A DNA stretch of 64,000 nucleotides, taken from Agrobacterium tumefaciens (GTDB taxonomy: Bacteria; Pseudomonadota; Alphaproteobacteria; Rhizobiales; Rhizobiaceae). Position 1 is the first letter of the stretch; every line of letters starts with the position of its first letter. The stretch lies in contig NZ_CP072308.1 in the NCBI RefSeq assembly GCF_017726655.1, positions 682,001 to 746,000 on the forward strand, written 5' to 3'. Below the pieces are notes generated by a model. That model was not told where the DNA came from, did not search any database, and was given only the letters and a program-made list of their open reading frames with translations. This document shows positions 1 through 64,000 of the stretch, piece after piece. A program made the translations under genes and the position numbers.

Positions 1-75
1 GCTTTGACCCGCGCGATGCGCCATATCGTTGGCGAAACACCGGCTGCCTATCGTCGCAGCCGCGGTATCCAGTGA
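1..75 (+). CDS. AraC-family transcriptional regulator, C-terminal end only
   Basis: Reading frame 1 from the window edge ends at a TGA at 73-75 and encodes the last 24 residues of a protein, ending in ...GETPAAYRRSRGIQ. The pattern of A-x-x-R-x-x-R-x-x-x-G-x-x-P-x-x-Y-R-R is the end of the second helix-turn-helix of AraC/XylS regulators. The rest of the gene lies outside the window, so its effector and targets cannot be judged. The downstream transporter gene begins within about 30 bases and may be a target or partner. Confidence 0.7.
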   Translation, partial: ALTRAMRHIVGETPAAYRRSRGIQ

Positions 76-102
76 ACCGGCGGCCGTAGGCATCAGGAGT
101 TT

Positions 103-1098
103 TTGTCAAGACAGCCTGTGACGGCTGTGGCACACCGCAGGCTGATGGCAATGCGGATGTGGCAGGACATGAACAGGACAGGTCTCGGTGTTTTTTACGG
201 CATGCTGGCAGGGGCTATGTGGGGCGGCATCTTTCTCGCCCCCAAACTCGTGCCCGATTTTTCAGCCCTGCAACTGTCAACGGCGCGATACCTGACCTAC
301 GGGCTGATTTCGCTTGCCATTATCGGGCCGCGCATGAAGCAGGTTTCAGCCAGCTTCGGCAAACAGGAGTGGATAGCGCTCGCCTGGCTGAGCATGATCG
401 GCAATATCGTCTACTACGTCTTCATCTCGACTGCCGTTAAACTGAGCGGCGTTGCCTTTACCTCCATCATCATCGGCTTCCTGCCTGTTGCCGTGACCAT
501 CATCGGCAGTCGCGACCATGGCGCCGTTTCGCTACGCCGGCTCTGGCCGTCGCTTCTATTTGGCGCGATCGGCATTGTCGGCATTTCGTGGCAATCGCTC
601 ATGCAGAGCGACGGTGGTTTGGACGTCTCCCGTGTCGTCGGCCTCATCTGCGCGCTCGGCGCGCTGGCCTCCTGGACAGCCTTTGCCGTCGGCAACGCGC
701 GTTGGCTTTCGAGACTGAAGGACGTCAGCGCCGACGACTGGAACATGATGACCGGTGTTGTGACTGGCGCACTGGCGCTGGCCCTTGCCATTCCTGCCTT
801 TGCATTCGAGTCAGGAACCCACGACGCAGCAGAATGGCTTCATTTCGCAGCCATCGCCGCCGGGCTGGGTTTCACGGCTTCCATCCTCGGTAACGCCTTT
901 TGGAACCGCATGAGCCGCATGCTCCCGCTGACCATGGTCGGGCAGATGATCCTGTTCGAAACCCTGTTTGCGCTGCTCTATGGGTTTCTGTGGGAAGGGC
1001 GCGGGCCGACATCGATCGAGGCCATCGCAATCTGCGCCGTCGTGCTGAGCGTTGCCCTGTGCATGCGCGCGCATCGGCCGGAAAAGCTCATGGCGTGA
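103..1098 (+). CDS. DMT (EamA) family membrane transporter
   Basis: The protein has about ten hydrophobic segments arranged as two EamA repeats, typical of drug/metabolite exporters of the inner membrane. The first repeat begins near MLAGAMWGGIF and the second after a short charged loop around residue 210 (SADDW). Substrate cannot be predicted. The start is uncertain. A TTG at 103 follows AGGAG at 95-99 by only three bases. In-frame ATGs at 145, 157 and 169 would give a protein nearer the usual 300 residues. It directly follows an AraC regulator gene end, suggesting linked control. Confidence 0.8.
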   Translation: MSRQPVTAVAHRRLMAMRMWQDMNRTGLGVFYGMLAGAMWGGIFLAPKLVPDFSALQLSTARYLTYGLISLAIIGPRMKQVSASFGKQEWIALAWLSMIGNIVYYVFISTAVKLSGVAFTSIIIGFLPVAVTIIGSRDHGAVSLRRLWPSLLFGAIGIVGISWQSLMQSDGGLDVSRVVGLICALGALASWTAFAVGNARWLSRLKDVSADDWNMMTGVVTGALALALAIPAFAFESGTHDAAEWLHFAAIAAGLGFTASILGNAFWNRMSRMLPLTMVGQMILFETLFALLYGFLWEGRGPTSIEAIAICAVVLSVALCMRAHRPEKLMA

Positions 1099-1279
1099 GT
1101 GATCAGGATAGCTTCAATTTCCGCCTTAACGGCCTTCAGCCATTATCCAGCAAGCCCAAGTCTATGGGCTCAAAAGCCTTGCCGCCGCTCCGACGCGCGT
1201 CGGCGAAATTCCGTCTTAAGGCCGGAATGATAGAGTGACAGACGCACCATGGACGCGAAACTGCCCTGCCTGAGCTTGC
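1099..1279. other. Intergenic region with short inverted repeats
   Basis: This gap lies between the convergent DMT transporter and lipA genes. It contains AGCCCA/TGGGCT at 1153-1170 with a six-base loop, without a T tract on either strand, and a TTCCG/CGGAA pair near 1208-1226. No gene or convincing terminator is seen. Confidence 0.4.
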
Positions 1280-2251
1280 TTACTCCGCAGCCACCAGCAG
1301 CTTCTTTTCGCGGGCCGCGCGCAGGCGCTCGAAATCGTCACCGGCGTGGTGGGAGGAACGGGTCAGCGGGCTGGAGGAGACCATGAGGAAGCCCTTGGTA
1401 TAGGCCACCGTCTCGTAGGACTTGAATTCCTCAGGCGTGACGTAAGCCTCGACCTTGTGGTGTTTGCGGGTCGGCTGCAGATATTGGCCGATGGTCAGGA
1501 AGTCCACGTCCGCGCTGCGCAGATCATCCATCAGCTGCAGCACTTCATTGCGCTCTTCACCGAGGCCAACCATGATACCAGACTTGGTGAACATGGTGGG
1601 ATCGAGTTCCTTTACCCGTTGCAACAGGCGCACGGAGTGGAAGTACCGCGCGCCCGGACGAACCGTGAGGTAATTGCCCGGAACGGTTTCCATGTTGTGG
1701 TTGAAGACATCAGGCTTGGCGGCGACGACACGCTCCAGAGCGCCAGGCTTCTTCAGGAAGTCTGGCGTCAGGATTTCGATGGTCGTCGTCGGAGACGCGG
1801 CGCGGATCGCCCAGATCACCTTTTCGAAATGTTCAGCGCCGCCATCCGCAAGATCATCACGGTCGACAGAGGTGATGACGACGTGGGAAAGGCCCATCTG
1901 CTTGACGGCCTTGGCGACGTTCTCAGGCTCGTTCATATCGAGGGGATTGGGCTTGCCGGTCGCGACATTGCAGAAGGCGCAGGCACGGGTGCAGATTTCA
2001 CCCATGATCATGAAGGTCGCGTGTTTCTTGTCCCAGCATTCGCCGATATTTGGACAGCCGGCTTCCTCGCACACGGTCACCAGCTTGTGGCTGCGCACCA
2101 GCTCGCGCGTCTCGTGATAGCCTTTGGAGGTCGGCGCCTTGACGCGGATCCATTCGGGCTTGCGCATCACCTCGGTATCGGGCTTGTGCGCCTTTTCCGG
2201 GTGGCGGATACGCTTTTCGTCGGATGACGTCCTGTCGAGAATAGTGACCAT
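1280..2251 (-). CDS. lipA: Lipoyl synthase
   Basis: LipA is a radical SAM enzyme that inserts two sulfurs into protein-bound octanoyl groups to make lipoate on E2-type subunits. Two iron-sulfur sites are visible: C61, C66 and C72 ([12 protein letters not shown]) for the auxiliary cluster, and C87, C91 and C94 (CTRACAFC) for the SAM cluster. The C-terminal RSS motif ([11 protein letters not shown]) is present. I start at the ATG ending at 2251, giving 323 residues and the family-typical start MVTILDRTS, with AGG upstream. A longer frame to 2344 has no family support. It lies downstream of the pdh genes whose lipoyl domains need this product. Confidence 0.96.
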
Positions 2252-2353
2252 AAAAACCTGCTTCCATCGCCCTTGGCGATCCAGACATCTTTGGTGCGAT
2301 GCTTTAGAACAATTCCAGAAAAAGCGTAAGCCCCTTCCGGTCACGAAGCCTTG

Positions 2354-2602
2354 TCAGCGCCGCACGAGCTTTGCCATGAACAGCAACAGGCTTGCGCCGA
2401 GAAACGAGGTGACGAAATAACCGAGCCTGCTATCCTGTACGAAGACATCGAAGGTTCGCAGCACTGCAACAGCCACCACCGAACCGACAATGCCAAGCAC
2501 GATGTTCATAAAAATGCCGAAGCGCATATCCATGAGCTTGCCCGCAAGCCAGCCGGCGAGACCGCCGATGATGATTGCTGCAATCCAGCCTACACTTTCC
2601 AT
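2354..2602 (-). CDS. GlsB/YeaQ/YmgE (transglycosylase-associated) small membrane protein
   Basis: The 82-residue protein is almost entirely hydrophobic with glycine-rich segments (IIIGGLAGWLAGKLM, IVLGIVGSVVAVAV and a third segment near the C-terminus), matching the three-helix stress-linked GlsB/YeaQ family. Function is poorly known; in enterobacteria relatives are stress-induced. The ATG at 2602 is preceded by GGAG at seven bases. A GTG at 2608 would sit too close to the same site. It lies between lpdA and lipA in the same direction and may be cotranscribed. Confidence 0.8.
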   Translation of the reverse strand: MESVGWIAAIIIGGLAGWLAGKLMDMRFGIFMNIVLGIVGSVVAVAVLRTFDVFVQDSRLGYFVTSFLGASLLLFMAKLVRR

Positions 2603-2660
2603 TCCCACGCTCCCTGAAACAACAGCCCCGCCTTAAGGCTTCATCGAGACATATGGGACA

Positions 2661-2685
2661 CCCGGCATGGTTAGACAATGCCGGG
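2661..2685 (-). terminator. Hairpin downstream of lpdA
   Basis: CCCGGCAT (2661-2668) and ATGCCGGG (2678-2685) form a perfect eight-pair stem with a nine-base loop just after the lpdA stop. There is no T tract on the minus strand, so it may be a 3' stabilising hairpin or weak terminator. Confidence 0.4.
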
Positions 2686-2698
2686 CATCACGCGGCAC

Positions 2699-4144
2699 TT
2701 ATGCGTTCAGCACACGGCCATAGGCGTCGAGCACGCTTTCCTTCATCGACTCGGAAATGGTCGGATGCGGGAAGATCGTGTGCATCAGGTCTTCTTCGGT
2801 CGTCTCCAGATTCATGGCGACCACGAAGCCCTGGATGAGTTCGGTGACTTCCGCGCCCACCATATGTGCGCCGAGCAGCTCGCCGGTCTTCTTGTCGAAG
2901 ATGGTCTTGACCATACCCTGGTCTTCGCCGAGCGCAACCGCCTTGCCGTTTGCCGCAAAGGAGAAGCGGCCAACGCGGATGTCGCGGCCCTGTTCCTTGG
3001 CCTTGGCTTCGGTGAGACCGACAGAAGCGACCTGAGGATTGCAATAGGTGCAGCCCGGAATCTTGAGCTTGTCCATGGGATGCACATTCGGCAGACCGGC
3101 GATCTTTTCGACGCAGATGACAGCCTCGTGCTCAGCCTTGTGGGCGAGCAGTGGCGGACCCGCGACGTCACCGATGGCGTAGATACCGGGCACGTTGGTC
3201 TTGCCGTAACCGTCGATGACGATGAAGCCGCGATCGGTCTTCACGCCAGCAGTCTCAAGGCCGATGCCCTCGATGTTGGCAACGACGCCGACGGCGGAGA
3301 TCATCCGATCGGCCGTAATCTTTTCAGAAGAACCGTCCTTCTTCTCCAGCGTCGCGGTGATGGAGTTCGCGCCCTTCTCCACCTTGGAAACCTTGGTTTC
3401 CAGATGGATCTTCATGCCCTGCTTCTCGAGCTGCTTTTTGGCGAAGGCAGAGATTTCGGCGTCTTCGACCGGCATGACCTGACTCATGATTTCAACCACG
3501 GTCACGTCGACGCCCATGGTGCGGTAGAAGCTGGCGAATTCGATGCCGATGGCGCCAGAGCCCATGACGAGCAGCGACTTGGGCATTTCTTCCGGCTTCA
3601 TCGCCTCGAAATAGGTCCAGATCAGCTTGCCATCCGGCTCGATGCCGGGCAGCGCGCGCGGGCGGGCGCCCGTTGCGACGATAATGTGCTTGGCAGTGTA
3701 AGTGCCCTCGCCCAGCGTGTTTTTCGGCACGGGCCCCTGCGGCTGAACCACCGGCTTGGTGGATTTGCCGACGACGATCTCGCCCGGCTTGGTGATCTTG
3801 GCTTCACCCCAGATGATATCGACCTTGTTCTTCTTGAACAGGAAACCGACGCCATTGTTCATGCGGGCTGCAATGCCGCGCGAGCGCGCCACGATTGCCT
3901 TGACGTCCGGCTTGATCGAGCCTTCCAGCGTCAGGCCATAATCCTTGGCGTGGGTGGCGGTGTGCATGACATCGGCGGTGCGCAGCAAGGCCTTGGTGGG
4001 AATGCAGCCCCAGTTGGAGCAGATGCCGGCCAGATGCTCACGCTCCACGACGGCAACCTTCATGCCGAGCTGGGCTGCGCGGATCGCGGCAATGTAGCCG
4101 CCCGGTCCCGAACCGATGATGATGACGTCATATGATTGAGCCAT
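2699..4144 (-). CDS. lpdA: Dihydrolipoamide dehydrogenase (E3 of pyruvate dehydrogenase)
   Basis: This FAD enzyme reoxidises the dihydrolipoyl groups of E2 with NAD+. The protein of 481 residues shows the FAD-binding GSGPGG at 11-16, the redox disulfide C42-SNWG-C47, and the C-terminal HPTISE active-site segment. Only one lipoyl dehydrogenase is seen in the window, and its place downstream of pdhABC points to the pyruvate complex. The TrxB-like domains are intact and the length is normal, though it lacks an N-terminal lipoyl domain of its own. An SGNH hydrolase separates it from pdhC. Confidence 0.96.
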   Translation of the reverse strand: MAQSYDVIIIGSGPGGYIAAIRAAQLGMKVAVVEREHLAGICSNWGCIPTKALLRTADVMHTATHAKDYGLTLEGSIKPDVKAIVARSRGIAARMNNGVGFLFKKNKVDIIWGEAKITKPGEIVVGKSTKPVVQPQGPVPKNTLGEGTYTAKHIIVATGARPRALPGIEPDGKLIWTYFEAMKPEEMPKSLLVMGSGAIGIEFASFYRTMGVDVTVVEIMSQVMPVEDAEISAFAKKQLEKQGMKIHLETKVSKVEKGANSITATLEKKDGSSEKITADRMISAVGVVANIEGIGLETAGVKTDRGFIVIDGYGKTNVPGIYAIGDVAGPPLLAHKAEHEAVICVEKIAGLPNVHPMDKLKIPGCTYCNPQVASVGLTEAKAKEQGRDIRVGRFSFAANGKAVALGEDQGMVKTIFDKKTGELLGAHMVGAEVTELIQGFVVAMNLETTEEDLMHTIFPHPTISESMKESVLDAYGRVLNA

Positions 4145-4201
4145 TGGAAATCCTGCCTTGTCCTATCGGGTCGCGAGCAGCGCCACGACCGGGAATTGTT
4201 C

Positions 4202-4846
4202 TTAAAGTCCGAGCATCATGCGGACGACGGGCTCCAGCCCTCGTCCAATGGCCCGCGTATTTTCAGCATCGAGATGAACGCCATCCACCGGCGTCGTGCG
4301 CGCCACGGAACCCGCATCGAAAAAGCCGCAATCGAGCTCGTCGGCCAGATCCCGGTAAACGGAGGCCAGCATCGCCGATTCATCGATCGCATCGCGAAAG
4401 ATCGCGCCCATAAACGGGTTGGCCGTCTCGCACAGCGGCGGCGGCGCGACGATCAGCACGTCGGGCGCCTCCCAGTCCGGGACCTGCCAGATATGGTTGC
4501 GCGTGAGTTTCACCAGCCGTTCGACACCCTTCATGGCGACAATTGCCGATCCATGGATCGATGGTTTCAGGTCGTTGGTGCCGAGCATGATAATCACCAG
4601 ATCAAGCGGCGCATGGCTGTGCAGCAACGTAGGAAGAATCCGCGCGCCGTTGCGGTCGCAATCGGCGGTGTTATCGTCATAAGCGGTAGTGCGACCGCCC
4701 AGCCCTTCGTGGATCACATGCACATCAGGACCGAGCGCCTTCTGCAAGACGCTCGGCCAAAGATCGTCATGGCTGTGCCGGCCACCCGTTTCCGCATTTG
4801 ATCCCCAGGTAAGAGAATCGCCAAAGCAGAGGACCGACTTCACCAT
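4202..4846 (-). CDS. SGNH/GDSL hydrolase (arylesterase-like)
   Basis: The four SGNH blocks are visible in 214 residues: FGDSLTWG with nucleophile Ser11, GGRTT around 50-54, GTND with Asn91, and DGVH with Asp188 and His191. There is no signal peptide, so it is cytoplasmic. The sequence is of the rhizobial/mycobacterial arylesterase-acyltransferase type, whose members hydrolyse short acetyl esters and form octamers. It begins 12 bases after pdhC and precedes lpdA in the same direction, so it seems to be cotranscribed with the pyruvate dehydrogenase genes. Its natural substrate is unknown. Confidence 0.88.
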   Translation of the reverse strand: MVKSVLCFGDSLTWGSNAETGGRHSHDDLWPSVLQKALGPDVHVIHEGLGGRTTAYDDNTADCDRNGARILPTLLHSHAPLDLVIIMLGTNDLKPSIHGSAIVAMKGVERLVKLTRNHIWQVPDWEAPDVLIVAPPPLCETANPFMGAIFRDAIDESAMLASVYRDLADELDCGFFDAGSVARTTPVDGVHLDAENTRAIGRGLEPVVRMMLGL

Positions 4847-4858
4847 CTCACTCTCCGA

Positions 4859-6232
4859 TCAAACCAGCATGCCCATCGGGTTTTCGATGTAGCGCTTGAA
4901 AGCGCCGATCAGTTCGGCTCCGAGCGCGCCATCGACACAGCGGTGGTCGGTGGAGAGCGTGACCGTCATGACATTGGCGATCTTGATCTCGCCATTCTTG
5001 ACGACAGCGCGTTCTTCACCCGCGCCGACGGCCAGGATGGTGGCATGTGGCGGGTTGATGACAGCCGAGAAGCTTTTTACGCCCATCATGCCCATGTTGG
5101 ACACGGCGGTCGTGCCGCCCTGATATTCCTCAGGCTTCAGCTTGCGTTCTTTCGCGCGCTTGCCGTAGTCCTTCATCTCGTTGGAGATGGTGGAGAGCGA
5201 CTTCTGCTCAGCCTTGCGGATGATCGGCGTGATCAGGCCACCGGGAATGGACACGGCAACGCCGACATCCGAATGCTTGTGCTTGACCATGGCGCTTTCC
5301 GTCCAGGAGACGTTGGCGTCAGGCACGTCACGAAGCGCCAGCGCCAGCGCCTTGATGACCATGTCGTTGACCGACAGCTTGTAGGCCGGCTTGCCGTCCT
5401 TTTCGGGGGCAGCGGCGTTGAGCTGGGCGCGCAGCGCCAGAAGCGTATCCAGCTCGCAATCCACGGAAACGTAGAAATGCGGAACCGTCTGCTTGGATTC
5501 GACCAGACGCTTGGCGATGACCTTGCGCATGCCGTCATGCGGCACGAGCTCGTAGGAGCCTTCTTCGAACAGCTTGAGAACGGCTTCGTCCGACTGGCCC
5601 TTGGCAAGCGCCGGAGCCGGTGTGCCTGCGGATGCAGCAGCGGCGCTTGGCGCAGCCTTCGCACCGCCGGAGGCGGCAGCCTTTTCGACGTCGGTCTTGA
5701 CAATACGGCCATGCGGGCCGGAACCGGAAACGCTCGAGAGGTCGAGACCGGCTTCCTTGGCAAGACGGCGCGCAAGCGGCGACGCGAAGATGCGCTCGCC
5801 AGACTTGGAAACCGGCGCTGGCGTAGACGAAGCAGCAGGCTGGTCGGCAACCGGCTTTTCAGCCTTTGCCGGGGCAGCCTCTTCCTTCGGCGCTTCCGCC
5901 TTGACGGCGTCCTGCTTGGGCGTTTCCGCCTTTGCCTCAGCCTTGGCAGGAGCCGCATCGCCGCCCTTTGCCGCCTCGGCCACATCCTCGCCATCGGCGG
6001 CGAGGATTGCGATGAGGGCGTTGACCTTCACGGCTTCTGTGCCGGCCGGAACGACCAGCTTGGCAACAGTGCCTTCGTCCACGGCTTCCACTTCCATGGT
6101 CGCCTTGTCGGTCTCGATCTCGGCGATCACGTCACCGGGAGCGACCTTGTCGCCTTCCTTGACCAGCCACTTGGCCAGATTGCCCTCTTCCATCGTCGGA
6201 GAAAGGGCAGGCATGGTGATATTGATAGGCAT
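4859..6232 (-). CDS. pdhC: Dihydrolipoamide acetyltransferase (E2 of pyruvate dehydrogenase)
   Basis: E2 transfers acetyl from E1 to CoA and forms the core of the complex. The order is one N-terminal lipoyl domain with Lys43 in [10 protein letters not shown], an Ala/Lys/Pro-rich linker (about 85-145), a peripheral subunit-binding domain (about 148-187, [13 protein letters not shown]) and the catalytic domain ending with DHRCVDGA, with His430 and Asp434. The length of 457 residues fits alphaproteobacterial E2 with a single lipoyl domain. The gene starts 14 bases after the pdhB stop, indicating one transcript. Confidence 0.96.
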
Positions 6233-6246
6233 CGAAACGCCTCCCC

Positions 6247-7668
6247 TTACTTGTAGCAGACGGTTTTTACGGCCTGGACGACTTCATCGACATTCGGAAG
6301 CGCCAGCTTCTCCAGATTGGCCGCGTAAGGCATCGGAACGTCCTTGCCGGCAATCGTCAGGATCGGCGCGTCGAGATAATCGAAAGCAGCGCGCTGGACC
6401 TGGTTGGAGATGAAGTCACCGACCGATGACTGCGGGAAACCTTCTTCGACAGTAACGAGACGGCCGGTCTTCTTCACCGATTCGATAACGGTCGGCAGGT
6501 CCATCGGACGGATGGTGCGCAGGTCGATCAATTCGACGTCGATGCCGAGTTTTTCGAGTTCCGCAACAGCCTTGACCGCATAGGTCATGCCGATACCGAA
6601 GGAAACGATGGTTGCATCCTTGCCCTTGCGATGAATGCGCGCCTTGCCGATCGGCAGCACGAAATCATCCAGCTTCGGCACTTCGAAGCTCTGGCCGTAG
6701 AGAATTTCGTTCTCGAGGAAGATGACGGGGTTAGGATCGCGGATGGCGGCCTTCAAAAGACCCTTCGCATCGGCAGCCGTATAGGGCATGACGACCTTGA
6801 GGCCCGGAATATGGCTGTACCATGCGGCGTAACATTGGGAGTGCTGGGCCGCAACGCGGGCAGCAGCACCCGAAGGACCACGGAACACCATCGGCGCGCC
6901 CATCTGGCCGCCCGACATGTAAAGGGTCTTGGCCGCCGAGTTGACGATCTGGTCGATCGCCTGCATGGCGAAGTTGAAGGTCATGAATTCGACGATCGGC
7001 TTCAGGCCGGTCATGGCTGCACCGACGCCGATGCCGGCAAAGCCGTGTTCGGTGATCGGGGTGTCGATGACGCGGCGCTCGCCGAATTCCTGCAGCAGGC
7101 CCTGGGTAATCTTGTAAGCGCCCTGATATTCGGCGACCTCTTCACCCATGATGAAGACTTTTTCATCGGCGCGCATTTCTTCAGCCATGGCGTCACGCAG
7201 CGCTTCACGCACCGTCGTCATAACCATTTCGGTGCCCTCCGGAATGTCCGGGTCGGCGGCGACGTCGATCTTGGGTGCTGCCGGAACCTTCGCGGCTTCC
7301 TTGGAAGCGCTCGGCTCTTCGGTGGCTTCGCGGGTTTTGCCGCCGGCGGCATCAGAACCCGAGTTGGCTGCTTCGGCCTTCGGCTCTTCCTTCTTGGCAG
7401 CGGACGAGATGTCGTCGGCGCTTTCGCCTTCCTGGATGAGCACGGCGATCGGGGTGTTGACCTTGACGCCTTCGGTGCCGGCATCGATCAGCAGTTTGCC
7501 GATGACGCCTTCATCCACGGCTTCCACTTCCATGGTCGCCTTGTCGGTTTCGATCTCCGCGATAACGTCGCCGGAGGTGACCTTGTCGCCTTCCTTTTTA
7601 AGCCATTTGGAAAGCGTACCTTCCTCCATGGTCGGGGAAAGGGCGGGCATAAGAATTTCTACAGGCAT
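6247..7668 (-). CDS. pdhB: Pyruvate dehydrogenase E1 beta subunit with N-terminal lipoyl domain
   Basis: The C-terminal part (from about residue 148, [15 protein letters not shown]) is the transketolase-like E1 beta subunit that completes the thiamine diphosphate site with PdhA. Unlike most E1 beta proteins it begins with a lipoyl domain (Lys43 in [10 protein letters not shown]), nearly the same as that of PdhC, followed by an acidic/Ala-rich linker. This fusion gives 473 residues instead of about 330. It is known in alphaproteobacteria, including Sinorhizobium. The gene lies 17 bases after pdhA. Confidence 0.96.
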
Positions 7669-7685
7669 GGGTTTCCCTTTCCCGA

Positions 7686-8729
7686 TCAGAGCAGAATGTC
7701 GGTGTAGAGCTCGGATGCATCCGGCTCGGGGTCGTTCTGGGCGAAGTCGGCGCTGTCGGCAACGATATCACGGACATCCTTGTCGATGGCCTTCAATTCG
7801 TCTTCGCTGGCCCAGCCCTGCTCCAGAAGGCGTGCCTTCACCTGCTCGATCGGATCATGTTCCGAACGCATCTTCTGCACTTCATCCTTGGAACGGTACT
7901 TCGCCGGGTCGGACATGGAGTGACCGCGGTAACGGTAGGTCAGCATTTCAAGAATGATCGGGCCCTTGCCGGAACGGCAATGTTCCAGCGCCTGATCGGC
8001 TGCGGCCTTGACGGCGCGGACATCCATGCCATCCACCTGGATACCGGGAATGCCGAAGGACTGGCCGCGCAGCGAATAGTTCGATTGTGCGGTTGCGCGG
8101 GCGGTCGAGGTGCCCATGGCGTAACGGTTGTTTTCGACGATATAGATGATCGGCAACTTCCAGAGAGCTGCCATGTTGAAGCTCTCGTAGACCTGACCCT
8201 GGTTCGCCGCGCCGTCACCGAAGTAGGTTACGGAGACGTTGTCGTTACCGCGATAGCGGTTGGCGAATGCGAGGCCGGTCCCGAGCGAGACCTGTGCGCC
8301 GACGATGCCGTGACCGCCATAAAAATGCTTCTCTTTCGAGAACATGTGCATGGAGCCGCCCTTGCCTTTCGACAGGCCGCCCTTGCGGCCGGTCAGTTCG
8401 GCCATGACGCCACGGGCGCTCATGCCGCAGGCGAGCATGTGACCGTGGTCGCGATAGGCGGTGATGACCTGATCACCTTCCTTCTGCGCCATCTGCATGC
8501 CGACGACGACAGCTTCCTGACCGATGTAGAGGTGACAGAAACCACCGATGAAGCCCATGCCATAGAGCTGGCCGGCCTTTTCTTCGAAACGGCGGATCAG
8601 CAGCATTTCACGATAGGCGTGAAGCTCTTCTTCCTTCGAGAAGTCCGGGCTGTTCTTGCCGGTGAATTCGGTTGCGGACTTTGCCGTTGTCTTCCGGCCG
8701 GATACGGTCGCTGATTTTCGCGGCGCCAT
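7686..8729 (-). CDS. pdhA: Pyruvate dehydrogenase E1 alpha subunit
   Basis: E1 alpha decarboxylates pyruvate on thiamine diphosphate. The diphosphate/magnesium motif runs from GDG at 171-173 to NN at 200-201. The N-terminal 30 residues are basic and rich in Ser/Thr ([12 protein letters not shown]), as in rhizobial homologues. The ATG at 8729 has GGAGG upstream. An ATG four bases earlier is out of frame. It is the first gene of the pdhA-pdhB-pdhC-esterase-lpdA series. Confidence 0.96.
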
Positions 8730-8862
8730 TCATCCCTCCCTGAGTTGCCGTTTGAATGGATAGAGTGGCGCGTACCATATGCAAGAAAGCGCCATGCAGC
8801 AATGCTATAAACGCATGGCACATATTCACGCTAAGATGCTGTGAATAAATCAAAAATGTTGA

Positions 8863-8883
8863 ATTAACCGAATTTCGGTTAAT
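8863..8883. repeat. AT-rich perfect palindrome between ftsB-like gene and pdhA
   Basis: ATTAACCGAA and TTCGGTTAAT are perfect ten-base arms around one central T. It begins at the stop codon of the ftsB-like gene and lies about 135 bases before pdhA. Read on the minus strand it is followed by a T-rich stretch (near 8853-8859), so it could be a weak terminator. Alternatively it is an operator for the pdhA promoter. Confidence 0.5.
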
Positions 8884-9200
8884 CAGAAATATGTGTTCAT
8901 GATGACGATTTCGTCCGTTCGGGACATGTTCAGCTGGTACCGGGAAATCTCGTCGATCATGTCCCGTTCGAGCGAACCGTCACTCAACAGCTCCACTTGA
9001 CGCTCCAGCGCCACGCGCGCCTGCGTCAGCTTTGCAAGCTCCGCCGTCCGGGTGATACGCTGCCGCTCCAGCCGCTCGGTTGCCTGAAGGCCGAAATCGC
9101 CATGGATCGAATGATAGCCGAAATAGGAAAGAAAAGCGATGGTAATGGCTGGAACGATCAGCCGACCGAATCGTCTCTTTTTATGATGCCTGGTCCACAT
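8883..9200 (-). CDS. FtsB/DivIC-like septum formation initiator
   Basis: The 105-residue protein has a short basic N-terminus, one membrane helix (about 13-32, LIVPAITIAFLSYFGYHSI) and then a predicted coiled coil (about 42-75, with many Glu, Arg and Leu). This is the layout of FtsB/DivIC proteins that bridge FtsL and FtsQ at the divisome. The same gene lies between eno and pdhA in many Rhizobiales. I choose the ATG at 9200; a TTG at 9218 has poorer support. No symbol is given because FtsB and DivIC are hard to separate at this level. Confidence 0.85.
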   Translation of the reverse strand: MWTRHHKKRRFGRLIVPAITIAFLSYFGYHSIHGDFGLQATERLERQRITRTAELAKLTQARVALERQVELLSDGSLERDMIDEISRYQLNMSRTDEIVIMNTYF

Positions 9201-9303
9201 GCCGGAGAGATGCCTCAAAACGCGTAACGTGAGTCTGAGACTAGAGCGGATTGTTTAACTATCCGTTGACCTTAAATTATGAGCAGCAATTGGACATGAA
9301 AAA

Positions 9304-9323
9304 AGCCCGCCGGAAGGCGGGCT
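9304..9323 (-). terminator. Rho-independent terminator downstream of eno
   Basis: AGCCCGCC (9304-9311) and GGCGGGCT (9316-9323) pair with a four-base loop. On the minus strand the stem is followed by a run of six T (9299-9304). It would end the eno transcript about 200 bases beyond its stop and separate it from the ftsB-like gene. Confidence 0.85.
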
Positions 9324-9350
9324 GTAATGGCAACGACGTTAAGAGAACGC

Positions 9351-9461
9351 TCGTCATGCCGGACTTGATCCGGCATCAAGCCACAGCGCGTCTGTGCTGT
9401 GAGAAGTGTCTTTCGCGATCAAAGACTTGATCGCGCTGGACCCCGCATCAAGTCCGTGCGG
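9351..9461 (+). repeat. Intergenic palindromic mosaic repeat, copy 1
   Basis: About 110 bases made of three inverted-repeat blocks: GCCGGACTTGATCCGGC at the left, a centre with ACAGCGCGTCTGTGCTGT, then CGCGATCAAAGACTTGATCGCG and an imperfect right end resembling CCCGGATCAAGTCCGGGG. A second copy lies at 56221-56330 in the opposite orientation. The structure is like the RIME-type mosaic elements of rhizobia. It fills most of the gap between the terminator and eno. Confidence 0.75.
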
Positions 9462-9528
9462 ACTATACCGCTCGCCCCTGAAACGAGCCCGCCAGGCAGC
9501 GGGCCATATCATGAACTCCGAACGCGAA

Positions 9529-10866
<1,338 letters not shown>

Positions 10867-10938
10867 TTACAATGACGGCGGGCGGCAGAAACGGGGCGCC
10901 CGCAATTAAAATCGATTGGCACGAGCCGCGTCGTACAA

Positions 10939-11787
10939 TCAGCCTTTAGCCACCGCGTCAAAGGCAAGCAGCTTTTCAAGCAGTTTCGGCATGTCCTTCA
11001 GATGCACCATGTTCGGGCCATCGGAAGGCGCATTGTCCGGGTCCTCGTGGGTCTCGATGAAGAGACCTGCAACGCCAACGGCAACTGCTGCGCGAGACAG
11101 AGTCTCGACAAATTCGCGCTGACCGCCGGTGGAACCGCCCTGCCCGCCAGGCTGCTGCACGGAATGGGTGGCGTCAAACACGACCGGCGCGCCAAGCGAC
11201 GCCATGATCGGCAGCGAGCGCATATCGGACACCAGCGTGTTGTAGCCGAAGGATGCGCCACGCTCGCATAGAAGCACGTTCGGATTGCCGCTTTCATTCA
11301 GCTTGGCCAGAACGTTCTTCATGTCCCAGGGCGCCAGGAACTGACCCTTTTTGACATTGATGACGCGACCGGTTTTTGCAGCCGCGACGAGAAGATCGGT
11401 CTGACGGCTGAGGAAGGCTGGAATTTGCAAGACATCCACCACCTCGGAAACGATGGCGCATTGTTCTTCGGTGTGAATGTCGGTCAAAACCGGAAAGCCG
11501 AATTCCTTCTTGAGATCGGCGAAAATCTCCATAGCGCTATCAAGACCGATGCCGCGCTTGCCGGAGAGCGAGGTGCGGTTGGCCTTATCGAAGGACGACT
11601 TGTAAACAAGACCGATGCCGAGCTTGTCGCAGAGTTCTTTCAAAACCCCGGCGATCATGAAGGCATGCTCGCGGCTCTCCATCTGGCATGGGCCGGCGAT
11701 CAGCGAGATGCGCTCGCTATTGGAAAAGGAAACCTTGCTGGCGCCATCGCCGGCGGTGACTTTGAGATTGTTCGTAACGCTCATCAT
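10939..11787 (-). CDS. kdsA: 3-deoxy-D-manno-octulosonate 8-phosphate synthase
   Basis: KdsA condenses arabinose 5-phosphate with phosphoenolpyruvate to make KDO 8-phosphate for the lipopolysaccharide core. Family motifs include [20 protein letters not shown], and [12 protein letters not shown] followed by GGQREFVE. Two ATGs in a row start at 11787 and 11784. The first overlaps the stop of the upstream VOC gene by four bases, suggesting translational coupling. There is no metal Cys in the usual N-terminal place (AGPCQ holds a Cys conserved in the family), so the metal type is not judged here. Confidence 0.96.
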
Positions 11788-12680
11788 TTTTCCTCGAAGG
11801 CGAAGGCAACACCTTGACCGGGTGCGGCGGGGACCACCAGACGGCCACCCACTTCTGCTGAGGACACGCCATTAGCAGCAAGCACCGCCGCTGTCACGGC
11901 AAGATCGCGAACGAAAAAGACGATACCCGTTCCGCGCAGACCGCCTGCGGTTTCGCTGGATGCATCTATCGCCGCGTCGCCGAAGGCAGGCTTTTCCGTC
12001 ACTCTGATCGCCGCATTTGCCGTCGCAAATATGGTGTCACCATCGGGAGACAGAGTGGAGGAAACGCCGAACACCGCCTCGACCAACTCCCCCGCCCTCT
12101 GATCCGCGCCCGGGCTCAGGACGATTTCAGCGAGCCCGGTGACGCCGTTCGCATGGCGCTCCAGCGCGGACCGGTCACCCGGCAAGGCTTTGACACGCTG
12201 GCAGCTGAACAGGAAAAAATCTGCAGCCGATCCGCTTGCGGCAAACGCCAATCGAAATGACGCTTCGCTTCTCGATCCATCTGGCATCTGCACCGGTCGC
12301 GAAAATTCGAAAATATCGCCGGCGGTTAACTCCGATGAGATAAACCGCTGATGATCGGCAAGGGCGTCTTTTGTTGCTGCGACAAGGGCGGAGAAACCTT
12401 CTCCGTGCCGCGCCCGGAAGTCGCAATCCCTGCCGGTGAATACATCGGACTTCGCAACAGATTGACGGTATTTAGCCGGATCATGAACTGCAAGTGGCTC
12501 CAGATAGGTGCCGTCTGCGATGAAGACACAAGCGTTCATCGTGCCGAAGGGATGGATCGCCTCAGGCGCCACCGTGAAACCCAGGTTGGACAATCGCGCC
12601 GTGGCGACATCGACATGCGCAACGGGCAGGACGAGATGATCGACAGGATAAGGTTTCAACTGAACGGCCTCCGCGGACAC
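11784..12680 (-). CDS. VOC (glyoxalase-like domain) protein
   Basis: The 298-residue protein opens with [23 protein letters not shown], a typical first strand-helix of the vicinal oxygen chelate fold. It then has [22 protein letters not shown]. It resembles the Glyoxalase_3-like family rather than true glyoxalase I. The substrate is unknown. The start is a GTG at 12680 with a weak ribosome site. The gene overlaps kdsA, so it is placed at the head of a two-gene unit and shares the upstream gap with the divergent marR-type gene hcaR. Confidence 0.75.
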
Positions 12681-12785
12681 AAAATCGGTCCGGCCACAAA
12701 AGCACGCCGATGATCAAGAGGCAAACGGTCAGAGTTTGGAAACGCAGGCTCGTGTCCGCGGTGTTTCAATTCTGAAACGCCCATA

Positions 12786-12805
12786 ATTGTTGACTTGTAA
12801 ACAAT
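12786..12805. promoter_or_regulatory. Candidate HcaR (MarR-type) operator upstream of hcaR
   Basis: ATTGTTGACTTGTAAACAAT is a 20-base inverted repeat with nine of ten positions paired. It lies about 125 bases before the hcaR start and in the gap shared with the VOC gene. Its right half, CTTGTAAACAA, recurs exactly (reverse complement) in the divergent promoter at 18968-18978. MarR repressors usually bind such 16-20 base palindromes in their own promoters. The assignment is inference. Confidence 0.55.
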
Positions 12806-12931
12806 CCATTCGTAGAGTTATAGAGGATTGGCCGGGTTTGATGTGGCTTCCTGTGAAGGGTATGATGATGCTGGCCGCGCTCCGTTCGAGAGACGCGGTT
12901 CGCGCCTCGCAAAGCATGAAACGGAAATAGC

Positions 12932-13411
12932 ATGGACCAACTCCCTCGCAGGATGACCGACGTCAATCTCGACCGGCTGGAGACAGCGCTCGGTTTCCTC
13001 ATCCGCCTCGCCCAGCTCAAGACCTATGACGATTTTTTCACGGCACTCGGGGATTCGGGCATGCGGCCGGGGGAGTTCTCCGTGCTTTTCGTCATCATGC
13101 ACAATCCCGGCATTCGTCAGACAGCGCTCGGCCAGCGGCTGATGATCAAGCGCGCGCATATGACGAAACTGATCCGTGCTTTCGAAGACAGGGGCCTGGT
13201 GACCCGCCGTGTTCCCGATGACGATCGCCGCGCCATCGAACTGACGCTTTCCGCGGAAGGCGTCGCGCATGTGCGCAAGGAAAGCGAGTGGTTCTTTTCG
13301 CACGAGGCAACGCTCGGCGCGGGCCTGACCACGGTCGAGCGCGATCAGTTCATCGCCCTGCTACATAAATTTCTAGGCATGAATTTGGGAGAAACAGGCC
13401 GTGAATATTGA
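12932..13411 (+). CDS. hcaR: MarR-family regulator of hydroxycinnamate degradation (HcaR-like)
   Basis: A winged helix-turn-helix is clear at about 60-115, with ALGQRLMIKRAHMTKLIRAF as the HTH and DDDRRAIELTLS as the wing. MarR proteins of phenylpropenoid clusters are repressors relieved by CoA thioesters or free hydroxycinnamates. It is the first gene of a unit with the amidohydrolase, whose GTG start overlaps it by 11 bases. In A. fabrum the equivalent gene is called hcaR. An ATG at 12953 is possible but has no better ribosome site. Confidence 0.85.
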   Translation: MDQLPRRMTDVNLDRLETALGFLIRLAQLKTYDDFFTALGDSGMRPGEFSVLFVIMHNPGIRQTALGQRLMIKRAHMTKLIRAFEDRGLVTRRVPDDDRRAIELTLSAEGVAHVRKESEWFFSHEATLGAGLTTVERDQFIALLHKFLGMNLGETGREY

Positions 13412-14276
13412 TGAACTCGTCGCCATAGATGTGCATACCCATGCCGAGGAGCCGTGCTGCGGCCCGCGCGATGATGGTTATGATGAATTTCAGGCCGGCA
13501 TGGCGAAATATTTCAAGAACCCCGCCGGTCACAAGGGCATGTTGCCCACGGTGCAGGAAACCGCCGCCTATTATCGCGAGCGCAAAATCGGCTGCGTGAT
13601 TTTTCCGGTCGATGCGGAACGGGAAACCGGTTTTCGCCGCTATGAAAATGAAGAGGTGGCGAAGATCGCTGCCGAGAACAGCGACATCATGATCCCTTTT
13701 GCGTCGATCGACCCCGCCAAGGGCAAGGCCGGCGCTCGCGAAGCGAGGCGTCTGGTGCGTGAGTTCGGGGTGAAAGGTTTCAAGTTTCACCCGACGATGC
13801 AAGGCTTTTACCCCAATGACCGCATGGCGTACCCGCTTTACGAAGCAATCGCCGAGGAAGGTGCAATCACACTTTTCCACACTGGTCAGACCGGGGTTGG
13901 CGCTGGCCTGCGCGGCGGCATGGCAATGCGGCTGAAGTTCTCAAATCCCATCCACCTCGATGACGTCGCGGTCGATTTCCCCGACATGCCGATCATTCTC
14001 GCGCACCCCTCCTTCCCGTGGCAGGAAGAGGCGCTCTCCGTCGCCACCCACAAGCCGAATGTGTACATCGACATGTCGGGGTGGTCGCCAAAGTATTTTC
14101 CGCCGATCCTCGTGCAATATGCCAATTCGCTGCTGAAACATAAGATGCTGTTCGGATCGGACTGGCCGGCGATGACACCGGAGCGCTGGCTCAACGATTT
14201 CGCCAATATTCCGATCAAGGACGAGGTTCGTCCGCTGATCCTCAAGGAAAACGCAAAAAGGCTGCTGAAGCTCTGA
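13401..14276 (+). CDS. Amidohydrolase-family enzyme, probable beta-ketoacyl-CoA cleaving enzyme of ferulate degradation
   Basis: The 291-residue protein has a full amidohydrolase-2 metal site: His12 and His14 (DVHTH), His160 (LFHTG), His202 (AHPSFPW) and Asp254 (FGSDWP). The family holds decarboxylases and hydratases acting on aromatic and dicarboxylic acids. In A. fabrum its counterpart was shown to be needed for ferulate use and proposed to act as a beta-keto thiolase on 4-hydroxy-3-methoxyphenyl-beta-ketopropionyl-CoA. A metal-dependent retro-Claisen hydrolysis is more in keeping with the fold, which is my inference. GTG start with GGGAG upstream. Confidence 0.8.
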   Translation: MNIDELVAIDVHTHAEEPCCGPRDDGYDEFQAGMAKYFKNPAGHKGMLPTVQETAAYYRERKIGCVIFPVDAERETGFRRYENEEVAKIAAENSDIMIPFASIDPAKGKAGAREARRLVREFGVKGFKFHPTMQGFYPNDRMAYPLYEAIAEEGAITLFHTGQTGVGAGLRGGMAMRLKFSNPIHLDDVAVDFPDMPIILAHPSFPWQEEALSVATHKPNVYIDMSGWSPKYFPPILVQYANSLLKHKMLFGSDWPAMTPERWLNDFANIPIKDEVRPLILKENAKRLLKL

Positions 14277-14301
14277 GAACAGAGGCACCTGTCATTCCAT
14301 G

Positions 14302-14324
14302 GGCCCCGGTGTGGAACCGGGGCC
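14302..14324 (+). terminator. Rho-independent terminator after the amidohydrolase gene
   Basis: GGCCCCGGT (14302-14310) pairs with ACCGGGGCC (14316-14324) across a five-base loop and is followed by TTTTGTTT. It ends the hcaR-amidohydrolase transcript. Confidence 0.85.
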
Positions 14325-14554
14325 TTTTGTTTGTACGAATGAGCGCCTGAAGGGTCGGCAATCGTCGCAAAAAGGCAAAGGCCCACCGTTGACGGCAGGC
14401 CTCTTTATTCGTTCACGCGGTTCCAGTGAAATCTGGACGCCACTCAGTTCATTGCATTGTTCAGGTCTTCAGGGCCGCAAAACTCACTGACGCGCCTTTG
14501 CCGGGCCTGCGCGGGGTCGCGCCGTGTCATCTGCACGGCGCAACCTCAACCCTG
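14325..14554. other. Gap between convergent genes
   Basis: About 230 bases hold no supported gene. On the minus strand GGCC...GGCC arms with an inner CCGT/ACGG pair near 14381-14402 are followed by a T-rich stretch (TTTGCCTTTTT), which may end the demethylase transcript, but the stem is imperfect. Confidence 0.35.
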
Positions 14555-15973
14555 TCAGAAGGCTTTTTTGGTGCGCCAGCTGTCTGCGTAATTGTCACGG
14601 GCTTCGGCTGCATAGGGCGTCGGCGAGACGCGGACACGGATTTCTTTCTGCTTGTGGCGCTCCGTCGAGGTCTTGCCAGACCCGCCATTCGGCTCTCCCC
14701 AGACGAGGGTGAGAACGTCGCCGACGTTGATATCGTGTTCAACGATGCCAAGCGAAAGCATGCAGCGTTCATTGTAGGAATAGCCGGTGAACATTGACAT
14801 GCCGACCTGCTTGCCACCCTTCAAGATCAGATCCGCGCCGGTGGAAGCGTAGTTGGCCTGCGGGAAGTCGATCCATTTGTAATGGTCTTCGCCCGGACGG
14901 AACGCGGATGCGATGACATCCACCACATCATCGGCATTCCACTCGAAGGTGACCTTCTTGCGCTGCGTCTTGCCTTTCATGGCCTCCAGAGCCGACTTGC
15001 CGATGAAGTCATCCTTTTTCCAGCCGATATAGAAGTCGTAGCCCAGCTCGAACGGGTTGACGTAATAGTCCTCGATATTATCGGAAACGAAGCTGCCGCC
15101 GATCGCACCCGTCGCCTCATAGCTGTCGGCGCCCAGCCAGTCGCGATAGTCCTTCAACATGCCGTCGCCGGTGTAGATGCCCGGCAGTGGCGACGGGATC
15201 CAGCCCGATTCAAGCGTGTTGGTGGAATAGGCGCGGCTGCCGCAACGCACGAGATTGACGCCGGCCTCCTTGGCTGCTTCCAGAATGCAGGAGAGGATGT
15301 AGCTCTTGTCTTCATAGGGCCCCCAGACCTCGAGGCCCGGCGCGCCAGACATGCCGTGGCGGAGCGCCTGGACCTTCTTCGAGCCGATATTGATCCAGTC
15401 GACATGGAAGAACTTGATGTCAGGTATTGGGCCGCGGTTCAATTTCTCGAAGATCTTCGGCGCATCGGGGCCTTGGATTTGATAGCGGTAATGGGTGCGC
15501 AGCACGCGCTCGCCTTCCGGCCGCGACGGGGACCGCGGATCGTGCTTGATGCGGACGTTCCACTTCCCATAGGCCGCGCAGAACATCAGCCAGCTGGAGG
15601 TCGGTGCACGGCCGACGAGGATGAACTTGTCCTGCCGTTCACGGAAAATGATGTGGTCCCCGATGACGTGCCCGTTCGGCGTGACCGGCACAAAGTGCTT
15701 CGCGCGATTGAGGTCGAAATTCGAGAAAGAGTTGATGCCGTGATGGGCAAGAAATTTTTCGGCGTCGGGGCCTTCGACGATCAGCTCATCCATATGATGG
15801 GACTGGTCAAACAGGACCGCGCCATCGCGCCAGGCAGCCTGCTCGGAGCGCCAATTGCTAAACTCCCCGGCGACAACCGGGTATACATACATACCGATTT
15901 TCGAGTTGCGAAGCATTTCAACCGGGTTCGGATATTGCTTCAAAACCTCGGTCAGACTGGAATTCGCCATCAT
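14555..15973 (-). CDS. Tetrahydrofolate-dependent aromatic O-demethylase (LigM/DesA-like, GcvT fold)
   Basis: The 472-residue protein is of the GcvT/aminomethyltransferase fold, with the typical N-terminal YVYPVVAGEFSNWRSEQAAWRD and FDQSHHMDELIVEGPDAEKFL. It ends with a GcvT C-terminal barrel (GMSMFTGYSYNERCMLSLGIV). LigM of Sphingobium moves the methyl of vanillate to tetrahydrofolate, giving protocatechuate and 5-methyl-tetrahydrofolate. The A. fabrum counterpart is required for ferulate degradation. GGAGG lies five bases before the first ATG. A TGTATACA palindrome at 15999-16008 lies 26 bases upstream, indicating control by the adjacent GntR protein. Confidence 0.88.
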   Translation of the reverse strand: MMANSSLTEVLKQYPNPVEMLRNSKIGMYVYPVVAGEFSNWRSEQAAWRDGAVLFDQSHHMDELIVEGPDAEKFLAHHGINSFSNFDLNRAKHFVPVTPNGHVIGDHIIFRERQDKFILVGRAPTSSWLMFCAAYGKWNVRIKHDPRSPSRPEGERVLRTHYRYQIQGPDAPKIFEKLNRGPIPDIKFFHVDWINIGSKKVQALRHGMSGAPGLEVWGPYEDKSYILSCILEAAKEAGVNLVRCGSRAYSTNTLESGWIPSPLPGIYTGDGMLKDYRDWLGADSYEATGAIGGSFVSDNIEDYYVNPFELGYDFYIGWKKDDFIGKSALEAMKGKTQRKKVTFEWNADDVVDVIASAFRPGEDHYKWIDFPQANYASTGADLILKGGKQVGMSMFTGYSYNERCMLSLGIVEHDINVGDVLTLVWGEPNGGSGKTSTERHKQKEIRVRVSPTPYAAEARDNYADSWRTKKAF

Positions 15974-15998
15974 TATCTCCTCCCTGGCAATCGCGTCT

Positions 15999-16008
15999 AT
16001 GTATACAT
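15999..16008. promoter_or_regulatory. TGTATACA palindrome upstream of the demethylase gene
   Basis: ATGTATACAT is a perfect ten-base palindrome ending 26 bases before the start codon of the O-demethylase gene. The same TGTATACA core recurs upstream of the GntR gene and the metF-like gene. It is the probable operator of the neighbouring GntR repressor. Confidence 0.7.
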
Positions 16009-16077
16009 GAAACGCCGGGCAACGATAAATTGCAAGCGGAAAATTTCGCCTTTCAAGAGCGCATCGGCAAAAACAAA

Positions 16078-16099
16078 GGCGGCTCCCAAAGGGGCCGCC
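16078..16099 (-). terminator. Rho-independent terminator after the GntR gene
   Basis: GGCGGC (16078-16083) and GCCGCC (16094-16099), extended by CCC/GGG, form a hairpin. On the minus strand it is followed by TTTGTTTTTG. It lies 27 bases after the GntR stop and isolates that gene from the demethylase gene. Confidence 0.8.
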
Positions 16100-16125
16100 A
16101 GTATATTTCCTGAGGTTTCCGGGGC

Positions 16126-16857
16126 TTAGTCGCTGATCAGCGCCAGACCCGGCATCTGCGCGATCAATTCCGGCGCTTCGCGGATCATGTATTCAAGATT
16201 GGTGCGCGCCGTGCGCGAATGCTCCCGCGCGATTGCCTCCGCACGTGCGCCCTCCCGCGCAGCAATGGCCGCCACGATTGCCTTGTGCTGCTCCTGCGCA
16301 CCCCTTAGCGACCGGCGAAACGCGCCGATATTTGCCTTGTCGGGAAGGAAAGCGGAAGGTGACGCGAACGGCAGTGAACTTGCGCGCTCCACCTCACGGC
16401 GGATCATCTCGCTGCCGCAGAGCGCCGCAAGCTGATGGTGAAACACCTGATTGAGCGCGGAGTAACGATCAAAATCGACGTCATCGACACGGTCGCCAAA
16501 GCACAGATCCAGCTCGTGTATCGTGCGCCCAATCTCCTCGAGCGCACCCCTTGAAGCGCCGCGTTCCGCCGCTAGCCTGGCTGCCGTTCCCTCCATGACG
16601 CCGCGAATTTCAATGGCATCCACGACATCGGCGTAACCGAACCGACGCACGACAAACCCGCCGCCAGGCAGGCGGTTGAGCAACCCCTCCTCCGTCAGGC
16701 GGGAAAGCGCCTCGCGCACGGGGGTTCGGGAGATATCCAGAAGTTCGGCTGTCGGCACCTCAAAGAGCCGCATACCGCCGGGGAGCTCGCCACTCAGGAT
16801 TTTTTCCCTGAGTTCGATCACCGCCCGGCCGCCATGTGTTGCCGCATCGCCCTTCAT
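16126..16857 (-). CDS. GntR-family (FadR/VanR type, FCD domain) transcriptional regulator
   Basis: The N-terminal winged helix carries the GntR signature LLDISRTPVREALSRLTEEGLL, and the rest is an all-helical FCD ligand domain with metal-type His residues (LNQVFHHQLAAL). I start at the ATG at 16857, which has GGAGG at the right spacing, giving 243 residues. An ATG at 16902 would lie next to the operator. A GTGTATACAC site at 16904-16913 suggests self-repression. Similar VanR proteins respond to vanillate, so vanillate or a product is the likely ligand (inference). Confidence 0.88.
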   Translation of the reverse strand: MKGDAATHGGRAVIELREKILSGELPGGMRLFEVPTAELLDISRTPVREALSRLTEEGLLNRLPGGGFVVRRFGYADVVDAIEIRGVMEGTAARLAAERGASRGALEEIGRTIHELDLCFGDRVDDVDFDRYSALNQVFHHQLAALCGSEMIRREVERASSLPFASPSAFLPDKANIGAFRRSLRGAQEQHKAIVAAIAAREGARAEAIAREHSRTARTNLEYMIREAPELIAQMPGLALISD

Positions 16858-16903
16858 ACCACCCTCCGACCTACCGCCATTACGTCGCGGCACATGTTCC
16901 ACA

Positions 16904-16913
16904 GTGTATACAC
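16904..16913. promoter_or_regulatory. TGTATACA palindrome upstream of the GntR gene
   Basis: GTGTATACAC is a perfect palindrome 47 bases before the preferred GntR start, in the gap shared with the divergent metF-like gene. It contains the same TGTATACA core as the sites at 15999 and 17101. Confidence 0.65.
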
Positions 16914-17100
16914 CGCCACTCGCCCGTTACGAGATATAATCCTCCCCGTGGTTTGTGACCAGTCAAGGATAGCGTGAGCTCGACGTAAGAGATTGGAATA
17001 CCCCGAAAAATTCGAACGATGTATTCACCGAAACTAAATAAGCCAAGCAAAAATGTCAATATTTCAGATTTTTTGCGACTTTTCGATTGAAACGCCGAGC

Positions 17101-17116
17101 ATTATGTATACATAAT
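17101..17116. promoter_or_regulatory. 16-base palindrome upstream of the metF-like gene
   Basis: ATTATGTATACATAAT is a perfect 16-base palindrome ending 24 bases before the metF-like start codon. It is the longest of the three TGTATACA sites and is placed at nearly the same distance from its gene as the demethylase site is from its own. The surrounding sequence is AT-rich, as expected of a promoter. Confidence 0.75.
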
Positions 17117-17140
17117 CGAGCCTCGCTAAGGGAGAAAGCG

Positions 17141-18061
17141 ATGGGATGGTCAAGTTTCTGGGAGAATTCGGCTCCGGTGGAACCCGCGGTTGCGGCCGGC
17201 GACATCGTTCGTGGATGGTCAATCGAGGTCATGCCGCGCACGGCGGCGAAGATAACCAAATTCAAGGATATCCTGCCTGAGGGCACGCGGGTCTATATCG
17301 CCCACATAGAGGGCACGCCGATTGCCGACATGGTATCGACCGCGAAACGCCTGAACGATGAAGGCTTTCCAGTGATGCCACACATTCCGGCCCGGGGCAT
17401 CGGAGGTAAAAGCGAGCTTGAGGACTGGCTGAAGCGCTATAGGGGAGAGGCTGGCGTGACGCAGGCGCTCTTGCTCGGCGGCGGCCAGAAAGAAGCGGTC
17501 GGTGCCTTCTCGAGCTCGATCGACATGATCGAGACGGGTCTTTTTGACCAGATGGGCTTCACGCATCTTCATCTGGCCGGTCATCCCGAGGGCAATCGCG
17601 ACATTGATCGCGACGGCTCATCGCGCGGGGTCGATCAAGCCCTGTTGTGGAAGCAGAATTTTGCTGACCGGACAGACGCCCGGCTCGCTTTGACCACGCA
17701 GTTCGCCTTCGATGCTGATGTCGTCACGGAATGGGCGACGCGGATCCGCGCGATGGGCGTCACGATCCCGATCCACGTCGGCGTTGCCGGACCGACAAAG
17801 CTGCAGACGCTGATAAAATTTGCCATTGCCTGCGGTGTCGGGCCGTCCCTGAAGGTGCTGCAGAAGCGCGCGCTCGATCTTTCGAGGCTTTTCGTTCCCT
17901 ATGAGCCGACCGATGTCATCGCGGGGCTCGTTGCCCATAAGGCGGCTCATCCCGATAGCCTGATCGAGCAGGTTCATATCTTTCCGCTGGGCGGCATTAC
18001 GCCAGCCGCTGAATGGATGAAAAAACATGCATCATCAGCGGCTTTCGCCAATGTCGCCTGA
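17141..18061 (+). CDS. metF: MetF-like methylenetetrahydrofolate reductase
   Basis: The 306-residue protein fits the flavin-dependent MetF fold: IEVMPRTAAKITKF near the N-terminus, VYIAHIEGTP, VMPHIPARG, LLLGGGQKEA and PIHVGVAGPT are the successive barrel strands. In LigM systems such a reductase runs in the oxidative direction, converting the 5-methyl-tetrahydrofolate made by demethylation to 5,10-methylene-tetrahydrofolate. The ATG at 17141 has GGGAG nine bases upstream. An earlier TTG at 17087 would place the operator inside the gene. Sequence similarity to E. coli MetF is remote, so a special role rather than methionine synthesis is likely. Confidence 0.8.
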   Translation: MGWSSFWENSAPVEPAVAAGDIVRGWSIEVMPRTAAKITKFKDILPEGTRVYIAHIEGTPIADMVSTAKRLNDEGFPVMPHIPARGIGGKSELEDWLKRYRGEAGVTQALLLGGGQKEAVGAFSSSIDMIETGLFDQMGFTHLHLAGHPEGNRDIDRDGSSRGVDQALLWKQNFADRTDARLALTTQFAFDADVVTEWATRIRAMGVTIPIHVGVAGPTKLQTLIKFAIACGVGPSLKVLQKRALDLSRLFVPYEPTDVIAGLVAHKAAHPDSLIEQVHIFPLGGITPAAEWMKKHASSAAFANVA

Positions 18062-18119
18062 GAAAACCTTTTCCCAGGCGGCATCGCCCTATTGCGAGGT
18101 GACCGCATTTATCGACGGA

Positions 18120-18917
18120 TCAGGCCGTCGCATCCGGCGCTTTCAGCCTCGCGGCACGCTTTTCAAGGAAGGCTCGCAGACGCTCCTCGGCTTCGGGGCT
18201 GGCTGCAGTGAAAGAGGAAATGAAGGATTCGACGAACAAGCCGTCGTCCTTGGCCATGTCCTGAATGCGGGGAAGCGCATTGATGACCGCGTAGTTCGAC
18301 AGCGGCGCATTGGACGCGGCCGCGGTGGCGAGCTGATGCGCCTTGGCGAGCGCCTCACCGCGCGGCACCACATATTGTACGAGGTTCCATCGCTCGGCTT
18401 CGTCCGGCGAGGCAACACGGCCGGTCAGCATCATGTCGCTCATGCGGGCAACGCCCATCAGCCGGGCGATGCGTACAGACCCGCCGCCTCCGACGAAGAT
18501 GCCGCGCTGGCCCTCTGGGAGCGCAAAAAAGGCGCTCTCATCGGCAACGCGCAGATGGGTGGAGGCGGCAAGCTCCAGTCCGCCGCCGACCACGGCGCCG
18601 TGCAGCGCCGACACCCAGGGAATGGTGCCGTGTTCGATCTGCGAGAAGACGGCATGCCAGCGGCGGGAGCCACGCACGCCTTCGATCGGGGTCTTGGAAA
18701 TATGCTCGCCGAGATCGAGACCGGCGCAGAAATGGTCGCCGTGCCCGAAGATGACGGCGGCGCGCGCTTCACTTTCCGCCCTCGCCGCGGCACCGGCAAT
18801 GGCTTCCACGAAACGGTCGCTAATGGCGTTGCGTTTTTGCGGCCGGTTCAGCCCCACAAGGGCGACGTCGCCGCGCAGTTCATAGGTGACGAATTCGTCT
18901 GTCGTTTTTTCGTTCAT
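18120..18917 (-). CDS. Crotonase-family enoyl-CoA hydratase, probable feruloyl-CoA hydratase
   Basis: The 265-residue protein has the crotonase oxyanion-hole segments FCAGLDL (63-69) and GAVVGGGLELA (108-117). Both catalytic acids of true hydratases are in place: Glu115 in GGGLE and Glu135 in LPEGQ, twenty residues apart. As I recall, hydroxycinnamoyl-CoA hydratase-lyase (HCHL) has Ser at the first of these. Retention of Glu fits a hydratase that stops at the beta-hydroxyacyl-CoA and leaves cleavage to later enzymes. The A. fabrum counterpart is required for ferulate use. GGAG is eight bases before the chosen ATG. Confidence 0.85.
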   Translation of the reverse strand: MNEKTTDEFVTYELRGDVALVGLNRPQKRNAISDRFVEAIAGAAARAESEARAAVIFGHGDHFCAGLDLGEHISKTPIEGVRGSRRWHAVFSQIEHGTIPWVSALHGAVVGGGLELAASTHLRVADESAFFALPEGQRGIFVGGGGSVRIARLMGVARMSDMMLTGRVASPDEAERWNLVQYVVPRGEALAKAHQLATAAASNAPLSNYAVINALPRIQDMAKDDGLFVESFISSFTAASPEAEERLRAFLEKRAARLKAPDATA

Positions 18918-18967
18918 GCCGACGTCTCCAATAGTCCAAGGCAAATACACAATTAGCTTTCCGCATT

Positions 18968-18996
18968 TTGTTTACAAGGATATTATTTTCTTGTAA
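18968..18996. promoter_or_regulatory. Candidate HcaR operator in the hydratase/CoA-ligase divergent promoter
   Basis: TTGTTTACAAG (18968-18978) is the exact reverse complement of the CTTGTAAACAA half of the hcaR promoter palindrome. A second arm, CTTGTAA at 18990-18996, forms an inverted repeat with TTACAAG at 18972-18978 around 11 bases. It is centred in the 144-base gap between two divergent catabolic genes, where one repressor could control both. Confidence 0.6.
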
Positions 18997-19061
18997 TCAT
19001 TTTTTTGACAAAAGATTATTTGCACGGTCACGTGAATGACGTCTGGGAGGAGGTCGTGACG

Positions 19062-20897
19062 ATGAAGGTGAAGCTTTGGTCGCCCGATGTCGCATGGGAG
19101 AAGCGGCCGAACGGCGAGATCATGGTCTGGCGGAACGATCCGCTTGGCCCCTACCCGCACAAACTCAATGAACGCCTCGTTCACTGGGCGGTGACAACGC
19201 CCGATCGCACCTGGATGGCGGATCGACAGGGGCGTGAACCGTGGCGTGAAGTCAGCTATGGGCAGGCCCTCGATAAGGTCCGCCGTATCGCCCAGTTCCT
19301 GCTTGACAAGGATCTCTCGGTCGAAACGCCGCTTCTGGTCCTTTCGGAAAACTCCATCGAACATGCGCTGATGGTGCTTGCGGCCCAGCATGTCGGTATT
19401 GCCTCGGCAGCGATCACCCCGGCCTATGCAACCGCGTCCGATCTCGGCAAGCTTCACGATATCCGCAGGCAGATCACACCCGGCATGGTATTTGCCGAGG
19501 ACGCGGCACCGTTCCGGCGCGCCCTGGAAGAGGTGTTTGGTGACGGCACGCCGCTCGTCGGCCTCAGCAATCTGCCGCAGGATCGTCCCAACACATTCCG
19601 GTTCGACACGTTGCTCGAGACCGTGCCTACGCAAGCGGTGGATCGCGCCTTCGATTCGGTTGGCGCTGATACCGTTGCCAAATTCCTTTTCACGTCAGGC
19701 ACGACCGGCTCGCCCAAGGCCGTCATTCAGACACAGCGGATGCTGTGCTCCAATCAGGAGATGATTGCCGACTGTTATGCCTATTTTCGCGATGAACCGC
19801 CCGTGGTCGTTGACTGGGCGCCGTGGAACCATACGGCAGCCGGCAACAAGGTTTTCAACCTCGTCATCTATAATGGCGGCACCTATTATATTGATCGGGG
19901 CAAGCCGAGCCCGGCGCTGATCGGCCAGACCATCGATAATCTGCGTGACGTTTCTCCTACCTGGTATTTTAACGTTCCCGCTGGCCACGAGATGCTGGTT
20001 CAGGCGATGCGCAAGGACGAGGCGCTGTGCCGCACCTTCTTTCGTGACCTGAAATTGCTGATGTATGCCGGCGCGGGCATGGCCCAGCACACCTGGGATG
20101 CGCTGATCGAGCTTTCGGTTGCGACGGTTGGCCATGCGGTCCCGATGGGTGCCGGCCTCGGCTCGACGGAGACTGCCCCCTTCTCGCTGTTCTGCACCGA
20201 ACCGCAGGAGAAGCCAGGCAATATCGGCATCCCCGCGCAGGGCGTAACGATGAAGCTCGTGCCGGTCGATGATCGATTTGAGCTGAGGCTGAAAGGCCCG
20301 AACATCACGCCGGGTTACTGGCGTAACGCAGAGCTGACCGCGGCCGCTTTTGATGAGGAAGGCTTCTATCGCATCGGCGATACGGTGAAGTTCGCAGTTC
20401 CTGAGGATCCTCGCCAGGGCTTTTATTTCGATGGCCGCATTGCCGAGAATTTCAAGCTACAGACAGGCACCTGGGTTGCTGTCGGGCCGCTGCGCGCTCA
20501 ATTCGTCAACATGTTCTCGGGCCTCATCCGCGATGCTGTCATCACCGGCGAGAACCGCGCCGAACTCGGAGCGCTAGTGGTTCCCTTCATGCCCGCCCTG
20601 CGCGAGCTTGTTCCGGGCTCACACCAGTTGTCCGATGCAGAGATCATCCGGCATCCCATTGTGAGGGCGCAAATTGCTGCAAAGCTTTCCGCGCATCAGA
20701 AACAGGCAAGCGGTTCTGCAAGCCGCGTCATGCGCCTTATGGTCATCGAAGAGCCCCTTCGCTTCGAAAAGGGTGAGGTCACGGACAAGGGATCGATCAA
20801 TCAGCGTGCAGTCCTTCTGCATCGCAAGGAACTGGTCGACACACTCTACGGCGATGCGCCCCAGGTCATCACGGTCAACAAGGAGGTGGCAGCATGA
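19062..20897 (+). CDS. fcs: Feruloyl-CoA synthetase (ANL superfamily, AMP-forming)
   Basis: This enzyme activates hydroxycinnamic acids with ATP and CoA. The ATP-binding P-loop TSGTTGSPK is at 211-219 and GSTE at 367-370. The YRIGDTVKF hinge region and the FKLQTGTWVAVG segment are typical of feruloyl-CoA synthases. At 611 residues it is longer than 4CL-type ligases, with an N-terminal section (AWEKRPNGEIMVWRNDPLGPY) characteristic of this branch. The ATG at 19062 is preceded by GGAGGAGG. Earlier TTG/GTG codons are less likely. Overlaps the SDR gene by four bases. Confidence 0.92.
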   Translation: MKVKLWSPDVAWEKRPNGEIMVWRNDPLGPYPHKLNERLVHWAVTTPDRTWMADRQGREPWREVSYGQALDKVRRIAQFLLDKDLSVETPLLVLSENSIEHALMVLAAQHVGIASAAITPAYATASDLGKLHDIRRQITPGMVFAEDAAPFRRALEEVFGDGTPLVGLSNLPQDRPNTFRFDTLLETVPTQAVDRAFDSVGADTVAKFLFTSGTTGSPKAVIQTQRMLCSNQEMIADCYAYFRDEPPVVVDWAPWNHTAAGNKVFNLVIYNGGTYYIDRGKPSPALIGQTIDNLRDVSPTWYFNVPAGHEMLVQAMRKDEALCRTFFRDLKLLMYAGAGMAQHTWDALIELSVATVGHAVPMGAGLGSTETAPFSLFCTEPQEKPGNIGIPAQGVTMKLVPVDDRFELRLKGPNITPGYWRNAELTAAAFDEEGFYRIGDTVKFAVPEDPRQGFYFDGRIAENFKLQTGTWVAVGPLRAQFVNMFSGLIRDAVITGENRAELGALVVPFMPALRELVPGSHQLSDAEIIRHPIVRAQIAAKLSAHQKQASGSASRVMRLMVIEEPLRFEKGEVTDKGSINQRAVLLHRKELVDTLYGDAPQVITVNKEVAA

Positions 20898-21655
20898 AAA
20901 TCGAAGGCGCAGGCGCTCTTGTAACAGGTGCGGCATCCGGCCTCGGCGCGGCAGTGGCCCGCATGCTCGCGGCCCGCGGGGCTGCGGTCACGATTTTTGA
21001 CCGGAATGGTGAAGCCGGCCAGAAACTGGCGACGGAAATCGGCGCTACAGCCATCGAGGGTGACGTGGCAAGCGATGCCGATGCGCAACTCGCAGTCAAC
21101 GCGGCAGCCTCCGCCAGGGGCGGGCTTCGCATTCTCGTCAATTGCGCCGGGGTCGGCACGGCTGGCCGCATTCTCGGGCGCGAAGGCCCTCAGCCGCTTG
21201 GTGATTTCGAAAAGGTTATCCGCGTCAACTTGCTCGGTACCTTCAACATGATGCGCCTTGCAGCCGCCCGTATGGCTGAGGTGGAGCCGATCGACGGCGC
21301 AGACAACGGCGTGATCGTCAATACGGCCTCGGTTGCCGCCTTTGAAGGTCAGGTGGGACAGGCAGCCTATGCCGCGTCAAAAGGCGGTATCGTTTCGCTG
21401 GCCCTGCCCGCGGCGCGTGAGCTTGCCCGCTTCCGCATTCGGGTCAACACCGTCGCGCCGGGCATCTTTATGACGCCCTTGCTCCAGGGTTTGCCACAGG
21501 AGGTTCAGGAAAGCCTTGCGAGCCAGATACCCCATCCGTCCCGGCTCGGCGATCCCGCCGAATTCGCCGATGCGGTCCGGTTCCTCATCGAGAACGATTA
21601 CATGAACGGCGACGTCATCCGGCTGGATGGCGCGATCCGCATGCAGCCGCGGTGA
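20894..21655 (+). CDS. Short-chain dehydrogenase/reductase, probable beta-hydroxyacyl-CoA dehydrogenase
   Basis: A classical SDR of 253 residues with the NAD-binding TGAASGLG at 11-18, an NCAG motif, and Tyr159/Lys163 in YAASK. The closest group by feel is the type II 3-hydroxyacyl-CoA dehydrogenase (HSD10-like) group, whose members end in [15 protein letters not shown] sequences. In the island it would oxidise 4-hydroxy-3-methoxyphenyl-beta-hydroxypropionyl-CoA to the beta-keto form. The A. fabrum counterpart is essential for ferulate use. GGAGG precedes the ATG, which overlaps the ligase stop (ATGA). Confidence 0.88.
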
Positions 21656-21659
21656 TACG

Positions 21660-23252
21660 ATGAGTTTTTCAAGGCAGGCCACAAGCACATTAGAGCTTCT
21701 GAAAGCAACGCCGGGCTGGCGTCGTATCCAGTCGGTTCGCGGCGATTGTGACGATGCTCTCGCCGAGGCCGTTCTCCACGAAGCGGCACGTTTTGCCGAA
21801 ACCGTTCTTGCGCCGCTGAACACAGCGGCCGATCGTCAGGGCTGCACTGTCGTCGATGGCCGCGTTCTTGTTCCCGACGGTTTCGGTGATGCTTTCAGCC
21901 AGCATGGGGCCGATGGCTGGCTCGCCATGGACGTGCCGGAACGCTTCGGTGGCCAAGGCCTGCCGCTATCGATCCAGACCGCTTGCGCACCGCTTTTCGA
22001 ACGCGCCTGTGTCGCGTTGATGATGGCCTCCGGGTCTACCCGAGCGGCCTGCCATCTGATCGCCGAGGTGGCGGACGATGCCGTTGCGAAGGAATGGGTT
22101 CCGCGTCTTGCGCGCGGAGAATGGGCGGCGACCATCTGCATCTCGGAGCCGGATGCCGGTTCTGATCTTGCGCGGCTGCGCAGCCGCGCTGTCTTGAGAG
22201 ACGGTGCGTGGCGCATCACCGGCTCGAAATTCTGGATATCTTTCGGCGATCACGACATGGCGGGCCGCATCGGCCACTGTCTGCTTGCCCGTACCGGTGA
22301 GGAGATCGGGACACGCGGCCTCAGCCTGTTTCTTGTGCCGGATGAAATCGACGGCCACCGCAATGGCGTCAGCTTGGACCGCATCGAGGAAAAGATGGGC
22401 CTGCACGGCTCGCCCACCTGCGCCCTGCGTTTTGAAGCTGCACGCGGCATCTTGCTCGGCGAAGAAGGACGCGGTCTTGCCCAGCTATTTGCCATGATCG
22501 AGTTGATGCGCCTGCAAACCGGCTGTCAGGGACTGGGGCTCGCCTCGGCCGCCATCGACATTGCGGAGAGCTATGCGCAGGAGCGTCTCCAGGGTGGCGA
22601 TCCGGCAAAACCCGCCATCCCGATCGCGCGCCACCCTGATATACGCCGCCAGCTCGAAGAGGCGCGGCTGCGCACGGAAACGCTGCGGGCCGCAACACTC
22701 GAACTTGCCACCGTCATGGACCTTGCCCGGCTCGAGCAGAATGAGAATTTGCGGGCCGATTTGCGGGCGCTGTCGGGCTGGCTGTTGCCGCTCGTCAAGA
22801 ATTTTGGTGCGGATGCCGGATTTACCGTCGCCAATCAGGCCATACAGATCTTGGGCGGGGCGGGTTACACGCGGGAATGGCCGCTGGAGCAATATCTGCG
22901 CGATGCGCGCGTGATGACCATTTACGAAGGCACCACTGGCATGCAGGCAATCGACCTTCTGACCCGCCGGCTTTGGCGCGATGGCGGAAGGGGCCTCGAG
23001 GTTTTTCTGGAACGCGCCCGCGAGGACCTCGCCGATTGTCCGACGGCAAAAGCAGGAGCGGCGAAGGCTACGCTTGAAGCTTTCGAGGCCGAGAGCCGGC
23101 GCATGGCCGCACTCGTAGATCAGCCTGAGACGGGCCTCTGGCAGGCCAACGCCTATCTAAATGCCGCCTGGGATGCTTTCGCCGCCTGGATGGCTGTTCG
23201 GGTCGAAGCCCTTTCAGCACTGCAACATTCGACGGCGGGGGAAGCTGCCTGA
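21660..23252 (+). CDS. Acyl-CoA dehydrogenase (DmdC-like)
   Basis: The 530-residue flavoprotein has an acyl-CoA dehydrogenase core (CISEPDAGSDLARLR, ITGSKFWISFGDH, GYTREWPLEQYLRDARV) and an extra C-terminal domain. This is the layout of the DmdC/long acyl-CoA dehydrogenase group of about 590 residues. The catalytic base is Glu423 in YEGTTGMQA. Its role is not required for ferulate, whose side chain is already unsaturated. It may desaturate dihydro-hydroxycinnamoyl-CoAs and feed them into the same route (inference). It begins five bases after the SDR gene; an earlier in-frame start at 21627 overlaps that gene and lacks support. Confidence 0.85.
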   Translation: MSFSRQATSTLELLKATPGWRRIQSVRGDCDDALAEAVLHEAARFAETVLAPLNTAADRQGCTVVDGRVLVPDGFGDAFSQHGADGWLAMDVPERFGGQGLPLSIQTACAPLFERACVALMMASGSTRAACHLIAEVADDAVAKEWVPRLARGEWAATICISEPDAGSDLARLRSRAVLRDGAWRITGSKFWISFGDHDMAGRIGHCLLARTGEEIGTRGLSLFLVPDEIDGHRNGVSLDRIEEKMGLHGSPTCALRFEAARGILLGEEGRGLAQLFAMIELMRLQTGCQGLGLASAAIDIAESYAQERLQGGDPAKPAIPIARHPDIRRQLEEARLRTETLRAATLELATVMDLARLEQNENLRADLRALSGWLLPLVKNFGADAGFTVANQAIQILGGAGYTREWPLEQYLRDARVMTIYEGTTGMQAIDLLTRRLWRDGGRGLEVFLERAREDLADCPTAKAGAAKATLEAFEAESRRMAALVDQPETGLWQANAYLNAAWDAFAAWMAVRVEALSALQHSTAGEAA

Positions 23253-23318
23253 TGTCGACGAGATACTGAAATGCATTTCCGGGCGCTCGTGAACGTCCGA
23301 TCATTGGGAGGAGAGACA

Positions 23319-24467
23319 ATGAAAAAGCGTATGATGACATGGATGGCAACGGCTGTTGCCCTGACGATGACGGCCGGCTCGGCTTTCGCCGATATCACCA
23401 TTGGCGTGACCATTCCGACGACCGGCCCGGGCGCTGCACTCGGCATACCGCTCAAGCAATCGATCGAATTATGGCCGTCCGAGATCGACGGTGAAAAGCT
23501 GAAGGTCATCCTGCTTGACGATGCCGGTGACCCCTCGGTTGCCACCACCAACGCGCGCCGCTTCGCCAATGACGATAAGGTGGATGTGATCGTCGGTTCT
23601 GCCCTCACGCCGGCTGCGATTGCTGTCGCAGGTGTGGCGAACGAGACGGAAGTGCCGCATTTCGCGCTCTCGCCAATTCCGCCGACGGCCGCAAAGAAAT
23701 GGAACTTCGTCATGCCGCAGTTCTCCACCGTCCTGGTGAAGAGCATGTTCGCCCGCATGCAGAAGGACGGTATCAAACGCGTCGCCTTTATCGGTTTTGC
23801 CGATTCCTACGGCCAGCAGTGGGTCGATGCGCTGAAGACCACGGGCAAGGATTATGGTCTCGAACTGGTTGCGGAGGAGCGTTATGCCCGCGCCGATACC
23901 TCTGTTTCCGGCCAGGTGCTGAAGTCGCTTGCCGCGCGTCCGGATGCCGTGTTCATCGGCGCATCCGGCACGGGTGCCGCCCTGCCCCAGATCGGCGTGC
24001 GCGAGCGTGGCTTCAAGGGCAAGATCTATGTCGTCTCGGGTGCGGTCACCTTCGATTTCCTGCGGATTGCCGGCAAGGCTGTTGAGAACACCGTGTTTTC
24101 CTCCGGCCCGGTCATGGTCGCGGAAGATCAACCGGACAGCTCTCCGACCAAGGAACAGGGCCTTGCCTATCTCAAGGCTCTCGAAGCCAAGTTCGGCGCG
24201 AACGCCCGAACCCAGTTCGGCTCGCATGTCTGGGATGTGATGGTGATCCTGAAGAAAGCCGTTCCGGTTGCGCTCAAAAAGGCAAAGCCCGGCACGCCCG
24301 AGTTCCGTGTCGCACTGCGCGATGCCATCGAGACAAGCGGGCCCTATAACGCCACGCACGGTGTCTATGAGTTCAAGGCAGACGATCATTATGGCCTCGA
24401 CCAGCGCGGCGTCGTGCTTCTGACGGCGAAAGACGGAAAGTTCGTACTACTGCCCGACGATAAATAA
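23319..24467 (+). CDS. Periplasmic substrate-binding protein of a branched-chain-type ABC transporter
   Basis: A Sec signal peptide (MKKRMMTWMATAVALTMTAG, cleavage after SAFA) is followed by a type I periplasmic binding fold (Peripla_BP_6) beginning ITIGVTIPTTGPGA. Members of this family bind amino acids and also aromatic acids such as benzoate and coumarate derivatives. Its place in the hydroxycinnamate island suggests uptake of phenylpropenoids or their products. GGGAGGAG lies just before the chosen ATG; a longer frame begins at 23271 without a signal peptide at its end. The length of 382 residues is normal. Confidence 0.88.
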   Translation: MKKRMMTWMATAVALTMTAGSAFADITIGVTIPTTGPGAALGIPLKQSIELWPSEIDGEKLKVILLDDAGDPSVATTNARRFANDDKVDVIVGSALTPAAIAVAGVANETEVPHFALSPIPPTAAKKWNFVMPQFSTVLVKSMFARMQKDGIKRVAFIGFADSYGQQWVDALKTTGKDYGLELVAEERYARADTSVSGQVLKSLAARPDAVFIGASGTGAALPQIGVRERGFKGKIYVVSGAVTFDFLRIAGKAVENTVFSSGPVMVAEDQPDSSPTKEQGLAYLKALEAKFGANARTQFGSHVWDVMVILKKAVPVALKKAKPGTPEFRVALRDAIETSGPYNATHGVYEFKADDHYGLDQRGVVLLTAKDGKFVLLPDDK

Positions 24468-24487
24468 TCGCCGGCACTTAACATCGA

Positions 24488-24508
24488 CCGGGGAGCCTGC
24501 CTCCCCGG
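24488..24508. repeat. GC-rich hairpin between binding protein and permease genes
   Basis: CCGGGGAG (24488-24495) and CTCCCCGG (24501-24508) form a perfect eight-pair stem with a five-base loop. There is no T tract. Such hairpins after binding-protein genes often protect the upstream message and give it higher expression than the membrane components. Confidence 0.55.
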
Positions 24509-24608
24509 CCCTGCCGCAAGCCCTTGGCGTCAGCGATACCCGCCGCGGATCGCCTGCCATTCAAAATATCCGTCACGCCTTACCGAGAGCCAAACCAAAG
24601 GGTGCATT

Positions 24609-25643
24609 TTGGACGCGACAATTGCCACATTCCTGATCCAGGACGGCGTCACCAATGGTGCGATCTACGCGCTGCTGGGGCTTGCCCTCGTTCTGGTCTT
24701 CGCCGTCACCCGGGTGATCTTCATTCCACAAGGTGAGTTTGTCGCCCATGGTGCGCTGACGCTCGCGCTACTCGATGCCGGGCGCGTACCTGGCACGCTG
24801 AAGCTGCTGTTATGCATGGGCGCCGTGGCCCTCCTGCTCGACCTCTGGGGAATGCGTCGGGGCCTGCGCCTCTCGGCGCTGCTGCGCGCGATGGCCATCA
24901 ACCTTGCGCTGCCGGGCCTCATTTACGGGCTGGTCGCCATTCTGGCGCCCATGCAACTGCCATCGTTCCTGCGCGCGCTCATTACGATCGCGATCATCGC
25001 GCCGATGGGATATTACGTTTACCGTATCGCCTACCGTCCGCTTGCCGACGCCTCCGTGCTCGTGCTTCTCATTGCTTCCGTTGGCGTGCATCTGGCACTG
25101 ATGGGGCTCGGGCTTGCCTTTTTCGGCCCGGAGGGCCTGCGTGCAGCGCCGTTGAGCGACGCCGGCTTCACGCTCGGGCCGATGCTCGTCAGCGCGCAAA
25201 GCATCTTCATCTATCTCGCGACAATTCTGGTGATGGTCGGCCTTTACTTCTTCTTCGAAAAGACGCTGCTCGGCAAAGCCCTGAAGGCAACGGCCATCAA
25301 CCGGCTCGGAGCACGCCTCGTCGGCGTTCGAACGGAACTGACCGGTGTCACCGCCTTTGTGCTCGCCGCTGCAATCGCGGCGGTATCGGGTGTACTGATT
25401 GGTCCAATCACCACCATCTTCTACGATACGGGCTTCCTGATCGGCCTCAAGGGCTTCGTTGCCGCCATTCTCGGCGGCATGGCAAGCTTCCCCGTCACGG
25501 CCATTGCCGCGATCGGCGTCGGGCTGATCGAGGCTTTCGCCTCCTTCTTCGCCAGCGATTTCAAGGAAATCATCGTGTTCGGCCTGATCGTGCCTGTGCT
25601 GATCTGGCTTTCCTTCGGTGCCAGCCATCATGAGGAAGAGTGA
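24609..25643 (+). CDS. Branched-chain-type ABC transporter permease (LivH-like)
   Basis: This integral membrane protein of 344 residues starts with [37 protein letters not shown]... features typical of LivH permeases. It also contains [23 protein letters not shown] near the C-terminus. It is 40-50 residues longer than LivH of E. coli, with an added hydrophobic stretch around 60-115. The TTG start at 24609 has AAAGGG six bases upstream. It is followed after one base by the permease-ATPase gene. Confidence 0.87.
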
Positions 25644-25644
25644 T

Positions 25645-27699
25645 ATGACCCTCGGCAGACATCTTTATCCCGCCATTGCCGCGCTACTTGTCGTCGCTCT
25701 CTTCCCGCTCATGCCGATCCCGCCATTCTGGGTGACGCTCGCGAACAATATCGGGCTTGCGTCTCTGGTTGCCATCGGGCTCGTGCTGTTGACCGGCGTT
25801 GGTGGCATGACTTCTTTCGGCCAGGCGGCCTTCTGCGGTTTCGGTGCCTATACGACAGCGGTCCTCACCACGGCCTATGGCTTTTCACCCTGGCTCACAT
25901 TGCCACTGGCGCTCCTCGTCGGCGTCATCGTCGCGCTGCCGCTGGGGTTGATGACGGTCAGGCTTTCCGGCCACTACCTGCCGCTCGGCACCATCGCCTG
26001 GGGGCTGGCGATCTATTACCTTTTCGGTCGCGTCGAGCTCCTCGGCCGGTACGACGGAATCTCGGGCATTCCACCGCTGTCCATCGGCAACGAACCGCTG
26101 ATGAGCAGCAGCTCGGTCTATTACGTGATCTGGATATTCGTCATTGCCGTGGCGATCGGCGCGCAGAACCTGCTCGACAGCCGTGTCGGGCGCGGCATTC
26201 GCGCCCTGCGTGGCGGCTCGCAGGCAGCGGAGGCCTTCGGCGTGAATATCGAGCAGGCCAAACTGACCGTTTTCGTCTTCGCAGCCGTTGTAGCAGCGCT
26301 GTCAGGCTGGCTTTACGCCCATATGCAGCGCTCGATCAACCCGACGCCTTTCGGGCTCGACATGGGCATCACCTATATGCTGATGGCCGTCGTCGGCGGT
26401 TCGGGACGGGTCGTCGGCGCCATCTTCGGCGCAGCCGTGGTGCTGGTGCTGAAAGAGGTGCTGCAACGGGTCCTGCCCGGCCTTGTCGGCACCTCGGTGA
26501 ATGTAGAAATGATCGTGTTTGGCGTGCTGCTCGTGCTGATCCTGCAGCTCTCGCGCGACGGTCTCTGGCCGCTTCTGGAAAAATACCTGCCGGCCCGGCC
26601 GCCTCGCGCCATCCGCCGGGCAGGCCCCGGTCTCGAAATGCGGGACATGCCTGCAACCGGCAGTCCGCTGGTCCGGGTCGATCGGGTGCGCAAGACATTC
26701 GGCGGGCTGACGGCGGTCAACGATGTCAGCTTTGACATCAAGGCCGGGCAGATCGTCGGCCTGATCGGTCCGAACGGCGCCGGCAAGAGCACGACTTTCA
26801 ATCTCATCACCGGAATCCTCGACCTTTCGGGCGGTGACGTCACCTATCAGGGACAGACGCTTTCGGGCCTCAATCCGCGGCTCATCGCCAAACGCGGCAT
26901 CGCCAGAACCTTTCAGCACGCCAAGGTCCTTCCGACCATGTCGGTCCTCGAAAACGTCGCTCTCGGCGCGCATCTGCGCGGCAATGCCGGCGTCTTCCGA
27001 AGCTTCTTGCGATTGGAGCGACAACAGGAGCAAGCTCTGCTTGCGGAAGCCGCGCATCAGCTCGATCGCGTCGGTCTCGGTGCCCATCGCGACCGCCCCG
27101 CCGGCGACCTCGCTCTCGGGCAGATCCGAATTCTGGAAATCGCCCGCGCGCTTTGCCTCAACCCAACCCTGCTGCTGCTCGACGAACCGGCGGCCGGTCT
27201 GCGCCACGGGGAAAAGCAGGAGCTCGCGACGCTGCTGAAAAAACTGCGGACCGAGGGCGTCAGCGTCCTGCTTGTCGAACATGACATGGGTTTCGTCATG
27301 GGGCTGGTCGACCACATCGTCGTGCTCGATTTCGGTACCCTGATCGCCGAAGGCAAGCCGGCTGAAATCCGGCAACATCCGGCCGTGATCGCGGCTTATC
27401 TTGGGGGGCAGCGTGAGCGGACATCTACTCGACATCAAAGACATCCACGTTGCCTATGGCCGGGCGGAAGTGGTGCATGGCATCTCGCTATCCATGACAT
27501 CGGGCAGCATCGTCACGGTCATCGGGGCGAACGGAGCGGGCAAAACCACGCTGCTGAACGCCATCATGGGTGTCGTGCCTTCGCGCGGGACCATTCTTTA
27601 CGACGGCGCGCCGGTGCCCGAGACAATCGAGGGCCGCGTTGCCGCCGGCCTTTGCCTCGTGCCGGAAAGGCGAGAATTATTCGGCTCGATGACGGTTGA
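25645..27699 (+). CDS. Branched-chain-type ABC transporter permease-ATPase fusion (LivM-LivG), 3' end apparently frameshifted
   Basis: Residues 1 to about 320 are a LivM permease ([18 protein letters not shown]) and the rest a LivG ATPase with Walker [10 protein letters not shown] (375-383), a degenerate signature LALGQ, and Walker B with D513-E514. LivM-LivG fusions are known. The reading frame passes a six-G run at 27403-27408 and then continues for about 97 residues of Arg/His-rich sequence overlapping the next gene. One extra G would end the protein at ...AYLGGAA with a TGA overlapping the next GTG. So the normal end is probably near 27416, and a -1 shift or a sequence error is present. 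Confidence 0.85.
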
Positions 27700-28138
27700 G
27701 GACAATATCGAACTTGGCGGTTTCCTGCGTTCCCGTCAGGAGCGCGACGAGACACGCGATGCTGTTTACACACTCTTCCCGCGCCTTCGCGAACGCCGCA
27801 AGCAGCTCGCCGGAACACTGTCCGGCGGCGAAAGGCAGATGCTGGCGCTCGCGCGGGCGTTGATGAGCCGGCCGAGACTGCTGCTTCTCGATGAGCCGAG
27901 CCTTGGACTTGCACCGCTGATTGTCGCCGAAATCCTGCGTATCGTCGCCGACCTGCGTCAAACCGGTGTCTCCATCCTGTTGGTCGAGCAGAATGCCCGC
28001 GCCGCGCTCGAAATTGCCGACGAAGCTTATCTCGTCGAACTTGGTGAAGTGCGCCGCTCAGGCCCAGCTTCCGAACTCGCCGTCGATCCCGCTCTGATGG
28101 CGAGTTATCTCGGGCCGGGCGAACACGCCATCCAGTGA
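27413..28138 (+). CDS. Branched-chain-type ABC transporter ATPase (LivF-like)
   Basis: The 241-residue protein has Walker [10 protein letters not shown] (38-46), the signature [15 protein letters not shown], and Walker [14 protein letters not shown], as in LivF ATPases. I choose GTG at 27413 ([15 protein letters not shown]), which follows a G-rich ribosome site. A TTG at 27401 is in frame but within the G run. It completes a transporter of binding protein, two permease domains and two ATPases. Confidence 0.9.
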
Positions 28139-28167
28139 AATCCGCGACCGCTTCGTGCTGACGCTCG

Positions 28168-28185
28168 GCCCCGTGGAAACGGGGC
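28168..28185. repeat. Hairpin between the transporter and purU
   Basis: GCCCCGT (28168-28174) and ACGGGGC (28179-28185) pair around GGAA in the 113-base gap. No T tract follows. It may be a 3' stabiliser of the transporter message or part of a purU leader. Confidence 0.4.
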
Positions 28186-28251
28186 GTGGCTCCGCGTGGG
28201 CGCCGCTATGACAGCAGTCCAACCGCAACTCCATCTTCCAGGAGGCTTTAG

Positions 28252-29097
28252 ATGAATTACGTCCTGACGCTACGCTGCCCCAACAGAAGCGGAATTGTCG
28301 CTGCGGTCTCGGGCCGCATCGCACAGCATGGCGGCGATATTTATGAAGCTCAACAATTCGACGACCATGAAACGGGCATGTTTTTCATGCGTGTCGCCTT
28401 CTCCATGGCCGGCGACGAGGCAGGCTTTCGCAATGGACTTGCCGAGGAGATCGATCGCTTCGCTCTCGACGCCACGCTGCGTCCAGCAGGTGCGCCGCGC
28501 AAGCTGCTGCTGCTCGTTTCCCGCTTCGACCACTGCCTCGGCGATCTTCTCTATCGCCACCGCATCGGCGAATTGAATGCCGAGATCGTCGGCATCGTCG
28601 GCAACCACCCCCGCGAGGCCCTGAACCTCACGCTGATGGGCGGTATAAAGTACCATCACCTGCCGGTGACAAAAGACAACAAGGCCGAACAGGAAACACG
28701 CATCAAGGACATCATCGAAGAAACGGGCACCGAACTCGTCGTTCTTGCCCGCTACATGCAGATCCTGTCGGACAACTTCTCCGAATACTTATCCGGGCGC
28801 TGCATCAACATTCATCACTCCTTTCTGCCTGGTTTCAAAGGCGCAAAGCCCTATCACCAAGCCCATGAGAGGGGCGTCAAAATGATCGGTGCAACGGCCC
28901 ATTACGTCACCCGCGATCTCGATGAAGGGCCGATCATCTGCCAGGACGTCGAGCCGGTCAGCCACGCCGATACACCGGATGAGCTGGTCCGCAAGGGACG
29001 CGACATCGAGCGACGCGTGTTGGCCCGGGCGGTCTCATGGCACCTTGAGGACCGGGTGCTTCTCAACAAGAACAAGACGGTCGTTTTCGCGCGATAG
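28252..29097 (+). CDS. purU: Formyltetrahydrofolate deformylase
   Basis: PurU hydrolyses 10-formyl-tetrahydrofolate to formate and tetrahydrofolate. The 281-residue protein has an N-terminal ACT domain ([17 protein letters not shown], about 1-85) and a formyltransferase-like catalytic domain with [19 protein letters not shown] and the DLDEGPII segment with the catalytic Asp. AGGAGG precedes the ATG. Its position after the demethylase/metF island suggests that it discharges the C1 units that come from methoxyl groups, with FolD (outside the window) linking the two (inference). Confidence 0.93.
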
Positions 29098-29321
29098 CAC
29101 AGCCCGATCTACCCCTTGCCTGAAACGCCGAACGAATGGGACGCGTCGGGGCCTCGCCTGGGAACGACTTCTGGAGCTTTGGTTACCTCCAATTTGCAAA
29201 ATGTAAATCCGAGCGGAGCTTAACCAGATTTTAGGGGATTGCGGAACACATATGGAACATATAGTGTTCGTTCTGTATTTGTTTCGCGACTCCAACGACG
29301 ATTCTCAAGGGTGTTTTCCTC
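29098..29321. promoter_or_regulatory. purU-lexA intergenic region
   Basis: This 224-base gap holds the lexA promoter with its SOS box at 29255-29269. Nothing else could be recognised in the first 140 bases. Confidence 0.5.
29255..29269. promoter_or_regulatory. SOS box (LexA operator) of lexA
   Basis: GAAC-ATATAGT-GTTC matches the alphaproteobacterial LexA consensus GAAC-N7-GTTC exactly. It lies 53 bases before the lexA start. Another GAAC at 29244 and a GTTC at 29269-29272 flank it, so extra half-sites may be present. It indicates autoregulation of lexA. Confidence 0.9.
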
Positions 29322-30044
29322 ATGCTCACGCGCAAACAGCAGGAATTGCTTCTCTTCATTCATGAGCGAATGAAAGAGTCCGGCGTGCCGCCCTCCTTCG
29401 ATGAAATGAAGGATGCACTCGATCTTGCTTCCAAATCCGGCATCCACCGGCTGATCACGGCGCTCGAAGAGCGCGGCTTTATTCGCCGGCTACCCAACAG
29501 GGCGCGAGCGCTCGAGGTCATCAAGCTTCCGGAGGCCTATACGCCGGGCGCAAGGCCGCAGCGCGGCTTCTCACCGAGCGTTATCGAAGGCAGTCTCGGC
29601 AAACCGAAAACGCCGGAGCCGCCCCCTGCTCCCAAGGCACCCGCAAACGACATTGCAGGTGCGGCGACCGTACCTGTCATGGGCCGGATCGCTGCCGGTG
29701 TGCCGATCTCGGCCATTCAGAACAATACACATGACGTGGCCGTTCCAATGGACATGCTAGGCTCAGGCGAACATTACGCGCTTGAGGTCAAGGGCGATTC
29801 GATGATCGAGGCCGGCATTTTCGATGGCGATACGGTCATCATCCGCAATGGCAATACGGCCAATCCGGGCGATATCGTTGTGGCGCTGGTGGACGATGAG
29901 GAGGCGACGCTGAAGCGGTTCCGCCGCAAGGGCGCGTCCATCGCGCTGGAGGCTGCAAACCCGGCCTACGAGACCCGCATTTTTGGGCCTGATCGGGTGA
30001 AAATTCAGGGCAAGCTGGTGGGGCTTATCCGGCGCTATCATTGA
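29322..30044 (+). CDS. lexA: LexA repressor
   Basis: LexA represses the SOS genes and is inactivated by RecA-stimulated self-cleavage. The N-terminal winged helix is at 1-65 ([16 protein letters not shown]). A Pro-rich linker (about 95-108) precedes the S24 peptidase domain, with cleavage site Ala125-Gly126 in GRIAAGVP and catalytic Ser160 (GDSM) and Lys198. At 240 residues it matches the longer rhizobial LexA proteins. Upstream lies a perfect GAAC-N7-GTTC box. Confidence 0.96.
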
Positions 30045-30301
30045 TGCCGCCGCCGGTCCGGATAAAACCGGATCGATTGGCAAGACATATCTAGCCTTCA
30101 AGATGAATGGCGCGTCATTCCGGTGGATTGATGCGCTTTTTTTCTTTTGAAGCGATGAAGGTGCTTTTGAAAGGGTCAAGGCACGAATTCGGCCTGGATG
30201 TCGTTCACCCATCAACGGGCTTTATGAGTGCGATGGATTCTTTGCGATATTCGCCGCAACGTCGCTGGTATAAAAACCGCGACATAGTCAGGAGACACGC
30301 C

Positions 30302-30979
30302 ATGTACGATCTTTATATCGCAAACAAGAACTACTCCTCCTGGTCGCTGCGGCCATGGGTGTTGATGCGCACGCTCGGTATTGCCTTTGAAGAGAAACTC
30401 GTTCCCTTTGGCGAAGGCGTCTCATTTTCCACTTTTTCTCCCACCGGCAAGGTCCCCTGCCTCGTCGATGAGGGTGTGACGGTCTGGGAATCGCTGTCGA
30501 TCGCGGAATATCTCGCCGAGCGTCATCAAGGGGTCTGGGCAAGCGACAAGCAGGCCAGAGCCTGGTCGCGTTCGGCGGCAAGCGAAATGCATGCTGGATT
30601 TTCGTCGCTGCGCAATCTCTACCCCATGTCGGTCGGCATTCGTGTCACGCCAAAGGGTGGTGATGCCGGGCTGGCAGCTGATATCAAGCGTATCGATGTT
30701 TTGTGGAGCGAAGGCCTTTCGACCTTCGGTGGTCCTTATCTCGCCGGCCAGAAGTTCACGGCAGTGGACGCCTTCTTCTGCCCCGTGGCATTCCGTTTCC
30801 AGACTTACGGTGCGGATCTTTCCCCCGCAGCAAAGGCCTATTGCGAGCGCCTGCTCGCCCTGCCCGCCATGCGCGAGTGGTATGAGGCAGGCCTGAAAGA
30901 AATGTGGCGGGACCCGGCGCATGAAGACGAAATCGCCAGCATCGGTAAGTTGACTGCGGATCTGCGCGCGAAGGCTTGA
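30302..30979 (+). CDS. Glutathione S-transferase family protein
   Basis: The 225-residue protein has a thioredoxin-like N-terminus (YDLYIANKNYSSWSLRPWVLM, then GKVPCLVDEGVTVWESLSIAEYLAE) and an all-helical C-terminal domain. NYSSWSLRPW is a signature of a bacterial GST subgroup with a Ser catalytic region. The substrate is unknown; conjugation or reductive detoxification are possible. The ATG at 30302 has AGGAG seven bases upstream. A longer frame from 30107 lacks support. It ends 19 bases from the convergent comEC-like gene. Confidence 0.87.
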   Translation: MYDLYIANKNYSSWSLRPWVLMRTLGIAFEEKLVPFGEGVSFSTFSPTGKVPCLVDEGVTVWESLSIAEYLAERHQGVWASDKQARAWSRSAASEMHAGFSSLRNLYPMSVGIRVTPKGGDAGLAADIKRIDVLWSEGLSTFGGPYLAGQKFTAVDAFFCPVAFRFQTYGADLSPAAKAYCERLLALPAMREWYEAGLKEMWRDPAHEDEIASIGKLTADLRAKA

Positions 30980-30998
30980 GACGCTTTGCCGGCGGCAA

Positions 30999-33521
30999 TC
31001 ATTGCGACGCCGCCAGCAGACGCGTGATCGTTTCCGGTAGCTCATGCTCGTAGCGACCAGATTTCCAATCGTAATATCGATGTTCGCTCCAAGGCCGGTT
31101 CATGCCTGCGGTCGAAGCGCGCAGTTTCTCGACGACGCCCGGCTGATTGGCTGACGCGAACTTGATCTCCACCGAACCAATGCGCCGCAAGATGTCTCGA
31201 TTGAGAAGCAGCGCGCCTGAGCGGCAGTGTGAAAACGAGGTTCTCTGGGAAACAATGACGACGTCGGCGATGTCACATGCCTTTCCAGCCAGACGCCCTT
31301 CCTCCAGCACGATGATCCATTCGCCGCTCTGTGCCTGCGCCACGCACCAGCGACCCCGCTTGCAGGTGAAAACGCCCGGCGTTCCCGCTTTCAGCGCAAC
31401 CGCCATCTCGCGTGCGGCGGATCTCAACTCCTCCTGCGACAGCTTTGCTTTTTTGGTAAACGTCTCTGGCCGGTCCCGCTGCAGAATAACCGGCGCCTGC
31501 GGTGTCTTGGCAAGCAGCAGCGCCCTCTGCCACTGGTCATAAATAAAGCCATGGGGTCGGGTTCTCGTCGTGTAAACCTTCTCATCGGCAAGAAGCGCCA
31601 CCAGCGAGCCATCTTCATGAACGAGGAGATCCGGCAGATCGCGTTGAAATGTCGTTGCCGAGAGCCCGAAGGCAAGCAGCAGAGGCGGGATGCCCAAGAG
31701 CGCCAGGCGGCTGCGCAACAGGGTGAGCAGCAGAAAGCCGGCCGAGGCGATACCGATGAACCAGCCATGCGGGCGTCCGGTCGCTGCGCTTCCGCCCCAG
31801 GACGCAACTTCGTCCGCGACCTCGATGACCATCGCCATGCCATAGCCCATCACCTTCAGAAATGGCGCGTCGAGCCCGAACGGCATCAGCAGCATGGCGA
31901 TCAGACCGAAGGGCATCACAATCAGCGACATCAGCGGCGTCGCGGCAAGATTGGCGAAAAGTCCATAGGTGGTGACACGTTGGAAATGTTCGGCGGAATA
32001 GATTGCCGTCGAAAGCCCGCCAATCAGCGACGTCGTGATGACGCCCGCCATCACAGCGCCTGCCATCTGCGCGACCGTGATCCAGCTGGGCTTTCTTCCC
32101 ATATAAAGACGCTCGCGACCACTACGCCGGCGGCTCCAGGCGGCGTAGGCGGAAACAAGCGCGATTGTCGCCGCAAAAGACATCTGAAAGCTTGGCCCCA
32201 TCACTTCGGAGGGCGAGAGCGCGAGAACAATGAGAGCGGAAAGCGCGACGTTTCTGAGGCTGAGCGACGGCTGGTCAAAGAGCACCGCGACCAGCATGAT
32301 CGACATCATCAGCCAGGCCCGTTCTGCTGAAACCGCAAAGCCGGAGATCAGATAGTAGCATAGCGTCATGACGAGCGCTGCGAAGGCGGATATCTTCTTG
32401 ACTGGCCATCGCTGGGCAAAGGCCGGAAACAGGCTGAACCCCATCCTCATGCCCACAAAGAAGATGCCTGACGCCAGGGCCATGTTGAGCCCGGATATGG
32501 CGACGATATGGGCAAGCCCCGACACCCGCAACGCCTCCATTGTCTCCGGCGATATGGCCTGTCGCTCATCGGTGACGATGGAGGCGGCGAAGGCACCCGC
32601 GTCGCCTCCGATCGTCGTGCGAATGCGCTCGGCGATGGCGGCGCGCAGGCGATAGAGCCACATGTCGGCCATCTCCAGCCAACCCTCAGCCCCAAGGTTC
32701 GCCATCGCCAACGGCTGGGGCGGCTGGTAAAAGAAGCCTGTCGCTCCGATACCGCGGAAATAGGATGAAAAGGCGAAATCGTTCAATCCCGGCAGAGCCG
32801 GTCCGGACGGCGGAGAGAGCCGCGCCTTGCCGCGAATGATCGCGCCTATCGGCATGGGTTCGCCGCCACCACGCGCGAGAAGCGACACCCTCCCCGGCGA
32901 ACGCGTAAGTGATGGTGCTTCAGTGGAGTGGAGCTCGACGAGATATCGCCAGTCACCCCGCGCATCCACCTCACGCCGGACGACCTTCCCGGTAACCGTC
33001 GTGGTCACCGGCGTGTCCAGAAGGACAGTCGCGGCGCGGCGGGTTTCCAGTTCCGCAAAAAGCATGCCGAGCAACATCAGCGCGACAACGCTGCAAACCC
33101 TTGACCCGGCATCAAGGCGATATCTGGTTAGCAGCGCCAAGGGGGCCGCGACCAAAATCGCGACGATCAGAAGCGGCAAGGAAGGCGTGGTCCCAAGAGA
33201 AAACCACAGGATTGCCCCGCAGCCGATGAAGACGGGTACAAAGAGGAAATCGTGACCGAATGCGCGTTCTTCCGTCAGCCATGCGGCAAGTTTTTGAGAA
33301 ACGGAAATGTTCCGCGCCGCCACGTCAACCAAGGCCGGCACAACAGCGGTCGGAACGGCGCCTGAGCGCCGCAGCGGCGCCAGGATATCCACCGTGCCGG
33401 GGGTATCTCCCTGCAGCGTTTTGACATATCCGAAATGCTCTTTTTCACCTTGACCAAGCATTCTGGGCCGCGCCCCTGCCGCACTGAAGACAGGTTTGCA
33501 GATGGACTGCCGGTATTGCAA
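30999..33521 (-). CDS. ComEC/Rec2-like membrane channel protein
   Basis: The 840-residue protein has an N-terminal membrane section with a DUF4131-type domain and then the competence domain. The conserved features are SGLAHIVAISGLNMALASG and AERAWLMMSIM. It would form the inner-membrane DNA channel. The C-terminal 250 residues follow the last membrane helices, but I see no HxHxDH metallo-beta-lactamase motif in them, unlike full-length ComEC. The TTG start at 33521 follows AGGA; an ATG at 33461 is an alternative without a ribosome site. Whether this organism takes up DNA naturally is not known. Confidence 0.82.
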   Translation of the reverse strand: MQYRQSICKPVFSAAGARPRMLGQGEKEHFGYVKTLQGDTPGTVDILAPLRRSGAVPTAVVPALVDVAARNISVSQKLAAWLTEERAFGHDFLFVPVFIGCGAILWFSLGTTPSLPLLIVAILVAAPLALLTRYRLDAGSRVCSVVALMLLGMLFAELETRRAATVLLDTPVTTTVTGKVVRREVDARGDWRYLVELHSTEAPSLTRSPGRVSLLARGGGEPMPIGAIIRGKARLSPPSGPALPGLNDFAFSSYFRGIGATGFFYQPPQPLAMANLGAEGWLEMADMWLYRLRAAIAERIRTTIGGDAGAFAASIVTDERQAISPETMEALRVSGLAHIVAISGLNMALASGIFFVGMRMGFSLFPAFAQRWPVKKISAFAALVMTLCYYLISGFAVSAERAWLMMSIMLVAVLFDQPSLSLRNVALSALIVLALSPSEVMGPSFQMSFAATIALVSAYAAWSRRRSGRERLYMGRKPSWITVAQMAGAVMAGVITTSLIGGLSTAIYSAEHFQRVTTYGLFANLAATPLMSLIVMPFGLIAMLLMPFGLDAPFLKVMGYGMAMVIEVADEVASWGGSAATGRPHGWFIGIASAGFLLLTLLRSRLALLGIPPLLLAFGLSATTFQRDLPDLLVHEDGSLVALLADEKVYTTRTRPHGFIYDQWQRALLLAKTPQAPVILQRDRPETFTKKAKLSQEELRSAAREMAVALKAGTPGVFTCKRGRWCVAQAQSGEWIIVLEEGRLAGKACDIADVVIVSQRTSFSHCRSGALLLNRDILRRIGSVEIKFASANQPGVVEKLRASTAGMNRPWSEHRYYDWKSGRYEHELPETITRLLAASQ

Positions 33522-33723
33522 TGCTTTCCTTTAACTCTGCGTTGACCGAGATTGAATTGCTGCCAATCACAAGGCCAAAAGCAAGGCGTTCACCTTTGCC
33601 GCAATGCACAATTTGACCTTTGGATAGCTTGGCATCTGCGACAGGATCATATAGCTAATCGGTAGACGCTTAACCGCGGGGCGCATCCAAACGCCCCCAC
33701 CCGCATGTTTTCGGAGGATCAGT
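33522..33723. promoter_or_regulatory. Divergent promoter region of gltA and the comEC-like gene
   Basis: GGGGCG/CGCCCC (33678-33697) forms a small hairpin in the probable gltA leader, and GGAGG lies just before the gltA ATG. A TTGACC at 33613 could be a -35 element, without a clear -10. Confidence 0.4.
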
Positions 33724-35013
33724 ATGACGGAAAAAAGCGCTACAGTGACACTTGGCGACAAACAGGTCGAACTCCCTGTCAGGGAAGGCACGATCGGGCC
33801 GAGCGTCGTCGATATCGCCACGCTGTATAAGAACACCGGCTCCTTCACCTACGACCCGGGTTTCACGTCGACAGCCTCCTGCGAATCCAAGATCACCTAT
33901 ATCGATGGTGACGAGGGCGTGCTGCTGCATCGCGGCTTCCCGATCGAGCAGCTGGCCGAACAGGGCGACTTCCTGGAAACCTGCTATCTGCTGCTGTACG
34001 GCGAACTGCCGACGGCTGCGCAGAAGAAGGACTTCGACACCCGCGTCACGCGCCACACCATGGTGCACGAGCAGATGAGCCGCTTTTTCACCGGCTACCG
34101 TCGCGATGCGCATCCGATGGCCGTCATGTGCGGCACGGTCGGCGCTCTCTCGGCTTTCTACCACGACTCGACCGACATCACCGATCCGCACCAGCGCATG
34201 GTCGCTTCCCTGCGCATGATCGCCAAGATGCCGACGATCGCCGCCATGGCCTACAAGTATCATATCGGCCAGCCCTTCGTTTACCCGAAGAACGATCTGG
34301 ATTACGCCTCCAACTTCCTGCACATGTGCTTTGCCGTACCGTGCGAGGACTACAAGGTCGATCCGGTTCTGGCACGTGCCATGGACCGCATCTTCATCCT
34401 GCATGCCGATCACGAGCAGAACGCCTCCACCTCCACGGTGCGTCTTGCCGGTTCTTCGGGTGCAAACCCGTTCGCCTGTATCGCGGCTGGCATCGCCTGC
34501 CTCTGGGGTCCGGCTCACGGCGGCGCCAATGAAGCGGCGCTCAACATGCTCAACGAAATCGGCACGGTTGACCGTATTCCGGAATATATCGCCCGCGCCA
34601 AGGACAAGAACGACCCGTTCCGCCTGATGGGCTTTGGCCACCGCGTCTACAAGAACTACGACCCGCGCGCCAAGATCATGCAGAAGACGATGTATGAGGT
34701 GCTGGAAGCTACCGGCAACTCCGACGATCCGATCATGCAGGTCGCGCTGGAACTGGAAAAGATTGCCCTTTCCGACCCTTACTTCGTCGAGAAGAAGCTT
34801 TACCCGAATGTCGACTTCTATTCCGGCATCACGCTGAAGGCGCTCGGCTTCCCCACGACCATGTTTACCGTTCTCTTCGCCCTTGCCCGCACCGTTGGCT
34901 GGATCGCGCAGTGGAACGAAATGATCGAAGATCCGCAGCAGCGTATCGGTCGTCCGCGCCAGCTCTACACGGGCGCCGGCAAGCGCGATTACGTTCCGGT
35001 TTCCAAGCGCTAA
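33724..35013 (+). CDS. gltA: Citrate synthase (type II)
   Basis: GltA condenses acetyl-CoA and oxaloacetate to begin the TCA cycle. The 429-residue protein shows the three catalytic regions: [26 protein letters not shown] and [15 protein letters not shown]. Its N-terminal beta domain with [19 protein letters not shown] is of the Gram-negative hexameric type controlled by NADH. It stands alone with its own leader and terminator, and as the partner of pyruvate dehydrogenase it is in the same region as pdhABC. Confidence 0.97.
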
Positions 35014-35034
35014 GCAGCGAAACCAACCAACAGC

Positions 35035-35067
35035 AAAGGCCGGCAGGTTTTCACCTCCGGCCTTTTT
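35035..35067 (+). terminator. Rho-independent terminator of gltA
   Basis: AAAGGCCGG and CCGGCCTTT, extended by AGG/CCT, form a long stem followed by TTTTTC on the plus strand. It begins about 20 bases after the gltA stop and lies before the convergent ABC gene. Confidence 0.85.
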
Positions 35068-35087
35068 CTTGTTCGTCCTGATGGTTC

Positions 35088-35822
35088 TCAGTGGCGTGCG
35101 GCGACACCGAGAAACTGCTTGAGTTCAGGGGTCGCGGGATTGGAGAACACCTCTTCCGGTGGGCCGATTTCATGGACCCTGCCCTCGTGCATGAAGACGA
35201 CGCGGGAGCAGACGTCGCGCGCGAATTTCATTTCATGTGTTACCATCAACAACGTCATGCCTTCACTGGCCAATTCACGCACCACCGCCAGCACCTCCGA
35301 GACCAACTCGGGATCGAGTGCCGAGGTGATCTCGTCGCATAGCAGGGCGATCGGCTGCATGGCGAGCGCGCGGGCAATGGCGACGCGCTGCTGCTGACCG
35401 CCTGATAGTTCATCGGGATAGGCATCGAATTTATGAGCCAGACCCACCCGTTCCAGCATCTTGCGGGCGACGGCTTCCGCTTCCGGTTTGGGTGTCTTCT
35501 TCACTACGGTCTGCGACAGCATGACGTTGCCGCCAACGGTCTGGTGCGGAAAAAGGTTGAACTGCTGGAAGATCATGCCGACCTTCAGCCGCAGGGCTTT
35601 CAGATGCAGATCATCATCGAGAAGCTGCGCGCCGGCGACCGATATGGAACCAGCCGAAATCGTCTCCAGCCCGTTGATGCAGCGAAGCAGGGTCGACTTT
35701 CCAGAACCGCTCTTGCCGATGATGGCGATGACTTCACCCGGCTCCACATCGAGATTGATGCCCTTCAGAACCTCGTTGCTTCCATAGCTTTTACGGACTT
35801 CAGTGATTTCGATGAGCGACAT
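35088..35822 (-). CDS. Polar amino acid-type ABC transporter ATPase
   Basis: The 244-residue ATPase has Walker A GKSGSGKST, Q-loop FQQFNLFPH, signature LSGGQQQRVAIARAL and Walker B IALLCDEITSALDPE. It is of the GlnQ/HisP group that energises uptake of amino acids and opines. The ATG at 35822 (MSLIEITEVRKSYG) overlaps the end of the preceding permease gene by 23 bases. Last gene of a regulator-binding protein-permease-permease-ATPase operon. Confidence 0.93.
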   Translation of the reverse strand: MSLIEITEVRKSYGSNEVLKGINLDVEPGEVIAIIGKSGSGKSTLLRCINGLETISAGSISVAGAQLLDDDLHLKALRLKVGMIFQQFNLFPHQTVGGNVMLSQTVVKKTPKPEAEAVARKMLERVGLAHKFDAYPDELSGGQQQRVAIARALAMQPIALLCDEITSALDPELVSEVLAVVRELASEGMTLLMVTHEMKFARDVCSRVVFMHEGRVHEIGPPEEVFSNPATPELKQFLGVAARH

Positions 35823-36459
35823 TGAGCTTCCTTTCCAGGATCTGGCTGCTCTTCGACAGAGGCCAGCACAGCGCGAAATAGATGAGGGCGACGAGGCCAT
35901 AAACGGTGAAGGGCTGGAAGGTGGCGTTGGTGACCACGGTGCCCGCCTTGGACAGTTCGACAAAACCGATGATCGAGGTCACGGCCGTTCCCTTGATGAC
36001 CTGCACGAAGAAACCGACGGTTGGCGGAATGGCGACCCGCATGGCCTGGGGCAGGATGACATAACGCATCTGTTGCAGACGCCCCATGGCTAGGCTTGCC
36101 GAGGCCTCCCACTGTCCTTTGGCAACGGATTCGACGCAGCCGCGCCAGATTTCCGTGAGGAAGGCCGCCGCCCACAGGATCAGAGTGAGGCCTGCCGCGA
36201 GCCAGGCGGGCACATCGATGCCGAACAGGCCGAGGCCAAAAAAGGCGATGAACAGCTGCATCAGAAGCGGCGTGCCCTGAAAAAGCTCGACGTAATAACG
36301 AGCGAAGGCCCGCATCGATTTTTTTCGGGAAATACGCATGAAGAGCAGAAGGAGCGCCACCAGACCACCGCCGACGAAGGAGACGAGCGAGAGAAGCACG
36401 GTCCAGCGCGTGGCAAGGAGCAGATTTCTGAGAATATCCCAGGTGGAGAATTCGATCAT
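35800..36459 (-). CDS. Polar amino acid-type ABC transporter permease (second)
   Basis: This 219-residue membrane protein has the HisM/GlnP-type binding-protein-dependent transport motif EASASLAMGRLQQMRYVILPQA, with the sequence YYVELFQGTPLLMQLF. It forms a pair with the permease encoded just upstream, and the two overlap by four bases. Substrate is unknown. Confidence 0.92.
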   Translation of the reverse strand: MIEFSTWDILRNLLLATRWTVLLSLVSFVGGGLVALLLLFMRISRKKSMRAFARYYVELFQGTPLLMQLFIAFFGLGLFGIDVPAWLAAGLTLILWAAAFLTEIWRGCVESVAKGQWEASASLAMGRLQQMRYVILPQAMRVAIPPTVGFFVQVIKGTAVTSIIGFVELSKAGTVVTNATFQPFTVYGLVALIYFALCWPLSKSSQILERKLNVAHRNH

Positions 36460-37127
36460 CGGACACTCCTGCGCGGAAAGATGACGTTGCCGCCGATGAC
36501 CAGCACCTGCCGGAGAAGAATGGCGAGCACGAGATAGATGAGGGTGGAAACCATGTAGGCCTCGAAGGCGCGGAAGGTACGCGACTGGATGAAGTTGGCC
36601 GCGAAGGTCAGGTCCTCGGCAGCGATCTGCGAGACGACCGACGATCCGAGCATGACGATCACCACCTGCGAGGAAAGCGCCGGCCAGATGCGTTGCAACG
36701 ACGGCACCAGCACCACATGCCGGAAAGTTTCGAAACGGGTCATGGCAAGGCTCGCGCCGGCCTCGAACTGGCCCTTGGGCGTCGCCTGAATGCCCGCGCG
36801 TATGATCTCGCAGCTATAGGCCCCGAGATTGACGACCATGGCGATATTGGCAGCGCTCAGCTCCGACAATTGCAGGCCAAGCGATGGCAGGCCGAAAAAG
36901 ATGAAAAACAATTGTATGAGAAACGGCGTATTGCGAATGAGCTCCACATAGGTCGCGACCGGCGGCCGCAGCCATTTTGGCCCAAGCGCACGCACCCAGG
37001 CGCAGAATATGCCAAGAGCGATGCCAAGAACGCCGCCGACGGCGATCAATTCCAGCGTGACGCCGATACCCTTGGCGATCTGGGGATAATAGTCGAGGAG
37101 CCATCCAAAATCGAACGTGTATTTCAC
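36456..37127 (-). CDS. Polar amino acid-type ABC transporter permease (first)
   Basis: The 223-residue membrane protein has YVELIRNTPFLIQLFF and EAGASLAMTRFETFRHVVLVPSL, the EAA-loop motif of the HisM/GlnP family. I choose GTG at 37127 (MKYTFDFGWLLDYY), which has AAAGGA eight bases before it, instead of a longer frame from 37238 that has a hydrophilic extension of no family likeness. Confidence 0.9.
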   Translation of the reverse strand: MKYTFDFGWLLDYYPQIAKGIGVTLELIAVGGVLGIALGIFCAWVRALGPKWLRPPVATYVELIRNTPFLIQLFFIFFGLPSLGLQLSELSAANIAMVVNLGAYSCEIIRAGIQATPKGQFEAGASLAMTRFETFRHVVLVPSLQRIWPALSSQVVIVMLGSSVVSQIAAEDLTFAANFIQSRTFRAFEAYMVSTLIYLVLAILLRQVLVIGGNVIFPRRSVR

Positions 37128-37204
37128 CCGATGTATCCTTTCGGGGAAGACAAGGCGTGCGCCAGGCAGGATCGGCCCGACCGGCGCAGCTTTGTCACGG
37201 TTGG

Positions 37205-37990
37205 TCAGAGATCCTTCGGAAGATCGGTTTTCAGCCACTTCTGGGCGATGGTGTTCAGCGACCCATCGGTCTTTGCGGTGGCGATGATGCTGTTCACCTT
37301 TTCAAGAAGGGCCGGCTGTTCCTTGTTGAGGCCGATAAAGCAGGGCGAATTCTTGATCAGGAACTTCAGTTCGGGCCGCTTCGGCGGGTTCTTTGCGAGA
37401 ATGGCGGCGGCGACGACGTTGCCGGTGGCGACTGCTTCAACCTGCCCGGCAAGGAAAGCGGAGATCGTGCCGTTGTTGTCTTCGTAGCGCTTGATGGTCG
37501 TATCGGCGGGTGCAATCTTGGTCAGTTCCAGATCCTCGACAGCGCCGCGGGTGACACCGACGGTCTTGCCGGCCAAATCTTCCGCCTTGGTAACGGCGAC
37601 AGAGTCCGGCGCAAAGACGCCATTATAAAAGGGCGCATAGGCGGTGGAGAAGTCGATGACCTTTTCACGGTCCGGGTTCTTGCCGAGGCTCGAAATGACG
37701 AGGTCGACCTTGTTGGTCTGCAGATAGGGAACGCGGTTGGCGCTGGTGACCGGCACGAGTTCGACCTTTACGCCGAGCTTCTCGCCGATCAGATTGGCAA
37801 CGTCGATATCGTAGCCCTGGGGCGCCATGTCCGTGCCGACGCTGCCGAAGGGCGGAAAGTCCTGCGGGACGGCGACACGGATCGTGCCGCGGGAGGTGAT
37901 GTCACTGAGTGCATCGGCAAAGGCTACGGGCCCAAAACCGATCGTTGCCGAGATCGCGGCAATGGCAAGCAATGAACGTCTTGAAAACAT
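37205..37990 (-). CDS. Polar amino acid-type ABC transporter periplasmic binding protein
   Basis: A signal peptide (MFSRRSLLAIAAISATIGFG, cleavage after AFA) precedes a type II periplasmic binding fold (SBP_bac_3) with TIRVAVPQDFPPFG, GYDIDVANLIGEKLG and DLVISSLGKNPDREKVIDFS. The ligand is probably an amino acid or a similar small cationic or amide compound, without more precise evidence. It follows the GntR regulator gene by six bases. Confidence 0.92.
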   Translation of the reverse strand: MFSRRSLLAIAAISATIGFGPVAFADALSDITSRGTIRVAVPQDFPPFGSVGTDMAPQGYDIDVANLIGEKLGVKVELVPVTSANRVPYLQTNKVDLVISSLGKNPDREKVIDFSTAYAPFYNGVFAPDSVAVTKAEDLAGKTVGVTRGAVEDLELTKIAPADTTIKRYEDNNGTISAFLAGQVEAVATGNVVAAAILAKNPPKRPELKFLIKNSPCFIGLNKEQPALLEKVNSIIATAKTDGSLNTIAQKWLKTDLPKDL

Positions 37991-37996
37991 GGGAGG

Positions 37997-38707
37997 TTAC
38001 TCCTTGGGGCTTGGGGAAAGCGGTTGCAGTGAAAGGGAATTGCGCAGCTCGTAGAGCGGGTCCGGCCTGCGGGTGAGATCGAGACCCGTTTCAACTTCAT
38101 CGAGATGGCGGATGGCGAGTTCGGCGGCGGCGTGGAAATCAGCCGCCTTCAGTGCCTCGAAAATGCGGCAGTGCCCGTCATGCGATTGCTGCGCATGGAA
38201 ATCGGACTGGTAGAGCATGGAGATGAGAATGGTCCTAGCCGTGAGGTCACGCAGCACGTCGATGATGATCTCATTGCCCGCGATTTCCGCAATGCGAATG
38301 TGGAAATCGCCCATCAGGCAGGTCAGTCGCTGGCGATCACCCTTGGCGATCGCTGCTTTCTCCTCATCCAGATGATCGGCGAGGATTTTGAGACCTTCGC
38401 CGCTGATGCCCGAAAGATTGCGTAACAGGCCATATTCGATGACCCGCCGCGCTTCATAGACTTTGATGGATTCTTCGGCAGAAGGCTCCACGACAAACCA
38501 GCCACGGCGCGGGCTGACAGTGACGATGCCGCGGGTTTCCAGCCGCATCATCGCCTCACGAATACGGGTGCGCGAGACGCTAAAGAGGCTTGCGAGCTGG
38601 TTCTCGCTGAGGCGGGTGCCCGGACGGATGCGCGCCGAAAGAATGCCCGAGATGATGGCGTCTTCTACCGCGCTCTGGGCGCTTTCGGATGTATGGCTAT
38701 CTTGCAT
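37997..38707 (-). CDS. GntR-family (FCD domain) transcriptional regulator
   Basis: The 236-residue regulator has the GntR helix SENQLASLFSVSRTRIREAMMRLETRGIV and a C-terminal FCD ligand domain with metal-binding type His/Asp residues (LMGDFHIRIAEIAGNEI). It heads the operon of the ABC transporter and is likely to control it in response to the transported compound. The start at 38707 is supported by the gap to lpxB. Confidence 0.9.
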   Translation of the reverse strand: MQDSHTSESAQSAVEDAIISGILSARIRPGTRLSENQLASLFSVSRTRIREAMMRLETRGIVTVSPRRGWFVVEPSAEESIKVYEARRVIEYGLLRNLSGISGEGLKILADHLDEEKAAIAKGDRQRLTCLMGDFHIRIAEIAGNEIIIDVLRDLTARTILISMLYQSDFHAQQSHDGHCRIFEALKAADFHAAAELAIRHLDEVETGLDLTRRPDPLYELRNSLSLQPLSPSPKE

Positions 38708-38883
38708 ACAAGATTGAATGCAAGAGGTGTGCCAGACGTGGATCTAACCCTTTTTAGACTTGACGGAACGCTCGACTGCTGCGCTCGTGATCAGATGCGC
38801 CACGGCGGTATCCACATCTGCCTTGATCGTTAGCATTGTAGCAAGCTCTAATTCTCGCTGGCGGGAATTCGCTCCTGAATGGA
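38708..38883. other. Gap between lpxB and the GntR gene
   Basis: The 176 bases contain the probable promoter of the GntR-ABC operon and the end of the lipid A operon transcript. No strong terminator is seen. Confidence 0.4.
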
Positions 38884-40068
38884 TCAGGCTTGGCGGCCGG
38901 TCTTGCTTTTCAAAACATCAAGAACGATGCGCGCGCTGGTTTCTCCCGGTGGGACCTCGGTGTGCAAACGCTGTTGTACCAGCGCATAACCTTCAAGCAT
39001 CGCCTGCCGTTCGATTGTATTCGACGACAGACGTTCGGCCCAGCGCAGCATGGACCCAGCCCTGACGACCTCGTTGAAATACTCAGGCACGATGGCGTAG
39101 TCAGCAATCAGATTCGGCAGGGCGCCCGTCCAGGTCTTCACCCGCTTGCTCAGCATGGTGAAAATCCAGTCTGTCTTGTAGACCGAAATGGTTGGCACCC
39201 CCGCAAGCGCCAATTCCAGGATAACCGTGCCTGACGCGGCGATGGCCGCATCGGCTTCAGCAAAGGCATTCCATTTAAATGCGGAGTCGACGCCGATCTG
39301 CGGCCTGATATCCTCTGGCCATGTCGCCGCCATATCGCGGATGCGCTGTTCCTGCCGCGGCACGGTCGGCAGCAGGAAACGCGCCGGGCCATTGCGTTTC
39401 ACAAAGGCTTTCGCTGCCTCCAGAAACGGCTCCATCAGCCGCGTCGTCTCCGTAGACCGAGATCCCGGGAGGAGAAGAATGGTCTTCGGCTGGCCCGCCT
39501 CCGGAAGAGCGCGCCCCGCCCGCTTCTGACGCACCGCCAGGACATCGGAATCGACGCTCAGGCGATGGCCGACAAAGGTGGTTGGCGGCCCGCCAAGACG
39601 TCGCATCGCCTCCGGCTCGAAGGGCAGCAGCGCGAGCACGTGATCCACATAAGACAGCATCGCCGTGGCGCGATATTCCTTCCATGCCCAGACGCTGGGA
39701 CAGACGTAATTCACCACCGGAAGATCGGGCAGCTGCTTGCGCACCTTCTTGGCAACGCGGTGCGTGAAATCCGGGCTGTCAATGATCAGCAGCACATCCG
39801 GTTTCGCGGCGGCAATCGCCGCGGCGGTCTGGTTGATGCGGGCGATCAGCTTCGGCAGCTTTTTCAGAACCTGGGTGAAACCCATGATGGAAAGCTCGGA
39901 GTAGTCGAACAGGGAAACCAGGCCCTGCGCCTCCAGAGCCTCACCGCCAACCCCGACCAGCTCGACAGGCCCGTTATATTGCATCTTGAGCGCCCGGATA
40001 AGATCGGCACCAAGGAGATCGCCAGACACCTCACCGGCAACGACTGCCACTTTCAACACTGCCGTCAT
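38884..40068 (-). CDS. lpxB: Lipid-A-disaccharide synthase
   Basis: LpxB joins UDP-2,3-diacylglucosamine with lipid X to form the lipid A disaccharide at the inner membrane. The 394-residue protein shows VAGEVSGDLLGADLIRAL at the N-terminus, NYVCPSVWAWKEYRA, LLPGSRSTE and ASGTVILELALAGVPTISVYK, all usual for the family. It is the last gene of the lpx operon, four bases after lpxI. Confidence 0.96.
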   Translation of the reverse strand: MTAVLKVAVVAGEVSGDLLGADLIRALKMQYNGPVELVGVGGEALEAQGLVSLFDYSELSIMGFTQVLKKLPKLIARINQTAAAIAAAKPDVLLIIDSPDFTHRVAKKVRKQLPDLPVVNYVCPSVWAWKEYRATAMLSYVDHVLALLPFEPEAMRRLGGPPTTFVGHRLSVDSDVLAVRQKRAGRALPEAGQPKTILLLPGSRSTETTRLMEPFLEAAKAFVKRNGPARFLLPTVPRQEQRIRDMAATWPEDIRPQIGVDSAFKWNAFAEADAAIAASGTVILELALAGVPTISVYKTDWIFTMLSKRVKTWTGALPNLIADYAIVPEYFNEVVRAGSMLRWAERLSSNTIERQAMLEGYALVQQRLHTEVPPGETSARIVLDVLKSKTGRQA

Positions 40069-40072
40069 CCGA

Positions 40073-40945
40073 TCAGGCCTTCCCCATCATGTCTCCGCCG
40101 AGTGACGTATCGATACCGCAGACGAATATGCCTGCCTCGTCGGCTGCTTTCAACATCGCTTCGCGATCCAGCACGAGCGCGCGTCCGGCTTCGACGGCGA
40201 TCCCGGCCAATCCGGCTTTTCGGGCATTTTCCACCGTCTCGATGCCGATGGTGGGAAGATCGGCGCGCACATCCTGCTGCGGTTTGCAGAGTTTTACGAG
40301 CACGCCTCTGCGGCGTGGGGATATTCGGCCTTCGGCGCGCAGGTCCGCAACGCGCGACAGCATGGCATCGGTGCCCTCAACGCCTTCGAGTGCAACAATG
40401 CGGCCACCAACGGAGACCGCACCCTGCCCCACATCGAGCTTGCCGAGCGCAAGTGCCGCCTCGGCCGCCTTGCGAATATCCCGCAGATCATCCCCGGTAG
40501 GCTCCTGCGCCGCCAAAGGACCCAGGGAGGCCAAAAGGCCCGGTGCTATCTCATGGGCGCCGATGACGTCTGCACCGAGCGTACCGATGATCTTGATGAC
40601 CATCTGCAGGACGGCATCGTCACCGCCGGATAGAAGCGTTTTCACGATCGAGGGCAATTTGAGCAGAATGCCGACCGTCGGCCGGATTTCCCGCCATTCG
40701 GGACGCCGGGCAACGCCGCCCGACAGCACCACGCGGTCGACCCGATTTTCTTTCAGAAGGCGGCCAAGTCCCGCGACATCGCCGACGCTGATCACGGCAT
40801 TATCGAAGCCACTCCAGTCGAAACTGGAATCATCGCGCAGGCGGACGATGAAGGGATTTTCCCCCATCTCACGGGCGGCAGTTGCCACATAAAGCGGCAA
40901 CTGGCCGCTGCCTGCCACGATGGCAAGACGCCCGCCGCCTGTCAC
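40073..40945 (-). CDS. lpxI: UDP-2,3-diacylglucosamine hydrolase, LpxI type
   Basis: LpxI performs the fourth step of lipid A synthesis in alphaproteobacteria, which lack LpxH. The 290-residue protein starts LAIVAGSGQLPLYVATAAREMG and contains DGKVDVGQ-like sequence LGKLDVGQGAVSVGG and the catalytic-type Asp-rich segment LPTIGIETVENA. It starts at GTG (40945), three bases after the lpxA stop. It is unrelated to LpxH in fold and uses a different hydrolysis mechanism. Confidence 0.94.
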   Translation of the reverse strand: MTGGGRLAIVAGSGQLPLYVATAAREMGENPFIVRLRDDSSFDWSGFDNAVISVGDVAGLGRLLKENRVDRVVLSGGVARRPEWREIRPTVGILLKLPSIVKTLLSGGDDAVLQMVIKIIGTLGADVIGAHEIAPGLLASLGPLAAQEPTGDDLRDIRKAAEAALALGKLDVGQGAVSVGGRIVALEGVEGTDAMLSRVADLRAEGRISPRRRGVLVKLCKPQQDVRADLPTIGIETVENARKAGLAGIAVEAGRALVLDREAMLKAADEAGIFVCGIDTSLGGDMMGKA

Positions 40946-40948
40946 GGC

Positions 40949-41764
40949 TCACTTGCCCCGGTTGGGCGACGAAATCGCGCGATCGGTGCCTGCGCCAATG
41001 AAATCGATGACTTCAAGCGCCTGCGGGCAATCCAGATAATCGTTACGGTCAATGGCTGCCGCATTGGCGCGGATGGGGCCATCCGCTTCGAAAATGGCCT
41101 TGTAAACGCGCCGGACCTTATGGATGTCGGCGCGCTCGATGCCGGCGCGTGTCATGCCGACGACGTTGAGGCCACCAAGAATCCCCGGATTCCCGTTCAG
41201 CATGCCATAGGGAATCACGTCGTAATTGACAGCGGAGAGCCCGCCGATAAAGGCCTGCCGGCCGATACGCGTGAACTGGTGCACGGCGCAACCACCGCCC
41301 AGAATCGCGCGATCTTCAATCGTCACATGTCCCGCCAGCATGACATTGTTGGACAGGATGATGTGGCTGCCCAGGCGGCAATCATGCGCCACATGCGAAT
41401 TGGCGAGGAACAGGTTGTCGTCACCGATGATGGTCTTGCTGCTGCCGTCGGAGCTTCCGGCGTTCATCGTCACGCCTTCGCGCATGATGCACCGCTCGCC
41501 GATCTCCAGCGTCGTCTCAGAACCATCATGACGAACCGCCTGCGGCGTTCCGCCAATAACCGCCATAGGATGAATGACCGAATCGCGGCCGATCACCGTC
41601 AGACCGGACACCACGGCATGGTTGTGCAGCCTCACACCGTCATGCAGCGTCACCTTCGGACCGACATAGGCAAGCGGGCCGATGACAACGCTTTCACCGA
41701 TCACCGCGCCGTCCTCAACGACCGCGCTCGGGTGAATCCTGGCCGAAGCCGCAATCGTGCTCAT
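40949..41764 (-). CDS. lpxA: UDP-N-acetylglucosamine acyltransferase
   Basis: LpxA adds the first 3-hydroxyacyl chain to UDP-GlcNAc. The 271-residue protein is a left-handed beta helix made of hexapeptide repeats ([21 protein letters not shown]) with the catalytic His region [11 protein letters not shown] and a helical C-terminus. It overlaps the upstream fabZ gene by four bases (ATGA). Confidence 0.96.
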
Positions 41765-42228
41765 TGCTGGTCCTCGGGGATCATCATGGCGCCCACATCG
41801 GCCTCCGCCACCAGCGCGCCGTCCACCTTCGCCTCACAATGGAATTTAAATACATTGCCGCGCTGACGCTGCTTGGTGACGTGGATTTCGAGGCGGTCGC
41901 CGGGAACCACTGGCTTGCGGAAACGCGCATTGTCGATCGTCATGAAGTAGACCAGATAGCCGCCCTCACCCTGGCTGCGCGCGCAAATGGCGCCGGCCGT
42001 CTGGGCCATGGCTTCGACGATCAAAACGCCCGGCATGATCGGACGGTCTGGGAAGTGACCGGTAAAATGCGGTTCATTGACCGTGACGTTCTTGATGCCG
42101 ATTGCCGAATTGTTGCCGTCGATTTCGATGATCTTGTCGATCAGCAGAAATGGGTAACGATGCGGCAGAAGCTTCATGACTTCCAGAATGTCAGCCGCGC
42201 CAAGCGTCGTCTTCGTTTCTTCAGTCAT
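41761..42228 (-). CDS. fabZ: 3-hydroxyacyl-ACP dehydratase
   Basis: FabZ dehydrates beta-hydroxyacyl-ACPs in fatty acid elongation. The 155-residue protein has [14 protein letters not shown] and [26 protein letters not shown] with the catalytic His and Glu. The ATG at 42228 follows GGAG; a longer frame to 42255 has no support. It overlaps lpxD by eight bases and lpxA by four, as in the classic lpxD-fabZ-lpxA order. Confidence 0.96.
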
Positions 42229-43288
42229 TGTTTTTCTCTCCTGTTTTTTTATCACGCCCTTCAGCGCGGGCCAGAATCTCGGCCATGTCGCGCAGGAAAT
42301 ATTTCATCGGCCGCGCCGGCGTTCCGCCGTAACGCGCGCCTGCCGGCACATCGGCCACAACACCGCTCATCGCGGCGATCTGCGCGCCATCGCCAATGGT
42401 GATATGGCCGTTGATGCCGGCCGCGCCACCAATCATCACACCGTCGCCGATGCGGGTGCTGCCTGCAATGCCGACCTTGCTGACGATGCCACAATGGCGG
42501 CCAATGCGCACATTATGACCGACCTGAACCTGATTATCGATCTTGGTGCCTTCACCGATGACCGTATCATCCATGGTGCCGCGATCGATCGTGGTATTGG
42601 CGCCAATCTCGACATTGTCCTGAATGATGACACGGCCAACCTGCACGATCTTCAGCATGCCACGCGGACCGGGAGCGTAACCAAACCCATCCTGACCGAT
42701 ACGGGCGCCGTTGTGGATAATCACATTGTTGCCGATGAGCGCCGCAAGCACGCTGGCGCCACCGGCGATGGTGCAATCGCGGCCAATCCGCACATCCTGT
42801 CCAATGATCACGCCGGGGCCGATGCGCGTGCCCGCGCCGATATGGGCACCCGCTCCGATGACGGCAAGTGCCTCGACGATGACGCCTTCTTCCAATTTTG
42901 CGGATGGATCGACATGCGCGGCATGGGAAACTTCTGCTTCCATGCGCGCGACTGGTCCCGGACGCATCGCCGAAGGATGCAGCAGAGCACCCACCTGCGC
43001 AAACAGCGTGTGCGGATTTTTTGATATCAGCGCGGGGATATTGGACGGAAGCATATCGACAAGCGCTGCGTCACAAATGACGGCGCCTGCTTCGCAGGTC
43101 TGCAATTCATCGCGATTCTTGCGCGACAGTATATAGCAGAGCTGATCGGGCTTTGCCCGATAGACGGGCGAAACGGATCGGATCATCCGTTCACCTGCCG
43201 CCTCATCAGACAGTTCCGTCCCAAAACGGTCTGCGATGTCTATCAATCGCAGTCCCTCGTGGGGCGGAAAAAATGCGTTGTATTCCAT
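42221..43288 (-). CDS. lpxD: UDP-3-O-(3-hydroxyacyl)glucosamine N-acyltransferase
   Basis: LpxD adds the second acyl chain in lipid A synthesis. Residues 1-100 form the uridine-binding domain, then a left-handed beta helix with the catalytic-type segment [15 protein letters not shown] and repeats [25 protein letters not shown]. The length of 355 residues fits rhizobial LpxD. The gene lies between bamA and fabZ in the conserved envelope cluster. Confidence 0.96.
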
Positions 43289-43337
43289 CAGCCGGAAACT
43301 CCAGAACGTTCAAACTTGCAGTTCTGGACTGCCGATA

Positions 43338-45662
43338 TCAGAAAGTGTTGGACATGCCAAACCGGAAACGCTGTTCCTCGTCGTAGTCTTCCTTGGCGAA
43401 AGGAACGGCGTAATCGACGCGGATCGGACCGAAAGGCGATGCCCACATCACACCGATACCGGCAGATGCGCGGATGGAGTTGTCGTCCTTGACGGTCTGC
43501 GATGTGGAGACCTTGTTGCCATACATCGTGCCGGCATCGACGAAGCCGGCAAGACGCAGGCCGAAGTCTTCCGGAACGCCAGGCATTGGCGCCGTCACTT
43601 CAGCAGAAGCCGCAAAATAGGTCGTGCCGCCGATGGAGTCATAACCGATACGCGGACCGATACCATCGTTCTTGAAGCCGCGAACCTGACGACCGCCGAA
43701 CTTGAATTGATCGAAGACCAGAAGATTGTCATTCGTCGGCATGACATGACCAGCCTGACCGGTCAGCGATCCGATGATGTCATACTCGTCGGACAGCGTG
43801 TGGTAGTACCGCGCCTTGGCATAGATCTTGTAGTATTCGGAGTCGCCACCGAGACCCGCAAATTCGTTCGTCAACGCAGCCTGCCAGCCTTCGCGCGGCA
43901 TGTTGCGGTCATCGAGCGTGTTGTAGTTCAAGGTGTTCGAAATGATCGACTGGGTCCAGTCACCACCGCGGATCAGAGCCTGATAAGGTTCTGCGAGATT
44001 GGCGTTGTTCTGCCAGTCGCCCTTACCGTCATAATTGATCTGCTTGTAGGTGTATTTGAATGTCGTCGACAGATCTTCCGTGATCGGAGCGGTGACGCGC
44101 AGTGCAAAGCCCTGTTCGTCGTAGTTATAGAAGTCTTCGCTCTTGCTCTGGTTCTTGAAGAGGTCGAAGCCGGCAGCCAGACGGTAGCCGAGGAAATAGG
44201 GCTCCGTGAAGGACAGCGAGTACGTACGCGCATCGTCTTCACCAGCACCAGCGGCGACACGGATATACTGACCGCGACCGAGGAAGTTCTTTTCTTCGAC
44301 CGATGCTTCGAGCAGCACGCCATCGTTCTGCGAGTAGCCCGCACCGATACCGAACGAACCCGTCGACTGATCTTCAACGTCAACCACGATCACGACGCGG
44401 TCAGGCGCGCTGCCGCCGGCGGTCGAGATATTGACCTTCGAGAAGTAACCCAGCGCTTCGAGACGACGCTTTGCAGCGGTAATGACCGTCTGGTTGAACG
44501 CATCGCCTTCGGAAATATCGAATTCGCGACGGATGACATAGTCACGCGTGCGGGTGTTACCGCGGATTTCGATACGCTCGACGTAAGCGCGCTCGCCCTG
44601 ATCGACGATATAGGTCACGCCAATGGTGTTGCCAGACATGTCGCGGTCGCCGCGCGGCGTAACACGAGCGAAAGGATAACCTTCACCGGCAACGCGCTTG
44701 GAAATCGCTTCCATGCTCTGCTGAACTTCCTTGGCGCTGTAGCTTCCACCCTGACGGGTTTCAACAAGACCCTGAAGCTCGGAACCATCGACGCCCGGAA
44801 CGGTCGATTCGACCGCGACGTTGCCGAAGTTGTACTTCTTGCCTTCGTCAACGGTGATGGAGATGGTGTATTCGTTCTTTGCCTCGTCCAGGACCGCCTC
44901 GGAAGAGACGACGCGGAAGTCGGCATAACCGTGGTTGTAGTAGAACTGGCGCAGCGCCTCTTCATCGGCGCGCAGCTTGTCCTCATTGTAGACGTCCTTA
45001 CGCGTCAGGAACGACAGCATGTTGGACTTCTTGGTATTGATGACGGCGGCGAGACGACCATCGCTGTAGGCATTGTTGCCAATAAAATCGATGCGGCCGA
45101 TCTTCGTACGCTCACCTTCGTTGATGACGAAAGCAATGTTTACACGGCCCTGACCGACAGACACGGTCTGCGTGGTGATTTCGACATCGCTACGACCGAT
45201 GGCAGCATAGGCGTCCTTGATGCGGGCGATGTCAGCCGTCACGATGGCCTGATTGAACGGGCCCATCGGCTGGGTCTGCACGACGCCGGCGAGCTTGTCG
45301 TCCTTGATCTTGCGGTTGCCGTTGAACACCACCTGGTTGACAAGCTGGTTCTCGTTGACCGTCACGACCAGCGTGCTGCCGGAAACGCGCATGGCGACAT
45401 TCGAGAAGTAACCGGTGGCGTAAAGACGCTTCACCGACTCATCGATGTCCGAATTGGAAAAGTTCTTGCCTGGCGCAATGGTGATGTTGGAACGAACCGA
45501 ATCCGCACCAGACCTTTCGGCCCCGCGAACGTCAATTCTGCTGATGACGGCTGCCTGTGCAACGCCAGCAGAGGCAAGCACACCAAGGCCCGCAACCGAA
45601 GAAACACCGGCAGACAGAGCAACCGCCGACACAGCGTTCAAAAATCTTGAACCAGCCTTCAT
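43338..45662 (-). CDS. bamA: Outer membrane protein assembly factor BamA
   Basis: BamA inserts beta-barrel proteins into the outer membrane. An N-terminal signal sequence (MKAGSRFLNAVSAVALSAGV...) is followed by five POTRA domains (residues about 40-430, with repeated Y-x-x-x-G-Y-F motifs) and a C-terminal 16-strand barrel with the RGF loop motif VRGFKNDGIGPR, ending in Phe (RFGMSNTF) as the assembly signal. The length of 774 residues is normal. It sits after rseP and before lpxD. Confidence 0.96.
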   Translation of the reverse strand: MKAGSRFLNAVSAVALSAGVSSVAGLGVLASAGVAQAAVISRIDVRGAERSGADSVRSNITIAPGKNFSNSDIDESVKRLYATGYFSNVAMRVSGSTLVVTVNENQLVNQVVFNGNRKIKDDKLAGVVQTQPMGPFNQAIVTADIARIKDAYAAIGRSDVEITTQTVSVGQGRVNIAFVINEGERTKIGRIDFIGNNAYSDGRLAAVINTKKSNMLSFLTRKDVYNEDKLRADEEALRQFYYNHGYADFRVVSSEAVLDEAKNEYTISITVDEGKKYNFGNVAVESTVPGVDGSELQGLVETRQGGSYSAKEVQQSMEAISKRVAGEGYPFARVTPRGDRDMSGNTIGVTYIVDQGERAYVERIEIRGNTRTRDYVIRREFDISEGDAFNQTVITAAKRRLEALGYFSKVNISTAGGSAPDRVVIVVDVEDQSTGSFGIGAGYSQNDGVLLEASVEEKNFLGRGQYIRVAAGAGEDDARTYSLSFTEPYFLGYRLAAGFDLFKNQSKSEDFYNYDEQGFALRVTAPITEDLSTTFKYTYKQINYDGKGDWQNNANLAEPYQALIRGGDWTQSIISNTLNYNTLDDRNMPREGWQAALTNEFAGLGGDSEYYKIYAKARYYHTLSDEYDIIGSLTGQAGHVMPTNDNLLVFDQFKFGGRQVRGFKNDGIGPRIGYDSIGGTTYFAASAEVTAPMPGVPEDFGLRLAGFVDAGTMYGNKVSTSQTVKDDNSIRASAGIGVMWASPFGPIRVDYAVPFAKEDYDEEQRFRFGMSNTF

Positions 45663-45861
45663 TTCAATTCTTACCCTTTTACGTTGTCCCTCAGCGGGCG
45701 GAACCCGACTCCGGCCATGTGCGTCGTTTTACCTGCTTTTCCCCTACAAGCAAGCGTGAACGTTAAATTCTGTTTACTTCGTGCTCCAGAGTGGCTCATT
45801 CGCCACTTTGGCATAAAAACAAGGTAAACAACCGACTAACAAAACCGTTAAAACACAATCC
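45663..45861. promoter_or_regulatory. rseP-bamA intergenic region
   Basis: This 199-base gap is relatively AT-rich. It has AGTGGC/GCCACT at 45790-45807 around a six-base loop, without a T tract. It may hold a bamA promoter or a stress-responsive element; no gene is seen. Confidence 0.35.
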
Positions 45862-46995
45862 TCAGCCAATCAAGCTGCTGATATCATTCCATGTTGCAAA
45901 AACCATAAGGCCCAAAATCATCATCATTCCGATACGGAACGCCACTTCCTGCGCGCCGGCGCCGAGCGGCCGGCCTCTAATTGCCTCGATGGCGTAGAAC
46001 ACGAGATGGCCGCCGTCCAGAACCGGGACGGGCATCAAATTCAGGAGACCGATCGATACCGAAAGAACCGCGGCGAGCTGGATAACGGCGGAAATTCCGA
46101 GTGTCGCCATCTGTCCGGATGCCTGCGCCACCCGCACGGGACCACCCAGCTGATCGGCATTCATGCGGCCGGTGACGAGGTTTCCGATATAGTTGAACGT
46201 GCCGGTGATGACATGACCTGTTTCACGCACACCCTCGGCGAGCGCCTGGACCGGCGAATATTCGATGTGGCGGAAATTGCCGCTGGTCTGGTCGGTGACG
46301 ATGCCGATGATGCCCATTTCGAGCTTGTTACCGAACTGGTCGGTCGTCTCGGTGCGGGTCGGAACCATCGGCAGCGTCAGTTCCTCGCCTGCCCTCTCCA
46401 CAGTCACCGTAATCGGCGTGCCGGGACGAATGCCGACATAACGGCGAACATCCTCGAATGTCAGTACCTTTTCGCCATCGATGGCAATCAGACGGTCGCC
46501 CGCCTTGACGCCGGCAACCGCCGCCGCACTGTTTTCACGAACTTCCGCAACGACCGGATCGGCAATCATCCGACCATAGATGCCGAAGAGCACTGCAAAA
46601 ATGAGAATCGCGAGGATGAAATTCGCGATCGGGCCTGCAGCGACCGTCGCTGCCCTTTTCCACAGCTTTGCGCCGGAAAGCGTTTGCGCCCTCTCCTCCA
46701 GCGACATGTAAGAAAGGCCGGAACTGTCAGGCTTGCTTGCGGCATCCTCATCGCCAAAAAATTTGACGTAGCCGCCAAGCGGAATCGCGGAAATCTTCCA
46801 GCGCGTGCCGCGCTTGTCGGTAAATCCGACCAGTTCCGGGCCAAAACCGACCGAGAATGCGGTGGAGCGGATGCCACACCACCGACCGACAAGATAATGG
46901 CCCATCTCATGTACAAAAACGAGCAGGGACAGGACCAGGATGAAGGGCACGATATAGCCGGTCAGAAAACCAGTCGCCGCCATTACTGTGTTCAT
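45862..46995 (-). CDS. rseP: Site-2 protease RseP (MmpA/YaeL) family
   Basis: This inner-membrane zinc metalloprotease cleaves anti-sigma factors and signal peptide remnants. Catalytic HExxH is at His29-Glu30-His33 (FVHEMGH), a PDZ domain lies about 125-205 (VRENSAAAVAGVKAGDRLIAIDG), and the second metal motif NLMPVPVLDGGH lies near the end. I choose ATG at 46995 for 377 residues. An extended frame to 47091 adds an Arg-rich segment without support. Confidence 0.94.
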   Translation of the reverse strand: MNTVMAATGFLTGYIVPFILVLSLLVFVHEMGHYLVGRWCGIRSTAFSVGFGPELVGFTDKRGTRWKISAIPLGGYVKFFGDEDAASKPDSSGLSYMSLEERAQTLSGAKLWKRAATVAAGPIANFILAILIFAVLFGIYGRMIADPVVAEVRENSAAAVAGVKAGDRLIAIDGEKVLTFEDVRRYVGIRPGTPITVTVERAGEELTLPMVPTRTETTDQFGNKLEMGIIGIVTDQTSGNFRHIEYSPVQALAEGVRETGHVITGTFNYIGNLVTGRMNADQLGGPVRVAQASGQMATLGISAVIQLAAVLSVSIGLLNLMPVPVLDGGHLVFYAIEAIRGRPLGAGAQEVAFRIGMMMILGLMVFATWNDISSLIG

Positions 46996-47032
46996 GACAA
47001 TCTGCCCTTTATATCGTGACCTTTTGCGCCGC

Positions 47033-47866
47033 CTAGAAGCCCGGCAACAGCCCGCCGCTCGATCCGGGCACGTCGCCGGTTGCCGCCGCATGCACGAAAG
47101 CTATGAGGAATACCGTAAAGCAGGCGAAAACAAGACCGTCAACACGGTCCATGAAGCCGCCATGACCAGGAATGAGATGGCTTGAATCCTTGACCTGAAA
47201 CCGTCGTTTCACGAAGGATTCGAAGAGATCGCCAATCTGGCTGAAGATCGAAAGGATCAGCGCCAGTCCCAGCACCAGCAGGCTGATGCGACCATGATAG
47301 GCCATGGAGACCAATGCACCGCCGATGATGGCCGCAACCGCCCCGCCGATCGCGCCCGACCATGTCTTACCCGGAGAGATGGCAGGCGCGAGTTTTGGCC
47401 CGCCGATGGCGCGACCAACGAAGTAAGCAAGAATGTCCGTCGACCAGACAACCGCAAAGATGAACAGGATGGACGCGAGGCCCGTCAGTTCGTCACCACG
47501 AATGGCTGCGAGCGATATGCCGCTCAGGCCCGCGTAAAATATGCCGCCCACCAGCCACCAGTTCCGGCCGCGCAGCACCGGAAACAACGCCGCTGTCAGC
47601 GTGAAGCCGGATAAGAGCGGCAGGTCCAGCGAAGCTTCACCGAAAATCGTATTGCCGGCAATGACGGCGACAGAAAACCAGCCCCAGGCATTTCCGGTGG
47701 GGTTGCTCTCCGACATCCGGGTAATCGTCGACCACTCGTAATAGATGAGAATCGCGAGAAGACCAGCAACGATGCGGAACAGGATGCCGCCATACCACGT
47801 CGCGGCCAGGATGACCGCGGCCATGACGATCGCGGAAACGATCCGGAGCCTGAGTTCACGGCTCAT
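47033..47866 (-). CDS. cdsA: Phosphatidate cytidylyltransferase
   Basis: CdsA makes CDP-diacylglycerol for phospholipid synthesis. The 277-residue protein has seven to eight membrane helices and the family signature near the C-terminus, SFVKRRFQVKDSSHLIPGHGG, followed by MDRVD. Its start codon overlaps the stop of uppS by one base, as is typical of this operon. Confidence 0.95.
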   Translation of the reverse strand: MSRELRLRIVSAIVMAAVILAATWYGGILFRIVAGLLAILIYYEWSTITRMSESNPTGNAWGWFSVAVIAGNTIFGEASLDLPLLSGFTLTAALFPVLRGRNWWLVGGIFYAGLSGISLAAIRGDELTGLASILFIFAVVWSTDILAYFVGRAIGGPKLAPAISPGKTWSGAIGGAVAAIIGGALVSMAYHGRISLLVLGLALILSIFSQIGDLFESFVKRRFQVKDSSHLIPGHGGFMDRVDGLVFACFTVFLIAFVHAAATGDVPGSSGGLLPGF

Positions 47867-48609
47867 CAGGCACCTGCCACGGCAACCTGCTCGGTGAGCG
47901 CACCGAAACGGCGGTCACGCGTTGCATATTGCTCAATTGCAGAGAAGAATCGCTGGCGGTCGAAGTCGGGCCAATATTCCGGCACGAAGAGGAATTCCGA
48001 ATAGGCTGCCTGCCAGAGGAGGAAGTTGGACAGACGCTCTTCGCCACTGGTGCGGATAATCAGATCCGGATCGGGAATCCCCGATGTGTCGAGCCGGGAC
48101 GAAATCATTTCCGGCGTGATGGAGGCGGCGTCGAGCCTGCCTGCGGCAACATCAAGCGCGATTGACGCCGTTGCGCGAGCGATCTCGTCACGGCTGCCAT
48201 AGTTGAAGGCGATCACCAGCGTCAGCTTGGTATTTTCGGCCGTCATCTGCTCCGCCTCTTCCAGAAGCGCGCGGATATCGTTCTTCAGCCCCTGCCGGTC
48301 ACCGATGATCCGCACGCGCACATTCTCGCGGTGCAGCTCGGCAAGGTCGCGCCGGATGAAGGCCTTCAGCAGCCCCATCAGATCACTGACTTCGGATTCC
48401 GGCCTGCGCCAGTTTTCCGAAGAGAAGGCAAACAGGGTGAGATAACGTATGCCGCAATCGCCGGCCGCGCGCACGGTCTCGCGCACGGCCTCCACACCGC
48501 GGCGATGCCCCATCACGCGCGGAAGACCGCGCTGCTTTGCCCAGCGGCCATTGCCATCCATGATGATGGCGACGTGCTCGGGTATGGAGGAACGTGTCGT
48601 CGTCGGCAT
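47866..48609 (-). CDS. uppS: Undecaprenyl diphosphate synthase (cis-prenyltransferase)
   Basis: UppS makes the C55 lipid carrier for peptidoglycan and lipopolysaccharide. The motif [19 protein letters not shown] with the catalytic Asp starts near residue 14, and SSENWRRP and [13 protein letters not shown] appear later. The ATG at 48609 ([13 protein letters not shown]) gives 247 residues as in relatives. A frame from 48642 is not favoured. Confidence 0.95.
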
Positions 48610-48674
48610 ATCGATCCAGTAATAGGGCGGCGCGGAATTCAAACGGAAAAAGCAGACGTCTATCGCAAGCGATA

Positions 48675-49232
48675 TCAGACCTGCATGATTTCCTTTTCCT
48701 TCTCGGCAAGCAAGCGGTCAATTTCCGAAATCGTGTCGTCGGTCATTTTCTGCACTTTTTCCGACTGGCCACGGCTTTCGTCCTGACCGATGTCACCATC
48801 CTTTTCGGCTTTTTTCAGACCGTCCATGCCATCACGACGCACATGGCGAATAGCGACCTTCGACTTTTCGGCGTAGTCGTGAGCGACCTTGACGAGGGAT
48901 TTGCGGCGCTCTTCGTTGAGTTCAGGCAGCGGAATACGGAGGTTCTGGCCGTCAACGATGGGGTTGAGGCCGAGGTTGGATTCGCGGATGGCGCGGTCCA
49001 CGGCATTGACCATCGACTTGTCCCAGATATTGACGCCGAGCATGCGCGGCTCGGGAACGGTGATGTTGGCCACCTGGTTGAGCGGCACGCGCGAGCCGTA
49101 GGCATCAACGGTGACCGGGTCCAGAATATTGGCCGACGCGCGGCCGGTGCGCAGCGACGCGATATCGCTCTTGAATGCATTGATGGCGCCATCCATACGG
49201 CGCTTGATATCGTTGAGGTCAACACCACTCAT
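48675..49232 (-). CDS. frr: Ribosome recycling factor
   Basis: RRF splits post-termination ribosomes with EF-G. The 185-residue protein begins [20 protein letters not shown] and contains [20 protein letters not shown] and the conserved [16 protein letters not shown] arm. Its length and order after pyrH and before uppS are classic for the cluster. Confidence 0.97.
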
Positions 49233-49294
49233 CTTGATACTCCATCTTGTCGGCCAGCGGCCGTATTCGCCCTCAAGGGCGGCATCGTTTTGGA

Positions 49295-50020
49295 TTACTT
49301 GTCGTGCACGATGGTCTTGCGGCCGCCGCCGGTCAATATCTGTGCAAAACCGCCCTTCTCATGGATCGAGAAAACAATGATCGGGATGTGGTTTTCGCGG
49401 GCAAGCGCCACCGCGGCGATATCCATGACGGCGAGCCCTTTGCCGAGCACTTCGCTATGGGTCAGCTCGTCGAAACGGGTCGCTGTCGGGTCCTTCTTCG
49501 GATCGGCGGAATAGATGCCATCCACCTGGGTGCCCTTGAAGATCGCCTCGGCGCCCATTTCGGCCGCGCGCAGCGCAGCAGCAGAATCGGTGGTGAAGAA
49601 CGGGTTCCCCGTGCCGCCGGCAAAGATCACCACGCGGCCCTGGGCCAGGTGATGGAGGGCAGCACGTTGGGAGAAACTCTCACAGATCTCAGGCATGGCG
49701 ATTGCCGAGAGAACCACGGTATCGATGCTCAGCTTTCGCAGCGAGGTTGCGAGCGCCAGTGCATTGATCACGGTTGCCAGCATGCCCATATGGTCGCCGG
49801 TGACGCGGTCGCCCCCCTTGGATGCCACGGCAACGCCGCGGAAAATATTACCGCCGCCGACGACCACGCCGACTTCAACGCCCATCGCCCTCGCCTCGGC
49901 GATATCGGAGGCAATACGGTCGGCCACCGCCACATCGATACCGAAACCCTGATCACCCATGAGGGCTTCGCCGGAAGCCTTGAGAAGAACGCGTTTGTAG
50001 ATCGGCTTGGAAGACATCAT
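49295..50020 (-). CDS. pyrH: Uridylate kinase
   Basis: PyrH phosphorylates UMP to UDP and belongs to the amino acid kinase fold, not to eukaryotic-type UMP kinases. The 241-residue protein has [39 protein letters not shown] and [13 protein letters not shown]. Two ATGs in a row occur at 50020 and 50017; GAGGAG lies before the first. It is expected to be regulated by UTP and GTP. Confidence 0.96.
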
Positions 50021-50114
50021 GACTCCTCGGAAATGTAACCGAAACGCGGATACACGAAGGGCACCGCGTTGTCACGCGATGCCCTCCCGTTTTCCCAAGA
50101 TTGGGTAAATATAA

Positions 50115-51041
50115 TCAGCCCTTGGCGACTGCAGCAACTTCAGCTGCGAAATCGCTTTCTTCCTTCTCGACGCCTTCGCCGAGCAGCAGGCGAACCATGC
50201 CGGTGACTTCGATGGAAGCGCCAGCTTCCTTCTCGGCTTCCTTGACGGCAGCGCCGACCGTCAGGTCGGGGTTGATGACGAAAGCCTGCGACAGGAGGGC
50301 GACTTCTTCGAAGAACTTGCGCATGCGGCCATCAACCATCTTTTCGATGATGGCTTCCGGCTTGCCGGATTCGCGGGCCTGTTCGATGAAGACGTTGCGC
50401 TCGCGCTCTGCAACCGCGGCGTCGACTTCTTCAGCGCGGATGGCAAGCGGGTTGGTCGCAGCAATGTGCATGGCAACCTGGCGGCCGATGGAATTGAGAA
50501 CTGCCTTGTCGCCTTCCGACTTCAGGGCAACGAGAACGCCGAGCTTGCCGATGCCGTCGCCGGCAGCGTTGTGGATGTAGGTCGCAACAACACCGTGCGG
50601 CACTTCAAGCGCAGCGGAACGACGCAGCGTCATGTTCTCGCCGATCGTCGCGATCGCGTCCTTGATGCTGTCGGAAACGGACTTGCCGGTTGCCGGATAG
50701 GTGGCAGCGGAAACAGCGTCGACGGTGCCATCGGTGGAGAGAGCAACCTGGGCGATGCCGCGGATGAGGTCCTGGAAAGCGTCGTTACGGGCAACGAAGT
50801 CGGTTTCCGAGTTCAACTCGACAACAACAGCCTTATGACCCATGGTGGCAACGCCGACCAGACCTTCGGCAGCCGTGCGGCCGGACTTCTTGTCGGCCTT
50901 TGCGATGCCCTTGGCGCGCAGCCAGTCGATCGCCGCTTCCATGTCGCCATTGGTTTCAGCAAGAGCCTTCTTGCAGTCCATCATGCCTGCGCCAGACTTT
51001 TCGCGCAGTTCCTTCACCATTGCGGCTGTGATTTCGGTCAT
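50115..51041 (-). CDS. tsf: Elongation factor Ts
   Basis: EF-Ts exchanges the guanine nucleotide of EF-Tu. The 308-residue protein begins with the helical domain [27 protein letters not shown] and contains [10 protein letters not shown], typical of the family. I start at the ATG at 51041, preceded by AGAGG. A longer frame to 51152 overlaps the leader region. It follows rpsB at a distance of 356 bases with a strong hairpin in between. Confidence 0.96.
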
Positions 51042-51397
51042 TGTGTGCCTCTTATCGGTTCGATCGGTCAGCCGGCGGATTTTGCCGTGCCGAAGTTCTG
51101 GGTGATGACTGTACCCGGCCGCACACCCTTCGAAACCCTGAGGTTCCGGCAAGGGGCATGCGCATTCCCAAGTGCTGCGGCGTCGCCAAACATCGAAATG
51201 ATGGGTGCCGCTCTAGTGTGACAGCGTTATGAAGACTGCCTGCCGTTCCAACCACCTCGAACGCCTGCGGTTTCCGAAAACCACGGCGGAGCGGTTAGAA
51301 ACGAACAAGGCCGTCAACCCATTGAAGGTCTTTGACGGCCTTGTCATATCCTGGTCGAGGAGACGGCGAAACGGATCGCCGCCAGACAGGGCCTAAA
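51042..51397. other. Long rpsB-tsf intergenic region
   Basis: This 356-base gap has no supported gene. It contains the long hairpin 51306-51343 close to the rpsB stop, and the tsf leader. The remainder could hold a separate tsf promoter, but no element was recognised with confidence. Confidence 0.5.
51306..51343 (-). terminator. Hairpin with 12-pair perfect stem between rpsB and tsf
   Basis: CAAGGCCGTCAA (51306-51317) and TTGACGGCCTTG (51332-51343) pair perfectly around a 14-base loop. On the minus strand it is followed by TTCGTTTCT. It may act as a partial terminator or attenuator that sets the ratio of S2 to EF-Ts. Confidence 0.65.
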
Positions 51398-52165
51398 TCA
51401 GGCGCCAGCCTCGTCTTCGAGAGCGGGCTCGATCGGAGCTTCTTCAGAAGCGCCGATGTCGCGGCCGGAAGCGCCCTGCTGACGGGCAATGCCGTCGATG
51501 GCAGCGCGGGCGATCAGGTCGCAGTAAAGCGAGATGGCGCGCGACGCGTCGTCGTTACCCGGGATCGGGTAGTCGATGAGGTCCGGATCGCAGTTGCTGT
51601 CGATGATAGCAACGACCGGGATGCCAAGACGCTTGGCTTCTTCGATCGCGATCTTTTCCTTGTTGGTGTCGATGATGAACATCAGGTCCGGAACGCCGCC
51701 CATATCGCGGATACCGCCGAGAGCCTTTTCAAGCTTCTCGCGTTCGCGCTCGAGGTTCAGGCGTTCCTTCTTGGAGTAGCCGGAGCCTTCCGAGTTCAGG
51801 ATCTCGTCAACCTTGCGCAGACGCTGGATCGAGTTCGAAATGGTCTTCCAGTTGGTCATCATGCCGCCGAGCCAGCGGGAGTTGACGTAGTACTGGGCCG
51901 AACGCTTTGCGCTGTCGGCGATGATTTCCGACGCCTGGCGCTTGGTGCCAACGAACAGGACGCGGCCGCCACGGGCAACGGTGTCGGACACGACCTGAAG
52001 GGCGCGCGACAGCATCGGAACGGTCTGAGCCAGGTCGATGATGTGGATGTTGTTACGGTCGCCGAAGATGTACGGCTTCATCTTCGGGTTCCAGCGGTGC
52101 GTCTGGTGGCCGAAGTGAACACCAGCTTCCAGAAGCTGGCGCATAGAAAAATCGGGCAATGCCAT
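51398..52165 (-). CDS. rpsB: 30S ribosomal protein S2
   Basis: The 255-residue protein begins [27 protein letters not shown] and has the family regions YINSR-like [18 protein letters not shown] and IVDTNKE-like [20 protein letters not shown]. The C-terminal tail is acidic and Ala/Gly-rich, as in other Rhizobiales. It leads the translation part of the operon. Confidence 0.97.
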
Positions 52166-52357
52166 GCCTTGTTACTCCTTTTCCGGTTTAACCCCCGCGA
52201 AGCGAACAGCACCGACTTTCATCGATACCACCGGGCGGAACGAACCGGATTTCTCCCGGAACATCCCAAGCTTCGCGTGTGGAATGGTGAGCCGCATACA
52301 GTCGCCCGCGTTAAAATGCAAGCGATTATGCGAAAAAACCGCGCAAATTGCCCTGTT
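52166..52357. promoter_or_regulatory. rpsB upstream region
   Basis: The 192 bases hold the rpsB promoter and leader, including a probable ribosome site (GGAG-like) near the ATG. S2 leaders often bind S2 for feedback, but I could not draw a defined fold. Confidence 0.35.
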
Positions 52358-53200
52358 TCAGCGCACGGGCTTGTTTTCACAGGTTTCGGGCTTGAGAATA
52401 TCAAGCTTCGCAAGCTTTCCAGTCAGAACAAAATCACCGTAATCCATCGTCAGATCGCGGGTGATTCCGTTTTCGTAGAGCTTGAACGACATGCGATAGA
52501 TCGGCAAAGCGTCCGTACCCGTCTTGTCGTTGTAATAGGCGATCGTAACAGGCCAGTAGGCGGTCTTGGCAAATTCGCCTGCCTTGCCGGCGTCCACGTC
52601 GCCATCCTTCGGCATCTGCGACTTGCCGACCAGCGTCGACGTGATCAGGCTTTCATCGCCATCGTCAGACCCATCGAAAATGCGCGATTCGAAGATGCGT
52701 TTTCCCTGACGGGCATTTTCGATGACCTGGAACATGTGCTGCGTCGGAAACTCGCTGGCGACGAGATTGACCTGTCGCGCATCCGGACGTTTCAGATCGA
52801 CCTTCACGCCATCCTTATCATCGGTCGCGGCACCCTGCACTTCCTTGTCCAGCTTGTCGTCGGTGTAGGACTTGGTCTCGAAGGTGAATTTTTTCGCCGC
52901 GAGGTCCTCGAAGGTTTTGGTCTGCTGGTCGGTCATGCGCACGGCATCGCCGGTGTTTATCTGCGTGACGAAACGGAAATCCGTCTTGTAACCCTGGCAG
53001 GCCGAACCCGTGAACTCATACACCATGCGGCCTGTCATGCCTTCGATGCCGGAGCGATCGGACGCGTCCTTCAATTCCAGATCATAGACGGCGCGATGGG
53101 CAATGAGATCCGGAACTGCGACGGGCAAGGCGCTGGCGGCGTTCGACAGGCCGGTCATCAGCCCTGTTGCGGCAACGAAACCAAGCGTCCTGACAAACAT
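52358..53200 (-). CDS. eipB: Envelope integrity protein EipB (DUF1849)
   Basis: A signal peptide (MFVRTLGFVAATGLMTGLSN, cleavage near SALP) precedes a periplasmic beta-spiral domain beginning LIAHRAVYDLEL, the hallmark of DUF1849. Two conserved cysteines, Cys68 and Cys274, match the disulfide seen in Brucella EipB. EipB supports cell envelope stability. The ATG at 53200 has AGGAG seven bases upstream, giving 280 residues; an earlier frame to 53266 lacks a signal peptide. Confidence 0.9.
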   Translation of the reverse strand: MFVRTLGFVAATGLMTGLSNAASALPVAVPDLIAHRAVYDLELKDASDRSGIEGMTGRMVYEFTGSACQGYKTDFRFVTQINTGDAVRMTDQQTKTFEDLAAKKFTFETKSYTDDKLDKEVQGAATDDKDGVKVDLKRPDARQVNLVASEFPTQHMFQVIENARQGKRIFESRIFDGSDDGDESLITSTLVGKSQMPKDGDVDAGKAGEFAKTAYWPVTIAYYNDKTGTDALPIYRMSFKLYENGITRDLTMDYGDFVLTGKLAKLDILKPETCENKPVR

Positions 53201-53316
53201 GCAATATCTCCTGTTGGACTCGCCGCTCATATTGTACAAGCAACCGCCCGGCTTTTGGATCAACATCTTCTGAATGCCGGATTCTTGAAGGATTTACAAC
53301 AAAACCGGAGACGAAA

Positions 53317-53787
53317 ATGTCCGAAGTCATCGAAGGCCGCCTCAAGGAACTTGGCTTTACGCTTCCCGTCGCCGCAGCACCAGCTGCAAACTACGTTCCA
53401 TTCACCATCAGCGCCAATCTGCTTTACGTATCGGGTCAACTGCCGATGGAATCGGGCAAGATTGCGGTGACGGGCCTCGTTGGTCGCGATGTCGACGTTC
53501 CAGCCGCCCAGCGCGCAGCCGAACTTTGCGCCGTCAACATTCTCGCACAGGTCAAGGCCGCATTGAATGGCGATCTTTCAAAAGTGCGCCGTGTCATCAA
53601 GCTGAACGGCTTTGTCGCCTCTGTGCCTGAGTTCGTCGAGCAGCATCTCGTCATCAACGGTGCGTCCAACCTCATCGCCAATGTTCTGGGCGAGGCCGGT
53701 AAACATGCCCGCGCCGCCGTCGGCATGGCCGCCCTGCCCTTCAATGCCTCGGTCGAAATCGACGCCATTGTGGAAATCGACGTATGA
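53317..53787 (+). CDS. RidA family protein (YjgF/YER057c/UK114), long type
   Basis: The 156-residue protein is of the RidA fold with LLYVSGQLPMESGK and the C-terminal ARAAVGMAALPFNASVEIDAIVEI. RidA hydrolyses reactive enamines and imines; this branch has Cys or others at the catalytic Arg region and its exact substrate is unknown. It is divergent from eipB and overlaps the next gene by four bases. Confidence 0.88.
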   Translation: MSEVIEGRLKELGFTLPVAAAPAANYVPFTISANLLYVSGQLPMESGKIAVTGLVGRDVDVPAAQRAAELCAVNILAQVKAALNGDLSKVRRVIKLNGFVASVPEFVEQHLVINGASNLIANVLGEAGKHARAAVGMAALPFNASVEIDAIVEIDV

Positions 53788-54524
53788 CGCTGAAACTTTC
53801 CTGGCTGACGGCCCAGCCCGTTGCCCATCGCGGTTACCACGATCTCAACAAGGCGGTCTGGGAAAACACGCTTTCCGCCTTCTCCCGCGCCGTCGATGCC
53901 GGTTTTGCGATCGAATGCGACGTTCAGCTGGCGGCCGACAGTGTGCCGGTGGTTTTCCACGACCACGACCTGGAAAGACTGACTGGAATCAAGGGCGATG
54001 TGCGTGAACGCACCTCGGCGGAACTGGCAATGCTCTCCGTCGGCCAAACCACGGATCGCGTTCCGAGCCTCAAGCAGCTTTTGGCTCTGGTGGCTGGCAA
54101 GGTGCCGCTGGTTATTGAACTGAAAGGCCGTGACGGCGAAGGCGTCGATGACGGCTTTGCCGAAGCGGTGCTGGAAGACCTCGAGGGCTATAACGGCCAT
54201 GTGGCGCTGATGAGCTTCGATCACCATCTGCTGAAGGACCTGAAAGCAGCGGGCTCGCCCTGGCCGCTCGGGCTGACGGCAGAAGGCGACAAGCCGGAGG
54301 ACTTCTTCCAACATGACGACGCCATGCAGCTGGGGCTCGATTTCATCTCCTATCATTGGGGTCACCTGCCCAACAGCTTCATCGAAGCGCAAAGAAAACT
54401 CGGGCTTCCGGTCATTACCTGGACGGTCAGGGATGAAAATGCGCGCGAGACGACCTATAAATATGCGGACCAGATGACATTCGAGGGTTTCGACCCGAGA
54501 GAGAGACCGTCCGCCACGGCATGA
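53784..54524 (+). CDS. Glycerophosphodiester phosphodiesterase
   Basis: The GDPD fold of 246 residues shows AHRGYH with His15-Arg16, Glu27 (ENTL), Glu44 and Asp46 (IECDVQL) and His59 (VVFHDHDL). It hydrolyses glycerophosphodiesters to glycerol 3-phosphate. There is no signal peptide, so it acts in the cytoplasm. It overlaps both neighbours by four bases. Confidence 0.92.
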   Translation: MTLKLSWLTAQPVAHRGYHDLNKAVWENTLSAFSRAVDAGFAIECDVQLAADSVPVVFHDHDLERLTGIKGDVRERTSAELAMLSVGQTTDRVPSLKQLLALVAGKVPLVIELKGRDGEGVDDGFAEAVLEDLEGYNGHVALMSFDHHLLKDLKAAGSPWPLGLTAEGDKPEDFFQHDDAMQLGLDFISYHWGHLPNSFIEAQRKLGLPVITWTVRDENARETTYKYADQMTFEGFDPRERPSATA

Positions 54525-55714
54525 CAAAAGATTACTCCATCCGCATTGCGCAATCCTTCGAGGATATCGATCCGGAAAGCTGGAAACGGCTTTCCGGAAC
54601 GTCGCGCAACGCATCAGGAAATGCTTACAACCCCTTCATATCGCATGAATTCCTGTCTTCCATGGAAGACTCCGGTTCGGCCACCGCCAAGACCGGCTGG
54701 CTAGGACACCACCTGCTGCTGGAAAACGCGGCAGGGGCCCTCATCGGCGCCGTTCCTGCCTATCTGAAAAACCACAGCAAGGGCGAATACGTCTTCGATC
54801 ACGGCTGGGCGGATGCCTTCGAGCGGGCTGGCGGGCATTATTATCCCAAACTGCAATGCTCGGTGCCCTTCACTCCTGCGACGGGCCCACGCCTGCTGGT
54901 CGCCACTGGCCAAGATGCCGGACAATTCAAGCCGCTCCTCGCTTCCGGTCTCGCGCAAGTGACTGACAAGATCGGCGTCTCTTCGGCGCACGTCACCTTT
55001 CTGGAAGAGGATGACCTCTCGGCACTTTTGCCGAGCGATTTTCTGCACCGCACCGACCAGCAATTCCATTTCATCAATGACGGTTATCGCGACCACAATG
55101 ACTTCCTCGAAGCGCTATCATCACGCAAGCGCAAGGGGCTCAAGAAGGAGCGCCGGGCCGCGCTGGAAAACGGGATCGAGATCGATTGGCTGACAGGCTC
55201 TGACCTGACGGAGGAGATCTGGGACCAATTTTTTGCCTTCTACATGGATACCGGCAGCCGCAAATGGGGCAGGCCTTATCTGACGCGGAAGTTTTATTCG
55301 CTGATCGGCGAGCGCATGGCTGATGATGTGTTGCTTGTCATGGCGAAACGCGAGGGGCGTTACATCGCCGGTGCGATCAATTTCATCGGGTCGGACGCGC
55401 TCTACGGTCGGCATTGGGGCTGCATCGAGGACCACCCCTTCTTGCATTTCGAGGTCTGTTACCATCAGGCCATCGATTTTGCGCTCGCGAAGGGATTGAA
55501 ACGGGTAGAGGCCGGCGCCCAGGGCGAACACAAGCTGGCGCGCGGTTATGTACCGGTCACCACCCACTCGGCGCATTTCATCGCCCATCCGGGCCTGCGT
55601 CGAGCCATTGCCGATTATCTTCAGCGCGAGCGCGAAGAGGTCGAGCACATCAACGATTATCTCGATGAGCACACGCCCTTCCGCAAGGGCGAAAGACAGG
55701 AACCGGACACATAG
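54521..55714 (+). CDS. FemAB/GNAT-like N-acyltransferase (DUF482, peptidoglycan-type)
   Basis: The 397-residue protein contains NPFISHEFLSSMEDSGSATAKTGWLG and PFTPATGPRLL, and then SSRKRKGLKKERR and GRHWGCIEDHPFLHFEVCYHQAIDFA, which identify DUF482/FemAB-related acyltransferases. Function is not established. It may modify an amine with an activated acyl or amino acid group. It is translationally coupled to the glycerophosphodiesterase gene. Confidence 0.82.
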   Translation: MTKDYSIRIAQSFEDIDPESWKRLSGTSRNASGNAYNPFISHEFLSSMEDSGSATAKTGWLGHHLLLENAAGALIGAVPAYLKNHSKGEYVFDHGWADAFERAGGHYYPKLQCSVPFTPATGPRLLVATGQDAGQFKPLLASGLAQVTDKIGVSSAHVTFLEEDDLSALLPSDFLHRTDQQFHFINDGYRDHNDFLEALSSRKRKGLKKERRAALENGIEIDWLTGSDLTEEIWDQFFAFYMDTGSRKWGRPYLTRKFYSLIGERMADDVLLVMAKREGRYIAGAINFIGSDALYGRHWGCIEDHPFLHFEVCYHQAIDFALAKGLKRVEAGAQGEHKLARGYVPVTTHSAHFIAHPGLRRAIADYLQREREEVEHINDYLDEHTPFRKGERQEPDT

Positions 55715-55736
55715 TCCGACATCAGGAGGGACCAGA

Positions 55737-56168
55737 ATGGCGGCCAGCGCTTACGACGACAACAATATCTTCGCAAAAATCCTGCGTGGCGAGATTCCGA
55801 GCCATAAGCTTTACGAGGACGAGCATACCCTGGCCTTCATGGATGTGATGCCACAGGCTCCCGGACACCTCCTCGTTATACCCAAGGTCGGCTCCCGCAA
55901 CCTGCTCGACGCCGACCCCGACGTGCTCGCAAGAACCATTCCCGTCGTGCAGAAACTCGCCGTCGCGGCGAAGGAAGCCTTCGATGCAGATGGTGTCTTC
56001 GTCGCTCAGTTCAACGAACCGGCCGCTGGCCAGACTGTGTTCCACCTGCATTTCCACGTCATTCCGCGCAAGGAAGGCGAGCCACTGAAGCCGCATTCCG
56101 GCGTGATGGCCGATGGGGAGGTGCTGAAGGCCCATGCGGAGAAGATAAAGGCGGCGCTTGCTTTGTGA
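55737..56168 (+). CDS. HIT family nucleotide-binding protein
   Basis: The 143-residue protein ends in the histidine triad HLHFHV with His103, His105 and His107. It contains the N-terminal IFAKILRGEIPSHKLYED of HINT/HinT-type AMP-lysine hydrolases. It lies 22 bases after the acyltransferase gene, with AGGAGGG before the ATG, and may share its transcript. Confidence 0.92.
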   Translation: MAASAYDDNNIFAKILRGEIPSHKLYEDEHTLAFMDVMPQAPGHLLVIPKVGSRNLLDADPDVLARTIPVVQKLAVAAKEAFDADGVFVAQFNEPAAGQTVFHLHFHVIPRKEGEPLKPHSGVMADGEVLKAHAEKIKAALAL

Positions 56169-56220
56169 CGGGTGATGAGACGCCTCAGCGTCTGGCAGAA
56201 CAGCGGCATCCGCACGCCCT

Positions 56221-56330
56221 CACCCCGGATCTGATCCGGGTCCAGTGCGATCAAGTTCCTGATCGCGGAATAACTCGTTCACGGCGCAGACGCGCCGTGG
56301 CCGGATGCCGGATTTAGTCGGGCATGACGA
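56221..56330 (-). repeat. Intergenic palindromic mosaic repeat, copy 2
   Basis: About 110 bases that, read on the minus strand, match the order of blocks in copy 1 at 9351-9461: CATGCC..., a GCGCGTCTGCGCCGTG centre, CGCGATCAGGAACTTGATCGC and CCCGGATCAGATCCGGGG. The two copies differ at many bases but retain the palindromes. Confidence 0.75.
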
Positions 56331-56345
56331 GAGAGGTGTTTTTCC

Positions 56346-57194
56346 TCATTCCACAGGACCATAGGCATTTCGCTCCGGCCAGGGCCAGCCTTCAAGCACC
56401 GCCATATCCGGCCGGAATATTTCCACCTTCAGCGGATAACAGGCCGCCGTGTCGCTTGAATGCGTGGTGCTGCAGTCGCCGCCGGGACACGCGGAAAGCG
56501 CGCCGATGAGGTCGATTTCCGCGAAGAACTCGAGATAGTCACCCGGACGTACCGGGCTCGCTTTCATGAAATACTGGTGGGTATCACGGGTGAAACCGGT
56601 GCACATGAAGACATTTAACACGTCATGAACATGCGGCTCCGCCTGCCGGAAGGAAAGGCCTTTGGCGGAAGCAAGCGCGTTCGTCAGGTTCGAATGGCAG
56701 CAATGGTGATAATCGCCCCCGCTCAACAACTTGTTGGTATAGGGATCGCAGCGGGTGCCGATCACGTCATGCACACCGCCGCCATCCTCGTCGAAGCCAT
56801 ACCATGACAGCGTATCATGGGTGATGGTCGCCATTGGCCGTAGCGACGGCAGGTTGCTCCACAGCCGGTTGCCAACGGAAAGATGGGTGGCATGCAGCGC
56901 GCGCGTTTTGCCGCTGAAAAAACGCTCATTGAGGTCATTCGCATTCCACAGGTTCAAATCACCGACCTGCGGGCCTTCGACGCTGACGATACGAAAAAAA
57001 TGCCCTCTCGGGACAGTAAAGGTGCGGCCGTCACGCGGCGGCACGATGACTTCATCCACCTTCTCCATGCCCTGCTTTGCCTGCGCAAGACGCGCAAGGT
57101 CAGGCACCTCAAGCGTGCCGTTGGGATAGACGACAACGGGACGGACAGCCCGGCGCGTGGCGGCGTCGGCGGGTTCGGCAGGCAGGGTGGTCAT
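56346..57194 (-). CDS. DUF1989 (urea carboxylase-associated family) protein
   Basis: The 282-residue protein has PRGHFFRIVSVEGPQVGDLNLWNA, GNRLWSNLPSLRPMATI, YHHCCHSNL and MKASPVRPGDYLEF, the conserved segments of DUF1989. Relatives are linked to urea carboxylase and guanidine degradation, but no urea carboxylase gene lies near here. It is divergent from the LysR regulator gene, which is likely to control it. Confidence 0.85.
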   Translation of the reverse strand: MTTLPAEPADAATRRAVRPVVVYPNGTLEVPDLARLAQAKQGMEKVDEVIVPPRDGRTFTVPRGHFFRIVSVEGPQVGDLNLWNANDLNERFFSGKTRALHATHLSVGNRLWSNLPSLRPMATITHDTLSWYGFDEDGGGVHDVIGTRCDPYTNKLLSGGDYHHCCHSNLTNALASAKGLSFRQAEPHVHDVLNVFMCTGFTRDTHQYFMKASPVRPGDYLEFFAEIDLIGALSACPGGDCSTTHSSDTAACYPLKVEIFRPDMAVLEGWPWPERNAYGPVE

Positions 57195-57304
57195 GAAATC
57201 CTCTGAGCGATAAAAAGTTGGACACGAAATTGCGTCAGGAACAGCGGCATGACAAGACGGGTTTTTCTTGCGCTCAGGCCAAGTCTGGCTTAGCCTCGAC
57301 CGTT

Positions 57305-58168
57305 ATGAAGCTGCCGCCGATTTCCACCCTCCGCGCTTTCGAAGCAGCGGCCAGAAGAACGAGTTTTTCTCTGGCCGGCCAGGAGCTTGGCATGACGGCG
57401 ACTGCTGTCAGCCAGCATGTGCGCAATCTGGAGGCCTGGCTTGGCGTGGCGCTGTTTGAGCGGCATGCCAGGGGCGTGAGACTTACGCAGGCCGGTCAGG
57501 AGTTCGGCGCGACGGTTTCGAGCGGATTGAGGCAAATCGCGGCTGGTGCCGCCCGGCTGCGCCAAGGCCAGGACTACAAAACGGTTCGCTTGGCGAGCCT
57601 GCCCTCCGTTGTCGCGCATTTTCTGACCCCGCGGCTACCGCGCTTCCGGGCACTTTTTCCAGACATCCAGGTGTCGATCAGTTATTCTGGAGCCCAGCAC
57701 GCGATAGAACCCGACCTCACCATTGTTCATGGACCGGCTCCCCAAAAAAACGCCGTCGCTCTGTTCAGCGCGGAAACCCGGCCCACAGGTGCTCCAAGCT
57801 ACGTCGCACGGTTTGGTCCCTTCAATGCCGTTTCCGACCTGGGGGGAGCGGAATTGCTGCACGACGAGTCTGAGGCCGCTTGGCAGACATGGCTTGCTCT
57901 CGACGGCATACCCCTGCCCGCCAATGCCGGTCCCGTTTTCGCGGATTTCAATCTGCTTGTGACCGCCCTCAAAGCCGGACAGGGAATTGGCCTTTGTCCA
58001 ACCGCCCTTCTCCACGACGAAATCGCGAGCGGGGAACTGACGGTGCTTTTCGATAGAGCTGCCGGCGAGGATAGGCATTATTGGCTCAGCCGTGCAGACG
58101 ATCTGGCTGCGCCGGCAAAAATTCTCGCGGACTGGCTTGTTGCGGAAGCGCTTGACAGCCCAGCGTGA
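57305..58168 (+). CDS. LysR-family transcriptional regulator (GcvA-like)
   Basis: The 287-residue protein starts MKLPPISTLRAFEAAARRTSFSLAGQELG with an HTH continuing TATAVSQHVRNLEAWLG, and has a substrate-binding domain. This is the GcvA/AmpR subgroup. The ATG at 57305 is used; a frame from 57218 has no LysR-like start. It stops one base before the convergent PAP2 gene stop. Confidence 0.9.
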   Translation: MKLPPISTLRAFEAAARRTSFSLAGQELGMTATAVSQHVRNLEAWLGVALFERHARGVRLTQAGQEFGATVSSGLRQIAAGAARLRQGQDYKTVRLASLPSVVAHFLTPRLPRFRALFPDIQVSISYSGAQHAIEPDLTIVHGPAPQKNAVALFSAETRPTGAPSYVARFGPFNAVSDLGGAELLHDESEAAWQTWLALDGIPLPANAGPVFADFNLLVTALKAGQGIGLCPTALLHDEIASGELTVLFDRAAGEDRHYWLSRADDLAAPAKILADWLVAEALDSPA

Positions 58169-59119
58169 CTACTCCGCCGCAACAACCTCTGTTGGCGCGG
58201 CTTCCAAAGCGCCATTGCGCTCTCGCGCCGACAACCAAGCCAGCAGCTTTCCCGACGTGGGACATATAATCGCAAAGGCGATAAGGCCGCCGAAGATGTC
58301 TGAAAGATGATGTCCGCCCTGCACCAGAACGGCCGGTAGCATCAAGATATTCAGAACCAGAATCACCGCTATCATCACAGCGTGCCGCGGTACAAACCAG
58401 ACGCACATCGCAGCAATGAAGGTGTGGAACGATGGAAAACTGATCAGGCCAAGGACGTTCCGTGGCGAGATGAATTCGACGCCCTCCGTTGCCAACCGGG
58501 CGACCTCACGCGCATATGTCATATCCAATGCAATCGGTATCGTCCCGGCAATCCAAGCTGGCAAATCCTGATAGGCAGGCGCTCCAAAGGTAGGGAAAAA
58601 CATCCAGAACACAATGCTGGCGGATGCTCCCATGACGCCGGTCAGCAGAAAATGCTGCAGTTGATGATCCTTACCGCTGAACCCGAGGACAATGATGATT
58701 ACCAGAATCTGAGGTAGGGACGTCGCGTAGACGGCGAACAGGGCCCCTCCAATCCCTCGATATGTCGCAGCCCACTCGACGAATCCCGCCCAATTGTATC
58801 CCAACATTGCGTCCGCGCCGATAAGCGCCTGATCGATGGCCGGGAACGAGAGTGGGAGGATGGCATAATTGAAAACCGAGGCGGCGAGCGTGAACAAGAT
58901 GAACAATCCGCCTGCAATGAGGGCAGATGCAATACGCAGATCGCGCGCGCTTATGCGGTAGAATTGGCCAAGGACAAAAACCCCCGCACCGGCGAGAACG
59001 CATACGAGATACCCGGCATAGTCGACGCGAATACCTTTGGCTGCAATCAACGCTGCATCAATGAGAAATAATAAGATGATGAAGCCAACTATAAAACGCT
59101 CTGCCGCAAAGAGTCGCAT
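58169..59119 (-). CDS. PAP2-superfamily membrane phosphatase
   Basis: The 316-residue protein has eight or more membrane helices and a C-terminal PAP2 site: SFPSFHT and GGHHLSDIFGG, with catalytic histidines. It is like PAP2_3 (inositol-phosphorylceramide synthase-like) proteins of lipid or polyprenyl phosphate metabolism. The region appears richer in A/T than neighbours, so it may be acquired. Its stop touches the LysR stop with no gap. Confidence 0.85.
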   Translation of the reverse strand: MRLFAAERFIVGFIILLFLIDAALIAAKGIRVDYAGYLVCVLAGAGVFVLGQFYRISARDLRIASALIAGGLFILFTLAASVFNYAILPLSFPAIDQALIGADAMLGYNWAGFVEWAATYRGIGGALFAVYATSLPQILVIIIVLGFSGKDHQLQHFLLTGVMGASASIVFWMFFPTFGAPAYQDLPAWIAGTIPIALDMTYAREVARLATEGVEFISPRNVLGLISFPSFHTFIAAMCVWFVPRHAVMIAVILVLNILMLPAVLVQGGHHLSDIFGGLIAFAIICPTSGKLLAWLSARERNGALEAAPTEVVAAE

Positions 59120-59186
59120 CGAATTGCCGTTCCTGTTCCAACTTTCGACAAGCTAAGGGAACGGCTTTAATATTCGGATAAGCGCG

Positions 59187-59531
59187 TTAGAATCCAAGCA
59201 CGAACAAACCACCCGCCAACAGCACGATCGGGACCGCGACGCCGACGATGACGCGTTGGCCGGCAGCCAGAAAGGCAATAAAGCCGAGTACTGCAGCACC
59301 GATGCGCAGCCACATCGGCGAGGACTCAAGCGTTCCCGTCGGAAAAACGATCAGTTTGGCGGTGACGGCCATGACGAGGGCGGTTGCGACCGCCCTCACC
59401 CAATAAAGCGCCTCGGAATCTTCCTTCAGCCGATTGCCTGCAAGCACGCCGAGCCAGCGCCAGATATCGGTCGCGAGCCAGCCTGCGATGGCGATGAAAA
59501 GATAGGGTGCCCACCAATGGTCAGTCATCAT
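59187..59531 (-). CDS. azlD: AzlD family membrane protein
   Basis: The 114-residue protein has four membrane helices (WWAPYLFIAIAGWLATDIW at the start) and is the small partner of AzlC in branched-chain amino acid export. It starts at ATG 59531 or 59528 and overlaps the azlC stop. Confidence 0.9.
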   Translation of the reverse strand: MMTDHWWAPYLFIAIAGWLATDIWRWLGVLAGNRLKEDSEALYWVRAVATALVMAVTAKLIVFPTGTLESSPMWLRIGAAVLGFIAFLAAGQRVIVGVAVPIVLLAGGLFVLGF

Positions 59532-60286
59532 GGTTCCCCTTCCGGCGACGTCGGTTTGATCTTGCGGCGGAAAACCAGACGGTCGATCACATAGGCCAAT
59601 GTTCCGCCGCCGATGCCGGCATAGAGAATGTCGAATTCCGGGGCGATCACAGCAAAGGCGGGACCGGCGATAACGCCGATGACAAAGGCGACCTTGACGA
59701 CCGAGTGACGCGCCGAGGCCCAGATGGACGCGATAAAATAGACGGGCGTCAGGAAGAACAGGACCCCAGCAACCAGCGGCGGAAATGCGGCGACGACACC
59801 GTAGCAAAGGCCTACGATAATCGCGTTGACCACGGTGAGCGTGATACCGAAACCGGCAAACCAAGCAGCGCGGCCCTCACGGGGCACCTTCGAGAGGTTC
59901 TGCGTCGCGAAGACCCAGGCTGTGATCGCAACGAAGTGGGAGAGAAACAGCAAGATCCAGGTCGGCGTCTTTGCGCCGCGCATCTCGGGAACGATGGAGG
60001 CAACCATCGGCATCATGCGGACAGATGACAAAGTCACCGCCAGAAAGCACGCAGCGAGATTGGCGCCGCCAACCATGGAGCCGATCAGGATCATCTTGGC
60101 GGGCAATGCCCAGATGAACAGCGTCATGAAGACGGCCTCGCCGCGGGCCACGCCCGATTCCATTGCAAAAGCGCTGAAACCGACGAAGGATGTCATGAGA
60201 ATAAGGGAGGGCAGCGAGAAGATGCCCCGCATTCCCCTGAAAAACCAGCCGCGCAATGGGATGGTTTGGCTGTCGGCATTTTGCAT
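59528..60286 (-). CDS. azlC: AzlC family branched-chain amino acid exporter
   Basis: The 252-residue protein has the AzlC features GMRGIFSLPSLILMTSFVGFSA and ARGEAVFMTLFIWALPAKMILIG, with about seven helices. Together with AzlD it forms a LIV-E exporter. I start at ATG 60286. A longer frame to 60442 would run back through the clpA terminator. Confidence 0.9.
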   Translation of the reverse strand: MQNADSQTIPLRGWFFRGMRGIFSLPSLILMTSFVGFSAFAMESGVARGEAVFMTLFIWALPAKMILIGSMVGGANLAACFLAVTLSSVRMMPMVASIVPEMRGAKTPTWILLFLSHFVAITAWVFATQNLSKVPREGRAAWFAGFGITLTVVNAIIVGLCYGVVAAFPPLVAGVLFFLTPVYFIASIWASARHSVVKVAFVIGVIAGPAFAVIAPEFDILYAGIGGGTLAYVIDRLVFRRKIKPTSPEGEP

Positions 60287-60405
60287 TGCGAACCCACTCG
60301 TGCATGTCGTCTGAAAACGCCGTGGCGTCGGGGCGACGTCATACTGGATGAAATATGAAACTATGCCCTCAATGCCAGAAAGAGCGGCACGCTTCATGCA
60401 TAAAA

Positions 60406-60427
60406 ATGCCGGGCTTTCGCCCGGCAT
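60406..60427 (-). terminator. Rho-independent terminator of clpA
   Basis: ATGCCGGGC (60406-60414) and GCCCGGCAT (60419-60427) pair around TTTC and are followed on the minus strand by TTTTTA. It is 25 bases after the clpA stop. Confidence 0.88.
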
Positions 60428-60451
60428 CTCCTCATCGATCAAAGACCGTGA

Positions 60452-62959
60452 TTACTTCTTCTTCGGCACCTTGGGTACCGCATTGGTCTTGCGCCGCGGC
60501 TTGTCGGCGTCGTCGGACTTATCGGCTTCGGCGACGAGAACATCCGCCTCTTCCTTGGCTTTGGCTGCCTTGGAGGAGGTTTTCGACTTTGCCTTGCCGG
60601 GGGACTTCGCCGCCTTCAGCTCGGCTTCCGGCTGCGGCTTGACAGGTGCGGTCTCCGGCAGAACCTCGAGTATGAGGCCATCGGCACCGTCATCCTTCTT
60701 GCCGACGGTGACGCTGACGACGCCGCCCTTCTTCAGCTTGCCAAAGAGGATTTCATTGGCGAGCGGCTTCTTGATGTTCTCCTGGATCACGCGAGACAGC
60801 GGGCGAGCGCCCATCTTTTCGTCGTAACCCTTCTCCGCCAGCCAGGAGATCGCATCTTCATGCAGATCGAAGGTGACGTTGCGCTCGGAGAGCTGGGTTT
60901 CCAGCTGCATGACGAACTTCTGCACGACCTTGTGGATAACGGCGGTCGGCAGCGGCGAGAACGGAATGATCGCATCCAGACGGTTGCGGAACTCCGGTGT
61001 GAACAGGCGGTTGATCGCCTCTTCATCTTCACCGGTGCGGCGCGAAGAACCGAAACCGATGGCGGACTTCGCCATTTCGGAGGCACCGGCATTCGTCGTC
61101 ATGATGAGGATGACGTTGCGGAAGTCGATCTTCTTGCCGTTATGGTCGGTCAGCGAGCCGTGGTCCATCACCTGCAACAGAATGTTGTAGATGTCGGGAT
61201 GCGCCTTTTCGATTTCGTCCAGCAGCACCACGGAATGCGGATGCTGATCGACGCCATCGGTCAGGAGACCGCCCTGATCGAAGCCGACATAGCCGGGAGG
61301 TGCGCCAAGCAGGCGCGACACGGTATGACGCTCCATGTACTCCGACATGTCGAAGCGCAGCATCTCGACGCCGAGCGAAGCGGCAAGCTGCTTGGCCACT
61401 TCCGTCTTGCCCACGCCCGTCGGGCCGGAGAAGACATAGGAGCCGATCGGCTTGTTCGGTTCGCGCAAGCCCGCACGGGCTAGCTTGATGGCCGTAGCCA
61501 ATGCCTCGATGGCGATGTCCTGCCCGTAAACGACCGAGCGCAGTTCCTTTTCGAGGTTGGCGAGAACCATCTCGTCATCCTTGGAAACCGTCTTCGCGGG
61601 AATACGGGCCATCGTCGCGATGGTAGCCTCGATTTCCCGTTCGGTGATCAGCTTGCGGCGCTTGGACGCCGGCAGCAGCATCTGCGCCGCACCGGTTTCA
61701 TCGATCACGTCAATCGCCTTGTCCGGCAGCTTGCGGTCGGAAATATAGCGGGCCGACAGCTCGACGGCAGCCTTGATCGCCTCATTGGAATATCTGAGGT
61801 GATGGTAATCTTCGAAATAGGGCTTCAGGCCCTTCATGATCGCGATCGCATCATCGATCGACGGCTCGTTGACGTCGATCTTCTGGAAGCGACGCACGAG
61901 TGCGCGATCCTTTTCGAAGAACTGGCGATACTCCTTATAGGTGGTCGAGCCGATGCAACGGATTGCACCCGACGAAAGCGCAGGCTTCAGCAGGTTAGAC
62001 GCATCCATCGCGCCGCCGGAAGTCGCGCCCGCACCGATGACGGTGTGGATTTCATCGATAAACAGAACCGCGCCCGGAAACTCTTCGAGTTCCTTGACGA
62101 CCTGCTTCAGACGCTCCTCGAAATCACCACGATAACGGGTGCCGGCCAGCAGCGTGCCCATGTCGAGAGAGAAGATCGTGTCGTTGGCGAGCGCCTCCGG
62201 CACCTTGCCTTCGACGATGCGCTTGGCGAGACCCTCGGCGATCGCTGTCTTGCCGACACCCGGATCACCCACATAAAGCGGATTGTTCTTGGAGCGGCGG
62301 CAGAGGATCTGGATGGTGCGGTTGACCTCGTCGTGACGACCGATCAAGGGATCGATCTTGCCGTTCTTGGCTTTCTCGTTGAGGTTGACGCAATAAGCCT
62401 TCAGCGCATCCTGCTGCTTCTTGGCGGACGATCCGTCCTCTTCCGGATTACTCCGGTTCGGCTTGTTCTCGCTTTCCGGTTCGTCAGCGCCGCGCGGCGT
62501 GCGCGTCTGAGACGTGCCGGGGCGCTTGCCAATGCCGTGGGAGATGTAGTTGACCGCGTCGTAACGGGTCATTTCCTGCTCCTGCAGGAAATAGGCGGCA
62601 TGGCTCTCGCGCTCGGCAAAGATTGCCACAAGCACGTTTGCGCCGGTCACTTCCTCACGACCCGACGACTGAACATGGATCACGGCGCGCTGAATGACGC
62701 GCTGGAAGCCGGATGTGGGTTTGGAATCCTCGTCGTAACCGGTGACAAGGTTGGTCAGTTCATTGTCAACATAATCGTTGACAGTCTTGCGAAGCGCATC
62801 GAGATCGACATTGCAGGCGCCCATGACGGCTGCGGCATCCGCGTCGTCGATCAGCGCCAGAAGGAGATGTTCGAGCGTCGCATATTCGTGGTGACGCTCA
62901 TTTGCAAAGGTCAGTGCCTGGTGCAGCGCCTTCTCGAGACTCGGGGAAAAAGTTGGCAC
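60452..62959 (-). CDS. clpA: ATP-dependent Clp protease ATP-binding subunit ClpA
   Basis: ClpA unfolds substrates for ClpP. The 835-residue protein has the N-terminal Clp_N repeats that bind ClpS (MPTFSPSLEKALHQALTFANE), two AAA+ modules with Walker A GDPGVGKT and GPTGVGKT, and an IGF-type loop (KSAIGFGSSRR) for ClpP. The C-terminal tail is long, Lys/Ala-rich and acidic, more so than in E. coli. It follows clpS by 10 bases. Confidence 0.96.
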   Translation of the reverse strand: MPTFSPSLEKALHQALTFANERHHEYATLEHLLLALIDDADAAAVMGACNVDLDALRKTVNDYVDNELTNLVTGYDEDSKPTSGFQRVIQRAVIHVQSSGREEVTGANVLVAIFAERESHAAYFLQEQEMTRYDAVNYISHGIGKRPGTSQTRTPRGADEPESENKPNRSNPEEDGSSAKKQQDALKAYCVNLNEKAKNGKIDPLIGRHDEVNRTIQILCRRSKNNPLYVGDPGVGKTAIAEGLAKRIVEGKVPEALANDTIFSLDMGTLLAGTRYRGDFEERLKQVVKELEEFPGAVLFIDEIHTVIGAGATSGGAMDASNLLKPALSSGAIRCIGSTTYKEYRQFFEKDRALVRRFQKIDVNEPSIDDAIAIMKGLKPYFEDYHHLRYSNEAIKAAVELSARYISDRKLPDKAIDVIDETGAAQMLLPASKRRKLITEREIEATIATMARIPAKTVSKDDEMVLANLEKELRSVVYGQDIAIEALATAIKLARAGLREPNKPIGSYVFSGPTGVGKTEVAKQLAASLGVEMLRFDMSEYMERHTVSRLLGAPPGYVGFDQGGLLTDGVDQHPHSVVLLDEIEKAHPDIYNILLQVMDHGSLTDHNGKKIDFRNVILIMTTNAGASEMAKSAIGFGSSRRTGEDEEAINRLFTPEFRNRLDAIIPFSPLPTAVIHKVVQKFVMQLETQLSERNVTFDLHEDAISWLAEKGYDEKMGARPLSRVIQENIKKPLANEILFGKLKKGGVVSVTVGKKDDGADGLILEVLPETAPVKPQPEAELKAAKSPGKAKSKTSSKAAKAKEEADVLVAEADKSDDADKPRRKTNAVPKVPKKK

Positions 62960-62969
62960 GTTGCGATCC

Positions 62970-63326
62970 TCATTTCTTTTCCATGACGCACTGCAGCGGA
63001 TGCTGGTGCTGTCGGGCGAAATCCATGACCTGGCTTACTTTCGTCTCTGCGACCTCATATGTAAACACCCCGCATTCGCCGACGCCGTGCTGGTGCACGT
63101 GCAGCATGATGCGCGTCGCCGCTTCGCGATCCTTCTGGAAGAAACGCTCCAGAATATGAATAACGAATTCCATGGGAGTGTAGTCGTCATTCAGTAAAAG
63201 AACACGGTACAAATTCGGTCTTTTCGTCTTCGGCTTAACGCGGGTGATAACAGACGTTCCGCGGTTGGTACCGCCCCCGTCTTCCCCTTCGCCCTCGCCC
63301 TGCATGTAGATCGGCTTAGCGATCAT
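62970..63326 (-). CDS. clpS: ATP-dependent Clp protease adaptor ClpS
   Basis: ClpS delivers N-degron substrates to ClpA. The 118-residue protein has an acidic, Gly-rich N-terminal tail and a core with [21 protein letters not shown] and [23 protein letters not shown], where the N-degron pocket residues lie. The start could be the ATG at 63326 or at 63305. It leads into clpA on one transcript. Confidence 0.95.
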
Positions 63327-63606
63327 CTTTCATCATTCTCCAAACTGTTCTCAAACCGACAGCTGATTGCCAGGAGGGAGAACTTCGCCTCTCCATATCT
63401 AGGTCGTTAAAATGCGATTTTAAGCCCCTTGCGCTAGCGTGCAATCACTATTGCGTTTGCGAAGCGGCGAAACATCATGAAAAGTGCGGATAGAGCCCAG
63501 CCCGGGCAAGGCACGACGCCCAGCCTTGGTGTCGGCAGGCATTTCTGCAGTGGGTTGACGCGGTAGAGCGACGACAGGACAGACGAATCTGCGCCGCCCG
63601 TGCTCC
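63327..63606. promoter_or_regulatory. clpS upstream region
   Basis: This 280-base gap holds the clpS promoter. TTAAAAT and ATTTTAA (63407-63423) form an AT-rich perfect inverted repeat around GCG, and could be a regulator site. No gene longer than about 30 codons was supported. Confidence 0.45.
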
Positions 63607-64000
63607 CTACTCCTTGTCGTCCAGCATCTCGCGAACGGCGATGGCGAGTTGCTTCAGCGAGAAGGGTTTCGGCAGGAAACCGAACTTGGCGTCTGCCGGC
63701 AGGTTTTTGGCAAAAGCATCTTCGGCGTAACCGGATACGAAGATGAATTTCAGATCCGGGTAGGACTTGCGCAGCTCTCTCAGAAGCGACGGGCCATCCA
63801 TTTCCGGCATGACAACGTCTGAGACGACAATATCAACCTTGCCTTCCAGTTCCTCCATCACCTCCAGCGCCTCTGTGCCGGAGCCTGCCTCGTGCACGGT
63901 GTAGCCGCGCGTTTCCAGCATGCGCTTGCCGCCGCGCCGCACCGCCTCCTCGTCTTCGACGAGAAGCACGACGGCGGATTTGCCGGTGAGGTCGAGCGGT
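63607..64000 (-). CDS. cckA: CckA hybrid histidine kinase, C-terminal receiver (partial)
   Basis: This is the 3' end of a gene that runs off the right edge. It encodes a receiver domain beginning LTGKSAVVLLVEDEEAVRRGGKRML with the phosphoacceptor Asp in VSDVVMPEMDGP and the Lys of LPKPFS, typical of the CckA kinase that drives the CtrA phosphorelay. The frame continues upstream without a stop, so the apparent ATG/GTG near 63969 is not a true start. Confidence 0.85.
   Translation of the reverse strand, partial: PLDLTGKSAVVLLVEDEEAVRRGGKRMLETRGYTVHEAGSGTEALEVMEELEGKVDIVVSDVVMPEMDGPSLLRELRKSYPDLKFIFVSGYAEDAFAKNLPADAKFGFLPKPFSLKQLAIAVREMLDDKE

Follow-up and report, generated by a model that had tools for sequence, protein, structure and literature searches.

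The window, a stretch of 64,000 nucleotides of Agrobacterium tumefaciens DNA, carries an island that we regard, at a probability of roughly 0.9, as corresponding to A. fabrum SpG8-1b in a different species of Agrobacterium; it would take ferulate to vanillate without vanillin, with cleavage by an amidohydrolase, and then demethylate the vanillate through LigM. Islands of this kind have already been published; what is new is the occurrence beyond A. fabrum and a purU linked to ligM. The A. fabrum C58 region (Atu1415-Atu1422) shares its gene order, six enzymes and two repressors with the window (available text of PMC7797058).

In the proposed route, the ligase would convert ferulate to feruloyl-CoA (or give p-coumaroyl-CoA), the crotonase would hydrate feruloyl-CoA without cleaving it, and the SDR would turn the beta-hydroxyl into a beta-ketone. 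The amidohydrolase would split the resulting beta-ketoacyl-CoA, most likely by metal-activated water, into free vanillate and acetyl-CoA, vanillate thus being released without vanillin, a thiolase or a thioesterase. LigM would pass the methoxyl methyl group to tetrahydrofolate (THF), the MetF-like enzyme would oxidize methyl-THF to methylene-THF, which would free the operators of the GntR repressor, and protocatechuate would proceed to PcaGH; both pcaH and pcaG score over their family cut-offs, and PcaGH is coded on a second contig. The step order, the repressors and the GntR effector are taken over from the published counterpart work (PMC7797058, in its available part), while gene content, active-site residues, operators, the absence of an HCHL over cut-off and the presence of pcaGH are sequence-based here. 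The earlier note had proposed a CoA-dependent beta-oxidative route to vanillate with subsequent O-demethylation and had called it known genetically in A. fabrum; the route is the same as that of the counterpart, and its prior publication is confirmed (PMC7797058, same part).

Island layout and regulators

The features of the island are as follows.

12932..13411, + strand: hcaR, MarR-family repressor, Atu1422 counterpart (Pfam MarR, 49 bits)
13401..14276, + strand: amidohydrolase, Atu1421 counterpart, proposed metal-dependent CouO-like beta-ketoacyl-CoA hydrolase (Amidohydro_2)
14555..15973, - strand: ligM, THF-dependent vanillate O-demethylase, Atu1420 counterpart (NF047885, 655 bits, cut-off 580)
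16126..16854, - strand: GntR/FCD repressor, Atu1419 counterpart (PDB 6z74)
17141..18061, + strand: MetF-like methyl-THF oxidoreductase, Atu1418 counterpart (PDB 7xg9, E 1.9e-42)
18120..18917, - strand: predicted feruloyl-CoA hydratase (crotonase), Atu1417 counterpart (ECH family; Glu115, Glu135)
19062..20897, + strand, ORF opening at 19005: predicted feruloyl-CoA ligase, Atu1416 counterpart (AMP-binding Pfam, 142 bits)
20894..21655, + strand: SDR, predicted beta-hydroxyacyl-CoA dehydrogenase, Atu1415 counterpart (Pfam adh_short, 153 bits)
21660..23252, + strand: acyl-CoA dehydrogenase of putative role (Pfam)
23271..28138, + strand: branched-chain-type ABC importer, SBP, livH, livMG and livF (Pfam)
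28252..29097, + strand: purU, formyl-THF deformylase, ligM-linked clade (TIGR00655, 330 bits, cut-off 286)

All nine genes listed by the earlier note (hcaR, amidohydrolase, ligM, GntR, metF-like, hydratase, ligase, SDR and acyl-CoA dehydrogenase) were found in that order within 12932..23252, and profile searches agreed with the families assigned to them (MarR, Amidohydro_2, LigM-type GCV_T, GntR/FCD, MetF-like, ECH, AMP-binding, SDR and acyl-CoA dehydrogenase). Two points required correction: the genes for the O-demethylase, the GntR repressor and the hydratase are on the - strand, and the island does not end at 23252, as SBP-livH-livMG-livF-purU continue on the + strand to 29097, in a one-strand run that opens with the ligase and closes with purU. 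Probable starts at 17141 (metF), 19062 (ligase) and 21660 (acyl-CoA dehydrogenase) were taken from homology or gene spacing. The ligase scores 714 bits against NF009232, under the family cut-off of 777, and the structure matched by the GntR protein, PDB 6z74, was deposited as Atu1419.

In the C58-like genome G006 the island sits beside enolase and kdsA, as it does in the window, which belongs to a different species (kdsA 87.5% and island genes 79-88% identical at the DNA level). HcaR is 92% identical to its G006 copy and 97% to that of A. salinitolerans, and the GntR repressor is 92% identical to the G006 copy. A region described as A. fabrum-specific is whole in at least two other Agrobacterium species, with the core amidohydrolase in four more.

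The operators and operator-like sites are given below.

12795..12804: predicted HcaR-type site upstream of hcaR, reverse complement of TTGTTTACAA (same word)
15879..15888: degenerate GntR palindrome GGGTATACAT within ligM, 110 bp away from the exact operator at 15999..16008
15999..16008: GntR operator ATGTATACAT upstream of ligM (exact match)
16904..16913: variant of the GntR operator, GTGTATACAC, with the dyad intact, spaced 190 bp from the operator at 17104
17104..17113: GntR operator ATGTATACAT upstream of the metF-like gene (exact match)
18968..18977: predicted HcaR-type site TTGTTTACAA in the hydratase-ligase gap (recurrence across loci)

GntR palindromes thus stand at the published A. 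fabrum places, two exact, one a dyad-keeping variant (a difference from SpG8-1b, as is the added purU) and one degenerate. The C58 palindromes have a 190-bp spacing, common to both islands, and the other published distance is 109 bp (available text of PMC7797058). The exact 10-base operator occurs twice in the window, where 100 shuffles gave a mean of 0.00; this, together with orthologues that adjoin in many named Rhizobiales loci, places the clustering beyond chance. The HcaR-like word common to two window promoters is alone not significant (estimate about 0.1), and the weight of the predicted site rests instead on its recurrence, with at most one mismatch, in 23 of 35 hydratase-ligase intergenic regions against 0.38 expected.

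The proposed one-carbon branch and purU

LigM, which by its NF047885 score belongs to the vanillate/3-O-methylgallate O-demethylases, matches the LigM structures PDB 5x1i/5tl4 (E about 1e-174), and an O-demethylase of this tetrahydrofolate-dependent type accounts for the MetF-like gene, whose product has no Pfam match and only a weak one to TIGR00676 (28 bits); its PDB match, 7xg9, is a 5,10-methylenetetrahydrofolate reductase. According to published work, the GntR repressor is released by methylene-THF (PMC7797058, in the part available), and the LigM-MTHFR module of Sphingobium SYK-6 likewise combines THF-dependent demethylation with a reversed MTHFR to give methylene-THF (PMC12585457). The window differs from that module in the presence of PurU, and no FTHFS was found in its genome. 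Such a purU suggests that the methoxyl carbon is removed as formate, PurU being a putative one-carbon outlet. It is an even call whether the ligM-linked PurU clade forms a dedicated outlet for methoxyl one-carbon units, in which LigM, the MetF-like enzyme and FolD would be followed by irreversible hydrolysis of formyl-THF to formate, freeing THF; PurU would here replace the LigH step that SYK-6 reportedly uses in its one-carbon route, and its expression would be tied to the ferulate operon instead of the GntR regulon. Such a PurU may be the missing outlet for one-carbon units in THF-dependent O-demethylation, with a bearing on ferulate and lignin metabolism.

That purU is a mere neighbour, unrelated to the ferulate pathway, is a less likely but serious alternative. 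Some 11 kb lie between the gene and ligM, the livF-purU gap holds a short inverted repeat that is rich in GC but has no T run, neither a GntR-type nor an HcaR-type site was found in its 300 bp upstream, and purU is absent from the A. fabrum-like (G006) and A. salinitolerans islands (G032 being among the purU-less islands). Against this, it groups in the tree with ligM-linked PurUs (11 rows, support 99/95), apart from the genome's other full-length PurU, among the family's 41 ligM loci there are 10 with a purU of this kind, and the gene terminates the run that starts at the ligase. A GntR operator precedes the linked purU in 5 of 15 loci. No paper joining ligM and purU was found in the open literature, though one may still be in print; one genome-model paper names both apart.

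The cleavage step

Cleavage, for which the earlier note had named no enzyme, is best given to the amidohydrolase as a putative CouO-like beta-ketoacyl-CoA hydrolase, and sequence now gives grounds on which to name the enzyme that cleaves in the ferulate route. The protein is a member of Amidohydro_2, and its candidate metal ligands, picked by what we take to be the metal-ligand pattern of the amidohydrolase superfamily, are invariant across the aligned amidohydrolases. Its fold is close to that of the 5-carboxyvanillate decarboxylase LigW and of pyrone-dicarboxylate hydrolases, a sharing that shows no function. It shares 86% identity with a plasmid protein that carries the name 4-hydroxyphenyl-beta-ketoacyl-CoA hydrolase and 62% with a Rhodococcus opacus plasmid protein; likeness to CouO, of the actinobacterial cou pathway, is by description and through these named relatives rather than through CouO's own sequence. 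The available text on that pathway in Rhodococcus jostii RHA1 also has a CoA-dependent deacetylation in which an amidohydrolase-superfamily enzyme gives the free aromatic acid (PMC4737184), and CouO is there assigned the role of beta-ketoacyl-CoA hydrolase (PMC4737184, PMC9618137).

Among 62 related loci, 36 have the amidohydrolase, 8 a thiolase and none both, a split that partly follows relatedness, some loci being cut by contig ends; the 45 SDR-bearing loci divide into 34 with the amidohydrolase, 6 with a thiolase and 5 with neither (some cut by contig ends). The loci with a thiolase and no amidohydrolase, the seven Thiolase_N matches outside the island in the window's genome, and the labelling of Atu1421 as a beta-keto-thiolase, not a hydrolase, in the available part of PMC7797058 would fit true CoA-dependent thiolysis, by the amidohydrolase or a thiolase elsewhere, followed by a thioesterase. 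We consider this improbable, given the invariant candidate metal ligands of an Amidohydro_2 protein, the free acid formed by CouO (PMC4737184, in part) and the lack of any thiolase or thioesterase family match among the island proteins scanned. A thiolase inside the island was rejected, with no family match in the Pfam scan.

Hydration and the question of vanillin

The assignment of the crotonase as a true hydratase rather than an HCHL-type lyase, made in the earlier note from Glu115 and Glu135, was upheld against real HCHL sequences. Both residues are present, counted from the ATG at 18917, and are kept in 63 of 63 crotonases compared; five HCHLs from sister species have Gly or Asn, not Glu, at position 115. 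No HCHL in the window's genome exceeds the NF006588 cut-off of 276, the best of its own crotonases reaching 141 bits, and the vanillin-releasing lyase was discarded as a candidate on this score and on Glu115. The HCHL/vanillin dehydrogenase route (NF006588) likewise leads from feruloyl-CoA to vanillate but passes through vanillin, unlike the route proposed for the window (PMC10458429, available text).

The absence of a vanillin dehydrogenase gene, as claimed earlier, holds for the island only, because the proposed search elsewhere in the genome returned an aldehyde dehydrogenase (ALDH), at C2:1870222, with 61-64% identity to ALDHs linked to HCHL in sister species. NCBIfam did not set vanillin dehydrogenases apart, this ALDH and two HCHL-linked ones falling under every cut-off among the 25 families listed. 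That the crotonase is a hydratase-lyase giving vanillin, oxidized to vanillate by an ALDH coded elsewhere, could draw on this protein, whose relatives adjoin HCHL, and on the genome's 20 Aldedh matches, yet is highly improbable: the identity of the crotonase to HCHLs is only 22-26%, it has the Glu absent from them, the SDR and amidohydrolase would be left without a role, and in a comparison asking whether close hydratases pair with an ALDH instead of an SDR and amidohydrolase, ALDH matches (E 1e-20) occurred in just 3 of 62 loci (L038; L057, near the locus end; L081). Four loci without SDR and amidohydrolase (L051, L054, L056 and L078) held nothing decisive in their ORF lists.

Across the 37 Agrobacterium genomes searched, the amidohydrolase (identity at least 88%) was found in 7 and HCHL (NF006588) in 8; none had both. 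With a chance P of 0.15, this lack of overlap is no more than suggestive; it hints that genomes in this genus sample carry either the vanillin-free route or HCHL.

Of 38 loci in which the hydratase identity is at least 70%, 31 have an acyl-CoA dehydrogenase close to the hydratase; the enzyme possibly oxidizes dihydro-hydroxycinnamoyl-CoA. The ABC importer, also present in the other two complete islands (88-98% identity), has a possible role in aromatic acid uptake.

Composition and extent of the ferulate island

The proposal in the earlier note that ferulate is degraded through a CoA-dependent beta-oxidative route encoded by one island (12932-23252) is right in substance and of a kind already known; added here are its wider distribution, a test for both HCHL (the vanillin-releasing hydratase-lyase, NF006588) and vanillin dehydrogenase, an assignment of the cleavage step, and a link to PurU (formyl-THF deformylase). 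All nine genes, from hcaR to the acyl-CoA dehydrogenase gene, were found in the order described, and their families were assigned with Pfam and NCBIfam. The run does not end at 23252, however, but continues on the same strand:

23271-28138, + strand, branched-chain-type ABC system, after the ligase
28252-29097, + strand, purU, end of the run

The scan of the + strand between livF and purU found no terminator-like site. Within the transport system, a permease-ATPase fusion (livMG) occupies 25618-27699; its frame of 693 aa overruns the livF start, two relatives end at approximately 596 aa, and a sequencing error may lie behind the long frame.

The O-demethylase exceeded the cut-off of the curated model for LigM, the THF-dependent vanillate O-demethylase (655 bits; cut-off, 580), and fell short of that of the DesA model (566 bits; cut-off, 800). 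No Pfam match was obtained for the MetF-like protein, which scored just 28 bits with the MetF model; the sole solved structure related to it is that of a 5,10-methylenetetrahydrofolate reductase (PDB 7xg9, E 1.9e-42). The second contig carries genes for PcaH and PcaG, over the cut-offs of TIGR02422 and TIGR02423, respectively, close to a pcaF-type thiolase gene.

The window holds the same genes as SpG8-1b, the hydroxycinnamate region of A. fabrum C58, arranged as the Atu numbers imply. The enzymes of that region are a ligase (Atu1416), a hydratase (Atu1417), a dehydrogenase (Atu1415), a "beta-keto-thiolase" (Atu1421), a THF-dependent demethylase (Atu1420) and a MetF-like protein (Atu1418), and its repressors are HcaR and Atu1419 (PMC7797058). 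The window GntR protein matches PDB 6z74, deposited as Atu1419 (PMC7797058), across residues 18-258.

Hydratase, lyase and vanillin dehydrogenase

The two Glu residues reported for the hydratase, 115 and 135, were confirmed (numbering from the ATG at 18917), and both are invariant in 63 of 63 sequences (62 related loci and the window). In five HCHLs obtained from six loci, which are 22-26% identical to the window hydratase, position 115 is Gly or Asn and position 135 is Glu in every case. The HCHL cut-off was passed by nine of 61 genomes, eight of them Agrobacterium (L112-L119, from G019, G020, G027, G010, G011, G001, G029, and G025, respectively), but by no protein of the window's own genome, the best crotonase of which scored 141 bits against 276. 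HCHL and the amidohydrolase proposed for the cleavage step (13401-14276; at least 88% identity) occur together in none of the Agrobacterium genomes sampled (chance P = 0.15); both are present in G053, outside the genus. Since G011 also has ligM, gntR, and purU near its HCHL gene, the module for demethylation accompanies either route.

The window's genome has 20 Aldedh matches. Six of the eight loci with HCHL in sister species have, no more than approximately 2.5 kb from it, an ALDH that shares 61-63% identity with the one encoded at C2:1870222 of the window's genome; of the remaining two, one has weaker ALDH matches only, and the other none. For four of the five HCHL-linked ALDHs with blastp results, the best match in the window's genome was the C2:1870222 protein (61-64%), the next-best ALDH there reaching 32-36%. 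Because of this resemblance, a vanillin-oxidizing ALDH may exist in this genome. The search for a vanillin dehydrogenase elsewhere, proposed in the earlier note, yielded this candidate, but no HCHL that would supply it with vanillin from ferulate was found in the genome.

Distribution in Agrobacterium and a predicted HcaR site

The window's genome (two contigs, 5.08 Mb in total) was compared with the C58-like G006 (DNA identity: enolase, 91%; kdsA, 87.5%; island genes, 79-88%) and A. salinitolerans G032 (91, 87, and 88-95%, respectively); judged by these values, it is of another species than either. The island adjoins enolase and kdsA in both. Of 37 Agrobacterium genomes, seven have the amidohydrolase (at least 88% identity), the window's own among them, a count that leaves out two further genomes with 29% matches. 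Four of these seven (G016, G021, G030, and G033) have the core in the fetched 19.5 kb, where no LigM or GntR was found; L040, taken as the same contig as that of G030, has a MetF-like match, and G033 carries a ligM-gntR-metF-purU group on a contig other than that of the amidohydrolase. Other Agrobacterium species are said to lack SpG8-1b (PMC7797058), which is not true of the genomes named above. Relatives of the amidohydrolase (35-48% identity) were also seen on plasmids of haloarchaea, Thermomicrobium, and Sphaerotilus (matches H26-H40).

A predicted HcaR site, TTGTTTACAA, recurs in the window:

11600, further copy of TTGTTTACAA, within kdsA
12795, reverse complement of TTGTTTACAA, upstream of hcaR
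18968, TTGTTTACAA, between hydratase and ligase

When one mismatch at most is allowed, 23 of the 35 intergenic regions between hydratase and ligase contain it, where 0.38 would be expected; ten of the 12 that lack it are just 49-71 bases long as bounded here, and two are longer (L047 and L052). A Glyoxalase_3-type protein encoded between kdsA and hcaR (11784-12680) shows weaker conservation than the neighbouring proteins: its protein identity to G006 is 72%, that of HcaR and the amidohydrolase 92-99%.

PurU and the GntR operators

A PurU-like match of some kind occurs in all 61 genomes searched; besides the window's own, only G011 and G033 have one at least 78% identical to the window PurU, in both within approximately 7 kb of gntR, ligM, and metF. 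Three Devosia loci (L044, L046, and L048) carry purU at 79-82% identity and also have the ligase, hydratase, SDR, and amidohydrolase genes besides ligM and gntR; in L044, the amidohydrolase gene is truncated by the end of the contig. Loci of ligM were fetched from 41 of 54 further genomes that match LigM, those of lower best identity being left out; such a purU lies within the fetched stretch in ten of the 41, eight of which also hold a metF-like gene, and none has the amidohydrolase or hydratase. Demethylation is hence a separable module. A tree of 28 rows places the window PurU among ligM-linked PurUs (11 rows, 99/95; 15 rows, 100/99) and separately from L182, the other full-length PurU encoded in its genome, and from the PurUs fetched from G006 and G032, the islands of which lack a purU of this type. 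L119, although linked, is placed on the opposite side, and the branch of L144 is long. No FTHFS match was found in the window's genome. We infer that PurU would serve as a one-carbon outlet, converting formyl-THF to formate and THF. Counting against this role, no GntR or HcaR-like site was found upstream of the window purU, and of the 15 linked purU loci just five, four of which belong to a single genus, have the GntR core within 300 bp upstream.

The A. fabrum operators comprise three palindromes of the same 10-mer sequence, with 190 bp separating one pair, and a degenerate palindrome inside the demethylase gene at 109 bp distance (PMC7797058). G006 has three exact palindromes, with 190 bp between two of them. 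The window has:

15879, degenerate palindrome GGGTATACAT, 110 bp off an exact site
15999 and 17104, exact palindromes (mean of 0.00 in 100 shuffles)
16904, variant GTGTATACAC, dyad and 190-bp gap retained

The motif ATGTATACAT was found also several kilobases from ligM in L136 and L147-L150. The distant copies in L147-L150 lie near a match to a liv-type binding protein, and a vanillate importer may belong to the GntR regulon of these four loci.
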